NCBI GenBank assembly: GCA_037039925.1
Contig: JAXRKP010000414.1
Span: forward strand, 177,501 to 241,500
Length of the DNA: 64,000 nt
Direction: 5' to 3'
Source: Doris montereyensis
Lineage: Eukaryota; Mollusca; Gastropoda; Nudibranchia; Dorididae
Notes under the pieces: model-generated
Databases searched by the model: none
Told to the model about the DNA's origin: nothing
The model's input: the letters and a program-made list of their open reading frames with translations, nothing else
Made by a program: the position numbers and the translations under genes
Shown here: piece after piece, positions 1 through 64,000 of the stretch
How positions within the stretch are numbered: the first letter of the stretch is position 1
Layout of the letters: every line of letters begins with the position of its first letter

Positions 1-42
1 TTGTCAAAGAAATAAACAACGTGTTTATATCTTGAAAGAGTT

Positions 43-43
<1 letters not shown>

Positions 44-73
<30 letters not shown>

Positions 74-95
74 TAATAATAACAATAATAATACA
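44..95. repeat. (AAT)n microsatellite
   Basis: Trinucleotide repeat of ATA/AAT with two AAC interruptions. It is a simple repeat with no coding content. The remaining sequence up to about 295 is AT-rich and I recognise nothing in it. Confidence 0.9.
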
Positions 96-295
96 TTTAT
101 AGAGCTCCTGACATTCACCGAAGGTGCTCGATGGCGCTGTTCATTCAAAAGCATAAAAAGATTTCAAAATCCAAAACAATTTCCAACCCAATCAAACAAA
201 CCATGGAGCATCACAATGAAAATTACACGCAACGGCAACAAACATTTAAATTCATATAAACTCTCTCCAGTGTCAATAAAAGCAAATTATTTGTT

Positions 296-935
296 GCTGT
301 CCTACTGAATTGTTGGTACAGTCGTCTCCATCTAAATGCACGATCCACGGATGACCAAAAAATCATGCATTTTGATGGAGCCAAGGACCGTGGACTCATT
401 GCTGCGCACTATTTACATTGCCATTCTTGTTTGGAAATACATGTTTACGTAAACTCTCTGTAGTGTTGTTTTGTTATTGTTTGGAACGTGTTTATTATTC
501 GCTGGTTTGAGGACAAGATCCAATAGGCCTTCTCAGATCTGATACATTCTTCTCTCACTGAAGACTACAATAAAAATGATGGTGAAGACATTCGGCAACA
601 TTGTTGTTTTTTATTTGTTGACGCACGTGTCATACAGAGTATGATCTCCGTGGATTAAAAGGGGGACACAAGGCCTTTATCAGATTTTCTGACCGTGATC
701 AAAGAGAGAGACGATCAGACTGTCTGTCTGGCAGACCTATCGAGGGAGGCTAGGGGTGACCAGAGCCGAGACAGACTAGTTGTTAAGATCAAGATGTCAC
801 ACATACACACGCACACACACACACCTGTGTGGCAAATTGTGTCACTTAAATGAAGCGGGAAGAGGTTATTTAATTATCTTTCACAGGAATTGGCTTTCAA
901 TGCAACAAATTGAAGACAGACTTACACAAACTTGT
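296..935 (+). repeat. Dispersed repeat, copy 1 of 2
   Basis: About 640 bp that recurs at 37764-38640 in the same order and orientation. Shared blocks include TTCGCTG, TTTGAGGACAAGA, CCAATAGGCCTTCTCA, a CGATCxGAC block, TCTGGCAGACCT, a CA-rich stretch and GTGTCACTT. By eye the copies are roughly 70-80% identical outside the simple repeats. This copy has only a short GA run (about 708-716) and a short CA run (about 798-825) where copy 2 has long microsatellites. I see no transposase or reverse transcriptase, so the class is unknown. Confidence 0.7.
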
Positions 936-1140
936 TGCATTTTGGTGAAGTCAAGCCAATCATTGTTGCATTTTGAGGGGGTAATTAGGGTTGTAAAATT
1001 CGGTTACACGAGGAAAAAACGTGCATTATGACGAATCATGCAATTTGACGGAGACTACTGTACAAGGGAATGTAATTATATGCTGTCTATATATATCTTG
1101 TATTTTCTATTTATCTGTTTGATGTATTTTATGATACACT

Positions 1141-1379
<239 letters not shown>

Positions 1380-1400
1380 TCATCAATTTCTCAATCTTAG

Positions 1401-1446
1401 ATTTCAGAGGCGAAAGCAGTTGTTTTTGGTGAAAATTTACATCAAG
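1401..1446 (+). CDS. SLC27A: SLC27A exon a (46 bp)
   Basis: Follows a CTTAG acceptor, reads [15 protein letters not shown] and ends in phase 1 before GTAAAT. It corresponds to the conserved segment of FATPs just after the first nucleotide-binding half (SGAKALIFG-like). Joining the final G to CT of the next exon gives an uninterrupted ...[10 protein letters not shown]. An alternative acceptor at 1406 (TTTCAG) would remove two residues. The exon is short, so the call rests on motif and phase agreement. Confidence 0.75.
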
Positions 1447-4400
1447 GTAAATAATAGCTTTTGTTTCATTACCATATAAAACTAGGAGATTGTGTCCTTT
1501 TATAAATGTATTTGTTTCATATATATTTATTCTCCTGCTTTCTTTATTTCTGCCTTAAATTTGATTAAAATATGGTTCTGACTTTAATTTTCATTCCACT
1601 AGATTGAATCAATTTTGTTGCTTTCTGTCTATGAAAATGTTTCTTTTAATGATTTTTTTTATTCCGCTTTACTTTCTTTGTTCATTTAAACCTTTTTTTA
1701 AAAATAGAGTGCTTTTGAAGTAGAAATTGAATTGAAGAATTACGTTTGTTGTGTAGGGGTTGTAGTGCTATGTTGCCTCATGTCAAAGAAGGAACGAAGG
1801 ACTAAATGCACACTTTGGGATGCACAACTCCAGGGTTGAATCTCACGTAGAAAGACAATAAAACTACTGTGCTGAATGCATGACCGAAGATTAGCGGGTT
1901 GCATCCTCATTCCGTTATCACCATTATCAGTCCCTTGTGATTGTCAAAGAGCCGCAAGCATCTGTTGCTTTAGTACAGTCACTATTAACACTCACCTTAT
2001 CGTATCAGACAAAGTCTAGCCTGGTGCTGCATTATGTGAACCGTGAACGATCTCCTAGTCAGCTGTCGGGGTGAGAGTGACCATAGGGACTAAACACTAC
2101 AATGAGAGTGACCATAGGGACTAAGCGCTACAATGAGAGTGACCATAGGGACTAAACACTACAATGAGAGTGACCCTGGGACTAAACACTACAATGAGAG
2201 TGACCCTAGGGACTAAACACTGCAATGAGAGTGACCATAGGGACTAAACACTACAATGAGAGTGACCCTAGGGACTAAACACTGCAATGAGAGTGACCAT
2301 AGGGACTAAACACTGCAATGAGAGTGACCATAGGGACTAAACACTGCAATGAGAGTGACCATAGGGACTAAACACTACAATGAGAGTGACCCTAGGGACT
2401 AAACACTACAATGAGAGTAGGGACTAAACCCCTAGGGACTAAACACTACAATGAGAGTGACCCTAGGGACTAAACACTACAATGAGAGTGACCCTAGGGA
2501 CTAAACACTACAATGAGAGTGACCATAGGGACTAAACACTACAATGAGAGTGACTACAATAGAGAGGACCCTAGGGAACACTACAATGAGAGTGACCAAT
2601 GAGAGTGACCCTGGGACTAAACACTACGATGAGAACGAATACACTATTAGTATGTTTTTACTATGTATTTAAATGTCGATTTCATTAGAACGTGCTGAAT
2701 TTCAAAACAAAAACACAAATGCAAAAGGCGTAACAGGATTATTTTACGATGGAATTGAGATAACGGCTGAAAAACAAAGATGCGTATCTCATGATACGTC
2801 CCTGTCACTCTCTCTTTCTCCAAAAACAAAAGACGTATCAACGATTATAACTAAAATATTGAATTTATTGAAATTTTGATGTAAGTGTGGGTTCGATAAC
2901 GGTGACATAGATATTCTATAAAAAACCCATAGTTTTATGACTGATTATAACGAAATAAAAGTTTTTCGTCCCTTCTGAAAAGTTGCTATTTCGTGATACA
3001 CCCCTGTTCCATCACGTCCGTGATATGTAAGAAGTGTCTGGGTTCAATTTTGCTTGATATTTTTTCTCCAAATTGACTTCTCCTGTTGTTGCACAATTGG
3101 TAGTTTTGCGAGTTTGTAATTACGACGACTGGTTTAATACTCTGACTTGTCATGCTTTTTGTTGTTGTTGAGATGTTGCACTCTCAGGAAAGGTGTACTT
3201 TATTCCGCTTTCCTCAGTGTATGTTCCCCAGCAAGACTTTGAACGCGGCGCATGTGGGGGTATACAAATTGAATAATTAAATATCCATCTTTATCTTCAT
3301 CTTTGACAGTCTTTTTCTTTTTCACTAGTGTTTAATTGCTTTTATTCAGTGCTTCTTAGGATAGTTTCTAACGGAAATAATGTATGACTGTTTTTCCTTT
3401 TTTCCCCCTTCAAAACTCCTGTTTTAGCTTGATGAAGTTGCCTTTAGTAATATTTTCCATCAATAGGAAAAATATATTCAAAACATTTATTTGTATTAAT
3501 TATTGTGATTTTTTATTAATTAAAATTTTACTTATCTCGTATCTATCAATCTGAATTTATTCTCTCTTTTTTTTTGTATCAGCTGTCAGTGATGTTAAGT
3601 CAAGCTTGAAAGATCAAATGTCCTTTTTTCATCTCGGGACATCGACTCCCGCAAACTTTCCGTGTGTTAGTTTGGACTCTGCCATCCAAAAGATTCCTTC
3701 CCAAGAGCCGCCATATGCAGACTGTTCATGCACAGGTATGTGTAACTTAAGACGTTGTCAGATGGGGGTTTTTTCCACATGTCTATCATTATTTGCTGTT
3801 GTGTTATATATCATCTGTGAAACTGTCTAAACATATAAGTCTGTATGATGTAAGTTTTCAGGAAAAGTAAAAGGTGTAATAAATCATCGAATAGGCTTGT
3901 AAAGACTATGTCATACTTCTTGGATTTCACTTTAATAAATGGTTTACTCATTAGAATGTAGTAATGGAAAGAAATAATGAGTTTTGAACCAAATGGACTT
4001 ACACAGGTAGAGTTGAACCTTTTGCAAGATTTAAACATGTAAATCCACCCCTTTAACTAGGTTAGAGTTTCCAAGGTTTTATGAATAACGGAAATCTGTC
4101 TTTAGACCAAGTGGAGCCTGTCTATTGGATCAAGACCTCCAATATTTATAAAAACAGGAAAGAAGCGTACATATGAAGAACACATCTCATGTCCCATATA
4201 TCATGGACTTACGCATTTAGACAGTTTTACTGACGATATAGGAGTTTGGATACGATGTGTGAAGCCTTGTCTTGCCACATACAAATATATGGCCAGTGCT
4301 ATTCTGAAATTTCAAGTTGAAATTTGAGTACATGAATTTTTATGATTTCTCTACTTTTTCTTTGTTATTTTTTTTGTGGGTTTTTTATGCTTTATTTTAA

Positions 4401-7400
4401 AAATTTTATACACATATATGAATTGGTATAATTTAATGAAGGAGAAGAAGAATTCAAATAATAATATAATTGATTTGTATAGCACCTATATCTTCTACTC
4501 AATGGCGTTTCACATATACAGCATGAACATATCTTGCAGTTGTTTCAATAGATAAATAGGTCTATGTGAGATAATACTGAAAATATACCTTGCAGTGTTT
4601 CAATAGATACATATGTGAAATAACACTAAAACATACCTTGCAGTGTTTCAGTAGATAAATAGGTCTATGTGAGATAACACTAAAACATACCTTGCAGTGT
4701 TTCAATAGATAAATAGGTCTATATGATAACACTGAGATGAACATTCCAGCAAACATACCTTGCAGTGTTTCAATAGATAAATAAGTCTATGTGAGATAAC
4801 ACTAAAACGTACCTTGCAGTCTTTCAATAGATAAATAGGTCTATATAAGATAACACTAAGATTGAGACCATTCCAGCATAAAACATACCTTGCAGTGTTT
4901 CAATAGATAAATAAGTCTATGTGTGGAAACACTAAAACATACTTTGCAGTGTTTCAATAGATAAATAGGTCTGAGGTAACACTAAACATACTTTGCAGTG
5001 TTTCAATAGATAAATAGGTCTATGTGTGAGATAACACTAAAACATACTTTGCAGTGTTTCAATAGATAAATAGGTCTATCTGAGATAACACTAAAACATA
5101 CCTTGCAGTGTTTCAATAGATAAATAGGTCTATGTGAGATAACACTAAAACATACCTTGCAGTGTTTCAATAGATAAATAGGTCTATGTGAGATAACACT
5201 AAAACATACCTTGCAGTGTTTCAATAGATAAATAGGTCTATGTGAGATAACACTAAAATAAGATTGAGACCATTCCAGCATGAACATACCTTGCAGTGTT
5301 TCAATAGATAAATAGGTCTATGTGAGATAACACTAAAAAATACCTTGCAGTGTTTCAATTGATAAATAGGTCTATGTGAGATAACACTAAAATATACCTT
5401 GCAGTGTTTCAATACATAAATAGGTCTATGTGAGATAACACTAAAATAAAACCAGTGTTTTGATAAATACGTTAAATAGGTTTCAATCAGAAATCTATGT
5501 GAGATAACACTAAAATATACATTTTACAATGTTTCAATAGATAAAATCTATTGAGAGAAACAAAATAGTCAGTTGCAGTGTTTCAAATAGTCATTATCAG
5601 AATCACAGTGGTACAGTGCAGTGTTTCAATAGATAAATAGGTCTGTGAGGAAATAACCTTGCAGTGTTTCAATAATAATAGGTCTATGTGAGATAACACT
5701 TTAAATAGTCATTATCAGAATTTCAGTAGATCAATTGTCCTACATGAAATAGCCATTATCAGAATCACAGTGGTCAGTGTTTCAATACATGAAATAGTCC
5801 ATTATCAGAATACAGTGGTCAGTTGTCAATGCATGAAATAGCCATTATGTGAGAATCACTAAAATAGGGGTCAGTTGTCCAATGAAATAGCCATTATCAG
5901 AGATAACAGTGGTCAGTTGCAGTGTTTCAATAATAGCCAGGTTATGTGAATAACAGTAAAATATAGTTGTCCTGTTTCAAATAGAGGGGGACTCAGTGAG
6001 ATCATTATCATAATCACAGTGGTCAGTGTTTCTTACATAAAATAGTCCATGAACAGAATCACTAGTGGTCAGTTGTCCTTCAAGTAGAGGGGGACTTGGT
6101 AGTCATCAGAATGACAGTGGTCAGTTGTCCTTCTTGAAATAGAGGGGGACTTGAAAGTTAAAATCATTATCAGAAACACAAGGGTCAGTTGTCCTGCTTC
6201 AAATAGAGGGGGACTCAGTATTCAGTATCAGAATGACAGTGGTCAGTTGTCCTGTTTCAAATAAATGACCATTATCAGAATCACAGCGGTCAGTTGTCCT
6301 GCTTTAAATAGTTCAGAATCACAGTGGTCAGGTCTGCATGGTAGTCATTATCAGAATCACAGTAGTCAGTTGTCCTGCATGAAAAATAGTCATTATCAGA
6401 ATCACAGTGGTCAGTTGTCCTACATGAAATAGCCATTATCAGAATCACAGTGGTCAGTTGTCCTGCTTCAAATAGAGGGGGACTCAGTAGTCATTATCAA
6501 AATCGCCAGTGGTCAGTTGTCTTGCTTGAAATAGTCATTATCAGAATCACAGTGGTCAGTTGTCCTTCAAGTGAAATAGCCAGTCATCAGAATCACAGTG
6601 GTCAGTTGTTGCTTGAAATAGAGGGGGAATAACCATTATCAGAATCACAGTGGTCAGTTGTACTGCTTCAAATAGAGGGGGACCATTATCAGAATCACAG
6701 TGGTCAGTTGTCCTGTTTCAAATAGAGGGACCATTATCAGAATCACAGTGGTCAGTTGTCCTGCTTCAAATAGTCTCAGTAGTCATTATCAGAATCACAG
6801 TAGTCAGTTGTCCTGCATGAAATAGAGGGGGACTCAGTAGTCATTATCAGAATCTCAGTGGTCAGTTGTCCTGCTTCAAATAGGGGACCATTATAAGAAT
6901 CACAGTGGTCAGTTGTCCCTTCAAATAGAGGGGGATTTGATAGTCATCAGAATCACAGTGATCAATTGTCCTGCTTGAAAATAGTGGGGACTTGATAGTA
7001 ATTATCAGAATCACAAGGGTCAGTTGTCCTGCTTCAAATAGAGGGGGAATCAGAATAGTGGTCAGTTGTCATTATCAGGGGGAATCAGTCATGGTCAGTC
7101 AGTTGTCCTGCTTCAAAACAGGGGGACTCGGTAGTCGTATCAGAATCACAGTGGTCAGTTGTCCTGCTTGAAATATAGGGGGACTTGGTAGTCATCAGAA
7201 TCACAGTGGTCAGTTGTCCTGCTTCAAATAGGAGGGGGACTCGGTAGTCATAGAATCACAGTGGTCAGTTGTCCTGCTTCGAAATAGTCATCAGAATCAC
7301 AGTGATCAGTTGTCCTGCTTGAAATAGCCATTATCAGAATCACAGTGGTCAGTTGTCCTGCTTGAAATGCTTCAAATAGAAGGGGACTTGGTAGTCAAGA

Positions 7401-10400
7401 GGCAAAGTACTCGGTCACTAGAATCAGTGGTCAGTTGTCCTTAAAGGAATTGTGTTGTTTGAAAAGCCATTATCAGAATCCAAGTGTTGCTTCCACTTTT
7501 TTTTCGAGTTTTTTATGTTTCAAAAAATGTTGCCCCCCTGGTCCAGGTAGGTGGATTGACACCTAGTCCCATCAGAGACAGACGATAAGAAGTAGGTTCA
7601 TTATGCATATCACAACACCCTGTGCACGTTAAAGATCCCTTGGCTGTTTACAAGGCAGTCCAGACAAAATAGAACTCCTGCCCAAACCCCGAGATCACCT
7701 TAGTTGTGGATGTGGGTAAATCAAATCAAATCAAATTCGCACGGAGTGGTAATCAAATTTGGTCTACGGTTGTCACAAATTTCATTCGCATTTTGTATTG
7801 ACTTTCAAATTCTCTTTCCAAATGAGAACCTCTGAGTTCTTTTTCTCAAAAAACAATTTTATGTGTAGTAAGAACAGTGTAATTTCTTTCTTTCTTTCTT
7901 TATCAGCTCCGATTCTACCTTGGGTATGGGTTTTAGATGCCCGAAATGATCTTTCTTTCTCTATGAGCTCCGATTCTACCTTCCGGTGTATGGGTTTTAG
8001 ATGCCGAAATGATCTTTTTTTTCGATTCTATCAGATCCGAAATGATCTTTTCTGACCTTCGGTGTATGGGTTTTAGATGCCCGAAATGATCTTTCTCCAG
8101 GCTGCCTTGTCCTGACATTTTCTGTTTCCTTCCGTGAAAGTTAAATTTGTTTTTGTTAATGCCTCTTTTATATCTTCTTCCACTTTCTCCGAGGTCTGCC
8201 TTTTGGTCTTTTACCTTGAGTTTTAGTACTGTATACTGATTTAGCTATTCTGTTGTCATTCATTCTGTTAAAATGCTCAAACCATCTCAGTTGATTCATT
8301 TCTATCTTAGTTTTTATGCTATCTGCTTTGGTTTGATCTCTTATTGTTGTGTTTCTGATTTTGTCTCTTTTAGTTTTCCCTACTTCTCTTCTTAGATATT
8401 TTATTTCAGCTGCCTGCACTCTACTGTATTCCCTACTGTCTAAGGTCCAGGTTTCACTGGCATAGAGGAGAGTAGGACAATAAACTGTGTTGTATACTGC
8501 CATTTTAGTTTTTGTTGACAATTCTTGTTTACCTACAAATGCCTTTTCTAGATGGTTATATATTGCACTTGCCTTTTGGATTCTCTTGCTGATTTCTTCT
8601 CTTACTTTTCCCTCTGAGTTAATCATTACTCCTAAGTAATTGTAGCTTTGAACTTGTTCCAAATTCTTCCTGCCTAATTTAAGATTTTGTGTTTTAGCTT
8701 CCCTAGTTACTAGCATTGTTTTGGTTTTCTTTGCATTTACTCTCATTCCTCTTTTATGTAATTTATTTTTTCATTATGTTGATATTTGACTTGAGGTCCT
8801 TTCTGATTTTCCAAACAGAACTAAATCATCAGCAAATAAAAGCATTGATACATTTACTGGTTTATGTGTAGTAAAAACAATGTAATTTCTGAGCTGACGA
8901 TTAGTTGGAATCGTTAAAAAAAAAAAAAGTTCTGTTATAATTTACTTTTCATATTTCTGTAACTCATTAATTTTTGTTTTACTTTTATTTATTTATGTTT
9001 TCCATCTGTCTACTTGCTAGATTGTCTGTTTTATATCTACACGTCTGGCACTACTGGCCTTCCCAAAGCTGCCATTGTAACACATTTGAGGTACGTAGAA
9101 AAACCCCCATTTTCAATAAAGGTAAAACACATGTTTGGTAATGCATGGATGATTGGAAGAGAAGGAGAGGAGGTGAAATAGAAATGGCGATGATTTTCTT
9201 TTTCTTGTGTGAATGATATATTTTTTGGTGTGAATAAATCTGTGCGCAAGAAGTCGACAACAAGGTGAACACGTTTACAAAATCAAACAATTTTGCTCAA
9301 CAACAATGTTACTACAGTCTGAATTCAAGGTCGTGAAAGCAAAAAGTTTTTTATTTCTTGTTAACACATGCAAATGACAAATCTGATGTGGGGAATTTAT
9401 TTTTTTGTTTTGTTATAATTTTGTCTTTGTTTGATTTCATGCATATATATAGTGTTTCAGTTACTGTTTGCTATGCTTTGCTTGTTTTATGTTTGTTTTT
9501 GTCTTGAATTGTTTTTATGAGGGCGTGGGACTCAGTGGTCCAGAAACAAGGTGTTGGCTTCTCAACCCAAGGGTTGTGGGTTCAAACTGGTTTAAATATT
9601 TTCTCAAATTTTTCGTGTAAAATCCGCCCCTCTGCTCCAGGTAGATGGATCGACACCTAGTCCCATCGGACATGGACAATCGAAGGCAAGTTCTGGGTGC
9701 AGATCACAAAGTTCTGTGCACATTAAAGATCCCTTGACAGTTGACAAGCAGCTGAGGCAAAATTTAAATACTAATCAAAATACTACCGAAACCCAGATCA
9801 CCTAATTGGTCAATATGGGTAAAATCAAATCAAAGCCAGATCACCTAATTGGTCGATGTGGGTGAAATCAAATCAAAGCCAAATCACCTAATTGGTCAAT
9901 GTGGGTGAAATCAAATCAAACCCAACAATTTCCAGATGAGGGCATGTGGTGTTAAATCAAAGCCAGTTGTTGGCTTGTTTTGATTTTGTTTTTGATCACC
10001 TAATTTTTTGTCTTACAATTTAATATAAATATGTACTTTTGTTTGTTTTTTTTGTTTTGTTTTAATATGTTTGACAATTAATTTGCATTTAAAATGATAT
10101 AATGATGGCATAAAAAATGATAAAAAATATTTTTAAAAACATAGAATTTGAACTCAATCAATTCTTCTGTGGAAGAAACAAACTTTAAAATTGTATGTAT
10201 AAGCAATAAATCTTAATTAATTTTCACAAGGGAAAGAAATATTGAAACAAATTGCTTATTTTCATGTCTCATGATTTTGTTCACTTTAGTAGTGCTATTT
10301 TGTTTATTTTAACATTTAAATAATTTTTTTAAAGAACAACCTACCTTCTTTTTCTTCTTCTTCTTCTTCTTCTTCTTCTTCTTCTTCTTCTTCTTCTTCT

Positions 10401-13400
10401 TCTTCTTCTTCTTCTTCTTCTTCTTCTTCTCCTCCTCCTCCTCCTTCTCCTCCTCCTCCTTCTTCTCCTCCTTCTTCTTCTTCTTCTTCTTCTTCTTCTT
10501 CTTCTTCTTCTTCTTCTTCTTCTTCTTCTTCTTCTTCTTCTTCTTCTTCTTCTTCTTCTTCTTCTTCTTCTCCTCTTCTTCTTTTTCTTTTTCGTCTTCT
10601 TCTTCATCATCATCATCATAGCAACTGACCAATTCAATTCTTAAGTATTACTGTCAGTGTGCATGATTTGGTCCATTTGGAATTTAACTACCTGCTTATA
10701 ATATGATATACGTATTTTTTAGTGTACTCGTTTAGTCGTATGAGTCTTTATATTTTGTGTGTGTCCTTCTATCATTTGAATCAGGTTCTTTTATATGGCC
10801 TATGCAATGAGTTTGTTCATGAAAATCACAAAAGACGACGTTGTCTACACAGCCTTGCCCCTTTATCACACAGCCGGGTGGCATTCTTGGCTTGGACAGG
10901 CCATCGTGGCATTCTTGGCACATTGGACAGGCCATTCTTGGCATTGACAGGAGCCGTTGCCCTACGGGCAAAGTTCTCCGCCAGTCAGTTTTGGATTGAT
11001 TGTGTAAAGTACAAAGCTACGGTAAGGGTACAAGAACGGTGGTAAGGTACAAAGCTATGGTAAGGGTACAAAGCTACATGATAGTTGCGGTACAAAGCTA
11101 CGGTAAGGGTACAAAGCTACGGTAAGGGTACAAAGCTAGGGTAAGGGTACAAAGCTACGGGTAAGGGTACAAAGCTAGGGTAATGGGTACAAAGCTACGG
11201 TAAGGGTACAAAGCTAGGGTAAGGGTACAAAGCTGATAAGGATACAAAGTTATGGTAAGGATACAAAGCTACGGTAAGGATACAAAGCTACGGTAAGGGT
11301 ACAAAGCTACGGTAAGGGTACAAAGCTACGGTAAGGGTGCAAAGCTTCAGTAAGGGTACAAAGCTACGGTACGGTGCAAAGCTACGGTAAGGGTACAAAG
11401 GGCACAAGCTACTCTGATAAGGGTACAAAGCTATGGTAAGGGTACAAAGCTACGGTAAGGGTACAACCTATGATAAGGGTACAAAGCTAGGGTAAGGGTA
11501 CAAAGCTATGGGTACAAAGCTATGGTAAGGGTACAAAGCTATGGTAAGGGTACAAAGCTACGGTAAGGGTACAAAGCTATGGTAAGGGTACAAAGCTATG
11601 GTAAAGGGTACAAAGCTAGGGTAGGTACAAAGCTATGGTAAGGGTACAAAGCTATGGTAAGGGTACAAAGCTATGGTAAGGGTACAAAGCTAAGGGTACA
11701 AAGTTATGGTAAGGGTACAAAGCTATGGTAAGGGGTACAAAGTTATGGTAAAGGTACAAAGCTAGGGTATGGGTACAAAGTTATGGTAAGGGTACAAAGC
11801 TATGGTAAGGGTACAAAGCTATGGTAAGGGTACAAAGCTATGGTTAGGGTACAAAGCTAGGGTAAGGGTACAAAGCTACAGTTAAGAGTTTGGAGTGATT
11901 GTGTTAAGTACAAATCTACTGTAAGAGTTTGGAGGATTGTGTTAAGTACAAATCTACTGTAAGAGTTTGGAGTTATTGTGGTACAAATCTACTGTAAGAG
12001 TTTGGAGTGATTGTGTTAGGTACAAACTTACTGTAAGAGTTTGGAGTGATTGTGTTAAGTACAAATCTTACTGTAAGAGTTTGGAGTGATTGTGTACATG
12101 CAAATTACTGTAAGGTTTGGAGTGATTGTGTTAAGTACAAAGCTTTAAGAGTTGAGTACATTAAGTACAAAGCTACAGGAAGAGTTTGGAGTGATTGTGT
12201 TAAGTACAAAGCAGACAGGAAGAATTTTGAGTTTGTGTTAAGTTAAAGCTACAGGAAGAGTTTACCTCATCCCCTGTACAAATCTATCTTGTTTTAAAAG
12301 AGTTTGGAGTGAGTTTATGTTCAAATCATTACAAAGCTACAGGAAAAGTTTGTAGACAGTCCAGTACATTATGTTCAAAAGCTACAGGAAGAGTTTCAAA
12401 TCAGTGACAGCCCATTACACAGTCAGTTACATTATGTTCAAATCACTGCAGACAGTCCAGTTTTTACATTATGTTCAAATTGTTGATGACAGTCCATTAC
12501 ATTATGTTCAAAATTGTTGATGGTTTACCTCAAATCCAGTAGACAGCCCATTACATTATGTTCAAATCACTTTTACCCATTCATTATGTTCAAATCATTG
12601 TTGACAGCCCATTACTGTTATGTTCAAATTTTACCTCATCCCATGACATTAGAATGTTCATGGTTTACCCTCATCCCTGTTAGAATTGTTGATGTTTTAT
12701 GTTCATCCCCTGTTAGCCCATTGTTGTTTTATCTCATCTTGTTTTAGAATTGGTTTGCAGACAGAAGGTTTATGTTCAAATCATTGCAGACAGTCCAGTA
12801 CATTATGTTCAAATTTAGACAACCCATTACATTATGTTCAAATCATTGCAGACAGTCCATTACATTATGTTCAAATCACTGTAGACAAACTATTACATTA
12901 TGTTCAAATCTTGTTTTAGAATTGGTTTTGCAGACAGTCTATTACATTATGTTCAAATCATTGCAGACAAACCCATTACATTATGTTCAAATCACTGTAG
13001 ACAGCCCATTACATTATGTTCAAATCATTGCAGACAGCCCATTACATTATGTTCAAATCACTGTAGACAGCCCAGTACATTATGTTCAAATCATTGTAGA
13101 CAGCCCATTACATTATGTTCAAATCATTGCAGACAGCCCAGTACATTATGTTCAAATCATTTTAGACAGCCCATTACATTATGTTCAAATCATTTTAGAC
13201 AGCCCATTACATTATGTTCAAATCATTGCAGACAGCCCATTACATTATGTTCAAATCATTGTAGACAGCCCATTACATTATGTTCAAATCATTGCAGACA
13301 GCCCATTACATTATGTTCAAATCATTGCAGACAGCCCATTACATTATGTTCAAATGTTGCAGACAGCCCAAATCATTATGTTCAAATCATTGCAGACAGC

Positions 13401-16400
13401 CCATTACATTATGTTCAAATCATTGCAGACAGCCCATTACATTATGTTCAAATCATTGCAGACAGCCCATTACATTATGTTCAAATCATTGCAGACAGCC
13501 CATTACATTATGTTCAAATCATTGCAGACAGCCCATTACATTATGTTCAAATCACAATCTATTACAGACAGCCCATTACATTATCAAATATGTTCATTAT
13601 GTTCAAATCATTGCAGACAGCCCAGTACATTATGTTCAAATTATTGCAGACAGCCCATTACATTATGTTCAAATCATTGCAGACAGCCCATTACATTATG
13701 TTCAAATCATTGCAGACAGCCCATTACATTATGTTCAAATCATTGCAGACAGCCCATTATTTTCATTATGTTCAAATCATTGCATTACATTAGACAGACC
13801 CATTACATTATGTTCAAATCATTGTTCAGAGACAGCCCATTACATTATGTTCAAATCATTGCAGACAGCCCAGTACATTGGTGAAATCTGTCGCTACTTG
13901 TTAGCACAGCCACATCGGGCCCGAGGAGACGAGCCATTCCGTGAGACTCGTGTATGGCAACGGCATCAAACCACAGATTTGGACGCAGTTTCAAGAGCGT
14001 TTCAAGGTCAAGTTCATCGGTGAATTTTATGGAGCCACTGAGGGAAATTGCAATGTTGGTATGTGAATGTTAGTTTTTAAAAAAATCAACTTTCAATGTT
14101 GTCGAGTGTCGGCGGTTAATCCGTTACAAAGTACTAACTTCCACACTTTCATTCATATTCCTCGTGTCTACCTATTTGCTTCTCAGTCTCAATTCCAATT
14201 GTTTAATTTGATCGTCCATTTATGTTTTTTTAAATTTTCATATACCACATGTTATAATTTTCTGTGTTTTATGCTGCTACAGTAAATTTTATATCAAAGG
14301 TAAAAACAATTACAGGGTAAAAAATTAATAGCTGCAAAACTGGGTATTTAATTGTGAGTGGACAGAGTTACGGCAGGGGGGAGGGGGAGATGATATACCC
14401 AATATGCTAGAGTTTATTTATCCCAATTTCCATAGTGACATTTTTATCCCTTTTTGTTTTTTTCATCTTCAGTTATAATTTCAATGTAACTTTGTTTACC
14501 ATTGTAAAATGTTACACTTGTTACGCTCAATTTGTGTGGGTTTTTTTCCAGTTAATACTGAAAACCGCGTTGGTGCAGTTGGTTTCTGCTCTCGAATTTT
14601 ACCATTCGTGTACCCAGTGACCTTGGCAAAGATCAACCCAGAAACCAATGAGCTGGTGAGGGACAAATACGGCGTTTGTGTCAAATCAAAACCAGGTATG
14701 TTGATTGTCATTGTTGCTGTTGTTATCAGTGTTGTTATCATATTTTTGTTGTTGTTGCATGGGCGGTTGATGAGTGTGGCTGATAGGTCCTACTGCTTTT
14801 CCTTTCACTCTGTCACATGTCTTCCATCTTGGTGTTTCCTCTTAATTTGTGAGTTGTTGATGGGAGTGGCTGATAGGTCCTACTGCTTTCCTTTCACTCT
14901 ATCACATGTCTTCCATCTTGGTGTTTCCTCTTAATTTGTGGGTTGTTGGTGGGAGATGCTGGTAGGCCCTACTGTTAGGTTTTACTTCTTTCCGTTCAAT
15001 CTTTCTCTTATCTATTTATATCTTTATATCGTCTCCTGTGAGATCACTGCTTATGGCAAACTGAGTAAATGTCGATGAAAAAGTTGTCAACATGATTTTT
15101 TTTATTCAACTCAAAGAATGATTGCTATAAGAGGTGTTTTTCTCTTTTTACTGTCATTATCACAGCGTCTAATCAGAGATTTAGAAAGTAGTCATACTAA
15201 GTGAGGTCCTGTTTTGTTTAAGACTTTAACGATAAATCCAGTCTTATTGTTTTGGATGGTTTAAAAAAAATTTTTTTTTATCTGCCAGGGGAACCAGGCG
15301 AGCTGGTCGGCAAGATCATCGAGTCAAACCCTCTGCGCCAGTTTGACGGATATGTCGACAGCAAGGCAACAAGCAAGAAAGTAATTTATGATGTCTTCAA
15401 GAAGGGTGACATGGCTTTCTCTACTGGTGAGTTGACAAAGAATCAGAAAATGCCCTGCCATGAAAGTGGTGTCGGTGGCCGAGTGATTAGGCTGAAGGAC
15501 AGGATCATGAGATCTCAGTTTCGAATCCTAGCAAAACTAGAGCCGACGCTGTGTTCCTTTGGACAGACACTTAACACGTAATTTCCCCATTCAACCTAGG
15601 GGGACTAGCTTGGGAGTAAAATCCTGTGTCATGACTAGTGTCCTGTCCCGCTCACACCATAGAAACAGAGATAAACTTGGGCTCTACGGGCTGCAATGGT
15701 CTTGAAGGAATTTTAGCACTAACTGCCATGCTGGCACTAACTGCCATGCTGGCATGCCAGCACTAACTGCCATGCTAGCACTAACTGCCATGCTGGCACT
15801 AACTGCCTAATGCTGGCACTAACTGCCATGCTAGCACTAACTGCCATGCTGGCACTAACTGCCATGCTGGCACTAACTGCCATGCACTAACTGCCATGCT
15901 AGCACTAACTGCCATGCTAGCACTAACTGCCATGCTAGCACTAAACTAGCACTAACCATGCTAGCACTAACTGCCATGCTAGCACTAACTGCCATGTTGG
16001 CACCAACTGCCATGCTAGCACTAACTGCCACTGTAACAAAAAGAGCACCAGTGCCATGTGCACTAACTGCTAGACATGTTAAGGCACTAACTGCCATGCT
16101 AGAAATAACTGCCATGCTAGTGGTAGTTGGGACATTTTCACTTATGCCATGCTGATAACTGCCATTTTGGGCATAAGATGAATTTGCTAGTTATTGTGAC
16201 CTTGGTGGCACTAACTGCCATGGAGGGATTGCAATGCTATTTTAACTGCCATATATACTAAATATAGCCATGATGGCACTAACTGCCATTGGTTTTCAGT
16301 ATTAGCACATGCATTGGCACAAATAGAGCAGGGATGTACATCTTTCAGATTTCCTCTGATTTTAGATTATTTGAGGTTTGGTAGTTTTGACATATTTTTC

Positions 16401-19400
16401 ATTATGTTTGATTTTCTTCGATTTTACTCAAATATTTCTATGTTGGCACCTATTTTTTGTTATGAATAGGTGAGATGGTTTAGCACAATAAAATAAAAAT
16501 TCTCAATTTTGCTATCAAGCCGATTTTCATACTAATCATAGAGAGATTTAGATAGCACCAATTGGATTTTCAGTATTGGGCACTGCCTTTCACTTTCACA
16601 ACAAACTACAATTTCCACACTGGATCCGTGAGGCCATGATTTTAGCTACTTGCACCAGAAGATTTCTAGATTTAAGAATCCAACCTTTTTACTAGCTTTC
16701 AGATTTTATTATGCCTGAAAGCTACTCAACCATTTGTTGTGGCTATTTTTTGCACATAATAGGTGAATAGATTTAGCCCAATGTTGAAATGGCACCAACT
16801 GCCATGCTGGCCCAACCCAGGTCCATTGCCATGCTAATCTGCTAGGCCATGCTTTCACCAACTGCCACAACAAACTACCATTTTACACTAATGCGTGCTG
16901 GCATTTACTGAGACTGCCATTTGCTAGAATCTAATTGTGATCTTTACTAATATAGATCTAGATCTAGACAAGTTTAAGATCGGTAACTGCCATGCTAGCA
17001 GTAACTTAGATTCTAAATCTAACTAGCCATGCCGGCACTATGCCATAGCACTCTAGGCCATAGCTTTCCCACTAACTTGCCATAGCTAGGGTTAGTATAT
17101 AACAAAAAGCCAGTGTGTATATATTTCTAAATAGAAATATAGATCTAGCTTGTCAACAGTTTTAAAATTATTTCTTGATGGTGTTCCAGCACATACGTTG
17201 TTGATTTAGATCCAGATCTAGATTCTTCTAGATTTAGATTGTAGGTGGACAGGCTATTTATGATAGATCTGGATTTAATCTAATAAGATCTATATAAGAT
17301 ATGTCTAGATCTAAGTCTTAATTGTTATCTAGAGGCCTACAAACTACTAGACTAGATTTAGATAACTAGGTCAGAATGTGTTGCACCCATTTTCTTCAAT
17401 AACTTTTGTAGTTTTAAGTTAGATTTCTAGATCTACTTGGTAAAATAGTTAATAGAATCAGAATTGATTTAGAATTTTGCTATGACTGTTATAATAACAA
17501 GCAAAACTTCAAAACAACTAACTTTAGATCTGGGTTAAAGGTAAGCTAGCTCCAGAATGTAGATCAAGACAATTTAACAAATTGGGGATGACCTGTCAAA
17601 AGTTTAGGTTTAATGATCGGGATTCACCAGTAGATGTGATTGACCTAGAATAGATCGAAGTTCTAAGTAAATGAACAAATTCCCGCTGTCAACTAAAGAT
17701 TGTAATGATGAATTCCTTTCTAGTTATATTAGGGAGGTTAAGAAAGATGGCATTGCATGGTGCTGTTATTGTAAGTGTGAGATTAAATACGGTACAGGAG
17801 ACGTTCGGTGTCTGATAGTTTCACATTTTAGAGACTTTCAGATGATTTTTTTTCATTTATCATTTACATCCCTGTATATATATATATATATACATTTATT
17901 TTGCCAAGAAGTAGGAACATTGGTGGGTCATTTTTCAAAACCCGAAATTGCACTGCGTTGTTTTGTTCGATTGCTATTTCAACTCAGGAATTAAGATGTC
18001 TTTTCCAGGTGACATACTGGTGATGGATGACCTTGGATTTATGTATTTCCGTGACCGCACTGGCGATACCTTCAAGTGGCGTGGCGAGAACGTGAGCACC
18101 AGTGAGGTGGAGGCGATTGTCAGTAACGCCGCTCAACCTGAGTGATGCTGTTGTTTATGGTGTAGAGGTTCACGGTCAGTGTGAAACATAAATACAGTTT
18201 GTTTTAGTCTATGATAAAATAGTTTCTTGGGAAGTGGATTCTTTCTGGTGTCTCCTGCTGGACAAATTTTTTCTTTTCTTTACATTCTTGTTTGAATCTT
18301 TTGTGATATGTTACAAGAAGTATATTTTTAAAAGCTAGTTACATCAGTATCAGGAAAATACAATAAAATAACGTTTGATTCTTTGATGTATTTGAAAAGT
18401 CACTTTTACAATTATTGATGGTACATTTTGATGGTAGACAGCCAACATGGGAAAAGTCCAAATGAATTGACTTATATTTTATATTTAGTTTTGCAAATGA
18501 TTTGCTAAGTTTATAATATACTCACTAGTTATTGTGCTAATGTGTATTGCATACTTAGATTCCTTGTAATGATATCTTTATGTACATGATTGTAATAAAT
18601 TGAGGGGGTGGTAAACATGTGTGGATGAAACGGCATGAAGTTTGTAATGGGGGGGGGGGGGATGGAAATGTATTCGAAAGTTTAAGTGCCACAATGACCT
18701 TAGGATGAATGCTGATGCCTTCCCTAAAATAGCCCTCAGATGGACCCCTCAGGGAACAAGGAAGAGAGGTCGCCCACTAGAAACCTGAAGGAGAAGCATA
18801 AAAAAAGAGATGAAGATCCAGGATTGGACTTGGTGGCAGAAGACAAAATTGGCATCTGATCGTGTTCAATGGGGATCCACTGTTCGGCTTTTTATGCTGC
18901 CAAAGCACCATGAGGATAAGTCTAAGTCTATGATTTTGGAGTCCAGAAAGTTGTATTTTAGAGAGCTTTGAAACATTGTTTTTCCAACTCTAGCTATGAA
19001 CCCCTGGCTACTCCGAAAAGTTAATTAAAGTCAGTGGATTATGAAAATAAGAATCAAGCAACAAGTCTGACCATTTTTCAAAAAAATTTCTTCCCGTCAC
19101 CAGGTTGTGATTTTTGTCTTTTCCAGGTGACATACTGGTGATGAGAATGAACCATTGATGTCAAACTCTTGGCTGACTCATTTGACCGCTCCTTCACCGT
19201 GGCGTATGCTAAACCAATGTTTCTAGTGAGGTGAAAGAAGCAGACACCACAGGTGAGATGTGTGAGTGATGCGTGCATATGTGAGAGAGAGAGATAGTCA
19301 GACAGACATATTTGGAATTCAGTTTGTTTTACCTTTATAGATAGAATTATCAACACAATGTAACAAATTAGTGTATATTTAGACATGAGACTTGTAATAA

Positions 19401-22282
19401 AGGGCAGCACTAAATTAAATGTTTATTTATTACATTCTTATTTGAATCTTTGTGATGTTTTACAAAAATATTTTTTATTCAATTCAACTTTATTGCATCC
19501 GAGAGGGAAATTTGATTTTGGCTGTTGTTAATTTTATTCTTGATTGAGCATTTAGTCATTAACTCTCAATGATTCCAGGGTTTTCTCCCCTTATAAAAGT
19601 TGTGAAGACCTTTTATTCTTTTTACCTCTAAAAACTTTTGACTGAAAACAACCACTCATTTTGTTCAGAAATGTCTGTAGATTTGATTTTTTTTAAGGTT
19701 TAGACAGTTTGTTTGACATGGATTGTAAAAAAAAAATATGTATGAACTTTATGTTCACAAAAACGGACATGAATTTGAAATCACAAAACACCAAGAAGGA
19801 AAAATTCCAGTTTTAGTTTAGACTCATAATTTCTTTATTAAAAGTTAGACAAGTCTTTTGCAAATAATAAAAGTGTATTTTAGCTAAAAAATTCACCATG
19901 GAAGGAAACAATTTTCACAGAAATAAGGGTATCAAAAGGTGGAAAATAAAGCAAAAATAATAAGGTATGCATTTTCAAAGTACGTTTTTGGGTTAATAAT
20001 TTTCTGAACCATGAAATCAAATACACAAACTTTAATAAATATATCCAGGATTTTCCTACCAATTGATCAGATATCGTGTTCAATGGGGATTTTCACCTGT
20101 CAAATTCTGATTATAATCCCTTACTATTGTGGAGTCCAGGATTATTTTTAAAGCTCTGAAAATTGTTCTCCAACTCTAGCTTTGAACCTACGCGTCCATT
20201 CACACAACTGTTAATTAAACTCACTCAGTGAAAATAAAGATTACAAAAACACATCTGACCATTGGCCGTAAAAATGTTCTTCTGTCAGTCCTAGTCTGAT
20301 ACTCAGGAGATGGAGTCTGGGCTCACACTCAGGGAGATGGAGTCTGGGCTCACATTCAGGAGATTGAGTCTTTGACTCACATTCAGGGAGATGGACCAAT
20401 GAGCTCACATTCAGGGAGATGGAGTCAGGGCTCACGCTCAGGTGAGATGGAGTCTGGGCTCACACTCAGGTCGGAATTGAGGCACTGGAGAGTCTTGACA
20501 GACGATCAACCCTCTTGTTCATGATCACCAACTACGGACCTCTTATCTCAAATTAGTGCAGAGCTGGAGAAAAATAAAAGAGCAAAGAATCATTTATTAG
20601 GAGCCTTTTCAAGAAACACTCAAATGTATACATATATCAGTAATAATTTCATTTCATGTAACACTAAATTTGAGTTTTAAAGGGAGGACTACTATAGCTG
20701 GGAATACTGCAATTTCCATTGGGATGAAATTCTTGAGGGATATAACTATTTACCTTGGATAGGGAGGGGGTGCCACAAGAGGGTTGGAGTATTATTATCA
20801 AAGGGTCAGGGATGATCAGATACATTTTCCCAACTATGATTAAGGGAGGACTACCATAGTTGGGTACAAGTGTAAGTTCTCAGCTGGTTTTTGAATGGGC
20901 TGTCAGAGGCACCTAGCTTTGTCCATTTCACAACGGGGGCAGGTTGGGAGTCAGTAAATAAAAGATTACAAAAAACACATCAATGGGGCGTAAAAATGGG
21001 GGTTGGGTGGTGGTTGAAAGTCAGGAGATGGTGATGGGGTGTGCCCGACTATGATAGTAGATCTATCTCCAAATGACTGCAATTCATCAATTCAGTCCTT
21101 TACTTGACAACACTACTAGCCTGCATGATATATTTCATTCAGTTCAGCATGAACAAGAATTTAAAGCCATTTCTAGATACACGCTAGATGTAGATCTAAA
21201 CACTGGTATATCTACATCTAACTTTACTAGAAACAATAGAGCATCTAATGTTGAAAACATAGAATTAGTAACAATACGGCCATCTAGATCTAGTTTCTAG
21301 ACGGAGACATGAACACACAACAGTAAACACACACGCCTTTTACTGAAGACAGGGAGGGTTGGAGTAGAATGGGTCAGTTACTCATCCCGCTGCTCATCTA
21401 ATCAATTTCTGGAACCCATTCCTCATCATAGCTGTCACCCATCATCTCTAGATATGCAATGATATCTTCATCGGGTATTAGTTTCATTTTCAATGAAGAA
21501 ATTCTTGTTCAAAGTGGAGCGGTGAAAAGAGTTGTTATGAGATCAAAATGGCGGATGGAAAACGTAAACAAAGACACGAGGCAAATGCCTACATATTTTC
21601 ACTATTTTTTTCATTATTTAATTAATTATTTTGATGAAAATCTGTTTTCAGGGCACAATTATCTCTATATTTTCATAGAAATATGAAAAAGTATTGAAAT
21701 AATGCAAAACAACACTTAAATAAATCTGCAGTAAAGGGGGGGGGTGGTGGCATTGATCACTGGTGATTGATTTTCCTTGTTTGGAATCGTTGAGAGTTAA
21801 GAGAGATTGATATTTCAAAAAGTTATTTACTGGAATCACTCTTAAATTTGTGTTTGACATTTGAATTTAAAGACATTGTCAACAGATTACGTATTTCACA
21901 AAAATCAATCAATCTTTCTTAATGACTAAATGCTCAATCAAGAATTAAATCATCTCCCAGACGAAAACCTATCTTACAGAGATTTATATAAGCTCATAAT
22001 TATCTGTATATTATCTGGCTGCAAGATTTGTTTGTGTCTGAAAGATCTGTTTGTAACTATGACAATTATACTTCTGTTACATCCATGTATGTTGTAAATT
22101 TATTTCTTGTTGTTTGTATATTCAGGTACATTCAAATTGAAGAAGGTCAAATTGCGGGATGAGGGCTTCAACCCAAACAATATCAAGGACAGAATGTTTT
22201 ATTTTGATAGCCCATCTCGATCCTACCAACCTTGACACCAACAGTTTATGAGGGTATCATCTCAGGCAAAGTGCGAATTTAA
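1401..22282 (+). CDS. SLC27A: Fatty-acid transport protein / very-long-chain acyl-CoA synthetase (SLC27A family), C-terminal ten exons
   Basis: The family couples uptake of long and very long fatty acids to ATP-dependent CoA thioesterification at ER, peroxisomal or plasma membranes. Ten exons were found: 1401-1446, 3583-3735, 9021-9090, 10785-11021, 13865-14058, 14552-14695, 15289-15426, 18009-18174, 19127-19252 and 22126-22282. Diagnostic motifs in order are the AMP-binding P-loop [89 protein letters not shown] and [15 protein letters not shown]. Splice phases agree from exon to exon. The start and roughly the first 200 residues lie left of the window. Five exons carry small indels, so this is either a decaying gene or a sequence with consensus errors. 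FATP1/4-like is most likely, but the paralogue is not resolved. Confidence 0.9.
2064..2632. repeat. 31-bp minisatellite
   Basis: About 18 units starting TGAGAGTGACCATAGGGACT and continuing through AAACACTACAA. The main variants are CCATAGGG versus CCCTAGGG. Units become truncated and rearranged after 2410. The array lies in the SLC27A intron between exons 1401-1446 and 3583-3735. Confidence 0.92.
3095..3250 (+). mobile_element. SINE-like fragment
   Basis: Resembles 62735-62885 in order: GAGTTTGTAA, a GACGAC block, a later AGGAAAGGT block and a T/C-rich end. The pair indicates a dispersed short element. The head has a weak resemblance to a tRNA B box, and the family is not identified. Confidence 0.45.
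3583..3735 (+). CDS. SLC27A: SLC27A exon b (153 bp)
   Basis: Acceptor is a T-rich tract ending TATCAG; donor is GTATGT at 3736. Starting in phase 1 it reads [19 protein letters not shown] and continues to PPYADCSCT. This is the variable linker preceding the AMP-binding loop in FATPs. The last G joins AT of exon 9021 to give Asp, keeping the frame open. No indel is seen. Confidence 0.85.
4440..4512. repeat. Dispersed repeat end (ATA-rich plus TATAGCACCTATAT)
   Basis: ATAATA followed by TTGTATAGCACCTATATC and GGCGTTTCACATATA. A similar block, ATA repeats plus CATATAGTGCCAATATCC, occurs at 23325-23400, and the reverse arrangement at 26335-26395. This looks like the 3' end of a widespread retroelement family. 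Confidence 0.4.
4513..5700. repeat. 54-bp minisatellite
   Basis: About 20 units containing CTTGCAGTGTTTCAATAGAT followed by AAATAGGTCTATGTGAGATAACACTAAAACATAC. Some units are shortened to about 45 bp, and a few carry an inserted GAGACCATTCCAGCATGAAC block. From about 5450 units are scrambled and mixed with the next array. It lies in the intron 3736-9020 of SLC27A. Confidence 0.92.
5700..7460. repeat. About 57-bp minisatellite
   Basis: Roughly 30 units built on CATTATCAGAATCACAGTGG, TCAGTTGTCCTGCTTCAAAT and AGAGGGGGACTCAGTAGT. Unit length is irregular because parts are missing in many copies. Its left boundary is a hybrid zone with the preceding 54-bp array. Confidence 0.9.
7530..7735 (+). 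mobile_element. SINE body, headless copy
   Basis: Matches the body of the SINE at 9519-9760: GGTCCAGGTAGGTGGAT, CACCTAGTCCCATC, a GCACGTTAAAGATCCCTTGG block, CCGAGATCACC, and a tail of repeated AAATC. The tRNA-like head is absent, so it is 5' truncated. Confidence 0.65.
7880..8112. repeat. About 65-bp tandem repeat, 3-4 copies
   Basis: Copies share GATGCCCGAAATGATCTTTC, GAGCTCCGATTCTACC and GGTGTATGGGTTTTAGA. It sits between the SINE body and the LINE remnant in the same SLC27A intron. Copies differ by small deletions. Confidence 0.8.
8168..8850 (-). pseudogene. LINE reverse transcriptase remnant (C-terminal part)
   Basis: On the minus strand, 8850-8780 reads [18 protein letters not shown], the FADD catalytic box of a non-LTR reverse transcriptase. 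After a short frame break a 192-codon open frame (8746-8168) continues with [46 protein letters not shown] and GRPRRKW. These are typical of the thumb and C-terminal region of RTE/CR1-type elements. The endonuclease and the N-terminal reverse transcriptase are missing, so the element is 5' truncated and dead. It is inserted antisense in an SLC27A intron. Confidence 0.85.
9021..9090 (+). CDS. SLC27A: SLC27A exon c, AMP-binding P-loop (70 bp)
   Basis: Acceptor CTTGCTAG, donor GTACGT. It enters in phase 1 and leaves in phase 2, reading [20 protein letters not shown] then THLR. The [YI]TSGTTGLPK signature binds ATP phosphates in all adenylate-forming acyl-CoA synthetases. The exon is intact and is the most diagnostic piece of the gene. 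Confidence 0.95.
9519..9765 (+). mobile_element. tRNA-derived SINE
   Basis: The head at 9524-9592 has A-box-like GGACTCAGTGGTCCAGAA and B-box-like GTGGGTTCAAACT. The body is shared with 7530-7735 (GGATCGACACCTAGTCCCAT, ATTAAAGATCCCTTGACAG). RNA polymerase III internal promoter elements are inferred from the tRNA resemblance. No intact tRNA cloverleaf is expected. Confidence 0.7.
9770..9965. repeat. SINE tail expanded to a 43-bp repeat
   Basis: About 3.5 copies of a unit containing GATCACCTAATTGGTCAATG and TGGGTGAAATCAAATCAAAGCC. It is the 3' tail of the preceding SINE repeated in tandem. Confidence 0.8.
10351..10620. repeat. (CTT)n/(CTC)n microsatellite
   Basis: About 265 bp of CTT repeats with blocks of CTC, ending in CATCATCATCAT. 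It lies about 165 bp upstream of the SLC27A exon at 10785. Poly-Lys and poly-Arg open frames on the minus strand are repeat artefacts. Confidence 0.97.
10785..11021 (+). CDS. SLC27A: SLC27A exon d, with internal tandem duplication (237 bp)
   Basis: Acceptor GAATCAG, donor GTAAGGG. One base completes the Arg of the previous exon, then it reads [31 protein letters not shown] and, after a frame change, [15 protein letters not shown] and IDCVKYKAT. Between the two halves (10879-10951) a block of about 28 bp beginning TGGCATTCTTGG is present about 2.5 times. This disrupts the frame with an in-frame TGA. The last 20 bases of this exon with its donor are the unit of the array that follows. Confidence 0.85.
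11005..11880 (+). repeat. About 19-bp minisatellite made of exon end plus splice donor
   Basis: Units read (GG)GTACAAAGCTACGGTAAG with variants CTATGGTAAG and CTAGGGTAAG. I count about 30 exact GTAAG including the genuine donor at 11022. The first unit is the true junction, TACAAAGCTACG at the exon end followed by GTAAGGG. The array therefore begins in coding sequence and runs straight into the intron. Confidence 0.93.
11880..12300 (+). repeat. About 38-bp minisatellite, longer version of the same exon end
   Basis: Units contain GAGTTTGGAGTGATTGTG and TTAAGTACAAATCTACTGTAAG. This parallels the last ~40 bases of exon 10785-11021 and its donor (AGTTTTGGATTGATTGTG, AAAGTACAAAGCTACGGTAAG). It is a second, more diverged subarray from the same exon-intron junction, about 9-10 copies. 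Confidence 0.85.
12300..13864 (+). repeat. 33-bp minisatellite made of splice acceptor plus exon start
   Basis: About 40 units of ATTGCAGACAGCCCATTACA followed by TTATGTTCAAATC. The final unit is the genuine acceptor (ATTGCAG) and start of exon 13865. About 20 copies have exact GCAGACAG, others GTAGACAG or TTAGACAG. Several units carry CCCAGTACATT exactly as in the exon. Because 33 is a multiple of three, all frames stay open for hundreds of codons, giving spurious ORFs. Confidence 0.93.
13865..14058 (+). CDS. SLC27A: SLC27A exon e (194 bp), 1-bp frameshift
   Basis: Acceptor ATTGCAG, donor GTATGT, leaving phase 1. It reads [17 protein letters not shown], then after a one-base shift in the GGGCCC run near 13918-13923, [31 protein letters not shown] and [12 protein letters not shown]. 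This covers the FATP signature around the second half of the AMP-binding domain. Removing one base of the GGGCCC run would restore the expected frame, so this is either a mutation or a homopolymer consensus error. Confidence 0.92.
14552..14695 (+). CDS. SLC27A: SLC27A exon f (144 bp)
   Basis: Acceptor is a T-rich tract ending TTCCAG, donor GTATGT, phase 1 in and out. It reads [34 protein letters not shown] and [14 protein letters not shown]. Intact. In FATPs this segment (NxxNxVGAVGF) follows the EFYGATE motif. Confidence 0.93.
14752..14985. repeat. About 110-bp tandem repeat, 2.3 copies
   Basis: Two near-identical copies of a block including GGCTGATAGGTCCTACTGCT, CACATGTCTTCCATCTTGG and TTTCCTCTTAATTTGTG, then a partial third. 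It starts about 60 bp after the exon 14552-14695. Confidence 0.88.
15289..15426 (+). CDS. SLC27A: SLC27A exon g (138 bp)
   Basis: Acceptor TCTGCCAG, donor GTGAGT, phase 1 in and out. It reads [37 protein letters not shown] and [10 protein letters not shown]. The DGY and ATSKK blocks are characteristic of FATPs. Intact. Confidence 0.95.
15465..15715 (+). mobile_element. tRNA-derived SINE (family with copies at 45.2 and 56.8 kb)
   Basis: Head with A-box-like GGTGGCCGAGTGATTAGG and B-box-like GTTTCGAATCC (about 15519-15529). The body contains AGACACTTAACACG, GGGGGACTAGCTTGGGAGTA, TGTCCTGTCC and GGGCTCTACGGGCTGCAATG. Reverse-oriented copies with the same block order occur at 45200-45460 and 56740-57045. 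It is inserted just downstream of exon 15289-15426. Confidence 0.8.
15716..16300. repeat. 18-bp minisatellite
   Basis: Unit GCACTAACTGCCATGCTA or GCACTAACTGCCATGCTG. It is regular from 15716 to 16050, then increasingly interrupted. It abuts the SINE end. The short open frames in both strands are repeat artefacts. Confidence 0.93.
16301..18008 (+). other. SLC27A intron: degenerate repeat and GATCTAGATC-rich DNA
   Basis: Scattered remains of the 18-bp unit (TGCCATGCTGGCAC, CTAACTTGCCATAG) are mixed with unique sequence to about 17100. From there to 17650 the DNA is rich in TCTAGATC-type motifs. A short TA run lies at 17876-17892. I see no gene. A 108-codon frame from 17671 shows no recognisable domain. 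Confidence 0.5.
18009..18174 (+). CDS. SLC27A: SLC27A exon h (166 bp), 1-bp frameshift
   Basis: Acceptor TTTTCCAG, donor GTCAGT. It reads [39 protein letters not shown] and, after a one-base shift near 18128-18132, [30 protein letters not shown] contains the adenylation-domain hinge motif conserved in FATPs. Without the shift the frame hits TGA 15 codons early. The intron end plus the first ~17 bases recur at 19118-19143. Confidence 0.93.
18705..18930 (+). pseudogene. LINE ORF2 C-terminal fragment
   Basis: Reads approximately [17 protein letters not shown], then a stop, then [20 protein letters not shown] and [19 protein letters not shown]. The RWTPxGxRKRGRP...W...DRxxW...L order is the C-terminal tail of RTE-type non-LTR elements. 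It is truncated at both ends. Confidence 0.75.
19127..19252 (+). CDS. SLC27A: SLC27A exon i (126 bp), chimeric and frameshifted
   Basis: Donor GTGAGA; the end (GACACCACAG) gives ..DTTG in phase 1 and joins GTFK of the last exon. The central part reads [15 protein letters not shown] then AYAKPMFL, matching the FATP region near LPxYAxPxFLR. A shift follows before VKEADTTG. The first ~17 bases and the upstream TCTTTTCCAG are not the expected GRxGMAA segment but a copy of the start of exon 18009. An indel near 19153-19157 is also needed. Exon identity is good; its 5' boundary is not trustworthy. Confidence 0.75.
20294..20472. repeat. 27-bp minisatellite
   Basis: About 6-7 units of GGGCTCACACTCAGGGAGAT followed by GGAGTCT. 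It is nested within the inverted-repeat element at 19529-21952. The segment 20473-21780 that follows is unremarkable, apart from a partial intron-duplication copy near 20957. Confidence 0.85.
21801..21918. mobile_element. 118-bp TTAA-flanked miniature element
   Basis: The insert is bounded by TTAA at 21797-21800 and 21919-21922. Its ends are imperfect inverted repeats: GAGAGATTGAT at the left and ATCAATCTTTC at the right. It interrupts the right arm of the larger inverted repeat exactly at the TTAA. This is consistent with a piggyBac-type MITE and target-site duplication. Small size makes the class uncertain. Confidence 0.5.
22126..22282 (+). CDS. SLC27A: SLC27A last exon (stop at 22280-22282), 1-bp deletion
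   Basis: Acceptor GTATATTCAG. It reads [36 protein letters not shown] and, after a one-base shift near 22237, [16 protein letters not shown] then TAA. This is the canonical FATP C-terminus (GTFK..., Y.PL...Y..I..G..R.). Unshifted, the frame stops at TGA immediately after YQP. An extra T in the CCTTGACA context would restore it. Confidence 0.92.
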
Positions 22283-22581
22283 ACTCTCCATTATTGCAGA
22301 ATATCTGTGTGATTACATCAGCCTTGTTTTGTTTTTCTATTTTTCTTACATTCGATGCAATTTTTTTATTTTAGGGTTTAGGAATATCTCCTGTCACGGT
22401 TTGTTTTTTGTCCAACTTAACGCAATTATAAAAAAATATACTATTGCATCAACGGTTATGATGTAAGTTTGGATTTTTGTTCATCCAAATGAGAAAAAAA
22501 ATGTTTGTAACTGGTTCCTGTTATATCCAGCAAAAATTAATATTGTTTTGTTTTGGTTTTAAACAAAATTATTTAATCAGA

Positions 22582-22587
22582 AATAAA
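22582..22587 (+). other. Candidate polyadenylation signal of SLC27A
   Basis: First AATAAA downstream of the SLC27A stop, about 300 bases after it, in an AT-rich 3' region (22283-22700). Chosen only by motif and position. Confidence 0.4.
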
Positions 22588-22714
22588 GCAAATCATATTT
22601 TTTTAATTTAAGAAATTTTATGATGACAGACATTGATGATGATTGATATGAACAGCTCAAGTCATTCCTAATCATTGTGAGATTTACTTCTATTATAACC
22701 TCTATACATCAAAA

Positions 22715-22900
22715 ATGGTATCATTATTATCATCATCATCTATTATTATTATTTATTGTTATTGCTATTATTATAATTGTTATTATTATTATTGTTATTC
22801 TTCTTCTTCTTATTATTATTATCTATGTTATTTTGTTTTTGTAGTTATTATTGTAATTATTACTATATTATTGTTGTTGTTATTCTTATTCTTCATCTGA
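22715..22900. repeat. (TTA)n/(TTC)n microsatellite, imperfect
   Basis: Degenerate ATT/TTA trinucleotide tract with TTC and TTG interruptions. The Tyr/Leu/Phe-rich open frames here are not genes. The stretch 22901-23320 is AT-rich and I recognise nothing in it. Confidence 0.85.
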
Positions 22901-23324
22901 TCATTGAGTTATCTTGGTACTTTGAAGTCTTCTTTTTTTTTCTTATAATTTACATGAAATGTAATTATTGCAATGATCAAAGATGGGTTTTTTGTATATG
23001 TGACCAATTTAGTGGACACTTTTATGTATTTATCCATATCACATTATTTTTGCTCGCATTGACAGTTAGCTAGCTTCATCATCTTCATCAGATTGAAATT
23101 TATGTTACAGTGTGTACTAGAAGCACTGCAAGCATTTAGATTTGCCATTCAATGTCGATTGATTTTGGTGCATATGATTATAATGATGGCCAACTTTGTA
23201 ATAGAAGCCTGAAAATGCTTGTTTGCAACCGCCAACAACAAAATTGATTAAGTAGTGAGATTTGACACATTTTCTTTTCCAATAATTCACATTTTTAGAT
23301 ATGCTAGGCTTGAGTGCAACTAAT

Positions 23325-24035
23325 GTATAATAATAATAATAATAATTCATAATTCATATAGTGCCAATATCCATATATTTAAAAAAATGCTCAAAAGGGG
23401 CTTTAAAATGGCAGTGTGATGTGGTACAGTTTCTAAAGGTGTGTCCAAGCCATCCCCATTTCCTTCTCTTAATCTGTACTTCTATTGATTCTTGATGTGT
23501 CTTTTCCCAAAATTCTTCGTTTGTAGTTTTATCAAACCATTTGATGTGTAGGATTTGTCTCAGGCATCTGTTAATAAATGTTTGAAGTCTTCTTGTGGAT
23601 GTTTTAGTGGTGCACCATGTTTCACAGGCATACAGAAGGACTCATTTTATGTTTGTGTTGAGAATATGGAATTTTGTTTTTAGTGATGTGGTCAGTGAAT
23701 TCCTAAATGCTCTTAGGGTCCTAAATGCTGCTGTCTCCTTCTCAATTCTGGCACTGATATCCTGGTCTGTCCCTCCTGTTTTGCTTACGACATTGCCCAA
23801 ATATGTGAACTGACCGACATCTTCTAATTCCATTCCACCAAGTTCGATATTGTTCTTATTTAAGTTATTAATTCTGAGAACTTGAGTTTATCTTTTGTTC
23901 ATATTCGTTCCCAGTTTAGCTGCTTCCTTGGCCATTCTGATTGTTTTTCCTCGACATCATTATGTCGATGAGAGAGAAGTGCTACATCATCGGCAAAATC
24001 AATATCGTCCAGTTGATGAGTCAGAGACTAAGCCT
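23325..24035 (-). pseudogene. LINE reverse transcriptase remnant with 3' tail
   Basis: On the minus strand, 24005-23950 reads DIDFADDVALLSHRHND (FADD box). Then a frame at 23833-23642 reads MELEDVGQFTYLGNVVSK, DISARIEKETAAFRTL and FHILNTNIK. Further fragments to about 23400 read LLYACETWCTTKTSTRRLQ and WGWLGH. Frameshifts separate these pieces. The element ends in (ATA)n beside CATATAGTGCCAATATCC at 23325-23400. It is a 5' truncated, inactive non-LTR retrotransposon. Confidence 0.8.
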
Positions 24036-24269
24036 CCCTACTAACAAATCTGCCAGCCGACTTCGTGGCTGAGCAATTGAAGGTTGGGTCACGACTCACT
24101 AGACTTGGCCTTCTGATTGAAATTACCTGTGGCGCACTTCACCCAAGCTCAATCTAGTGGTAAATCTAGTGGTAGTGGTAGGATCAGAATAGCAAGTATT
24201 TATAAGCTATTAGCATGTACATTATAACTATAACTAGATTTAGATTTACATGTATAATGCACTATAATG

Positions 24270-25733
24270 ACGTGCACCATTTTTTCATCTTTTCGTCTTT
24301 CGTTGGAAGGTGCCGTAATATGAGACCATTTGATCAATCCTGTCGCAGTCATTCATGTGTTGATTGTATTTCTCGATCATGGATGGCTTCGAGATCGGCT
24401 CTCTTCTCCTGTTCAGTTGTTCGATCACAGTCGTATCAGATTGTGTGGAGACAGCCATGCATGCCTTTTTGGCTTTCTTGTCTCTCCATGCCACTGCCAG
24501 CATAGACTTGTCCTCAGTCATATAATACCGGCTCTCCTGTTTTGCAAGTTTCACGGTTTTCATGTCCTGAGGGAAATTTCTCCGATTTGACTGCATAGTG
24601 CCCGTGTAATAATATGAGTTCATCTTCAAGTAGTTGATGAGATTGTACGTCGTATAGAAGCGATCAAATTAGATATGATGCCCTTTTTCAAGAGATTGTA
24701 GCAAGGTTTGAAAGACCTTGATGGCACTTTCACTGTTTTGATCAAGTTCTGGATCATAGGAGGTCTCAAAGCCAAAGTAAATTAGAGTATTTACAACGTA
24801 ACCTGTTGTGCTGTCGCAGAGGCCAAATGTCTTGACGTGATATTTATGAGGCTTCGAAGCATTGTACTTGAACCTTCCCTTCCATCCAATAATCATCTCA
24901 TCCAAAGAAAGTTCTTGAAAGGGATAAAGTGCCGACTGAAAATTTGAAACCAACTGTTCCACAAAGGGTTCAATTTTGCCTCTGAAACAGCGTGCGGTTC
25001 ACAGCAATGTAGCATGGTTGAGTGAATGGCTGCAAATCTGTTTCGGGAAAACATATCTTGGTACTGCTGTATTTTTTTTTATGCTTTCTCTGACTCCAGT
25101 AGTCACGGTACTTTGGTCTTTTCTCCATTCCGATTGCAAGGAGGACGGCAAAATAGAGATGAATTTCTGAGATGGTCACATCTCTCCACGTGCCGTACAC
25201 AGAATGTTTCTGAGCAGGTGTATTTAGTCTCACGTGCGAAAGCGTTTATGCTTTCAACAAGCCCCTCTATCACAGTATGTGACAGAAGAGTTGAATAGCA
25301 GTCTAAGGGCGTAGACTCTGGTGACAAATTAGCTTGAACTTCAGGTATGCGAGATGGAGCAAAGCGAAAATTGTTGGTAGTTTCTTCAGAATCACCAGTG
25401 ACATGATTCCATATTTTCATCTCTACAGTCCTAGATCTAGAAATATTGTTTTCCTAGGCCTTCCTCTCGTAGTAGTTGGTCGACTGGGGCCTGGAATTGG
25501 TTGGGGAGCAGATGCAGGTTCAGACAGGTCACTTAAATCAACATCACTATCACCTCCGTTGTCACTACTAGATCTACTACTACTACTGGCTCTAGATCTA
25601 CTTTCACTTTCACTATCTTCGTCAAAACTATCATCGCATAAGGGTTCATTATCACCATCACTTTCAGCTAACCACTGATGCAAAGTCTATTTGCTTCAGC
25701 AGCAGTAATCCGTCTAGGTCTATTGCTAGCCAT
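24270..25733 (-). pseudogene. Decayed piggyBac (DDE_Tnp_1_7) transposase
   Basis: Starts with ATG at 25733 (MASNRPRRITAAEANRL), then after a frame change an acidic Ser/Asp-rich N-terminus (25683-25423). The core is split over frames: IEGLVESINAFARETKY, HLYFAVLLAIGMEKRPKYRD, LSLDEMIIGWKGRFKYN, FDRFYTTYNLINYLKMN and NDCDRIDQMVSYY. The three acidic positions of the piggyBac DDD triad (SLDE, FDRF, DRIDQ) can all be seen. At least three frameshifts and a stop before FDRFY inactivate it. The C-terminal Cys-rich domain is absent. Confidence 0.88.
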
Positions 25734-25949
25734 GTTTCACTATTCACAAGCACGAAGTCACAAATTCTCACTTCTATGATCACGACCAAGCGGTGTGTTT
25801 TAAATCAAAATTTGCAGGTAAAATTGTAATCAATACCAATACAAAGACCCTCTAGGAGAGATTGACTACTTCTGGATCCGTAGTTATGATTTAGATTCGG
25901 TTTTCTTCTCCAGTCTTTCTCTTATTTGTGTATTTACTAGTGAATTCGA

Positions 25950-26028
25950 TCGCCGCTGATGGCGGTCGCTAGGCACAATGGAAAGTTCATCGACCGCTCG
26001 GAGCGGCCGATGGGTCTTAAAGAGTTAA
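25950..26028 (-). mobile_element. Terminal end of the decayed piggyBac element
   Basis: TTAA at 26025-26028 is followed on the minus strand by CTCTTTAAGACCCATCGGCC, then a GC-rich palindrome (CCGCTCGGAGCGG) and another, GCCGCTGATGGCGG, at 25950-25965. Position upstream of the transposase start and the TTAA fit a piggyBac 5' end. I could not find the matching opposite end; it may have been lost near 24.1-24.27 kb. Confidence 0.55.
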
Positions 26029-26084
26029 TTAGTGGAAACAAATCCTCTGAGACTCGCCAGTTCTTGCAGTCAAAACAGACTTAA

Positions 26085-26400
26085 GAGAGAGAATCTTCAG
26101 AAGAAGAACCCCCCCCCCTTTTTTTTTTTTTTCAATCGAGTGCAAAAGTTTTGGCTAATTTTATTGGAAATGTTAAAAAATATCCTCAAAACACATCTTT
26201 TTAGAAAATACCTTCTTTAAATGATTGAACTGAAATGTTTACACATACCAACATTTTTGTTAATGTTTTATAAGTTTTAGAGTGTGTGTGGAATGGGCAT
26301 TTGAAATTTGAAGGTATCCTCTTTCAACTTTTATTGTAGAGCACCTTGTAGGCGAAAGGCACCATAAAAATGTACTATAATTATTATTAAACTTTCTTTC
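26085..26400 (+). mobile_element. Non-LTR retrotransposon 3' end
   Basis: The translated tail MLKNILKTHLFRKYLL (ending 26220) resembles the C-terminal FKxxLKTHLFRxAF motif of many animal LINE ORF2 proteins. It is followed by a 3' UTR ending GTAGAGCACCTTGTAGGCGA, AAGGCACCATAAAAATG and TAATTATTATTA, a typical LINE/SINE 3' end. It contains C10T13 homopolymers at 26109-26131. Confidence 0.6.
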
Positions 26401-26477
26401 ACTCTATGTGGGCTCAGGGCTACACTCAGGTCATTACTCCCTAGCTTGTGTCCCCATGTCTGTCTCAGGGGGATTGT

Positions 26478-26712
26478 CGAATGTCAAGTCAAAATTATTT
26501 AATTTGAATGTCAAGTCAAACATCTCTCATTTGAATGTCAAGTCAAAAATCTTTAATTTGAATGTCAAGTCAAAAATCTCTCATTTGAATGTCAAGTCAA
26601 AAATCTTTAATTTGAATGAGTCAAAATTATTTAATTATAATGTCAAGTCAAAATCTCTAATTTGAATATCAAGTCAAAAATCTCTAAATTTGAATGTTAA
26701 GTCAAAGGTATT
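26478..26712. repeat. 26-bp minisatellite
   Basis: About 9 units of TTTGAATGTCAAGTCAAAAA followed by TCTCTCA or TCTTTAA, partly alternating as a 52-bp higher-order pair. 26713-27055 is unremarkable. Confidence 0.9.
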
Positions 26713-27057
26713 TGATGTGAGTCACTTGCGTCTCTCTGACTTTTGACTTTGGATATGGTATAGTATATAGTTTGTCATCTTGAAGTTTCTCTGTTTCAAA
26801 TTAAATTTATTCATGTGCGTGTGTGTATGTGGTCACTTTTTATTTTAGACTGAAACTGGCACAGACACTCATTGTTTGTTTGACTTATTGGCGTACCACT
26901 TTAAAGTACTTTAACAACTGAAATTATATTTAAACTCTGTGCAGCTGTGTGTTGTTATAAAAGAGGAATAAGTTGAATTTCTGTGACGTTGATTCGTGTT
27001 GAATCTCATAACATAGTTTTGTCTTTTTTGTTTTCACGAGTATGTTTCTCTACTCCA

Positions 27058-27450
27058 ATAGTGACAGTGACGATAGTGACAGTGATTATAGTGACAGTGA
27101 TGATAGTGACAGTGATTATAGTGACAGTGATGATAGTGACAGTGATTATAGTGACAGTGATTATAGTGACAGTGATGATAGTGACAGTGATGATAGTGAC
27201 TGTGATTATAGTGACAGTGATTATAGTGACAGTGATGATAGTGACAGTGATTATAGTGACAGTGATGATAGTGACAGTGATGATAGTGACAGTGATGATA
27301 GTGACAGTGATTATAGTGACTGTGATGATAGTGACTGTGATTATAGTGACAGTGATGATAGTGACATAGTGACAGTGATGATAGTCACAGTGACGATAGT
27401 GATAGTGACGGTGATTATAATGGCAGTATTATAGTGACAGTGACATAGTG
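27058..27450. repeat. 15-bp minisatellite (GATAGTGACAGTGAT), first array
   Basis: Units of GATAGTGACAGTGAT or TATAGTGACAGTGAT; the unit is a multiple of three, so all frames stay open. One frame reads as Ser-Asp repeats and another as Ile-Val-Thr-Val. The same unit forms the larger array at 32161-33700. I see no gene in 27451-28489. Confidence 0.95.
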
Positions 27451-28489
27451 ATACTGCCACTACTGCCTTTTTAGATTTTGCTTTTGATAAAGAAAATCTC
27501 TTTAAACATGACATCATCACAAAATAATTTTGCAGACTTAGCAAAGAAAATCAATGGATTAAAAAATCACTAAATTTTTTAATTAGTTTAAGTTGAAGAT
27601 GATTTTTTTTGGTAACAAATACTTCTATCATATTTTGAATTCTTTGAGACCCGATAATATTCTTAGCTGTGTTACTTGTTGGTATGTTTTCTATTTTAAA
27701 GTGATTGACGTGAGTTCTCTTTTTAAAAAATTTCCATTGAGAATTTTAAATACGGTTTAAAGGAAAATGTGAGAGTATTTGGTACTATGTATGACAGTTT
27801 GAGTAAAACAGTTTTTATTAAAACAATTAAACCCTCCTGCAGCAGTTCTAGGAAAAAGGTAAAATTGCCTTTGTAGACGATTCCGTGGTTATATTTATAT
27901 ACGTGAAATTCATCGTTCTTCATTTGAGTGAATGCAATTCCTGTGATATATGTACTACACGAACTATGTTTATTTTTTTGTAAACAAGTTCACAATCACA
28001 GATTGTTGAATGCCAGCTTTATTTGGAATAACATCTACAGCTATAGAGGTTGTTGGCTATTGAAATGATGGTACGTTGTACTGCTACTCTAAATGAATGC
28101 CTTCCTCCAACTGAGGTATATTGAAATGAATGTAATAACCTCATCAAGTGCAGACAAATCAAAGAAACAGATGCGTTCTTACATTTGAACATTTTTGTAA
28201 GTTTTGTATTTAACTAAGAAAGAGATAGAGAGAGAGAGAGATATAGAGAGATAGACAATTGATTGGTTGGAATTTTTATCTTTCTTTTTTTTAAAGGTTA
28301 CCAAAGAGAAAGTATTCAAATTCAAGATATTTGCATTTTGTTTTTTTGTTTTGTTTTTACCTATTAATTTATCAATGCGTTATGTCACATTAGTGGATTT
28401 TTGTAAAATGGTGAGAATGATTTCAATTCACCCTGAGATCACTACATATGATGGATGTGATAAATTCCAATCAATCAATTGACAAAAGG

Positions 28490-29140
28490 CACTTTTCCTA
28501 CTTCTTCTTCCTTTTCATTCTTGAACTTCCTACTTCTTCCTTTTCATTCTTGAACTTCCTGCTTCTTCCTTTTCATTCTTGAACTTCCTACTTCTTCCTT
28601 TTCATTCTTGAACTTCCTATTCTTCTTCCTTTTCATTCTTGAACTACCTACTTCCTTTCATTCTTCTTCCTTTTCATTCTTGAACTTTGCTTCTTCCTTT
28701 TCATTCTTGAACTTCTGCTTCTTTCATTCTTGAACTACCTACTTCTTCTTTTCATTCTTGAACTTCCTACTTCTTCTTTCATTCTTGAACTTCCTACTTC
28801 TTCCTTTTCATTCTTGCACTTCCTGCTTCTTCCTTTTCATTCTTGAACTTCTACTTCTTCCTTTTCATTCTTGCACTTCCTGCTTCTTCCTTTTCATTCT
28901 TGAACTTCCTGCTTCTTCCTTTTCATTCTTGAACTTCCTGCTTCTTCCTTTTCATTCTTGAACTTCCTGCTTCTTCCTTTTCATTCTTGAACTTCCTGCT
29001 TCTTCCTTTTCATTCTTGAACTTCCTGCTTCTTCCTTTTCATTCTTGAACTTCCTGCTTCTTCCTTTTCATTCTTGAACTTCCTGCTTCTTCCTTTTCAT
29101 TCTTGAACTTCCTACTTCTTCCTTTTCATTCTTGCACGTC
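28490..29140. repeat. 29-bp pyrimidine-rich minisatellite
   Basis: About 22 units of CTTCCTGCTTCTTCCTTTTC followed by ATTCTTGAA, with a few shortened units. Strong strand asymmetry (C/T on the plus strand). Confidence 0.93.
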
Positions 29141-29254
29141 TTTCATCTTCTTATCATTTCTTATAATTCACCCCAGAGATTGCAGCATATAATGCACAAG
29201 CTAAATGCCAGAAGAACAAAGATATGTAATGTGTGATGACGTACATGAACAATG

Positions 29255-29690
29255 ATGCTTTCTCTTCTTCTTGCTTTCTCTATTTTCCTTTTTAGTCTTC
29301 TCTCCTTTTTCTTCTTCTTTTTGCTTTCTCTACTTTCCTTTTAGTCTTCTCTCCTTTTTCTTCTTTTTGCTTTCTCTACTTTCCTTTTTAGTCTTCTCTC
29401 CTTTTTCTTCTTTTTGCTTTCTCTACTTTCCTTTTTAGTCTTCTCTCCTTTTTCTTCTTCCTTTTGCTTTCTCTAGTCTTTCCTTTTTCCTTTTTTAGTC
29501 TTCTCTCCTTTTTTTCTTCTTCTTTTTTGTCTTTTTATTCTTGTTCGTCATTGTTCATCTTTATCTTGATATTGTTCTTATTACTGCCTCTTCTTTTTCT
29601 TCTTCTTCATCTTTATCTTCATCTTTTTCTTATTCTCTTCTTTTCTTTATGTTTTCGTTGTTATTTAACTTCTTTCATTTTTTAAATTGT
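29255..29690. repeat. About 48-bp pyrimidine-rich minisatellite and TTC-rich tail
   Basis: Five to six units containing TTTTTGCTTTCTCTACTTTC and CTTTTTAGTCTTCTCTCC to 29530, followed by TTCTTC-rich low-complexity sequence to about 29690. Compositionally similar to the preceding array but with a different unit. Confidence 0.88.
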
Positions 29691-29721
29691 AATTGATGTA
29701 TTTGCTGAGTTTGGGTTGGTA

Positions 29722-30003
29722 TTTGTTGTTGCATTTGTGAGTTTTATTACTGTCATTGCATGCATGTGAGTTTTATTACTGTGATTGCATTTGTGAGTTT
29801 TATTACTGTCATTGCATGCATGTGAGTTTTATTACTGTGATTGCATTTGTGAGTTTTATTACTGTGATTGCATTTGTGAGTTTTATTACTGTCATTGCAT
29901 GCATGTGAGTTTTATTACTGTCATTGCATGCATGTGAGTTTTATTACTGTCATTGCATGCATGTGAGTTTTATTACTGTCATTGCATGCATGTGAGTTTT
30001 ATG
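29722..30003. repeat. 29-bp minisatellite
   Basis: About 10 units of GTGAGTTTTATTACTGTCAT followed by TGCATGCAT, alternating with a shorter GATTGCATTT form. Each full unit contains the palindrome TGCATGCA. Confidence 0.92.
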
Positions 30004-30295
30004 ACAATGTAGATTGCTTCTACTCGCCATGAATCATTCGTATGTTTGTATGTGAATTGTAATTTTTTAATTGAAGAAAGAAAGAAATACACTTTTCCTG
30101 ACTTAACAATAATGTTTCTTTTTTGTGTGTTTCTCATGTGTTGTCTGCTTGAAATCGGTTATTTTCACTTTACTATATATACACACAAGATTTAGACAGG
30201 CGTGACATTAACTTAAGATTTGAGTTTAAAGTTAAATAAGGATGTTCGGTTTGCTGGTTTTATAAACTTTTTTATTCTGTATGATGAGTCATGAG

Positions 30296-30640
30296 GTGCT
30301 GTTAGCTCAGTCGGTAGAGCATTTGGCTATCACCTAGGAAGCCTGCATGCGAATTCTAGTCGCGGCAAAGTTTTCTGGCCCTCCTGTCAACCCAGTAGCA
30401 CAATGTCTATTCAGTCTCGACAACAGTAAAGGTGGCAGGGCAAGCAATGGACAAGTGCCACACTATGCTGTGTGCCTAGAAGAATCAGGACTCTGCCGCT
30501 GGTTACCCTGTGCTCAGCTCTCAGTATGGAACTTAACTTTTCTTTACTTTACATTTTACTTTTACTTTTCTTTACTTTACTTTTCTTTACATTATCTTAC
30601 TTTATTCTTCTTTTCTTTACTTTACTTTTCTTTACTTTTT
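30296..30640 (+). mobile_element. tRNA-derived SINE with TTTAC tail
   Basis: The head GTTAGCTCAGTCGGTAGAGC at 30301 is a near-perfect tRNA A box. GCGAATTCTAGTC at 30349-30361 fits the B-box position. The body continues to about 30530 and ends in TTTTACTTTACTTTTC-type simple repeat (30535-30640). The overlapping 164-codon frame is not a gene. I see nothing recognisable in 30641-31306. Confidence 0.8.
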
Positions 30641-31306
30641 TCTGATGTGGCTCTCCCTATTCCCCCCACTGCGAGTCGCAAACACGAACAGCTTGAATTT
30701 ACGACTATCTCAAACTCTTCTCTAGGACTGTTTTTAATCCCGCTATTCCCTTTGTACCAGCAACATACTTTTCTCAATCCCCAAGACGGAAATCTCGAAC
30801 TGCTGAACTCTCAAAAAGTGTGTATACAAAATATTTTTTAAAATGATTAATATTGAGAATTTTATGCAGGAAGAGCATATGAGGTATGACAATAGCCGCT
30901 TAGCACACTTGACTATACAGTACAAGTCAGTGCAAGTCAGTAAAAGTAAAAGTCAGTATTCTTTAACATCAGTAATAATATGAAAATGGTGTGTGTGGTC
31001 AGTGGGAAGGGGGGGGATGATCACACTATGCACTTTATTGTTTTCCCACCTAGTCAAAAACCTATCATCGGAAAAAGTATTTTGCTTTTCAGTGCAGTTA
31101 TGTGCCGTTCAAGTTTAAGCACAGCCTTGATATTGGTAAGGTGCCGATGATATATATATGCGTGTTCATTAATCTCTTCAGCGTTCATTCTCATAGCCTG
31201 TGTCATAGTGCATGGCATGGCATAGCTTGGGGTTGTTTTGGTTTGAACATATCGCTTCATTTTGACTTGCGCCCTGTGACTGAACAGACAAGAGACAAGC
31301 GCTGAG

Positions 31307-32095
31307 TGAATAAACTCTAGGTCTAAAACTATGAAACTCTAGGTCTAAAACTATGAAACTCTAGGTCTAAAACTATTTAAACTCTAGGTCTAAAACTATT
31401 AAACTCTAGGTCTAAAACTACTAAAATTATTAAACTCTAGGTCTAAAACTAGTAAAACTATAAAACTCTAGGTCTAAAACTATTAAACTCTAGGTCTAAA
31501 ACTGGTAAATCTATTAAACTCTAGGTCTAAAACTAGTAAAACTATTAAACTCTAGGTCTAAAACTAGTAAAACTAGTAAACTCTAGGTCTAAAACTAGTA
31601 AAACTAGTAAATTCTAGGTCTAAAACTAGTAAAACTAGTAAATTCTAGGTCTAAAACTAGTAAAACTAGTAAAGTCTAGGTCTAAAACTAGTAAAACTAT
31701 TAAACTCTAGTTCTAAAACTAGTAAAACTATTAAACTCTAGGTCTAAAACTAGTAAAGCTATTAAACTCTAGGTCTAAAACTAGTAAAACTATTAAACTC
31801 TAGGTCTAAAACTAGTAAAACTATTAAACTCTAGGTCTAAAACTAGATTGAATTCTAGGTAAAACTATTAAATTCTAGGTCTAAAACTATTAAACTCTAG
31901 GTCTAAAACTAGTAAAACTATTAAACTCTAGGTCTAAAACTAGTAAAACTATTAAACTCTAGGTCTAAAACTAAAACTATTACACTCTAGGTCTAAAACT
32001 AGTAAAACTATTAAACTCTAGGTCTAAAACTAGTAAAACTAGTAAACTCTAGGTCTAAAACTAGTAAAACTATTAAACTCTAGGTCTAAAACTAT
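31307..32095. repeat. About 31-bp minisatellite
   Basis: About 27 units of AAACTCTAGGTCTAAAACTA followed by GTAAAACTATT. The array begins with a 19-21 bp short form (31312-31400) lacking the GTAAAACTA part and lengthens afterwards, showing the order of growth. Confidence 0.95.
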
Positions 32096-32160
32096 ACTTG
32101 ACATGATTGACAGGGGATGGGATGGGTGACACGTAACATTGTGACTAATGTGACACGTAG

Positions 32161-33700
32161 TTGTATCACGATAGTGACAGCGATTATAGTGACAATGACG
32201 ATAGTGACAGTGATTATAGTGACAGTGACGATAGTGACAGTGATTATAGTGACAGTGACGATAGTGACAGTGACGATAGTGACAGTGATTATAGTGACAG
32301 TGACGATAGTGACAGTGACGATAGTGATAGTGATTATAGTGACAGTGACGATAGTGACAGTGATTATAGTGACAGTGACGATAGTGACAGTGATTATAGT
32401 GACAGTGACGATAGTGACAGTGACGATAGTGACAGTGATTATAGTGACAGTGATGATAGTGACAGTGATGATAGTGACAGTGATTATAGTGACAGTGATG
32501 ATAGTGACAGTGATTATAGTGACAGTGACAGTGATTATAGTGACAGTGATGATAGTGACAGTGATGATAGTGACAGTGACGATAGTGACAGTGATTATAG
32601 TGACAGTGATGATAGTGACAGTGACGATAGTGACAGTGATGATAGTGACTGTGATTATAGTGACAGTGATGATAGTGACTGATTATAGTGACAGTGATGA
32701 TAGTGACTGATTATAGTGACTGATTATAGTGACTGATTATAGTGACAGTGATGATAGTGACAGTGATTATAGTGACAGTGACGATAGTGACAGTGATGAT
32801 AGTGATAGTGATTATAGTGACAGTGATTATGTGATAGTGATGATAGTGACAGTGATTATAGTGACAGTGATTATAGTGACAGTGATTATAGTGACAGTGA
32901 TTATAGTGACAGTGATGATAGTGACAGTGATGATAGTGACAGTGATTATAGTGACAGTGATGATAGTGACATTATAGTGACAGTGATGATAGTGACTGAT
33001 TATAGTGACAGTGATGATAGTGACTGATTATAGTGACAGTGTTGATAGTGACAGTGGTGATGTAACGTGACGATAGTGATAGTGACAGTGACCGTGATTA
33101 TAGTGACAGTGATGATAGTGACTGATTATAGTGACAGTGACGATAGTGACAGTGTTGATAGTGACAGTGGTGATAGTAACAGTGACGATAGTGATAGTGA
33201 CAGTGATGATAGTGACTGTGATTATAGTGACAGTGATGATTGATAGTGACTGATTATAGTGACAGTGACGATAGTGGCAGTGTTGATAGTGACAGTGGTG
33301 ATAGTGACAGTGACGATAGTGACAGTGGTGATAGTGACAGTGATGATAGTGACAGTGATGATAGTGACTGTGATTATAGTGACAGTGATGATAGTGACAG
33401 TGGACGATAGTGACGGTGGTGATAGTAACAGTGACGATAGTGATAGAGTGACAGTGATGATAATGACCGTGATTATAGTGGCAGTGATTTTCTCATCTTT
33501 ATAGTGATCAACAGTGACAGTGATGATAGTTTGGCAAGTGATTATAGTTTGACAGTAACACAGTGACAGTGATGATAGTGACAGTAACACAGTGATAGTG
33601 ACAGTGACGATAGTGACAGTAATGATAATGACATAGTGACAGTTGTGATAGTGACAGTGACATAGTGACAGCTATGATAGTGACAGTTACATAGTGATTT
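32161..33700. repeat. 15-bp minisatellite (GATAGTGACAGTGAT), second array
   Basis: About 100 units identical in type to the array at 27058-27450, with GAC/GAT/TAT/GGT variants. The left part uses mostly GACGAT, the middle GATGAT, and the right GGTGAT and GTTGAT subfamilies. It becomes degenerate after 33480. Long Ser-Asp and Ile-Val-Thr open frames are artefacts of the unit length. Confidence 0.95.
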
Positions 33701-33904
33701 TGATGTGGTGCTGGATTGGACTGGCGAAAAACGTCGGAAACGGAAATCTCAAACTCATTGACCCGACCTGGAGGAGTTTGAGTTTGAGACAACCGTGCTA
33801 CACTATATCTCTTCTTTTCTCATCTTTATAATGTCAAAGGGATAAGTGACTTTGGTTTGGCAAGATTTTTAAGTTTGCCTGGATTACCTGAAAACAGCCA
33901 GGAA

Positions 33905-34193
33905 TCTTGAATGTGCACATAGTGTTTTGATCTGCACTGGGGACTTCAAGACATATTTAATGTGCACATAGTGTTTTGATCTGCACTGGGGACTTCAAGA
34001 CATATTTAATGTGCACACAGTGTTTTGATCTGCACTGGGGACTTCAAGACATATTTAATGTGCACACAGTGTTTTGATCTGCACTGGGGACTTCAAGACA
34101 TATTTAATGTGCACACAGTGTTTTGATCTGCACTGGGGACTTCAAGACATATTTAATGTGCACACAGTGTTTTGATCTGCACTGGGGACTTCC
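33905..34193. repeat. 49-bp minisatellite
   Basis: About six nearly identical units containing AATGTGCACACAGTGTTTTG and ATCTGCACTGGGGACTTC. The first units have CATAG where later ones have CACAG. High identity implies recent expansion. Confidence 0.95.
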
Positions 34194-34329
34194 TTTTTTA
34201 TTTTAACCGTCCGTCTCCAATGGAAATGTGTGTCGTTTATTTATATTTTAAACAATGTAGAAAATAAAAGTAAACTAAATCTCCTCACAACACACATTAT
34301 CAAGCGTAGGATAATCAGGAGTAATGTTT

Positions 34330-35285
34330 TCTTGGCAATTAGCATACAATTGGCATACAATTAGCATACAGTGAGTATACAGGTAGCCTACAGTTAGCAT
34401 ACAATTAGTAGTTAGCATACAGTGAGCATACAATTAGCATACAGCATACAGTTAGCATACGATTAGCACACAGTTTGCATACAGTTAGCAAAGTATACAA
34501 TTAGCATACAATTAGCATACAGTATACAGTTAGCAAAGTATACAATTAGCATACAATTAGCATACAGTATACAGTTAGCAAAGTATACAATTAGCATACA
34601 ATTAGCATACCATACAGTATACAGTTAGCAAAGCATACAATTAGCATACAGCATACAGTTAGCATACAATTAGCATACAATATACAGTTAGCAAAGTATA
34701 CAGTTAGCATACAGCATACAGTTAGCATACAATTAGCATACAGTATATAGTTATCAAAGTATACAGTTAGCATACAGCATACAGTTAGCATACAATTAGC
34801 ATACAGTATACAGTTAGCAAAGCATACAGTTAGCATACATCATACAGTTAGCATACAATTAGCATACAGTTTACATACAGTTAGCAAAGCGTACAGTTAG
34901 CATACATCATACAGTTAGCATACAATTAGCATACAGTATACAGTTAGCAAAGCATACAGTTAGCATACATCATACAGTTAGCATACAATTAGCATACAGT
35001 ATACAGTTAGCAAAGCATGCAGTTAGCATACATCATACAGTTAGCATACAATTAGCATGCAGTTTACATACAGTTAGCAAAGCATGCAGTTAGCATACAT
35101 CATACAGTTAGCATACAATTAGCATACAGTATACAGTTAGCAAAGCATGCAGTTAGCATACATCATACAGTTAGCATACAATTAGCATACAGTTTACATA
35201 CAGTTAGCAAAGCATGCAGTTAGCATACAATTAGCATACAGTTTACATACAGTTAGCAAAGCGTACAATTAGCATACAGTGGTAC
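34330..35285. repeat. TTAGCATACA-based minisatellite with higher-order units
   Basis: Core TTAGCATACA (10-11 bp) organised in higher-order units of about 70-90 bp that also include GTATACAGTTAGCAAAGCA. The complementary frame gives spurious Cys-rich ORFs. 35286-35790 holds no recognised feature. Confidence 0.93.
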
Positions 35286-35794
35286 ATGTAGTAGTTTGCC
35301 GCTGGCTGATGATATTACTCGCAACTGTATGGGTAGAGCATTAACTGAGAAACTTTCCAAAAGTCAAATAATGATCTATTAAGAGATGTCTAATTAGTGC
35401 GATGACTTGACTTGATTGAATCTGAATTAAAAGCCACAAAAAAAAATGGCATGCAATTCGACACTGAAAATTGAAATATTGTCTTTCAGCTAGTCTAAGA
35501 CACATTCTTCTTGTAGTATTCTGGGTGATCAAGATTTTTTTTAAAAGATGCTGCACTTTTTCTTTTCACCCTCTATCAAGATTCAAGCAATCTGGAAGTT
35601 TGAGTGAAGCTAGCTACATCACATGCACTTATTTCCCCATTGGTTCAACAAGAATGATATGGCCATGGAAAATCTGCTAGGACTGAATTAAACTTGGGTA
35701 TTCCTGTGGGGCAGTCCTACACTCTACCATGTCTCAGTTCTAAAGTGATTTTTGTGTCTTCAGACATATTTACAGCTGACACTGAGACAGTCTA

Positions 35795-36258
35795 TAGGCA
35801 TATAGTCCAGTAGGGATTAAGATGAAATATAGACATAGTAGTTAAGTCCAGTAGGGATTAAGATGACATATAGACACATCAGTTAAAGTCCAGTAGAGAT
35901 TAAGATGACATATAGACACAGCAGTTAAAGTCTAGTAGAGATTAAGACGACATATAGACACATCAGTTAAAGTCTAGTAGAGATTAAGATGACATATAGA
36001 CACAGCAGTTAAAGTCCGGTAGAGATTAAGATGACATATAGACACAGCAGTTAAAGTCTAGTAGAGATTAAGATGACATATAGGTACAGTAGTTAAAGTC
36101 TAGTAGAGATTAAGATGACATATAGGTACAGTAGTTAAAGTCTAGTAGAGATTAAGATAACATATAGGTACAGTAGTTAAAGTCTAGTAGAGATTAAGAT
36201 GACATATAGGTACAGTAGTTAAAGTCTAATAGAGATTAAGATGACATATAGACACAGC
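35795..36258. repeat. 41-bp minisatellite
   Basis: About 11 units of AGTCTAGTAGAGATTAAGAT followed by GACATATAGACACAGCAGTTAA. Two subtypes (GACACAGCAG and GGTACAGTAG) are segregated left and right. Confidence 0.93.
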
Positions 36259-36274
36259 GGGAATCATGTGATTA

Positions 36275-37465
36275 AACCCTCTACCCAAAATAAATTGTGG
36301 CTAGCACTAAGCAGTCAGAGTCAAACCAGTGATCTCAAATAAATTGTGGCTAGCATTGAGCAGTCAGAGTGAAACCAGTGATCTCAAATAAATTGTGGCT
36401 AGCACTAACAGTCAGAGTGAAACCAGTGGTCTCAAATAAATTGTGGGTAGCATTGAGCAGTCAGAGTGAAACCAGTGATCTCAAATTAATTGTAGGTAGC
36501 ATTGAGCAGACAGAGTCAAACCAGTGATCTCAAATAAATTGTGGGTAGCATTGAGCAGTCAGAGTGAAACCAGTGATCTCAAATAAATTGTGGGTAGCAT
36601 TGAGTAGTCAGAGTGAAACCAGTGATCTCAAATTAATTGTGGGTAGCATTGAGCAGACAGAGTCAAACCAGTGATCTCAAATAAATTGTGGGTAGCATTG
36701 AGCAGTCAGAGTGAAACCAGTGATCTCAAATAAATTGTGGGTAGCATTGAGCAATCAGACTGAAACCAGTGATCTCAAATAAATTGTAGGTAGCATTGAG
36801 CAGACAGAGTCAAACCAGTGATCTCAAATAAATTGTGGGTAGCATTGAGCAGTCAGAGTGAAACCAGTGATCTCAAATAAATTGTGGGTAGCATTGAGCT
36901 GTCAGAGTGAAACCAGTGATCTCAAATAAATTGTGGGTAGCATTGAGCAGACAGAGTCAAACCAGTGATCTCAAATAAATTGTGGGTAGCATTGAGCAGA
37001 CAGAGTCAAACCAGTGATCTCAAATAAATTGTGGGTAGCATTGAGCAGTCAGAGTGAAACCAGTGATCTCAAATAAATTGTGGGTAGCATTGAGCAGTCA
37101 GAGTGAAACCAGTGATCTCAAATAAATTGTGGGTAGCATTGAGCAGTCAGAGTGAAACCAGTGATCTCAAATACATTGTGGGTAGCATTGAGCAGTCAGA
37201 GTGAAACCAGTGATATCAAATAAATTGTGGGTAGCATTGAGCAGGCAGTCAAACCAGTGATCTCAAATAAATTGTGAGTAGCATTGAGCAGTCAGAGTGA
37301 AACCAGTGACCTCAAATAAATTGTGGCTAGCACTGAGCAGTCAGAGTCAAACCAGTGATCTCAAATAAATTGTGGCTAGCACTGAGCAGTCAGAGTGAAA
37401 CCAGTGATCTCGACTAAATTGTGGCTAGCACTGAGCAGTCAGTCAAACCAGTGATCTCCGCATCG
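36275..37465. repeat. 49-bp minisatellite
   Basis: About 24 units of CTCAAATAAATTGTGGGTAG and CATTGAGCAGTCAGAGTGAA followed by ACCAGTGAT. The GGCTAGCACT variant sits at both ends and GGGTAGCATT in the middle, as expected if the array grows from within. Confidence 0.95.
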
Positions 37466-38167
37466 TCCTGTTATGAAAGGAAAAGACACCGAATCTTGTA
37501 CTGTTGTACTGTTATACTGTTGTACTCTTGTACAAACCCTACTTGGGGCTTTAACAGGATCTATAACATGTCTTTGTCTAAAGCATCTATATATAAATTT
37601 GTTTGTCGCTTTGTGTGCGTCAAAGGCTCTGTTAGCAGGCCACTGGCAGTAACTATATTTTGTATGAAGGTTCTAATTGATCCCAAGATTGTTTTCATAC
37701 CAGGAGTTTTCCTACTCAAAATGAGGTTCAAATAAGGATAGTGTCATTATTTCTACGTCTTTTAGTACTACGGTAGTCCAAGTCGAAATGCACGGTCCAC
37801 GGGTGACACCTTGGCGAAGGTGCATTTTGACGGCGTCAAAGTCAAAGGCCGCGACCCATTACTGTGTATTTACATTGGCACCCTTGTTTGGAAATAAATT
37901 TAAACTCTATTTTTTTTGTTATTGTTTGTTGTTGTTTGGGGTTTGTTTGTTATTCGCTGTTTTGAGGACAAGAACCAATAGGCCTTCTCATAGATCTGAG
38001 TGTTACATTCTTCTCTCCCTCAAGACTACAACAAGGGGTCATGGTGATGGTGATGGTAGTGGTGATGGTGCTGGTGATGGTGCTGGTGACGGTGGTGATG
38101 GTGTGGTGATGGTGGTGACAATCGGCAACAATGGTTTCTTTACTTGGTTGACCCCGTGTGTGTGTGA

Positions 38168-38367
<200 letters not shown>

Positions 38368-38466
38368 CGATCGGACCGTCTATCTGGCAGACCTGTTGAG
38401 GGGAGGGGTAGGTAGGTAAGGGTGACCAGCCGAGACAGTTAAGACTAGTTGGTTAAGATCTAGATG

Positions 38467-38521
<55 letters not shown>
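38467..38521. repeat. (CA)n microsatellite
   Basis: About 54 bp of pure CA inside the same dispersed repeat. Copy 1 has a shorter imperfect CA tract at 798-825. Confidence 0.97.
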
Positions 38522-38524
<3 letters not shown>

Positions 38525-38632
38525 CTGCTTGACAGTTTGTGTCACTTGAACAAGGAGAGAAGAAGTTATTATGTTTATTTTTCAGAGGAATTCACACTTT
38601 CAATGCATAGAATTGAAATTGATTTGAAGACA

Positions 38633-39465
<833 letters not shown>

Positions 39466-39604
39466 GTAAAATGTGTGCTGTTGGTTGGTCTTACCTCTTC
39501 CATTTGGAGAGACTTAGAGAGGGAGATTTTCTAGAGAAACAGAGTGAGGATAGTGAGACAAACAGGGTGAGAGAAAGAGAGGGAGAGGACAAGTGTATTT
39601 AATA

Positions 39605-40617
39605 AATGACGTACTTACAGATGATAAAATGAATGATAATAAAAAACGAATCAACAAAATAATGATAATAAAAACAAATCAGAATAAAAAAAACAAATCA
39701 ATAAAATGAATGAAGATGAATGATAATAAAAAACAAATCAACAAAATAAATGATAATAAAAACAAATGAGATGAATAATAAAAAAATAAATTAAAAAAAT
39801 ATGGAAAAAAATATGTGACAAAAACAAATGAATGATAATAAAAAACAAATCAACAAAATTTAATTCAACAAAATAAATGTCAAAACAATTCCTACTCTCA
39901 ATAAAATGTATAATAAAAAAACAAATCAATAAAATGAATGATAATAAAAAAAAACGAAATGAATGATAATAAAAACAAATCAATAAAATGAATGATAATA
40001 AAAAACAAATCAACAAAATGAATTATAATAAAAAACAAATCAATAAAATGAATGATAATAAAAAAACAAATCAACAAAATGAATGATAATAAAAAAAAAC
40101 AAATCAATAAAATAAAATGAATGATAATAAAAAAACAAATCAACAAAATGAATGATATTAAAAAACAAATCAATAAAATATACGATGATAATAAAAAACA
40201 AATCAACAAAATGAATGATAATTGAAAAAACAAATCAACAAAATGAATGATAATTTAAAAACAAATCAACGAAATGAATGCCAATAATAAAAAACAAATC
40301 AATAAAATGAATGATAATAAAAAACAAATCAATAAAATGAATGATAATAAAAAAACAAATCAACAAAATGAATGATAATGGAAAAAAAACAAATCAATAA
40401 AATGAATGATAATAAAAAACAAATCAATAAAAGGAATGATAATAAAAAAACTGAATCAATAAAATGAATATAATAAAAACCAAATCAACAAAATGACTGA
40501 TTTAAAAAAACACATCAATAAAATATACCATAATAAAAAATCAAATCAACAAAATGACTGATAATAAAAAAACAAATCAATAAAATTACCATAATAAAAT
40601 CAAATCAACAAAAGAGT
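39605..40617. repeat. About 30-bp A-rich minisatellite
   Basis: About 30 units of AAAACAAATCAACAAAATGA followed by ATGATAATA, with CAATAAAATG variants and variable A runs. The opposite-strand Phe/Leu/Ile-rich frames are not genes. Confidence 0.93.
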
Positions 40618-40714
40618 ACAAATGAAAGAAGTTCAGCCTAACAACAGCCCTTTCCAGGCCAGCCATCAGCAAATCAAAATAATTATGAATACAGTGGTAC
40701 TCTCTTATCGGGAA

Positions 40715-41095
40715 TTTAGAAACCCCGCCAATCGGCAATTTGGAAACCCCGAAGAAACCCCGCCAATCGGCAATTTGGAAACCACCCAAACGGGAATGGA
40801 AACCCCGCCAATCGGGGTGTTGAAACCCCGCCAGTCGGGAATTTGGAAACACCGCCAATCTTCTATTGGAAACCCCGCCAAATGGGAGTCTTGGAAATTG
40901 CCCAAACTGAATTTGTAGTCAATCTATTTGGAAACCCTGTCATAGTCGGGAATTTGGAAACACTGTCCAGTCGGGAATTTGGAAACACTGTCAATCGGGA
41001 ATCTTGGATTGCCCACACTGTCATAGTCTTGGGAATTTGAAAACACCATAGTCTTCTGGGAATTCCCAATTGGGAATTTGAAACTGATCGGGAAT
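40715..41095. repeat. About 25-bp minisatellite
   Basis: About 13 units of GGAAACCCCGCCAATCGGGA followed by ATTT. From about 40915 units mix with pieces of the next array (CTGTCATAGTC). Unit GC content is higher than the surroundings. The segment 41096-41404 is not repetitive and has no recognised gene. Confidence 0.9.
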
Positions 41096-41404
41096 AAGTC
41101 TTCTATTGTTATTACCTCTTTAAACTGGGATAATTTCTATTGTGGACTTGCATTGAATATCATCCCATTGCCCCCCCCTATTTATTTATTCCATTGCACA
41201 CAACACTCACTTGTTTCAACTTTGGCTTCAGTGTTCAAGTCATCTGATTACACCTGCATCAGTGCTCACGTGTTAGTCATTCATATTGAACATATTGATG
41301 CTGCAAGTGCCAGTTCACGACGACCCTAAGCTGTCCACACAGACATCCAATACAAAGGTGTGAAAGCAGGTGTGTTGGCCAGTCTTCTGCCTGTCACCTA
41401 ACAA

Positions 41405-43078
41405 TGTCAGTAGTCTTCATTGTCCACACTGTCATAGTCTTCTATTGTGCACTGTCATAGTCTTCTATTGTCCAGACTGTCATAGTCTTCTATTGTCCAG
41501 ACTGTCATAGTCTTCTATTGTCCAGACTGTCATAGTCTTCTATTGTCCAGACTGTCATAGTCTTCTATTGTCCAGACTGTCATAGTCTTCTATTGTCCAG
41601 ACTGTCGTAGTCTTCTATTGTCCAGACTGTCATAGTCTTCTATTGTCCAGACTGTCATAGTCTTCTATTGCCCACACTGTCATAGTCTTCTATTGTCCAG
41701 ACTGTCATAGTCTTCTATTGTCCAGACTGTCATAGTCTTCTATTGTCCAGATTGTCATAGTCTTCTATTGTCCAGACTGTCATAGTCTTCTATTGTCCAG
41801 ACTGTCATAGTCTTCTATTGTCCAGACTGTCATAGTCTTCTATTGTCCAGATTGTCGTAGTCTTCTATTGTCCAGACTGTCATAGTCTTCTATTGCCCAC
41901 TGTGTCATAGTCTTCTATTGCCCACACTGTCATAGTCTTCTATTGCCCACACTGTCATAGTCTTCTATTGAACATACTGTCATAGTCTTCTATTGCCCAC
42001 ACTGTCATAGTCTTCTATTGCCCACACTGTAATAGTCTTCTATTGCCCACACTGTCATAGTCTTTTATTGAACATACTGTCATAGTCTTCTATTGCACAC
42101 ACTGTCATAGTCTTCTATTGCCCACACTGTCATAGTCTTCTATTGCCCACACTGTCATAGTCTTCTATTGCCCACACTGTCGTAGTCTTCTATTGCCCCC
42201 ACACTGTCATAGTCTTCTAGTGCCCACACTGTCATAGTCTTCTATTGCCCACACTGTAATAGTCTTCTATTGCCCACACTGTCGTAGTCTTCTATTGCCC
42301 ACACTGTCATAGTCTTCAGTCTTCTATTGCCCACACTGTCATAGTCTTCTATTGCCCATACTGTCATAGTCTTCTATTGCCCACACTGTCATAGTCTTCT
42401 ATTGCCCACACTGTCATAGTCTTCTATTGCCACACTGTCATAGTCTTCTATTGCCCACACTGTCATAGTCTTCTATTGCCCACACTGTCATAGTCTTCTA
42501 TTGCCCACCACACTGTCATAGTCTTCTATTGCCCACACTGTCACAGTCTCCTATTGCCCACACTGTCGTAGTCTTCTATTGCCCACACTGTCGTCATAGT
42601 CTTCTATTGCCCACACAGTCGTAGTCTTCTATTGCCCACACTGTCATAGTCTTCTATTGCCCACACTGTCATAGTCTTCTATTGCCCACACTGTAATAGT
42701 CTTCTATTGCCCACACTGTCATAGTCTTCTATTGCCCACACTGTCATAGTCTTCTATTGTCCAGACTGTCGTAGTCTTCTATTGCCCACACTGTCATAGT
42801 CTTCTATTGCCCACACTGTCGTCATAGTCTTCTATTGCCCACACTGTCATAGTCTTCTATTGCACACACTGTCGTCATAGTCTTCTATTGCCCACACTGT
42901 CATAGTCTTCTATTGCCCACACTGTCATAGTCTTCTATTGCCCACACTGTCTGTCATAGTCTTCTATTGCCCACACTGTCATAGTCTTCTATTGCCCACA
43001 CTGTCATAGTCTTCTATTGCCCACAGTGTCATAGTCTTCTATTGCCCACACTGTCATAGTCTTCTATTGCCCACCTCA
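41405..43078. repeat. 26-bp minisatellite
   Basis: About 62 units of CACTGTCATAGTCTTCTATT followed by GCCCA. The first third is dominated by the TGTCCAGA subtype and the rest by TGCCCACA, so two expansion phases can be seen. Units are very uniform. Confidence 0.97.
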
Positions 43079-43840
43079 TCAATCAATTACAAGGATGGAC
43101 ACGTCGAGGAGATTTAACGATTCGCCATGTAATTCTTGATTACCTGTCTTTTCTATCTACCGTCCAACACTGTCAAGATTGGCTGTCTTCTAGTGACAGT
43201 GACATCTTTGTTGAATGTCATCTTTGATTTGATCAACTGGTCCTGATCCAGACGTTCAATTCTACATTACACACAGTCATAGCTTAGGTACCTCATAGCA
43301 TACTGCTGACAAATTGCCCCACAAAATCCTTGGTCCCTGGGAAATCAGGACAATTTTATAATTCACTGAGATTTTACATCCACTGTATCATCTAAATGTC
43401 AAACTGAAACTTCACAAAACTAGCACTGTATTGCAGATATATATTTTAAAAATGTATTTATTCATTCCAAAGTGTAAACATTGTGAATGTGACACAAGTT
43501 TTCAAAGTGGAGGGAAGAGCAAAGCAAATATCAACACGTCATAGTGAGAAATAAAAATTGAAGAAGAAAAAAAAAGTTATTTATAGAGATGTCAATTTCA
43601 CATGATAATAATTAAAATTTGAAACCATGCATCCAAAAATATTGACATTTGCAACCATGGCGGAAAAAAAACATCAACCCAACATTAGAGTCCAGATGCT
43701 CTAGTCAAATAATTATTTAAAAGAACTAAGTGTAATATTATTATGAATATGGAAATAACAACTGCAATTGACTGATAATGATAGTGCTAGGCTTTGTCTT
43801 ACAGATACCAGTAATGTTACAATTCACGTCAATTTTAAAG
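43079..43840. other. Non-repetitive AT-rich spacer
   Basis: No ORF with recognisable content, no tRNA-like boxes and no inverted terminal repeats seen. It has about 33% GC by eye. Confidence 0.4.
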
Positions 43841-43899
43841 ATCAAAGTCAAAACATAAAAGAAATATTTATATGAATATTTAGTTGACTTAGGTTCCAA

Positions 43900-45052
43900 G
43901 TTATAAATTTAATGATCCAGAATTTAAATTTCAAAACAAAACAGAACAAATTCAAATTTGAATAAAAATCAACTTAAAATGACAAATTAATAAAAATCAA
44001 ACATTCAAATTTGAATAAAAATCAAACAATTTTAACTGACAAAATTAGAATAAAAATCAAACAATTTTTAACTGACATATTACATGACTATAAAAATCAA
44101 ACAATTTTAACTGACAAATTTGACTAAAAATCAAACAATCAAACAATTTTAACTGACAAATAAGAATAAAAATCAAACAATTTTAACTGACAAATTTGAC
44201 TAAAAATCAAACAATTTTAACTGACAAATAAGAAAAAAAAATCAATTTTAAACAAATTTTTTAAAATGACAATTTTTGACAAATTTAAAAATCAAACAAT
44301 TTTGACAAATAAGAATAAAAATCAAAATTTTGACTGACAAAAATCAAACAATTTTAACTGACAAATAAGAATAAAAATCAAACAATTTTAACTGACAAAT
44401 TTGACTAAAAATCAAACAATTTTAACTGACAAATTTGAATAAAAATCAAACAATTTTAACTGACAAATAAGAATAAAAATCAAAAATTTTGACAAATTTG
44501 ACTAAAAATCAAACAATTTTAACTGACAAATTTTGACAAATTTAAAAATCAAACAATTTTAACTGACAAATAAGAATCAAACAAAATCAAACAATTTTAA
44601 CTGACAAATTTGACTAAAAATCAAACAATTTTAACTGACAAATTTGACTAAAAATCAAACAATTTTAACTGACAAATAAGAATAAAAATCAAAAATTTTA
44701 ATTGACAAATTTGACTAAAAATCAAACAATTTTAACTGACAAATTTGACTAAAAATCAATTTTAACTGACAAATGAATAAAATCAAACAATTTTTGACAA
44801 ATTTGACTAAAAATCAAACAATTTTAACTGACAAATTTGACTAAAAATCAAACAAACAAATAAGAATAAAAATCAAACAATTTTAACTGACAAATTTGAC
44901 TAAAAATCAAACAATTTGAACCCTAAAAATCAAACAATTTTTGACAAATAAGAATAAAAATCAAACAATTTTAACTGACAAATTTGACTAAAAATCAATT
45001 TTTGACAAATAAGAATAAAAATCAAACAATTTTAACAGACAAATTCAAAATT
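43900..45052. repeat. About 33-bp A/T-rich minisatellite
   Basis: About 35 units of AAAATCAAACAATTTTAACT followed by GACAAATTTGACT or GACAAATAAGAAT. Many units are truncated. The left edge (43900-44000) is degenerate. Confidence 0.9.
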
Positions 45053-45199
45053 TCAAAAGAAAGAAGAAAAAGATTTCAAAAAATTAATCTAGTCAAACTG
45101 AAAATACAATTTCAGATCAAAAATTGAAAAAATAATTGGCTGAATACATTTTCAAACATGATATTCTGTAAAAAAAGAAGGGAAAGAAGTAGAGTTCCT

Positions 45200-45460
45200 C
45201 CAAGGCTGTTACGGCCCACAGAGCCAGAGCTTATCCCGGTTTCAATAGCGTGAAACGGTCCTGGACAGGACGCTAGTCTGACAGGTTTTTACTCCCAAGC
45301 TAGTGCTAGTACCCATTTTCATCTGGGTTGAGTGGGGAATATGCATGTTAAGTGTCTTTCCCAAGGAACACAACGTCTGACATAACTTTGCTGGGATTCA
45401 AACCTCGGGACCTCATGATCCCCAGTCCGGTAGCCTGACCGCTCTGCCATCGATGAGACA
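45200..45460 (-). mobile_element. tRNA-derived SINE (family of 15.5 kb)
   Basis: Minus-strand head has A-box-like GATGGCAGAGCGGTCAGGC and B-box-like GAGGTTTGAATCCCAG. The body blocks ACACTTAACATGC, CCCACTCAACCCAGATG and CTAGCTTGGGAGTAAAAACC match the copies at 15465 and 56740. Both poly(A)-like and head ends are present, so it is close to full length. Confidence 0.82.
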
Positions 45461-45584
45461 ATATTATGTACATGCACGATATCAACAGTAAAGTAAACTA
45501 ACGTAAGTCTCATACTCATTGGTGACTGTAGGCTATTTTGGAGCAGATGCCATTTTGTTTTCGATGCGTGCCAGTAACTACCAC

Positions 45585-48500
45585 ATGATGTGGTATATGT
45601 TTGCCATTGTTTTCTATGCATACCACAACATGATGTGGTATATGTTTGCCATTGTATGTGATATATGTTTGCCATTGTATGTGATATATGTTTGCCATTG
45701 TATGTGATATATGTTTGTCATTGTTTTCTATGCATACCACCACATGATGTGGTATATGTTTGCCATGTATGTGATATGTGTTTGCCATTGTTTTCTATGC
45801 ATACCACCACATGATGTGGTATATGTTTGCCATTGTATGTGATATATGTTTGTCATTGTTTTCTATGCATACCATCACATGATGTGGTATATGTTTGCCA
45901 TTGTATGTGATATATGTTTGTCATTGTTTTCTATGCATACCACCACATGATGTGATATATGTTTGCCATTGTTTTCTATGCATACCACCACATGATGTGA
46001 TATATGTTTGCCATTGTATGTGATATATGTTTGTCATTGTTTTCTATGCATACCACCACATGATGTGATATATGTTTGCCATTGTATGTGATATCTGTTT
46101 GTCATTGTTTTCTATGCATACCACCACATGATGTGATATATGTTTGCCATTGTATATGATATGTGTTTGCCATTGTTTTCTATGCATACCACCACATGAT
46201 GGATTATATGTTTGTCATTGTATGTGATATGTGTTTGCCATTGTTTTCTATGCATACCACCACATGATGTGATATATGTTTGCCATTGTTTTCTATGCAT
46301 ACCACCACATGATGTGATATGTGTTTGCCATTGTTTGTGATATGTGTTTGCCATTGTTTTCTATGCATACCACTACATGATGTGATATATGTTTGCCATT
46401 GTTTTCTATGCATACCACCACATGATGTGATATATGTTTGCCATTGTTTTCTATGCATACCACTACATGATGTGATTTATGTTTGCCATTGTTTTCTATG
46501 CATACCACTACATGATGTGATCTATGTTTGCCATTGTTTTCTATGCATACCACACAACATGATGTGATATATGTTTGCCATTGTTTTCTATGCATACCAC
46601 CACATAATGTGATATGTGTTTGCCATTGTTTGTGATATGTGTTTGCCATTGTTTTTTATGCATACCACCACATGATGTGATATATGTTTGCCATTGTATG
46701 TGATATGTGTTTGCCATTGTTTTCTATGCATACCACTACATGATGTGATATATGTTTGCCATTGTATGTGATATATGTTTGCCATTGTTTTCTATGCATA
46801 CCACCAAATGATGTGATATATGTTTGCCATTGTTTTCTATGCATACCACCACATGATGTGATATATGTTTGCCATTGTTTTCTATGCATACCACCACATG
46901 ATGTGATATGTGTTTGCCATTGTTTTCTATGCATACCACCAAATGATGTGATATGTGTTTGCATTGTTTTCTATGCATACCACCACATGATGTGATATGT
47001 GTTTGCATTGTTTTCTATGCATACCACCACATAATGTGATATGTGTTTGCATTGTTTTCTATGCATACCACCACATGATGTGATATGTGTTTGCATTGTT
47101 TTCTAGGCATACGACACAACATTATGTGATATGTTTGCCATTGTTTTCTATGCATACCACACAACATGATGTGATATGTGTTTGCATTGTTTTCTATGCA
47201 TACCACCACATGATGTGATATGTGTTTGCCATTGTTTTCTATGCATACCACCACATGATGTGATATGTGTTTGCCATTGTTTTCTATGCATACCACACAA
47301 CATGATGTGATATGTGTTTGCCATTGTTTTCTATGCATACCACAACATGATGTGATATGTGTTTGCCATTGTTTTCTATGCATACCACAACATGATGTGA
47401 TATGTGTTTGCCATTGTTTTCTATGCATACCACCAAATGATGTGATATATGTTTGCCATTGTTTTCTATGCATACCACCACATGATGTGATATGTGATTG
47501 CCATTGTTTTCTATGCATACAACATGATGTGATATGTGTTTGCCATTGTTTTCTTTACCATACAACATGATGTGATATGTGTTTGCCATTGTTTTCTATG
47601 CATACCATACAACATGATGTGATATGTGTTTGCCATTGTTTTCTATGCATACCACCACATGATGTGATATGTGTTTGCCATTGTTTTCTATGCATACCAC
47701 CAGCATGATGTGATATGTGTTTGCCATTGTTTTCTATGCATACCACAAGCATGATGTGATATGTGTTTGCCATTGTTTTCTATGCATACCACCACATGAT
47801 GTGATATGTGTTTGCCATTGTTTTCTATGCATACCACCACATGATGTGATATGTGTTTGCCATTGTTTTCTATGCATACCACACAACATGATGTGATATG
47901 TGTTTGCCATTGTTTTCTATGCATACCACCACATGATGTGATATGTGATTGCCATTGTTTTCTATGCACACCACAACATGATGTGATATGTGTTTGCCAT
48001 TGTTTTCTATGCATACCACCACATGATGTGATATGTGTTTGCCAATGTTTTCTATGCATACCACCAAATGATGTGATATATGTTTGCCATTGTTTTCTAT
48101 GCATACCACCACATAATGTGATATGTGATTGCCATTGCTTTCTATGCATACAACATGATGTGATATGTGTTTGCCATTGTTTTCTATGCATACCATACAA
48201 CATGATGTGATATGTGTTTGCCATTGTTTTCTATGCATACCACCACATGATGTGATATGTGTTTGCATTGTTTTCTATGCATACCACCACATGATGTGAT
48301 ATATGTTTGCCATTGTTTTCTATGCATACCACACAACATGATGTGATGTGTTTGCCATTGTTTTCTATGCATACCACAACATGATGTGATATGTGTTTGC
48401 CATTGTTTTCTATGCATACCACCACATGATGTGATATGTGTTGCCATTGTTTTCTATGCATACCACCACATGATGTGATATGTGTTTGCCATTGTTTTCT

Positions 48501-49200
48501 ATGCATACCACACAACATGATGTGATATGTGTTTGCCATTGTTTTCTATGCATACCACCACATGATGTGATATGTGATTGCCATTGTTTTCTATGCATAC
48601 AACATGATGTGATATGTGTTTGCCATTGTTTCCTATGCATACCACCACATGATGTGATATGTGATTGCCATTGTTTTCTATGCATACCACCACATGATGT
48701 GATATGTGTTTGCCATTGTTTTCTATGCATACAACAACATGATGTGATATGTGATTGCCATTGTTTTCTATGCATACCACAACATGATGTGATATGTGTT
48801 TGCCATTGTTTTCTATGCATACCACATAACATGATGTGATATGTGTTTGCCATTGTTTTCTATGCATACAACATGATGTGATATGTGTTTGCCATTGTTT
48901 TCTATGCATACCACAACATGATGTGATATGTGTTTGCCATTGTTTCCTATGCATACCATCCCATGATGTGATATATGTTTACCATTGTATGTGATATATG
49001 TTTACCATTGTATGTGATATATGTTTACCATTGTATGTGATATATGTTTGCCATTGTATGTGATATATGTTTACCATTGTATGTGATATATGTTCACCAT
49101 TGTATGTGATATATGTTTACCATTATGCGATATATGTTTGCCATCGTATGTGATATGTGTTTGCCATCGTATGTGATATATGTTTGCCATTGTTTTCCAC
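45585..49200. repeat. 45-bp minisatellite, longest array (3.6 kb)
   Basis: About 80 units of TTGCCATTGTTTTCTATGCA followed by TACCACCACATGATGTGATATGTGT. Short 20-bp units (ATGTGATATATGTTTGCCATT) occur mainly at both ends (45645-45710 and 48970-49190). The centre is made of full units. All frames on both strands stay open for long stretches because 45 is divisible by three. Confidence 0.97.
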
Positions 49201-49261
49201 CTTGACTTTCACTTCCACCAAGTTATAAAAGACCTAGAGACCAAGCTACCGTAGTCATAAA

Positions 49262-49372
49262 CTGCTGGGGTGACAGGAGGAATATGAAAAATCTGCCTAG
49301 ACTGGGAGTCGAACTCGGGTCTCTCAATGGTAGTTTGCGAGACACCAACGTCTCATTTCTTTTCCTTTCCTA
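49262..49372 (-). mobile_element. tRNA-derived SINE head fragment
   Basis: The minus strand reads GACGTTGGTGTCTCGCAAAC, then GAGACCCGAGTTCGACTCCC with a good B box (GAGTTCGACTCC). The A-box half is only partly present. The element runs directly into the array that follows. Confidence 0.6.
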
Positions 49373-50050
49373 TTCCAATTCAACAATGGAACCCACTACC
49401 AATGAGAGACACCAACATCTCATTTCTTTTCCTTTCCTAGTCCAATTCAACTATGGAACCCACTACCAAAGAGAGACACCAACATTTCATTTCTTTCCTT
49501 CCTATTCCAATTCAACTATGGAACCCACTACCAAAAGAGACACCAACATCTCATTTCTTTCCTTTCCTATTCCAATTCAACAATGGAATGGAACCCACTA
49601 TTAATTCAAAAGAGACACCAACATCTCATTTCTTTCCTTTCCTATTCCAATTCAACAATGGAACCCACTACCAAAGAGAGACACCAACATCTCATTTCTT
49701 TCCTTTCCTATTCCAATTCAACTATGGAACCCACTACCAAAGAGAGACACCAACATCTCAACTACCAAAAGAGACACCAACATATTCCAATTCAACTGGA
49801 ACCCACTTTCATTTTTTCCTTTCCTATTCCAATTCAACTATGGAACCCACTACCAAAGAGAGACACCAACATCTCATTTCTTTCCTTTTCCTATTCCAAT
49901 TCAACTATGGAACCCACTATTCCAATTCAAAGAGAGACACCAACATCTCATTTCTTTTCCTTTTCTATTCCAATTCAACATTGGAACCCACTACCAATGA
50001 GAGGCACCAACACTTCATTTCTTTCCTTTCCTATTCCAATTCAAATATGG
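49335..50050. repeat. About 64-66-bp minisatellite
   Basis: About 11 units containing GAGAGACACCAACATCTCAT, TTCTTTCCTTTCCTATTCC and AATTCAACTATGGAACCCAC. The GAGACACCAAC part matches the end of the SINE head at 49336-49360 (GCGAGACACCAACGTCTCAT). Some units in the centre are scrambled. Confidence 0.92.
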
Positions 50051-51600
50051 GCTGAAAACTGACGGGATGACACGAGAGCCATATTGTATTCCAAACTCTG
50101 GTGATCCACTAGAAAGGTCAAGCAATGACGAGCGTGGTTAGCTGTTTAGAAGGGTGGCCTGCTGTGTATTCACATTCAAACCAGCAACAACAAAAAAAAG
50201 ACGAAGGGGTACCAAAGAGTCATGACATAGGTGCGGCCCAACTCCCTTAAGAGTAAGGAAGTTAAGGACCGAAACATTTGATCGATGGGGGTTCTCTTCT
50301 GAAAAACTCTCTTGTCTTTAGCTCCTAGTGAGATTTTTTTCTACTGTTTGACACTTGTAGGGAAGTCAATTTCAAACATTAAGACAATAAGTTCCCATTG
50401 TTGGATAATAAAGAAATACAGTTTTAAAAGAGGTCTCAGCTGTTAATATGATGATTGCTATATTGCCAAGTTTGAGTTCTAACATTACTTATTCCTACAT
50501 GGAAGACAAACTATGATCTTTTTAATTATTATATTGAAAATTAAACATCACGCACACAACAGCGATTTTTCAAATTGACGACTCACATTTACTTTCTGGA
50601 GTGACTTCCCATTGATCATCAAGTCCTTGACTTGTTCCGTGAACGTTTCCAGCCTTTAGCTGTGCCTAGATCTAGATGTGACCCATTTTTTGCCCTTCTC
50701 TCCTAAAATCTCCAATGCAATAATGACACTTATGAAAGTTAATTCACTGGACCCTCCATACACTGACTAGTATCAATATGCTATGCAATGCCTTTCTCTA
50801 CATTACACTAACAAGAATAGACTCAAACAGCAGCTTCAATCTATAATTATAATAATAACAATCCCATGAATGAATTTTTATTTTATTTCAATGTAAGAGT
50901 AAAAGGCAAATGAAAACAAATGGAAGCACAAGTATGTTTGACATTTGATGCAAATAAGAGACAAAAAATAGCCACTATGGACAAAATGTTTTAAATGTCA
51001 AAGTCACTCTGTGGAGTCTTTTCCATATTCCAAAAAAAAATAAAATATATATATCAGGCCTATATATACATGTACATGCAGCTTACAAATGCACACCCCC
51101 AACCCCCCCCAAAAAAAAAAACAAAACAACAAAAAACAAAAACAAACAAAACATTTCAGAAAAAAATCCAGGGCAAACTAAGACAGACAGACAGACACAT
51201 AAAAAGAAAACCAAATCGAAAAAAGAAAAGAAAAACCCAAAACCCCAAAAAAACAAAAAGACAAGCCCTACCAACTATAACAAATTTCAAATACATGTGA
51301 AAATGAAAGCACATAAGAAATACACAGCACGTTTGTGTCATGTCATGTAGAGTCACACACAATAAACACACAAATAATAAATGGCGCTAAATTCAAATGA
51401 GATGTCTGTATTTTGGTAAAAAGCAATGCACTATGATAGATCTTAATAAATCCTTTTTTTTGGAAAAAAAAAAAAAAAAAAAAAAAAAAAAGAAAGAAAA
51501 CCTACGAATTAATGGCACAATTTATATTTACACAAGAAGAGTACAAATTCCTAAATTCAGTCATAAAATCTGAATACATGTATAGAAATAAAATAGAGTC
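50051..51600. other. Non-repetitive spacer with homopolymers
   Basis: 50100-50300 includes possible short-element sequence (CATTCAAACCAGCAAC, a B-box-like motif) but no convincing SINE. 51085-51260 is A/C-rich low complexity. A run of about 29 A lies at 51463-51491. No gene is recognised. Confidence 0.4.
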
Positions 51601-52060
51601 AAATGAAACAGCATGCACAAAGACCCATTGACCTGTGAATCAGTTGGGTTTGTTTTGCATGCGCAAAGACCCATTGACTTGTGAATCAGTTGGGTTTGTT
51701 TTGCATGTGCAAAGACCCATTGACCTGTGAATCAGTTGGGTTTGTTTTGCATGCGCAAAGACCCATTGACCTTTGAATCAGTTGGGTTTTTTTTGCATGC
51801 GCAAAGACCCATTGACCTGTGAATCAGTTGGGTTTTTTTTTGCATGCGCAAAGAATTGACCTGTGAATCATTGACCATTGACCTGTGAATCAGTTGGGTT
51901 TTTTTTGCATGTGCAAAGACCTATTGACCTGTGAATCAGTTGGGGTTTTTTTTGCATGCGCAAAGACCCATTGACCTGTGAATCAGTTGGGTTTTTTTTT
52001 TTGCATGCGCAAAGACCCATTGACCTGAGAATCAGTTGGGTTTTTTTTTAAAACCCGGCT
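51601..52060. repeat. 46-bp minisatellite
   Basis: About 9 units of GTGAATCAGTTGGGTTTGTT followed by TTGCATGCGCAAAGACCCATTGACCT. Later units carry T7-T9 instead of TTTGTTT. Each unit has the palindrome TTGCATGCGCAA. 52061-52865 holds no recognised feature beyond short TA and CA runs. Confidence 0.95.
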
Positions 52061-52874
52061 GATAATTGACTGTAAAATGATTATGTCGTATTGGCTATGA
52101 ACAAAAAGTGTACAAAAGCCGGAGGACAGATCATCTTGATGAGAACACAAAGCCCGCACTCATTCATCCCTGACTAACTTTTAGTTGATTTATATAAAGG
52201 AAACATTTTTTTGACACTTTCAGTGCTATTGCCAAATTTGATTTCTGACAATGAATGGCACTTTCTTTTTGACGGTCATGTTGTACTACTAAGATCAATG
52301 ATAATGAAATCTTAATGTGAGCCAAAGAAGCTAACGCAAATCTGAGACTAGAAAAAAAAGCGGCTGGCAAAAGTAGAGATCTATTAAAAGGTGGAAATAC
52401 TGACATTAATTTGCCTCTCTAGATACGCTACTATTTCGTATGCTTGGTACCAAATACATCATTGTTACATTCACACACACATACAAACAAACACATACAA
52501 ACAAACACACACACACGCACGACAACTATATAGAAGAAGGGATAATATGTAGTACAGACGTTAAAGTTTGAGGAATATCATTTTCCAGGTGAATAAAGCA
52601 GTTTTATAAAGCCACATTGTCCCGAGAAAAATATCTTTTTTAAAAAAAGAAGAAAAAAAACAAGAAGAAAGAATACATCCATACAAAAAAAATGCCATCA
52701 CATAATATCAAAGCAAAGTTTTCAATCATGAAAGACTGGATAAAGAGTTTGTAAGGCACATTCACAGTACGATTGTTTGTTCATACTTTATGGTAATTTA
52801 TAAATGTTCACATAATATATAATTATAATCATATATATATATATATACATCCTTATGGTTTTAGAGGAGCTTGT

Positions 52875-53025
52875 TGAAAGATAAGTACGAATCAAGTGTT
52901 CACAAAGATTAGTACGAATCAAGTACGAATCAAGTGTTCACAAAGATTAGTACGAATCAAGTGTTCACAAAGATTAGTACGAATCAAGTGTTCACAAAGA
53001 TTAGTACGAATCAAGTGTTAACAAT
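52875..53025. repeat. 27-bp tandem repeat
   Basis: About 5 units of AGTACGAATCAAGTGTTCAC followed by AAAGATT. 53026-53450 shows A-rich low complexity only. Confidence 0.92.
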
Positions 53026-53454
53026 AAGCCCACAGTGTCGCATGGATAGAATTGTCATGACAAAAAGAGATGTTCATACGTATTGAATGTAAATAAAAAA
53101 ACTCAGACTGGTCAAGTCTGTGGAATCTGTTAGGACTGAGTAAAAAAAACCCCACAACATTACAAAATCAAGAAGCAAAGAAAAAAAAACCCTAACCAAC
53201 AGAGGAAAAAAACAACACCTCCCCTTCATTACCTTGATAAAAAAAACTAAATCGACCACAGATCACCCTTCCCTACATCAAAAATTTTATTTGTTTAATT
53301 GTCATTTACCCCATCCATCAAATGCACTGACCTCAGAATTAATTAAGAAGACAATACAGCAAGATAGAAGTAAAACATAAGAATAAGTGAAAGGACAGAA
53401 GTAGAACCTACCCGTAGCGTTTGGCCACCTTCCATGAAAACTTTCAAGGAAAAT

Positions 53455-54335
53455 TAAGCTAGGCCTAAATGAGACCTTGACTAGACCAGAATGAGACCTA
53501 AACTAGACCAGAATTAGACCTAAAGCTAGACCACAATGAGATCTAAATTTAGACCAGAATGAGACCTAAACTAGACCAGAATGAGACCTTAACTAGACCA
53601 GAATGAGACCTGAACTAGACCAGAATGAGACCTTGACTAGACCAGAATGAGACCTAAACTAGACCAGAATAAGACCCAAATTAGACCAGAATGAGACCTA
53701 AACTAGACCAGAATGAAACCTAGACTAGAGCAGAATGAGACCTTAACTAGACCAGTGTGAGACCTAAACTAGACCAGAATGAGACCCAAACTAGACCAGA
53801 ATGAGACCCAAACTAGACCAGAATAAGACCTAAACTAGACCAGAATGAGACCATGACTAGACCAGAATGAGACCTAAACTAGACCAGAATGAGACCTAAA
53901 ACTAGACCAGAATGAGACCTAAAACTAGACCAGAAGACCAGAATGAGACCTAAACTAGACCAGAATGAGACCTAAACTAGACCAGAATGAGACCTAAAAA
54001 CTAGACCAGAATGAGACCTAAAACTAGACCAGAATAAGACCTAAAACTAGACCAGAATGAGACCATGACTAGACCAGAATGAGACCTAAAACTAGACCAG
54101 AATGAGACCTAAAACTAGACCAGAATGAGGCCTAAAACTAGACCAGAATGAGACCTAAACTAGACCAGAATGAGACCTAAAACTAGACCAGAATGAGACC
54201 TAAAACTAGAACAGAATGAGACCTAAAACTAGACCAGAATAAGACCTAAACTAGACCAGAATGTGACCTAAACTAGACCAGAATGAGACATAAACTAGAC
54301 CAGAATGAGACCTAAACGAGACCAGATGAGAATGT
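53455..54335. repeat. 22-bp minisatellite
   Basis: About 38 units of CTAGACCAGAATGAGACCTA followed by AA. Length varies by one base through AAACT/AAAACT. Regular across the whole array. Confidence 0.97.
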
Positions 54336-54417
54336 AAGAGAGGTTTGGACAATGCTTCTGTTAAGATGAAGTAAAAAAAAAAATGAAAGGAAAGAAGTAG
54401 GCCCTACCAGTAACTTC

Positions 54418-54560
54418 ACCAATCGTCCAGGAGAGGATTTGGAGAGAAGTTGTGGCCTGTGACAAACAACAAAGATCCTCTTTATGTCCATGAGAAAGGA
54501 TTTGGAGAGAAGTTGTGGCCTGTGACAAACAACAAAGATCCTCTTTACGTCCATGAGAAA
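54418..54560. repeat. About 67-bp direct duplication
   Basis: Two near-identical copies of GGATTTGGAGAGAAGTTGTG, GCCTGTGACAAACAACAAAG and ATCCTCTTTATGTCCATGAG. A duplication at the two-copy stage. Confidence 0.93.
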
Positions 54561-54673
54561 GACAAAATAATTTATTAAGTAGAAGATTAACAAACCAAAC
54601 TTTAGTACTGATCATCTCAATCAGCAAAAAAAAGAAATCATCTTTATCTGTAAACCAAGGAAAGTTTACATTA

Positions 54674-54675
<2 letters not shown>

Positions 54676-54713
<38 letters not shown>
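54676..54713. repeat. (CA)n microsatellite
   Basis: About 38 bp of CA with one TA interruption at its left edge. Confidence 0.95.
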
Positions 54714-54714
<1 letters not shown>

Positions 54715-55253
54715 TTGTACATAAGCATGTCAACACGGATTTAATACAAGTCATTAATTAGCTACCCGCTTACATTTTCTTGTACACTTGTGTGAGACAC
54801 GTTTCCTTTCCTCATCCTCACAGTAGTCCCAGCCATTAAAAATCTTTTTTTAAAGCTCCAGAGAAAGAAAAGAGGAATAACAACATCCTTTTAGATATAC
54901 ATCCAATTCCGCCCCCCCCCTCACCCCCTCCCAATAAAACCCCCATCTAAACTTAAAAAAACCCAACAAAACAAACAAAAAAATAGAAATGAGTAAGGCT
55001 GTCCATACCATGTTGACATTGACAAAGTATTAGTTTCACTATTAGAGAAATCTGCTCTGAAACATTTGTTCATTTCTTTAAAATCTCATTTGATGAACAT
55101 GTCATGTCATGTCTACCCCTGAAATGATGTGGGTGGAGCGTGATCATTAAAAAATTAGGAGTGAAAAAACTTGAGAGGACATTTAAAACAACATTGCATG
55201 GCTCAAAAAAAAGGCAAAAGAAGAAAGGCCATAAATTGTACTGACACAGCTCT

Positions 55254-56091
55254 TCAACTCACTGAGTACTGATTCCGATACGTAATCGTAATCGCACTTT
55301 GTCCCCGCGATCGGATACTGACACACCCTCGGAACGAACTTTAGTCATTTTTAATATTACGATAATAGATCAGAATCAGCCTTTATCGGTAGTCGGACCA
55401 TACATTTCATTTCATGCCGAATTTCCCGGAAGTGGAAGTAACATTTTTTTTTAGGTGAATTTTTCAAGCACGTGACCTGAAGAAACGAAACTAGAGCAAA
55501 AATGACTGCACCAAGGAAACGCGCTACGAATATCTTCAAAGCTCTACAATATGATTCCGACCATAATTTCGAAAGTGATAGTGATATCCCTGATGTAGAT
55601 GATGCCGATTTTGTGTCAGAGCATGATAGAGGTGGGTTTGCTCGTGAGAGGCCATCTACTTCTACATCTACTCCTTCATCAAGTAGAACAGGTGCTACTG
55701 GTAGGCCAAACGTCCATGATATCTCTCAAACAGAAGGCAGTGATGTCGACTGTTCTTCAGAGGATAGTAGCGACTCTGAAGATTTAGTTGAAGCTAGATC
55801 TGGATCTAATTTATTCATTTTTATTTGCATTTTATTATTGGCATGTCATGTTCCGCAGATTTGTGAAAAAGTTCAAAATGGTATCATAATTAAAAATTTA
55901 TAGGAAAAAACCAATTTATGATAGAATATTCATGTTATTATTTTCTTAAAGAAAATGAGTGGAAGTTTCATGTGTCCAAATTTGTTATAAATTGAACAAT
56001 TAGGAAGGAGATAATTTTTTTTGAAAATACCCCAAAACCCCAGTCTTTAACGATTGTGAGGTCGGCCGAACCCCAGTACTCAGTGAATTAA
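55254..56091 (+). mobile_element. Internally deleted piggyBac-type element
   Basis: The left end TCAA (55254-55257) is followed by CTCACTGAGTACTG. The right end reads CAGTACTCAGTGAA then TTAA (56088-56091). The termini are 14-bp near-perfect inverted repeats next to TTAA-type targets (one mutated to TCAA). Inside is an acidic N-terminal transposase-like frame, but no DDD core. About 830 bp between targets fits a non-autonomous deletion derivative. Confidence 0.75.
55502..55903 (+). pseudogene. N-terminal piece of a piggyBac-like transposase
   Basis: ATG-started frame reading MTAPRKRATNIFKALQYDSD, then an acidic Ser/Asp-rich stretch (DSDIPDVDDADFVSE; DCSSEDSSDSEDLVEARSG). Basic start plus acidic Ser-rich leader is typical of piggyBac transposase N-termini, also seen in the element at 24.3-25.7 kb. 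After about residue 102 the frame runs into unrelated hydrophobic sequence (LFIFICILLLACHV), where the catalytic region has been deleted. Assignment rests on the terminal repeats and the N-terminal style, not on a catalytic motif. Confidence 0.55.
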
Positions 56092-56739
56092 AGATGTCGG
56101 AGACAATGAAAATGGAAAGTCAATTGACATTCTCATTACACACTTAGGGACGTCCCATAAAATGTTCAGCTAAGACACCAACATGTGCAATCTCTGTTGT
56201 ACTCCTCACCAGTGATAACATCATTACATCGTGCTTCAAAATCAAACACATGGGCACACAACACAAAAATTAAAGGGAAAAAGAGAGCATGATAGAAAAA
56301 AAGACAACATTGTAAGTAATGTAAGGAAAGCAAACACTATTTTTTGGCTTTCAAGGGTAAAAATTCAAAACAAAAACCTTCTTTACTAAAAGAAGAAAAT
56401 AGACAAAAGCGTATCCATAGTAAAGCTCTTTCCAGGGTTGCTATAGCGACCTCACACCCCATTTTTTTTTAATGATAGCTTTCTGGTTTCATTACACACA
56501 AGTTGCAATGCCAGTCACATCTGATGTTTCCCCAGTGGCTCCTTGCTCTAATCAAGCACGACAGTGAAATACCCTGTACCTTGTAGGTTGATCCGTCTTT
56601 GGCATTCATTGGGCCATTTCTTGGTATCCAACATACTTAAAATGGGAATCCCCGATTACCAAGGAAATTTGGCTGCAGGTTTCTGTCACCGGCCGTAAGC
56701 CAACCGAGGCTTCAAGGGCTCTCTTGGAGCTCAAACCAT

Positions 56740-57045
56740 GCTGTAAAGTAAAGTTCCTTCAAGGCCATTGTGGCCTATAGACCCGGAGCTTATCCCAATT
56801 TCTAATGCATGAAAGAGAACAGGTGATAATAATCACTTCCTGGACAGGACACTAGCCTGATGCAGATTTTTACTCACAAGCTAGTGCTTGTACTCATTTG
56901 CACCTGGGTCGGCGGGGGAAAATGCGTGTTAAGTGTCTTTCCCAAGGAACACAACGTCTGACCTGGCTTTCCTAAGATTCCGACCCAGGACCTCATGATC
57001 CAAACTCCAGCAGCCTAACCACTTGGCCATACAGACGCCACACAA
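56740..57045 (-). mobile_element. tRNA-derived SINE (family of 15.5 kb)
   Basis: Minus-strand head: GGCCAAGTGGTTAGGCTGC (A box) and GGGTCGGAATCTTAGG (B-box position). The body blocks match 45200-45460 in order: ACACTTAACACGC, CCCAGGTGCAAATGAG and CTAGCTTGTGAGTAAAAATC. The rest of 56092-57980 holds no recognised gene. It would be 3' UTR of the PNPLA gene if that transcript is long. Confidence 0.82.
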
Positions 57046-57982
57046 AACCAACTAGGCCCAGTGTAGAAAAAAACCCAAAAAGAAGAGTACACTGCTCATT
57101 TGAAAAAAAAAACAAAAACTTTTCAAAGCCTTGCTTCAAACCAAGATGAGAAAACTATCGGCATGAACTGAAAACAATTCGTACATATGTTGTTTCTGGA
57201 GAGGAGAGTTCCCACTTTGAGTGGCTTTTGTTCTGTTGCAAAATTTGGTAAACACATTGCTTCAATAACGGAGGAAGGGTCAAGGGTCATGGTGCAATAA
57301 CCACTTAGGAATCAGATAGTACTAAGTGTCACGCAGTACTTTAAGCTTTGAAGTTATCATTTGTCAAAAAATTGTAAAGCATGCAAAAGTGGGTGATGAG
57401 AAATGGGGAGGTTTTTTGCTACACGTTCATTATGTCAAATTAAAATGGCATACTTATACGTAGAAAAACCAACGTCAATCGTAAGTGTATGCATATAAGT
57501 GATACGGTGAGTGAGAAATGTTATGCTATACATGAAAACAAAAGTACGTCAATTTGAAATGCAGTAAGTGAGTTTGGTCCATGATAAATGTTCAATATCA
57601 AACACACAGTTTCTAGTTAAATACTGTACCATTAATCAATGTAAAAGAAAGAAAGAAAAAAACCCCCAATAAAATCATGATAGAGCAAATCCTTGCGTTG
57701 AGGATAAAAGACAAAAGCTGTGAGCTCTAAATTGTGTTACTTTCAACAAGGAAAACCTAATTTCTGTTAAATCTTCAAGCAGAGAAATTAAAATAAAAAA
57801 ATTGGATAAAAAAAAAAAAAGAACAAACAAAACTTGAGATTCTCCCTGCCCTTTCCCAAAAGAACCTAGACAAAACAACGGCCAAAAATTATCAAATAAA
57901 CAAAAATAGATGAATGCAAAAACACAAAAGTTTGACTTGCTCTTGTCTTCAGATCTATTACCTGTTCCACAGGTAAGGATTT

Positions 57983-57987
57983 TTATT
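57983..57987 (-). CDS. PNPLA6/7: PNPLA terminal exon, candidate stop codon
   Basis: An excellent acceptor on the minus strand (TACTGAT branch-like motif, long pyrimidine tract, CTCTCCAG ending at 57988) is followed by AATAAA. With the phase-1 G left by exon 58550-58747 this reads GAA TAA, i.e. Glu and stop. The AATAAA could also resemble a polyadenylation signal. An alternative acceptor (GGAACAG, about 57973) would give an extended, hydrophobic, less likely C-terminus. Confidence 0.4.
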
Positions 57988-60900
57988 CTGGAGAGATGAA
58001 AATGAGAAAATGAAAACAATCAGTATATCTTTACTTTGAATGCATTGAAAAAAAAGCTTAAGTCAATGTACTAAAAAAAAAAAAGAATAAAATCCTGATA
58101 GTCAGACATTTTAAAAAGTTGGTATGTAAATGTGTAAATTTTGCCATTCGTTCATCTTCTCCTATAGTGACGTGTAAACGTTTATATAGAATCATATCAG
58201 ATCTTCTTAACCCCAAACAACTGAAAATGCCAGCACTATGCATAGATAAATTTTAAACCTGTCTGTTTTAAAAGACTTGCCTATTTGGAGAAAAAATGTG
58301 TAGAAATTCCAAATGACCCGTATGAAATCACAAAACTTCAGGCCTACAACTTCAACAGCATAGATGTTAGGACTGAGGAGGTGTCACTAATTTATATACA
58401 ACAAAGCCAACCTTCTATTAACTATAAACTACCCCCCCCCACCCCACCCAAAAAAAACAACAAAAAGACGAAAACAAGAACTAACCTTCTTTCTTTATCA
58501 CGCCCAATTTACTGTAAATTTCTACGATCTTTTATAAACATTGCATTACCATTTGAGGCGACCGTCTCCTGGTCGGTTTCCTTGGGTGAGTCCGTCACAA
58601 GACTTGCCTGCTCGGCTTCCTCCTCCTCCTCATCTTCCTCCTCCGTGTTCATGAACTCATCGTCTTCCTCATAGCCATCCAGGCTGGACTGAAGCTCCTC
58701 ATTGTCCACTATCTCACCCATGTCCACCATCAACTCTTCCTCTGATTCTAAAAGATAAAATATCGAAAAATATGTGACAATTAACAAATCCAAAATAAGG
58801 ATACATTTACAACCAGAATAAAAAACCAAGCCCAAACTGTATGAAAGCAAAAATTAATGTTAAGACCAGCGCTGTTTTCAAATTTGTGATAATGTGATAA
58901 TGATTTCACTTTAGTGAAATTGAATTATTTTCTTGTGCTTTTTATGTAAAATTTTGAAATTTTAACGGTATCCTCGATGCATATATGCTATCTTTGAACA
59001 GTATGCAATACATATATGTATGTACAAGCATGCACGTAAGTAATGTTGGATAATGATTTCTCTTTATTATAAAGCTGGGTCTCTTGAACTTTGACTACAG
59101 TTAACTCGGGAAGCACTGTATCGGTTACGGGTGATATCAAGTACGGTTATTAAATCAAATTAGTTCTCGCTACTGAAGTTACACAGGCTTTAACGTAACG
59201 TAAGTTACTAACGTAGCTACTGAAGTTACACAGGCTTTTAACGTAGTACTCGATACTAAAGTTACACAGGCTTTTAACGTAGTACTCGATGCTTAAGTTA
59301 CACAGGCTTTTAACGTAGTACTCGATACTAAAGTTACACAGGCTTTTAACGTAGTACTCGATACCTTTTAAAAGTTACTGAAGTTACACAGGCTTTTAAC
59401 GTAGTACTCGATACCAAAGTTACAAGGCAATTTTATACTGGCTTTTTATTGTAACGACCAGAAATTGACAAAATGAGTTACAGTAACAATAAAAAGTTTT
59501 GGGGTTCACGGGCAAGAAAATCTATTTCCAATCAATTTAAATACTGATTCGATCCAAGAATTTATTGGCTAAGAACCAAAAGCAGACTATTTGAAATCTA
59601 CGTGCGAAATGTGGAGGCTGTGGGTGCAGCGATTTTGCTGAGTTAAAAGCGGTCAAAGTTAGAGACGTTCAGCTTTATATTTATAGATTTACAGACCGTT
59701 GAAAGAGACAGCAATAAATGCGCTCTCTGGGGGAGCAAGAAGCACTGAGTGCGCTATCCTCAATAAAAAACCAAGATATAGAAATGTGCGTACACCTGTC
59801 TGGATGCTGGTCTTTCAATGAAATGACGCTAGGGGATAAATATTAGCACAGACGGTGAGATTGCACTGTGGCAGGGATAGAGACCATAAATCCATTTCTA
59901 TCCTTATCTTGGAGAGAGATAGAAATGTGCATTCATAACCTACATGTTATATTTACTTTACCTCTAAAATAAATGACATAGGAGTTTGCATTCATAACCT
60001 ATATGTTATATTTATTTTACCTCTAAAATAAATGACATAGAAGTTTGCATTCATTCATATTTACTTTACCTCTAAAATAAAGGACATGTGTACATTTAAT
60101 CTATATGTTATACCTTTACCTCTAAAATAAATGACATAGGAGTGTGCATTCATAATCTATTTGTTATATTTACTTTACCTCTAAAATAAATGACAAGAGA
60201 GATAGGAATCATAATCTATATGTTATATGAACAGTCATCACAAAACTAAAATAAATGATTCATGCACTTGAGTGTGCATTCATAAACTATATGTTATATT
60301 TGACTTGAACAGTCATACAAAATAAATGACATAGTGCATTCATAATCTGAATTATATTGACTTGAACCTCATCAAAAAAATGACATAGGAATGTGCATTC
60401 ATAATCTATATGTTTAAACAGTCATCACAAAAAAATAAATGAGAAAGGAATGTGAATTCATAACTTGACTTGAACACTTCACCCAAAATAAATGACATAG
60501 GAATCAAAACAAAATGTGAATTCATAATCTAATGTTATATTTAAACTTCAAAACAAAACTTCATACTTTTCAAGGAAAATACAGACTTCGAACTCAAAGT
60601 CAAAAAAACGTAAAACAATTTTTCAAGTAAGGTTGGAATGTGAACAAATGCACTTGACTTGAACTGTCCACAAAAGATGTAAAACTTGTTGGAGGGTTGA
60701 ATTTTGACACCTGCTCTGCCAGATCAGTGAAAAATCACAGGTATAGGAATGTGAATTAATGGAATTTTGATTGAACAGTCATCTTTGGTTTGTTTGTAGG
60801 AATGTGAATTCATGCACTTGACTTGAACAGTCATCACAAAACAAGAGAGATTTGAATGTGAATTTATAGCGTTGTTTCATTGGAATTTGCCCATCAAAAC

Positions 60901-63900
60901 AAGAGAAATGTGTCATTGCATTTGACTTGAACAGTCATCACAAAACAAGAGAAATGTGAATTCATGCACTTGACTTGAACAGTCATCACAAAACAAGAGA
61001 GATGATGTCAAGGTGAAATAAGATGTGAATTCACTTGAAAGTCAGTGAAACAGCCAGGTAAGAGACTTGAAAGATTGAAAACAAATGAGGAAATGTGAAA
61101 CAACCAGATAAGAGACTTGAAAGATTGAAACAAATGAGGAAGACGAGGAAACATTCACAAAGACTTGAAAGATTGAAAGCAAATGAGGAAGACGAATGGA
61201 AACAACCAGACTTGACTTGAAGATTGATCACAAAACAGGAGATAAAGGAAACAACCAGATAAGAGACTTGAAAGATTGACTCCAAAACAAGAAGATAGGA
61301 AACAATTCAGGCACTTAACTGTAGACTTAAAGATTGAAAGCAAAATGAGGAAGACGAGGAAACAGCCAGGTAAGAGACTTGAAAGATTGAAAGCAAATGA
61401 GGAAGATGCCAGGAAACAGCCAGGTAAGAGACTTCCAAAGATTGAAAGCAAATGAGGTTCACGAGGAAACAGCCAGATCAGTAAGAGACTTGAAAGATTG
61501 AAAGCAAATGAGGAAGAATTTTGAAACAACAGATAAGAGTTTGTTTGAAAGATTGAAAGCAAATGTCAGGAAATAAGAGGAAACAGCCAGGTAAGAGACT
61601 TGAAAGATTGAAAGCAAATGAGGAAGACCTACCGGTAGCCCATGCAAACTGGCTCTTGAGGACATTTTGTTATTATACAGATAAACGAGTGTCAAGCAAA
61701 GAAGACAAGACGTGTTAAAAGAACACAGGTGTTGTAATGTAGTTGAAAACACGCAGCACAACGTAGTACAGAAAGAGAGATTCTGATAATAGAATGTTTG
61801 ACTTTGACAGGAGAACATGTGAATTTGACAGGACAACGTGTGATTTTAACAGGAAACGTATGACGGAAAGTTTGATTTTGACACAAGAATGTGTGATTCC
61901 GGTTGAAAAGTTTTCTTCGATTTAGTTACTCGGGGCAACGTTTGGCCAAACTGGCGGTGTTATTCGTATGGCTTACTGTATTTGATCGTATATAAACTGT
62001 GAATTCTTTGCCGGCTGACTTCACTTAGAAGTCGTCAGTATCAAAAATGCAGAATTTCAGACTTACTTTTGGCAACATTTGGCCAAACTGTGGCTGTGAT
62101 TCATATAAGTCTTTAAATAAATGTCATCAGAAATGCTCACATAACAAGCAATTAATCATTCACAGTCATATGATTTACTGTATTCATATATCACTAGCTG
62201 TGGGGAAACAAGGTGTGCAGACATTTCAGACTTACTTTTGGTAAATACTTGTCTCTCAGCTGTTTGGACCTGGTTTCACTCTTTAGGGGCGGGGCCTCAC
62301 GGAACAGATTGTCTATAACTCCGCCTTTTTGCCAGGCTGACATCAGGGTCATGCCATGATGGTACCCCACTTCCTATTGTGTGAATTTTAAAACAAGAAA
62401 GAAAAAAAAACAAAACAATTTCACACATGAAGAATTTGACAGAGAAAAAGATTCCGTCTTTCTTGTATAAAATCAAATGAGAATAAAACAAAAAGATTTT
62501 TTCTTTTTTTGACCAAACGATGACTGGGAAGAATAAGGGGAGGTCAAAACACAGACAACGTTTTACCAATATTCCTTTCCAATGGCAATTTTCCCATTAC
62601 GAAGGGTTCGGTGGACGCAAATCAGAAACTTGCAGAGTCCCGGTACCATCGATATGGTTAAGAGCCGCTGGCTAAAAAGTAAAGACAAGCGGTGAGGCTA
62701 CGGGTCACGTGTGTAGAGACATTGGTAGCGAACCAGTAGTGTTGTGAGTTTGTAACCATGACGACACTGATTCAAAACCCCATGGCTGGCTCGGGTATTT
62801 TTTCACAACGTTGTACACTTAGGAAAGGTACTTCCCTCACTTGAATCAGGCGTGAATGAGTACCCAACTACAGGTTGAGAAAGATCTTGTCAGAGTGTTA
62901 GTACAAAGCACCTAAAAGGCAACCCATAGAGTTGAGAAGGACTTTGAATGAAACGGCCTGCTGGGGGATGAATGATGTACAGTCATTAAGCCTGCACTTT
63001 TGTGGGGATACAGACTGTAAATCCATCTTAGGCTTGTGATGGCCCTCCTCTCATAGGACAGTCCAACCCTTAGTGCTTGTGATGGCCCTCCTCTCACAGG
63101 ACAGTCCAAAAACTCTCATAGGACAGACTTGTGATGGCCCTCCTCTCACAGGACAGACAGCCCTTGTGATGGCCCCTCTCACAGGACAGTCCAAACCTTA
63201 GGCTTGTGATGGCCCTCCTCTCATAGGGAGGCTTGTGAGCCCTCCTTCAAAACCTTAGATGGCCCTCCTTCATAGGACAGTCCAATAGGCTTGTGATGGC
63301 CCTCCTCTCACCTTAGGACAGTAGGACACAGGACAGTCCAAACCTTAGGCTTGTGATGGCCCTCCTCTCACAGGACAGTCCAAACCTTAGGCTTGTGATG
63401 GCCCTCCTCTCACAGGACAGTCCAAACCTTAGGCTTGTGATGGCCCTCCTCTCATAGGACAGTCCAAACCTTAGGCTTGTGATGGCCCTCCTCTCACAGG
63501 ACAGTCCAAACCTTAGGCTTGTGATGGCCCTCCTCTCACAGGACAGTCCAGGAAGTCCAAACCTTAGGGCTTGTGATGGCCCTCTCTCTCTGAGGACAGT
63601 CCAAACCTTAGGCTTGTGATGGTCCTCCTCTCACAGGACAGTCCAAACCTTAGGCTTGTGATGGCCCTCCTCTTAGGACAGTCCAACCCTTGACTTGTGA
63701 TGGCCCTCCCTTCAAGGACGGTCCACAGTCCAAACCTTAGGTCCTCCTTCATAGGACACACATGGCCCTCCTTCACAGGACAGTCCAAACCTTAGGCTTG
63801 TGATTTCATCAAAACGCTTCCAAATTGGATGCCCCTCCTCTCACAGGACAATTACTACATTTTGGCTGACATTTCAAAGCAGTCTTACCGATCAATCGGT

Positions 63901-64000
63901 GGGATCAATCGGGGTCGAATGTATTCGCAGTAATCTGAGTTTTTGACTCCCTCCAACTGCCGCACACAAGACACATAGGCCAATCTGGTCTGTATCTCAC
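57983..64000 (-). CDS. PNPLA6/7: Patatin-like phospholipase PNPLA6/PNPLA7 (neuropathy target esterase), C-terminal exons, 5' part outside window
   Basis: The family hydrolyses lysophosphatidylcholine and phosphatidylcholine at the ER membrane. It combines cyclic-nucleotide-binding-like domains with a C-terminal patatin Ser-Asp domain. Only the segment after the catalytic region is here: [19 protein letters not shown] (63998-63942), [27 protein letters not shown] (62370-62311), [17 protein letters not shown] (60732-60682), and an acidic tail [18 protein letters not shown]. Order and motifs match the NTE C-terminus ([22 protein letters not shown], acidic tail). At least one short exon between 63889 and 62373 was not identified. 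PNPLA6 and PNPLA7 are not distinguishable from this region. Confidence 0.85.
58550..58747 (-). CDS. PNPLA6/7: PNPLA exon, acidic C-terminal tail (198 bp)
   Basis: Acceptor TATCTTTTAG, donor GTAATG; phase 1 in and out. It reads (E)[45 protein letters not shown] and [18 protein letters not shown] long acidic low-complexity tail follows the FTDLAE region in NTE-family proteins. The exon is open throughout and lacks repeats, in contrast to its surroundings. Confidence 0.75.
59175..59440. repeat. 35-bp minisatellite
   Basis: About 7 units of AAGTTACACAGGCTTTTAAC followed by GTAGTACTCGATACT, in the PNPLA intron between 58747 and 60666. 59441-59925 is unremarkable. Confidence 0.92.
59930..60560. 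repeat. About 57-bp minisatellite, degenerate on the right
   Basis: Units contain GTGCATTCATAATCTATATG, TTATATTTACTTTACCTC and TAAAATAAATGACATAGGA. After 60220 units are mixed with pieces of the next array (TGAACAGTCATCACAAAA). Confidence 0.88.
60560..61025 (-). repeat. About 47-bp minisatellite surrounding and sharing sequence with a PNPLA exon
   Basis: Plus-strand units contain GCACTTGACTTGAACAGTCA and TCACAAAACAAGAGAAATGT. On the minus strand the unit reads TTTTGTGATGACTGTTCAAG and TCAAGTGC. This is nearly the 3' edge of the exon at 60666-60735 (TTTTGTGGACAGTTCAAG, TCAAGTGC). Units lie on both sides of the exon. Confidence 0.85.
60666..60735 (-). CDS. PNPLA6/7: PNPLA exon with FTDLAE motif, boundaries uncertain
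   Basis: The minus strand reads [17 protein letters not shown] then TSFVD, matching the conserved FTDLAE...PPTS block near the NTE C-terminus. No AG acceptor lies directly upstream of TTCACTGAT. The donor side GACAGTTCAAG is non-consensus. The exon is embedded in tandem repeats that carry versions of its own edges, which probably displaced its true boundaries. Confidence 0.7.
61030..61645 (-). repeat. About 52-bp minisatellite with acceptor-like unit
   Basis: Plus-strand units read GAGACTTGAAAGATTGAAAG, CAAATGAGGAAGACGAGG and AAACAGCCAGGTAA. On the minus strand each unit is a pyrimidine-rich run ending TTTCAATCTTTCAAG then TCTCTTAC, like a splice acceptor. One unit (61471-61490) reads TCTCTTACTGATCTGGCTG. 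It shares ACTGATCTGGC with the FTDLAE exon and keeps its phase (SLTDLA). About 11 units. Confidence 0.85.
61915..62245 (-). repeat. About 160-bp duplication of a PNPLA exon end and donor
   Basis: TTTCAGACTTACTTTTGG occurs at 62055-62072 and again at 62225-62242, where it is the genuine exon end and GTAAGT donor (minus strand). GGCAACGTTTGGCCAAACTG (61932) and GGCAACATTTGGCCAAACTG (62071) repeat with TTACTGTAT downstream of each. Two to three partial copies. Confidence 0.75.
62236..62373 (-). CDS. PNPLA6/7: PNPLA exon with VGYHHG motif (138 bp)
   Basis: The acceptor is a long pyrimidine tract ending CACAATAG; the donor is a perfect GTAAGT. It reads [37 protein letters not shown] and QLRDKYLPK, 46 codons, phase 0 both sides. 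It corresponds to the NTE segment DVGYxxG...GNVIEKM that follows the patatin domain. No indel is seen. Confidence 0.85.
62695..62885 (+). mobile_element. SINE-like fragment
   Basis: Related to 3095-3250: GTGAGTTTGTAACCATGACG, GATTCAAAACCCC (B-box-like) and AGGAAAGGTACTTCC. 62886-63035 shows weak similarity to other short elements but nothing firm. Confidence 0.5.
63040..63815. repeat. 42-bp minisatellite
   Basis: About 18 units of CTTAGGCTTGTGATGGCCCT followed by CCTCTCACAGGACAGTCCAAAC. Edges are irregular. It lies in the PNPLA intron less than 75 bp downstream of the exon ending at 63889. Confidence 0.95.
63889..64000 (-). CDS. PNPLA6/7: PNPLA exon at the window edge (partial)
   Basis: Reads [37 protein letters not shown], donor GTAAGA, phase 2. 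[12 protein letters not shown] and YCEYxRP are near-invariant in the NTE family. RPRLIPPID contains a four-residue in-frame duplication relative to the expected RPPID, caused by a repeat of CCGATTGATC. The exon continues past the right edge. Confidence 0.9.

Follow-up and report, generated by a model that had tools for sequence, protein, structure and literature searches.

Both splice junctions of an intron in a Doris montereyensis SLC27A/FATP gene are tandemly repeated within that intron

The window analysed here (the whole 64,000-nucleotide stretch of contig JAXRKP010000414.1 from the nudibranch Doris montereyensis) carries a gene of the SLC27A/FATP family on its + strand. Exon boundaries were set by eye, giving exons a (3583-3735), b (9021-9090), c (10785-11021), d (13865-14058), e (14552-14695), f (15289-15426), g (18009-18174), h (19127-19252) and i (from 22126), all on the + strand. 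The joined translation of exons d-g (178 aa) matched solved FATP2 (long-chain fatty acid transport protein 2) with an E value of 2.6e-43. Pfam scans of the + strand for other genes covered 1-10001, 13200-23201, 23500-33501 and 49000-64000 in three frames each, and partial scans of the - strand covered 23500-32000 in one frame, 49000-54101 and 54000-64000 in two of three frames and 8100-8802 in three. Coding exon c includes an imperfect 28-bp tandem duplication (10878..10951, + strand; TRF). The start of exon h is an exact 29-nt copy of the exon g acceptor region, this stretch being common to the g and h acceptors.

The intron between exons c and d (11022..13864, + strand, GTAAGG...TTGCAG) is 2843 bp long and is occupied from both ends by copies of its own splice junctions. 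The initial annotation had made this claim for the span 11005..13872, and the repetition was confirmed: in both the unit list and the edge test the units contain the exon edges, with donor copies toward exon c and acceptor copies toward exon d. The end given for the span, 13872, is already 8 bases into exon d, and the proposal that nearly all of the intron derives from junctions was replaced by a measured coverage of 2457 of the 2843 intron bases (86.4%).

On the donor side, the array begins within exon c and runs over 11009..11878 (+ strand; TRF, unit list). Its 19-bp unit, GTACAAAGCTAYGGTAAGG, joins the last 13 nt of exon c to the donor GTAAGG. A longer unit follows at 11886..12334 (+ strand) and carries ~34 nt from the end of exon c plus GTAA, its left extension into exon c giving p = 0.0025. 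This version had been reported as 38 bp long; a longer unit does exist, with a length of 39 bp. In total the intron held 55 of the 19-bp units (≤5 edits) and 10 of the 39-bp units (≤9 edits). GTAAGG ends 30 of 58 donor units, and in the 39-bp units the donors decay toward the intron middle, where the inner ones lack GT. The motif GTAAG, first put at about 30 copies, was counted 38 times in 11022-13872 (authentic donor included), compared with 31 times across the remaining window. The exon's C was present in 10/28 donor units caught by one pattern.

On the acceptor side, TRF placed a 33-bp array at 12356..13864 (+ strand), extending to 13879 within exon d. The unit, ACAGCCCATTACATTATGTTCAAATCATTGCAG, consists of TTGCAG, 15 nt of the exon d start and a further 12 nt, and is repeated as far as the intron end at 13864, the authentic acceptor junction being 13864/13865. 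The exonic portion was limited to ~15 nt because 33 nt of the exon d start had no copy at ≤8 edits. The earlier figure of about 40 copies of 33 bp became 38 units at ≤9 edits, and about 20 occurrences of GCAGACAG became 23 in 11022-13872 (authentic acceptor included), against five across the remaining window. A T stood in place of the exon's G in 25/30 acceptor units caught by one pattern. Splice cores had decayed in part of the units, and many others kept the splice dinucleotides. Between the two sides, donor-type units, acceptor-type units and a third unit (GTTTACCTCATCCCC...) were interleaved in a mixed zone (~12260..12770, + strand) that also held hybrid units and overlapped the 39-bp array after ~12260.

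The match between units and exon edges is beyond chance as sequence, and less so as an event. Exon-edge and junction queries were each controlled with 60 shuffles. The 15-nt exon c end had 43 intron copies at ≤3 edits (shuffle mean 0.25, maximum 12) and the 15-nt exon d start had 35 (mean 0.37, maximum 18). Junction-spanning queries separated more sharply, with 31 donor and 35 acceptor copies against a shuffle maximum of 1 each, and 36 nt of the exon c end returned seven copies at ≤9 edits where the shuffles returned 0. The arrays thus fell far beyond shuffled controls, a comparison that the initial annotation had suggested. An edge test on this one gene comprised 17 edges of exons a-i, to which an arbitrary end of exon i was added, and arrays were found at 2/17 edges, the c-donor (39 junction-crossing copies) and the d-acceptor (35). 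The d-donor edge gave two weak distant matches.

The outer splice sites look genuine, as had been proposed, with the c/d join KYKAT/TAQYIGE aligning to solved FATP2 without gaps (E = 7e-11). We infer that splicing of most transcripts uses the two outermost sites, because any donor past 11045 would introduce a stop codon (11043-11045 in the exon c frame), whereas inner acceptors would add repeat sequence free of stops, whether in frame or not. The two units differ in this respect: the 19-bp unit contains a stop in every frame, whereas all three frames of the 33-bp unit are free of stops, and the frame of exon d stays open leftward as far as 13265. There were 36 AG/ACA sites including the authentic one, only 17 of them in the exon d frame because of indels. 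By a simple U1 count the inner donors are as good as the outer one: the outer donor agrees with the consensus at six of nine positions, and 31 of the 229 inner GTs do so at six or more.

This wealth of sites could be read as a functional splice-choice device, producing isoforms according to the copy used or supplying inner sites for circular RNA or recursive splicing. The many GTAAGG-ended units and consensus-like inner GTs would suit such a device, as would six AG/ACA acceptors (authentic included) that are in frame inside the open stretch, and repeated donors have a precedent in IFI6 (see below). Nevertheless, we regard it as very unlikely. Donors beyond 11045 meet the stop, fewer than half of the AG/ACA sites are in frame, and recursive-type sites (YAGGTRAG or AGGTRAG) were absent from 11022-13864, in which plain AGGT occurred six times. 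Comparable repeats in amphioxus, as far as the available accounts go, also reportedly leave splicing undisturbed. Probably nothing in the arrays is selected.

Several exons of this gene are broken in the assembly, and local sequence quality may therefore be poor. The FATP match shifts frame inside exon c, across the partial tandem duplication, and inside exon d; by our reading of the match listing, frame changes also occur within g, h and i. Exons d, g and h have no frame open throughout. These breaks are either sequence error or decay. Stops were found in 0/15 AMP-binding exon matches from other parts of the genome and in 40/139 kinase matches (a hand count that includes intron read-through and other pseudogenes), so that the comparison is not decisive between the two.

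Decay would make this locus a pseudogene in which the arrays spread without constraint, which is possible, if doubtful, and is compatible with an explanation by boundary minisatellites. The disrupted frames and the copied exon g acceptor region at the opening of exon h fit such a history, and the AMP-binding matches indicate that breaks of this kind are not universal in the genome. However, the protein motifs are well conserved, as the FATP2 match of exons d-g illustrates, and the kinase matches have stops as well. A close second FATP copy was not found either, and hence no intact one: 9/9 genome matches (11 candidates scored) lay at this locus, although distant paralogues could escape such a search.

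Sequence error, in turn, would allow for an assembly or base-calling artefact, with arrays inflated or scrambled and an intron that is really shorter. Apart from the frame breaks, 7/14 other contigs sampled had lengths that were exact multiples of 2500, unit length also varied in 3/6 other arrays checked, and one amphioxus boundary repeat was aberrantly assembled in a draft genome, according to the portion of that study considered here (PMC3087553). Still, an artefact is very unlikely. The c/d intron holds dozens of units, each with its own substitutions and small indels, and one would not expect an assembler to create such differences. The other 3/6 arrays were exact period multiples (49 bp at 36288-37458 being one of them), so that poor base quality is not general.

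The genomic background is rich in repeats of this general kind. Tandem repeats made up 43% of the window, with 51 merged minisatellite loci, and a mean of 38% over 14 10-kb stretches from other contigs (bases not given being scored as non-repeat). In a rough chance model, with one seed per merged locus placed uniformly, 0.52 edge-spanning seeds were expected, the probability of hitting at least two edges was 0.095 and that of hitting both edges of one intron was 0.0076 per window, a value that is low unless many windows were screened. Given this repeat-rich genome and the model's 0.8% per window, coincidence could suffice to explain both edges of one intron. Yet none of 15 other AMP-binding exon loci in the 513-Mb assembly had exon-edge copies in an array, so the feature is not commonplace in this genome; this census covered 80 nt past each domain match, and edges farther out would escape it. 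A tandem array lay within 150 nt of the domain match at 4/15 of these loci, none overlapping the match. One AMP-binding locus gave a single weak off-diagonal match (67%).

Taken together, the c/d intron very probably contains two facing boundary minisatellites, that is, tandemly amplified stretches that span its junctions. The intron is probably spliced at its outer sites, and the arrays probably have no selected function; in a genome so rich in repeats they are most likely a harmless side effect. A stretch across the exon c/intron junction (19 bp, plus the longer 39-bp version) would have been amplified in tandem, and a 33-bp stretch across the intron/exon d junction separately so, by the slippage or unequal-exchange process that fills much of the genome with arrays; the sequence alone does not separate these two mechanisms. 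As expected of local expansion, neighbouring units were more similar than random pairs (19-bp units, p = 0.0005; 33-bp units, p = 0.02). In both arrays edit distance from the exon edge grew with distance from it (rho 0.44 for 58 units and 0.55 for 39 units). Most acceptor units do not have the exon edge as their template, because most show T at the position of the exon's G. The hybrid units in the middle of the intron suggest exchange between both arrays.

The same hybrids would also be found if the intron had been built from exon sequence, an exonic stretch having been duplicated and its copies having given rise to donor and acceptor, with the arrays as still-growing remains. For this, similarity between the intronic half of the 33-bp unit and copies of the exon c end gave p = 0.006 and 0.04 for two targets (control, 970 CAG-ended segments outside the intron), shuffle tests gave p = 0.001-0.02 for 5/6 targets, and GTAAGGGTACAA at the intron start resembled the exonic GTAAAGTACAA (p = 0.03). 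Other comparisons were not significant: anchored extension gave p = 0.08 and 0.15, local tests of the intronic half against the exons 0.44-0.75, the sixth shuffle target 0.48 and the best of three targets 0.09. Moreover, one p value of 0.0005 stemmed from the exon d part of the unit, and targets were picked after looking. An origin from exon sequence is regarded as highly improbable, and separate amplification of the two existing junctions is preferred.

The initial annotation knew of no described system of this form, which did not stand. Boundary-spanning minisatellites named ‘mirages’ have been described in amphioxus (lancelet) in Adh3, globins, TnC and PGBD5 (PMC3087553, PMC3902484). According to the parts of these papers considered here, they occur at 5' and 3' boundaries, have been suggested as a source of new introns, keep AG/GT in many but not all units, and homogenise among themselves while the cluster boundaries remain apart; they are reportedly without effect on splicing, the authors' RT-PCR suggesting normal splicing (PMC3087553, PMC3902484). 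A second relative is the minisatellite of human IFI6 (6-16), which forms multiple splice donors, two downstream units serving as donors (Turri et al. 1995, cited in PMC4526556).

The c/d intron looks like an extreme case of this already described repeat type. As in the mirages, so far as they are covered by these sources, the unit spans an exon-intron boundary and repeats beside the real boundary, and the splice dinucleotides survive in many units, though not in all. Concerted evolution with the boundary copy set apart also has its counterpart here in adjacent units that are alike and in the 25/30 acceptor units with T against the exon's G, a parallel drawn without a tree. The mirages of these accounts were described in cephalochordates, whereas the present intron comes from Doris montereyensis. 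The founding mirage paper, on Adh3, is said to be that of Canestro in 2002.

Like the IFI6 minisatellite, the c/d arrays have repeat units that carry splice donors; in IFI6, donor use was documented by others, whereas the inner donors of the c/d intron are putative, and the citing account of IFI6, in the part considered, mentions no acceptor array of the kind present here. A published boundary-duplication system, as partly covered here, likewise shares with the c/d intron a tandem duplication across the intron-exon boundary, but it concerns a new intron, whereas for the c/d intron the exon-origin tests ranged from p = 0.001 to 0.75 depending on test and target.

No double-ended mirage was seen in the part of the literature covered, in which the founding Adh3 paper is represented by citations. 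This case shows that ordinary splice junctions can become minisatellites at both ends of one intron, and so bears on the proposal, as given in the sources partly covered here, that new introns are seeded by boundary repeats. Because it offers dozens of donors and acceptors that resemble one another, the intron is also a large natural test of splice-site choice and should show whether position or context picks the outer sites. In comparison with the mirages as far as covered, what is unusual is that both boundaries of one intron are amplified, that copy number is far higher (55 + 10 and 38 units, compared with 2-7 for the globin and PGBD5 mirages), and that the arrays take up 86% of the intron and intermingle at its centre.

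Within the window, an exact 29-nt stretch is common to the acceptor regions of exon g (17997-18025) and exon h (19115-19143) of the SLC27A/FATP gene. Judged from sequence, the start of exon h seems to be a copy of the start of exon g. This identity between the two acceptors could represent a local templated copy or, alternatively, a fault in the assembly.

Round numbers were apparent in other contigs of the D. montereyensis assembly, as 7/14 of those sampled (C100, C900, C1100, C1500, C1700, C1900 and C2100) had sizes that were exact multiples of 2500 bases. The N totals within the sampled stretches were likewise multiples of 2500.

Coding exon c (+ strand) contains an imperfect 28-bp tandem duplication (10878-10951, TRF), which ends 57 bases upstream of the start of the donor array, i.e. 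the 19-bp units copying the exon c/intron junction. The frame of the FATP protein match shifts across this duplication. A separate 54-bp array (4526-5449), with no adjoining exon noticed, repeats the donor-like CTGCAAGGTATGTT on the reverse strand. About 2 kb past exon i, a Pfam scan identified a DDE_Tnp_1_7 transposase domain (about 24309-24980, minus strand, E = 1.7e-39), which is of piggyBac type.
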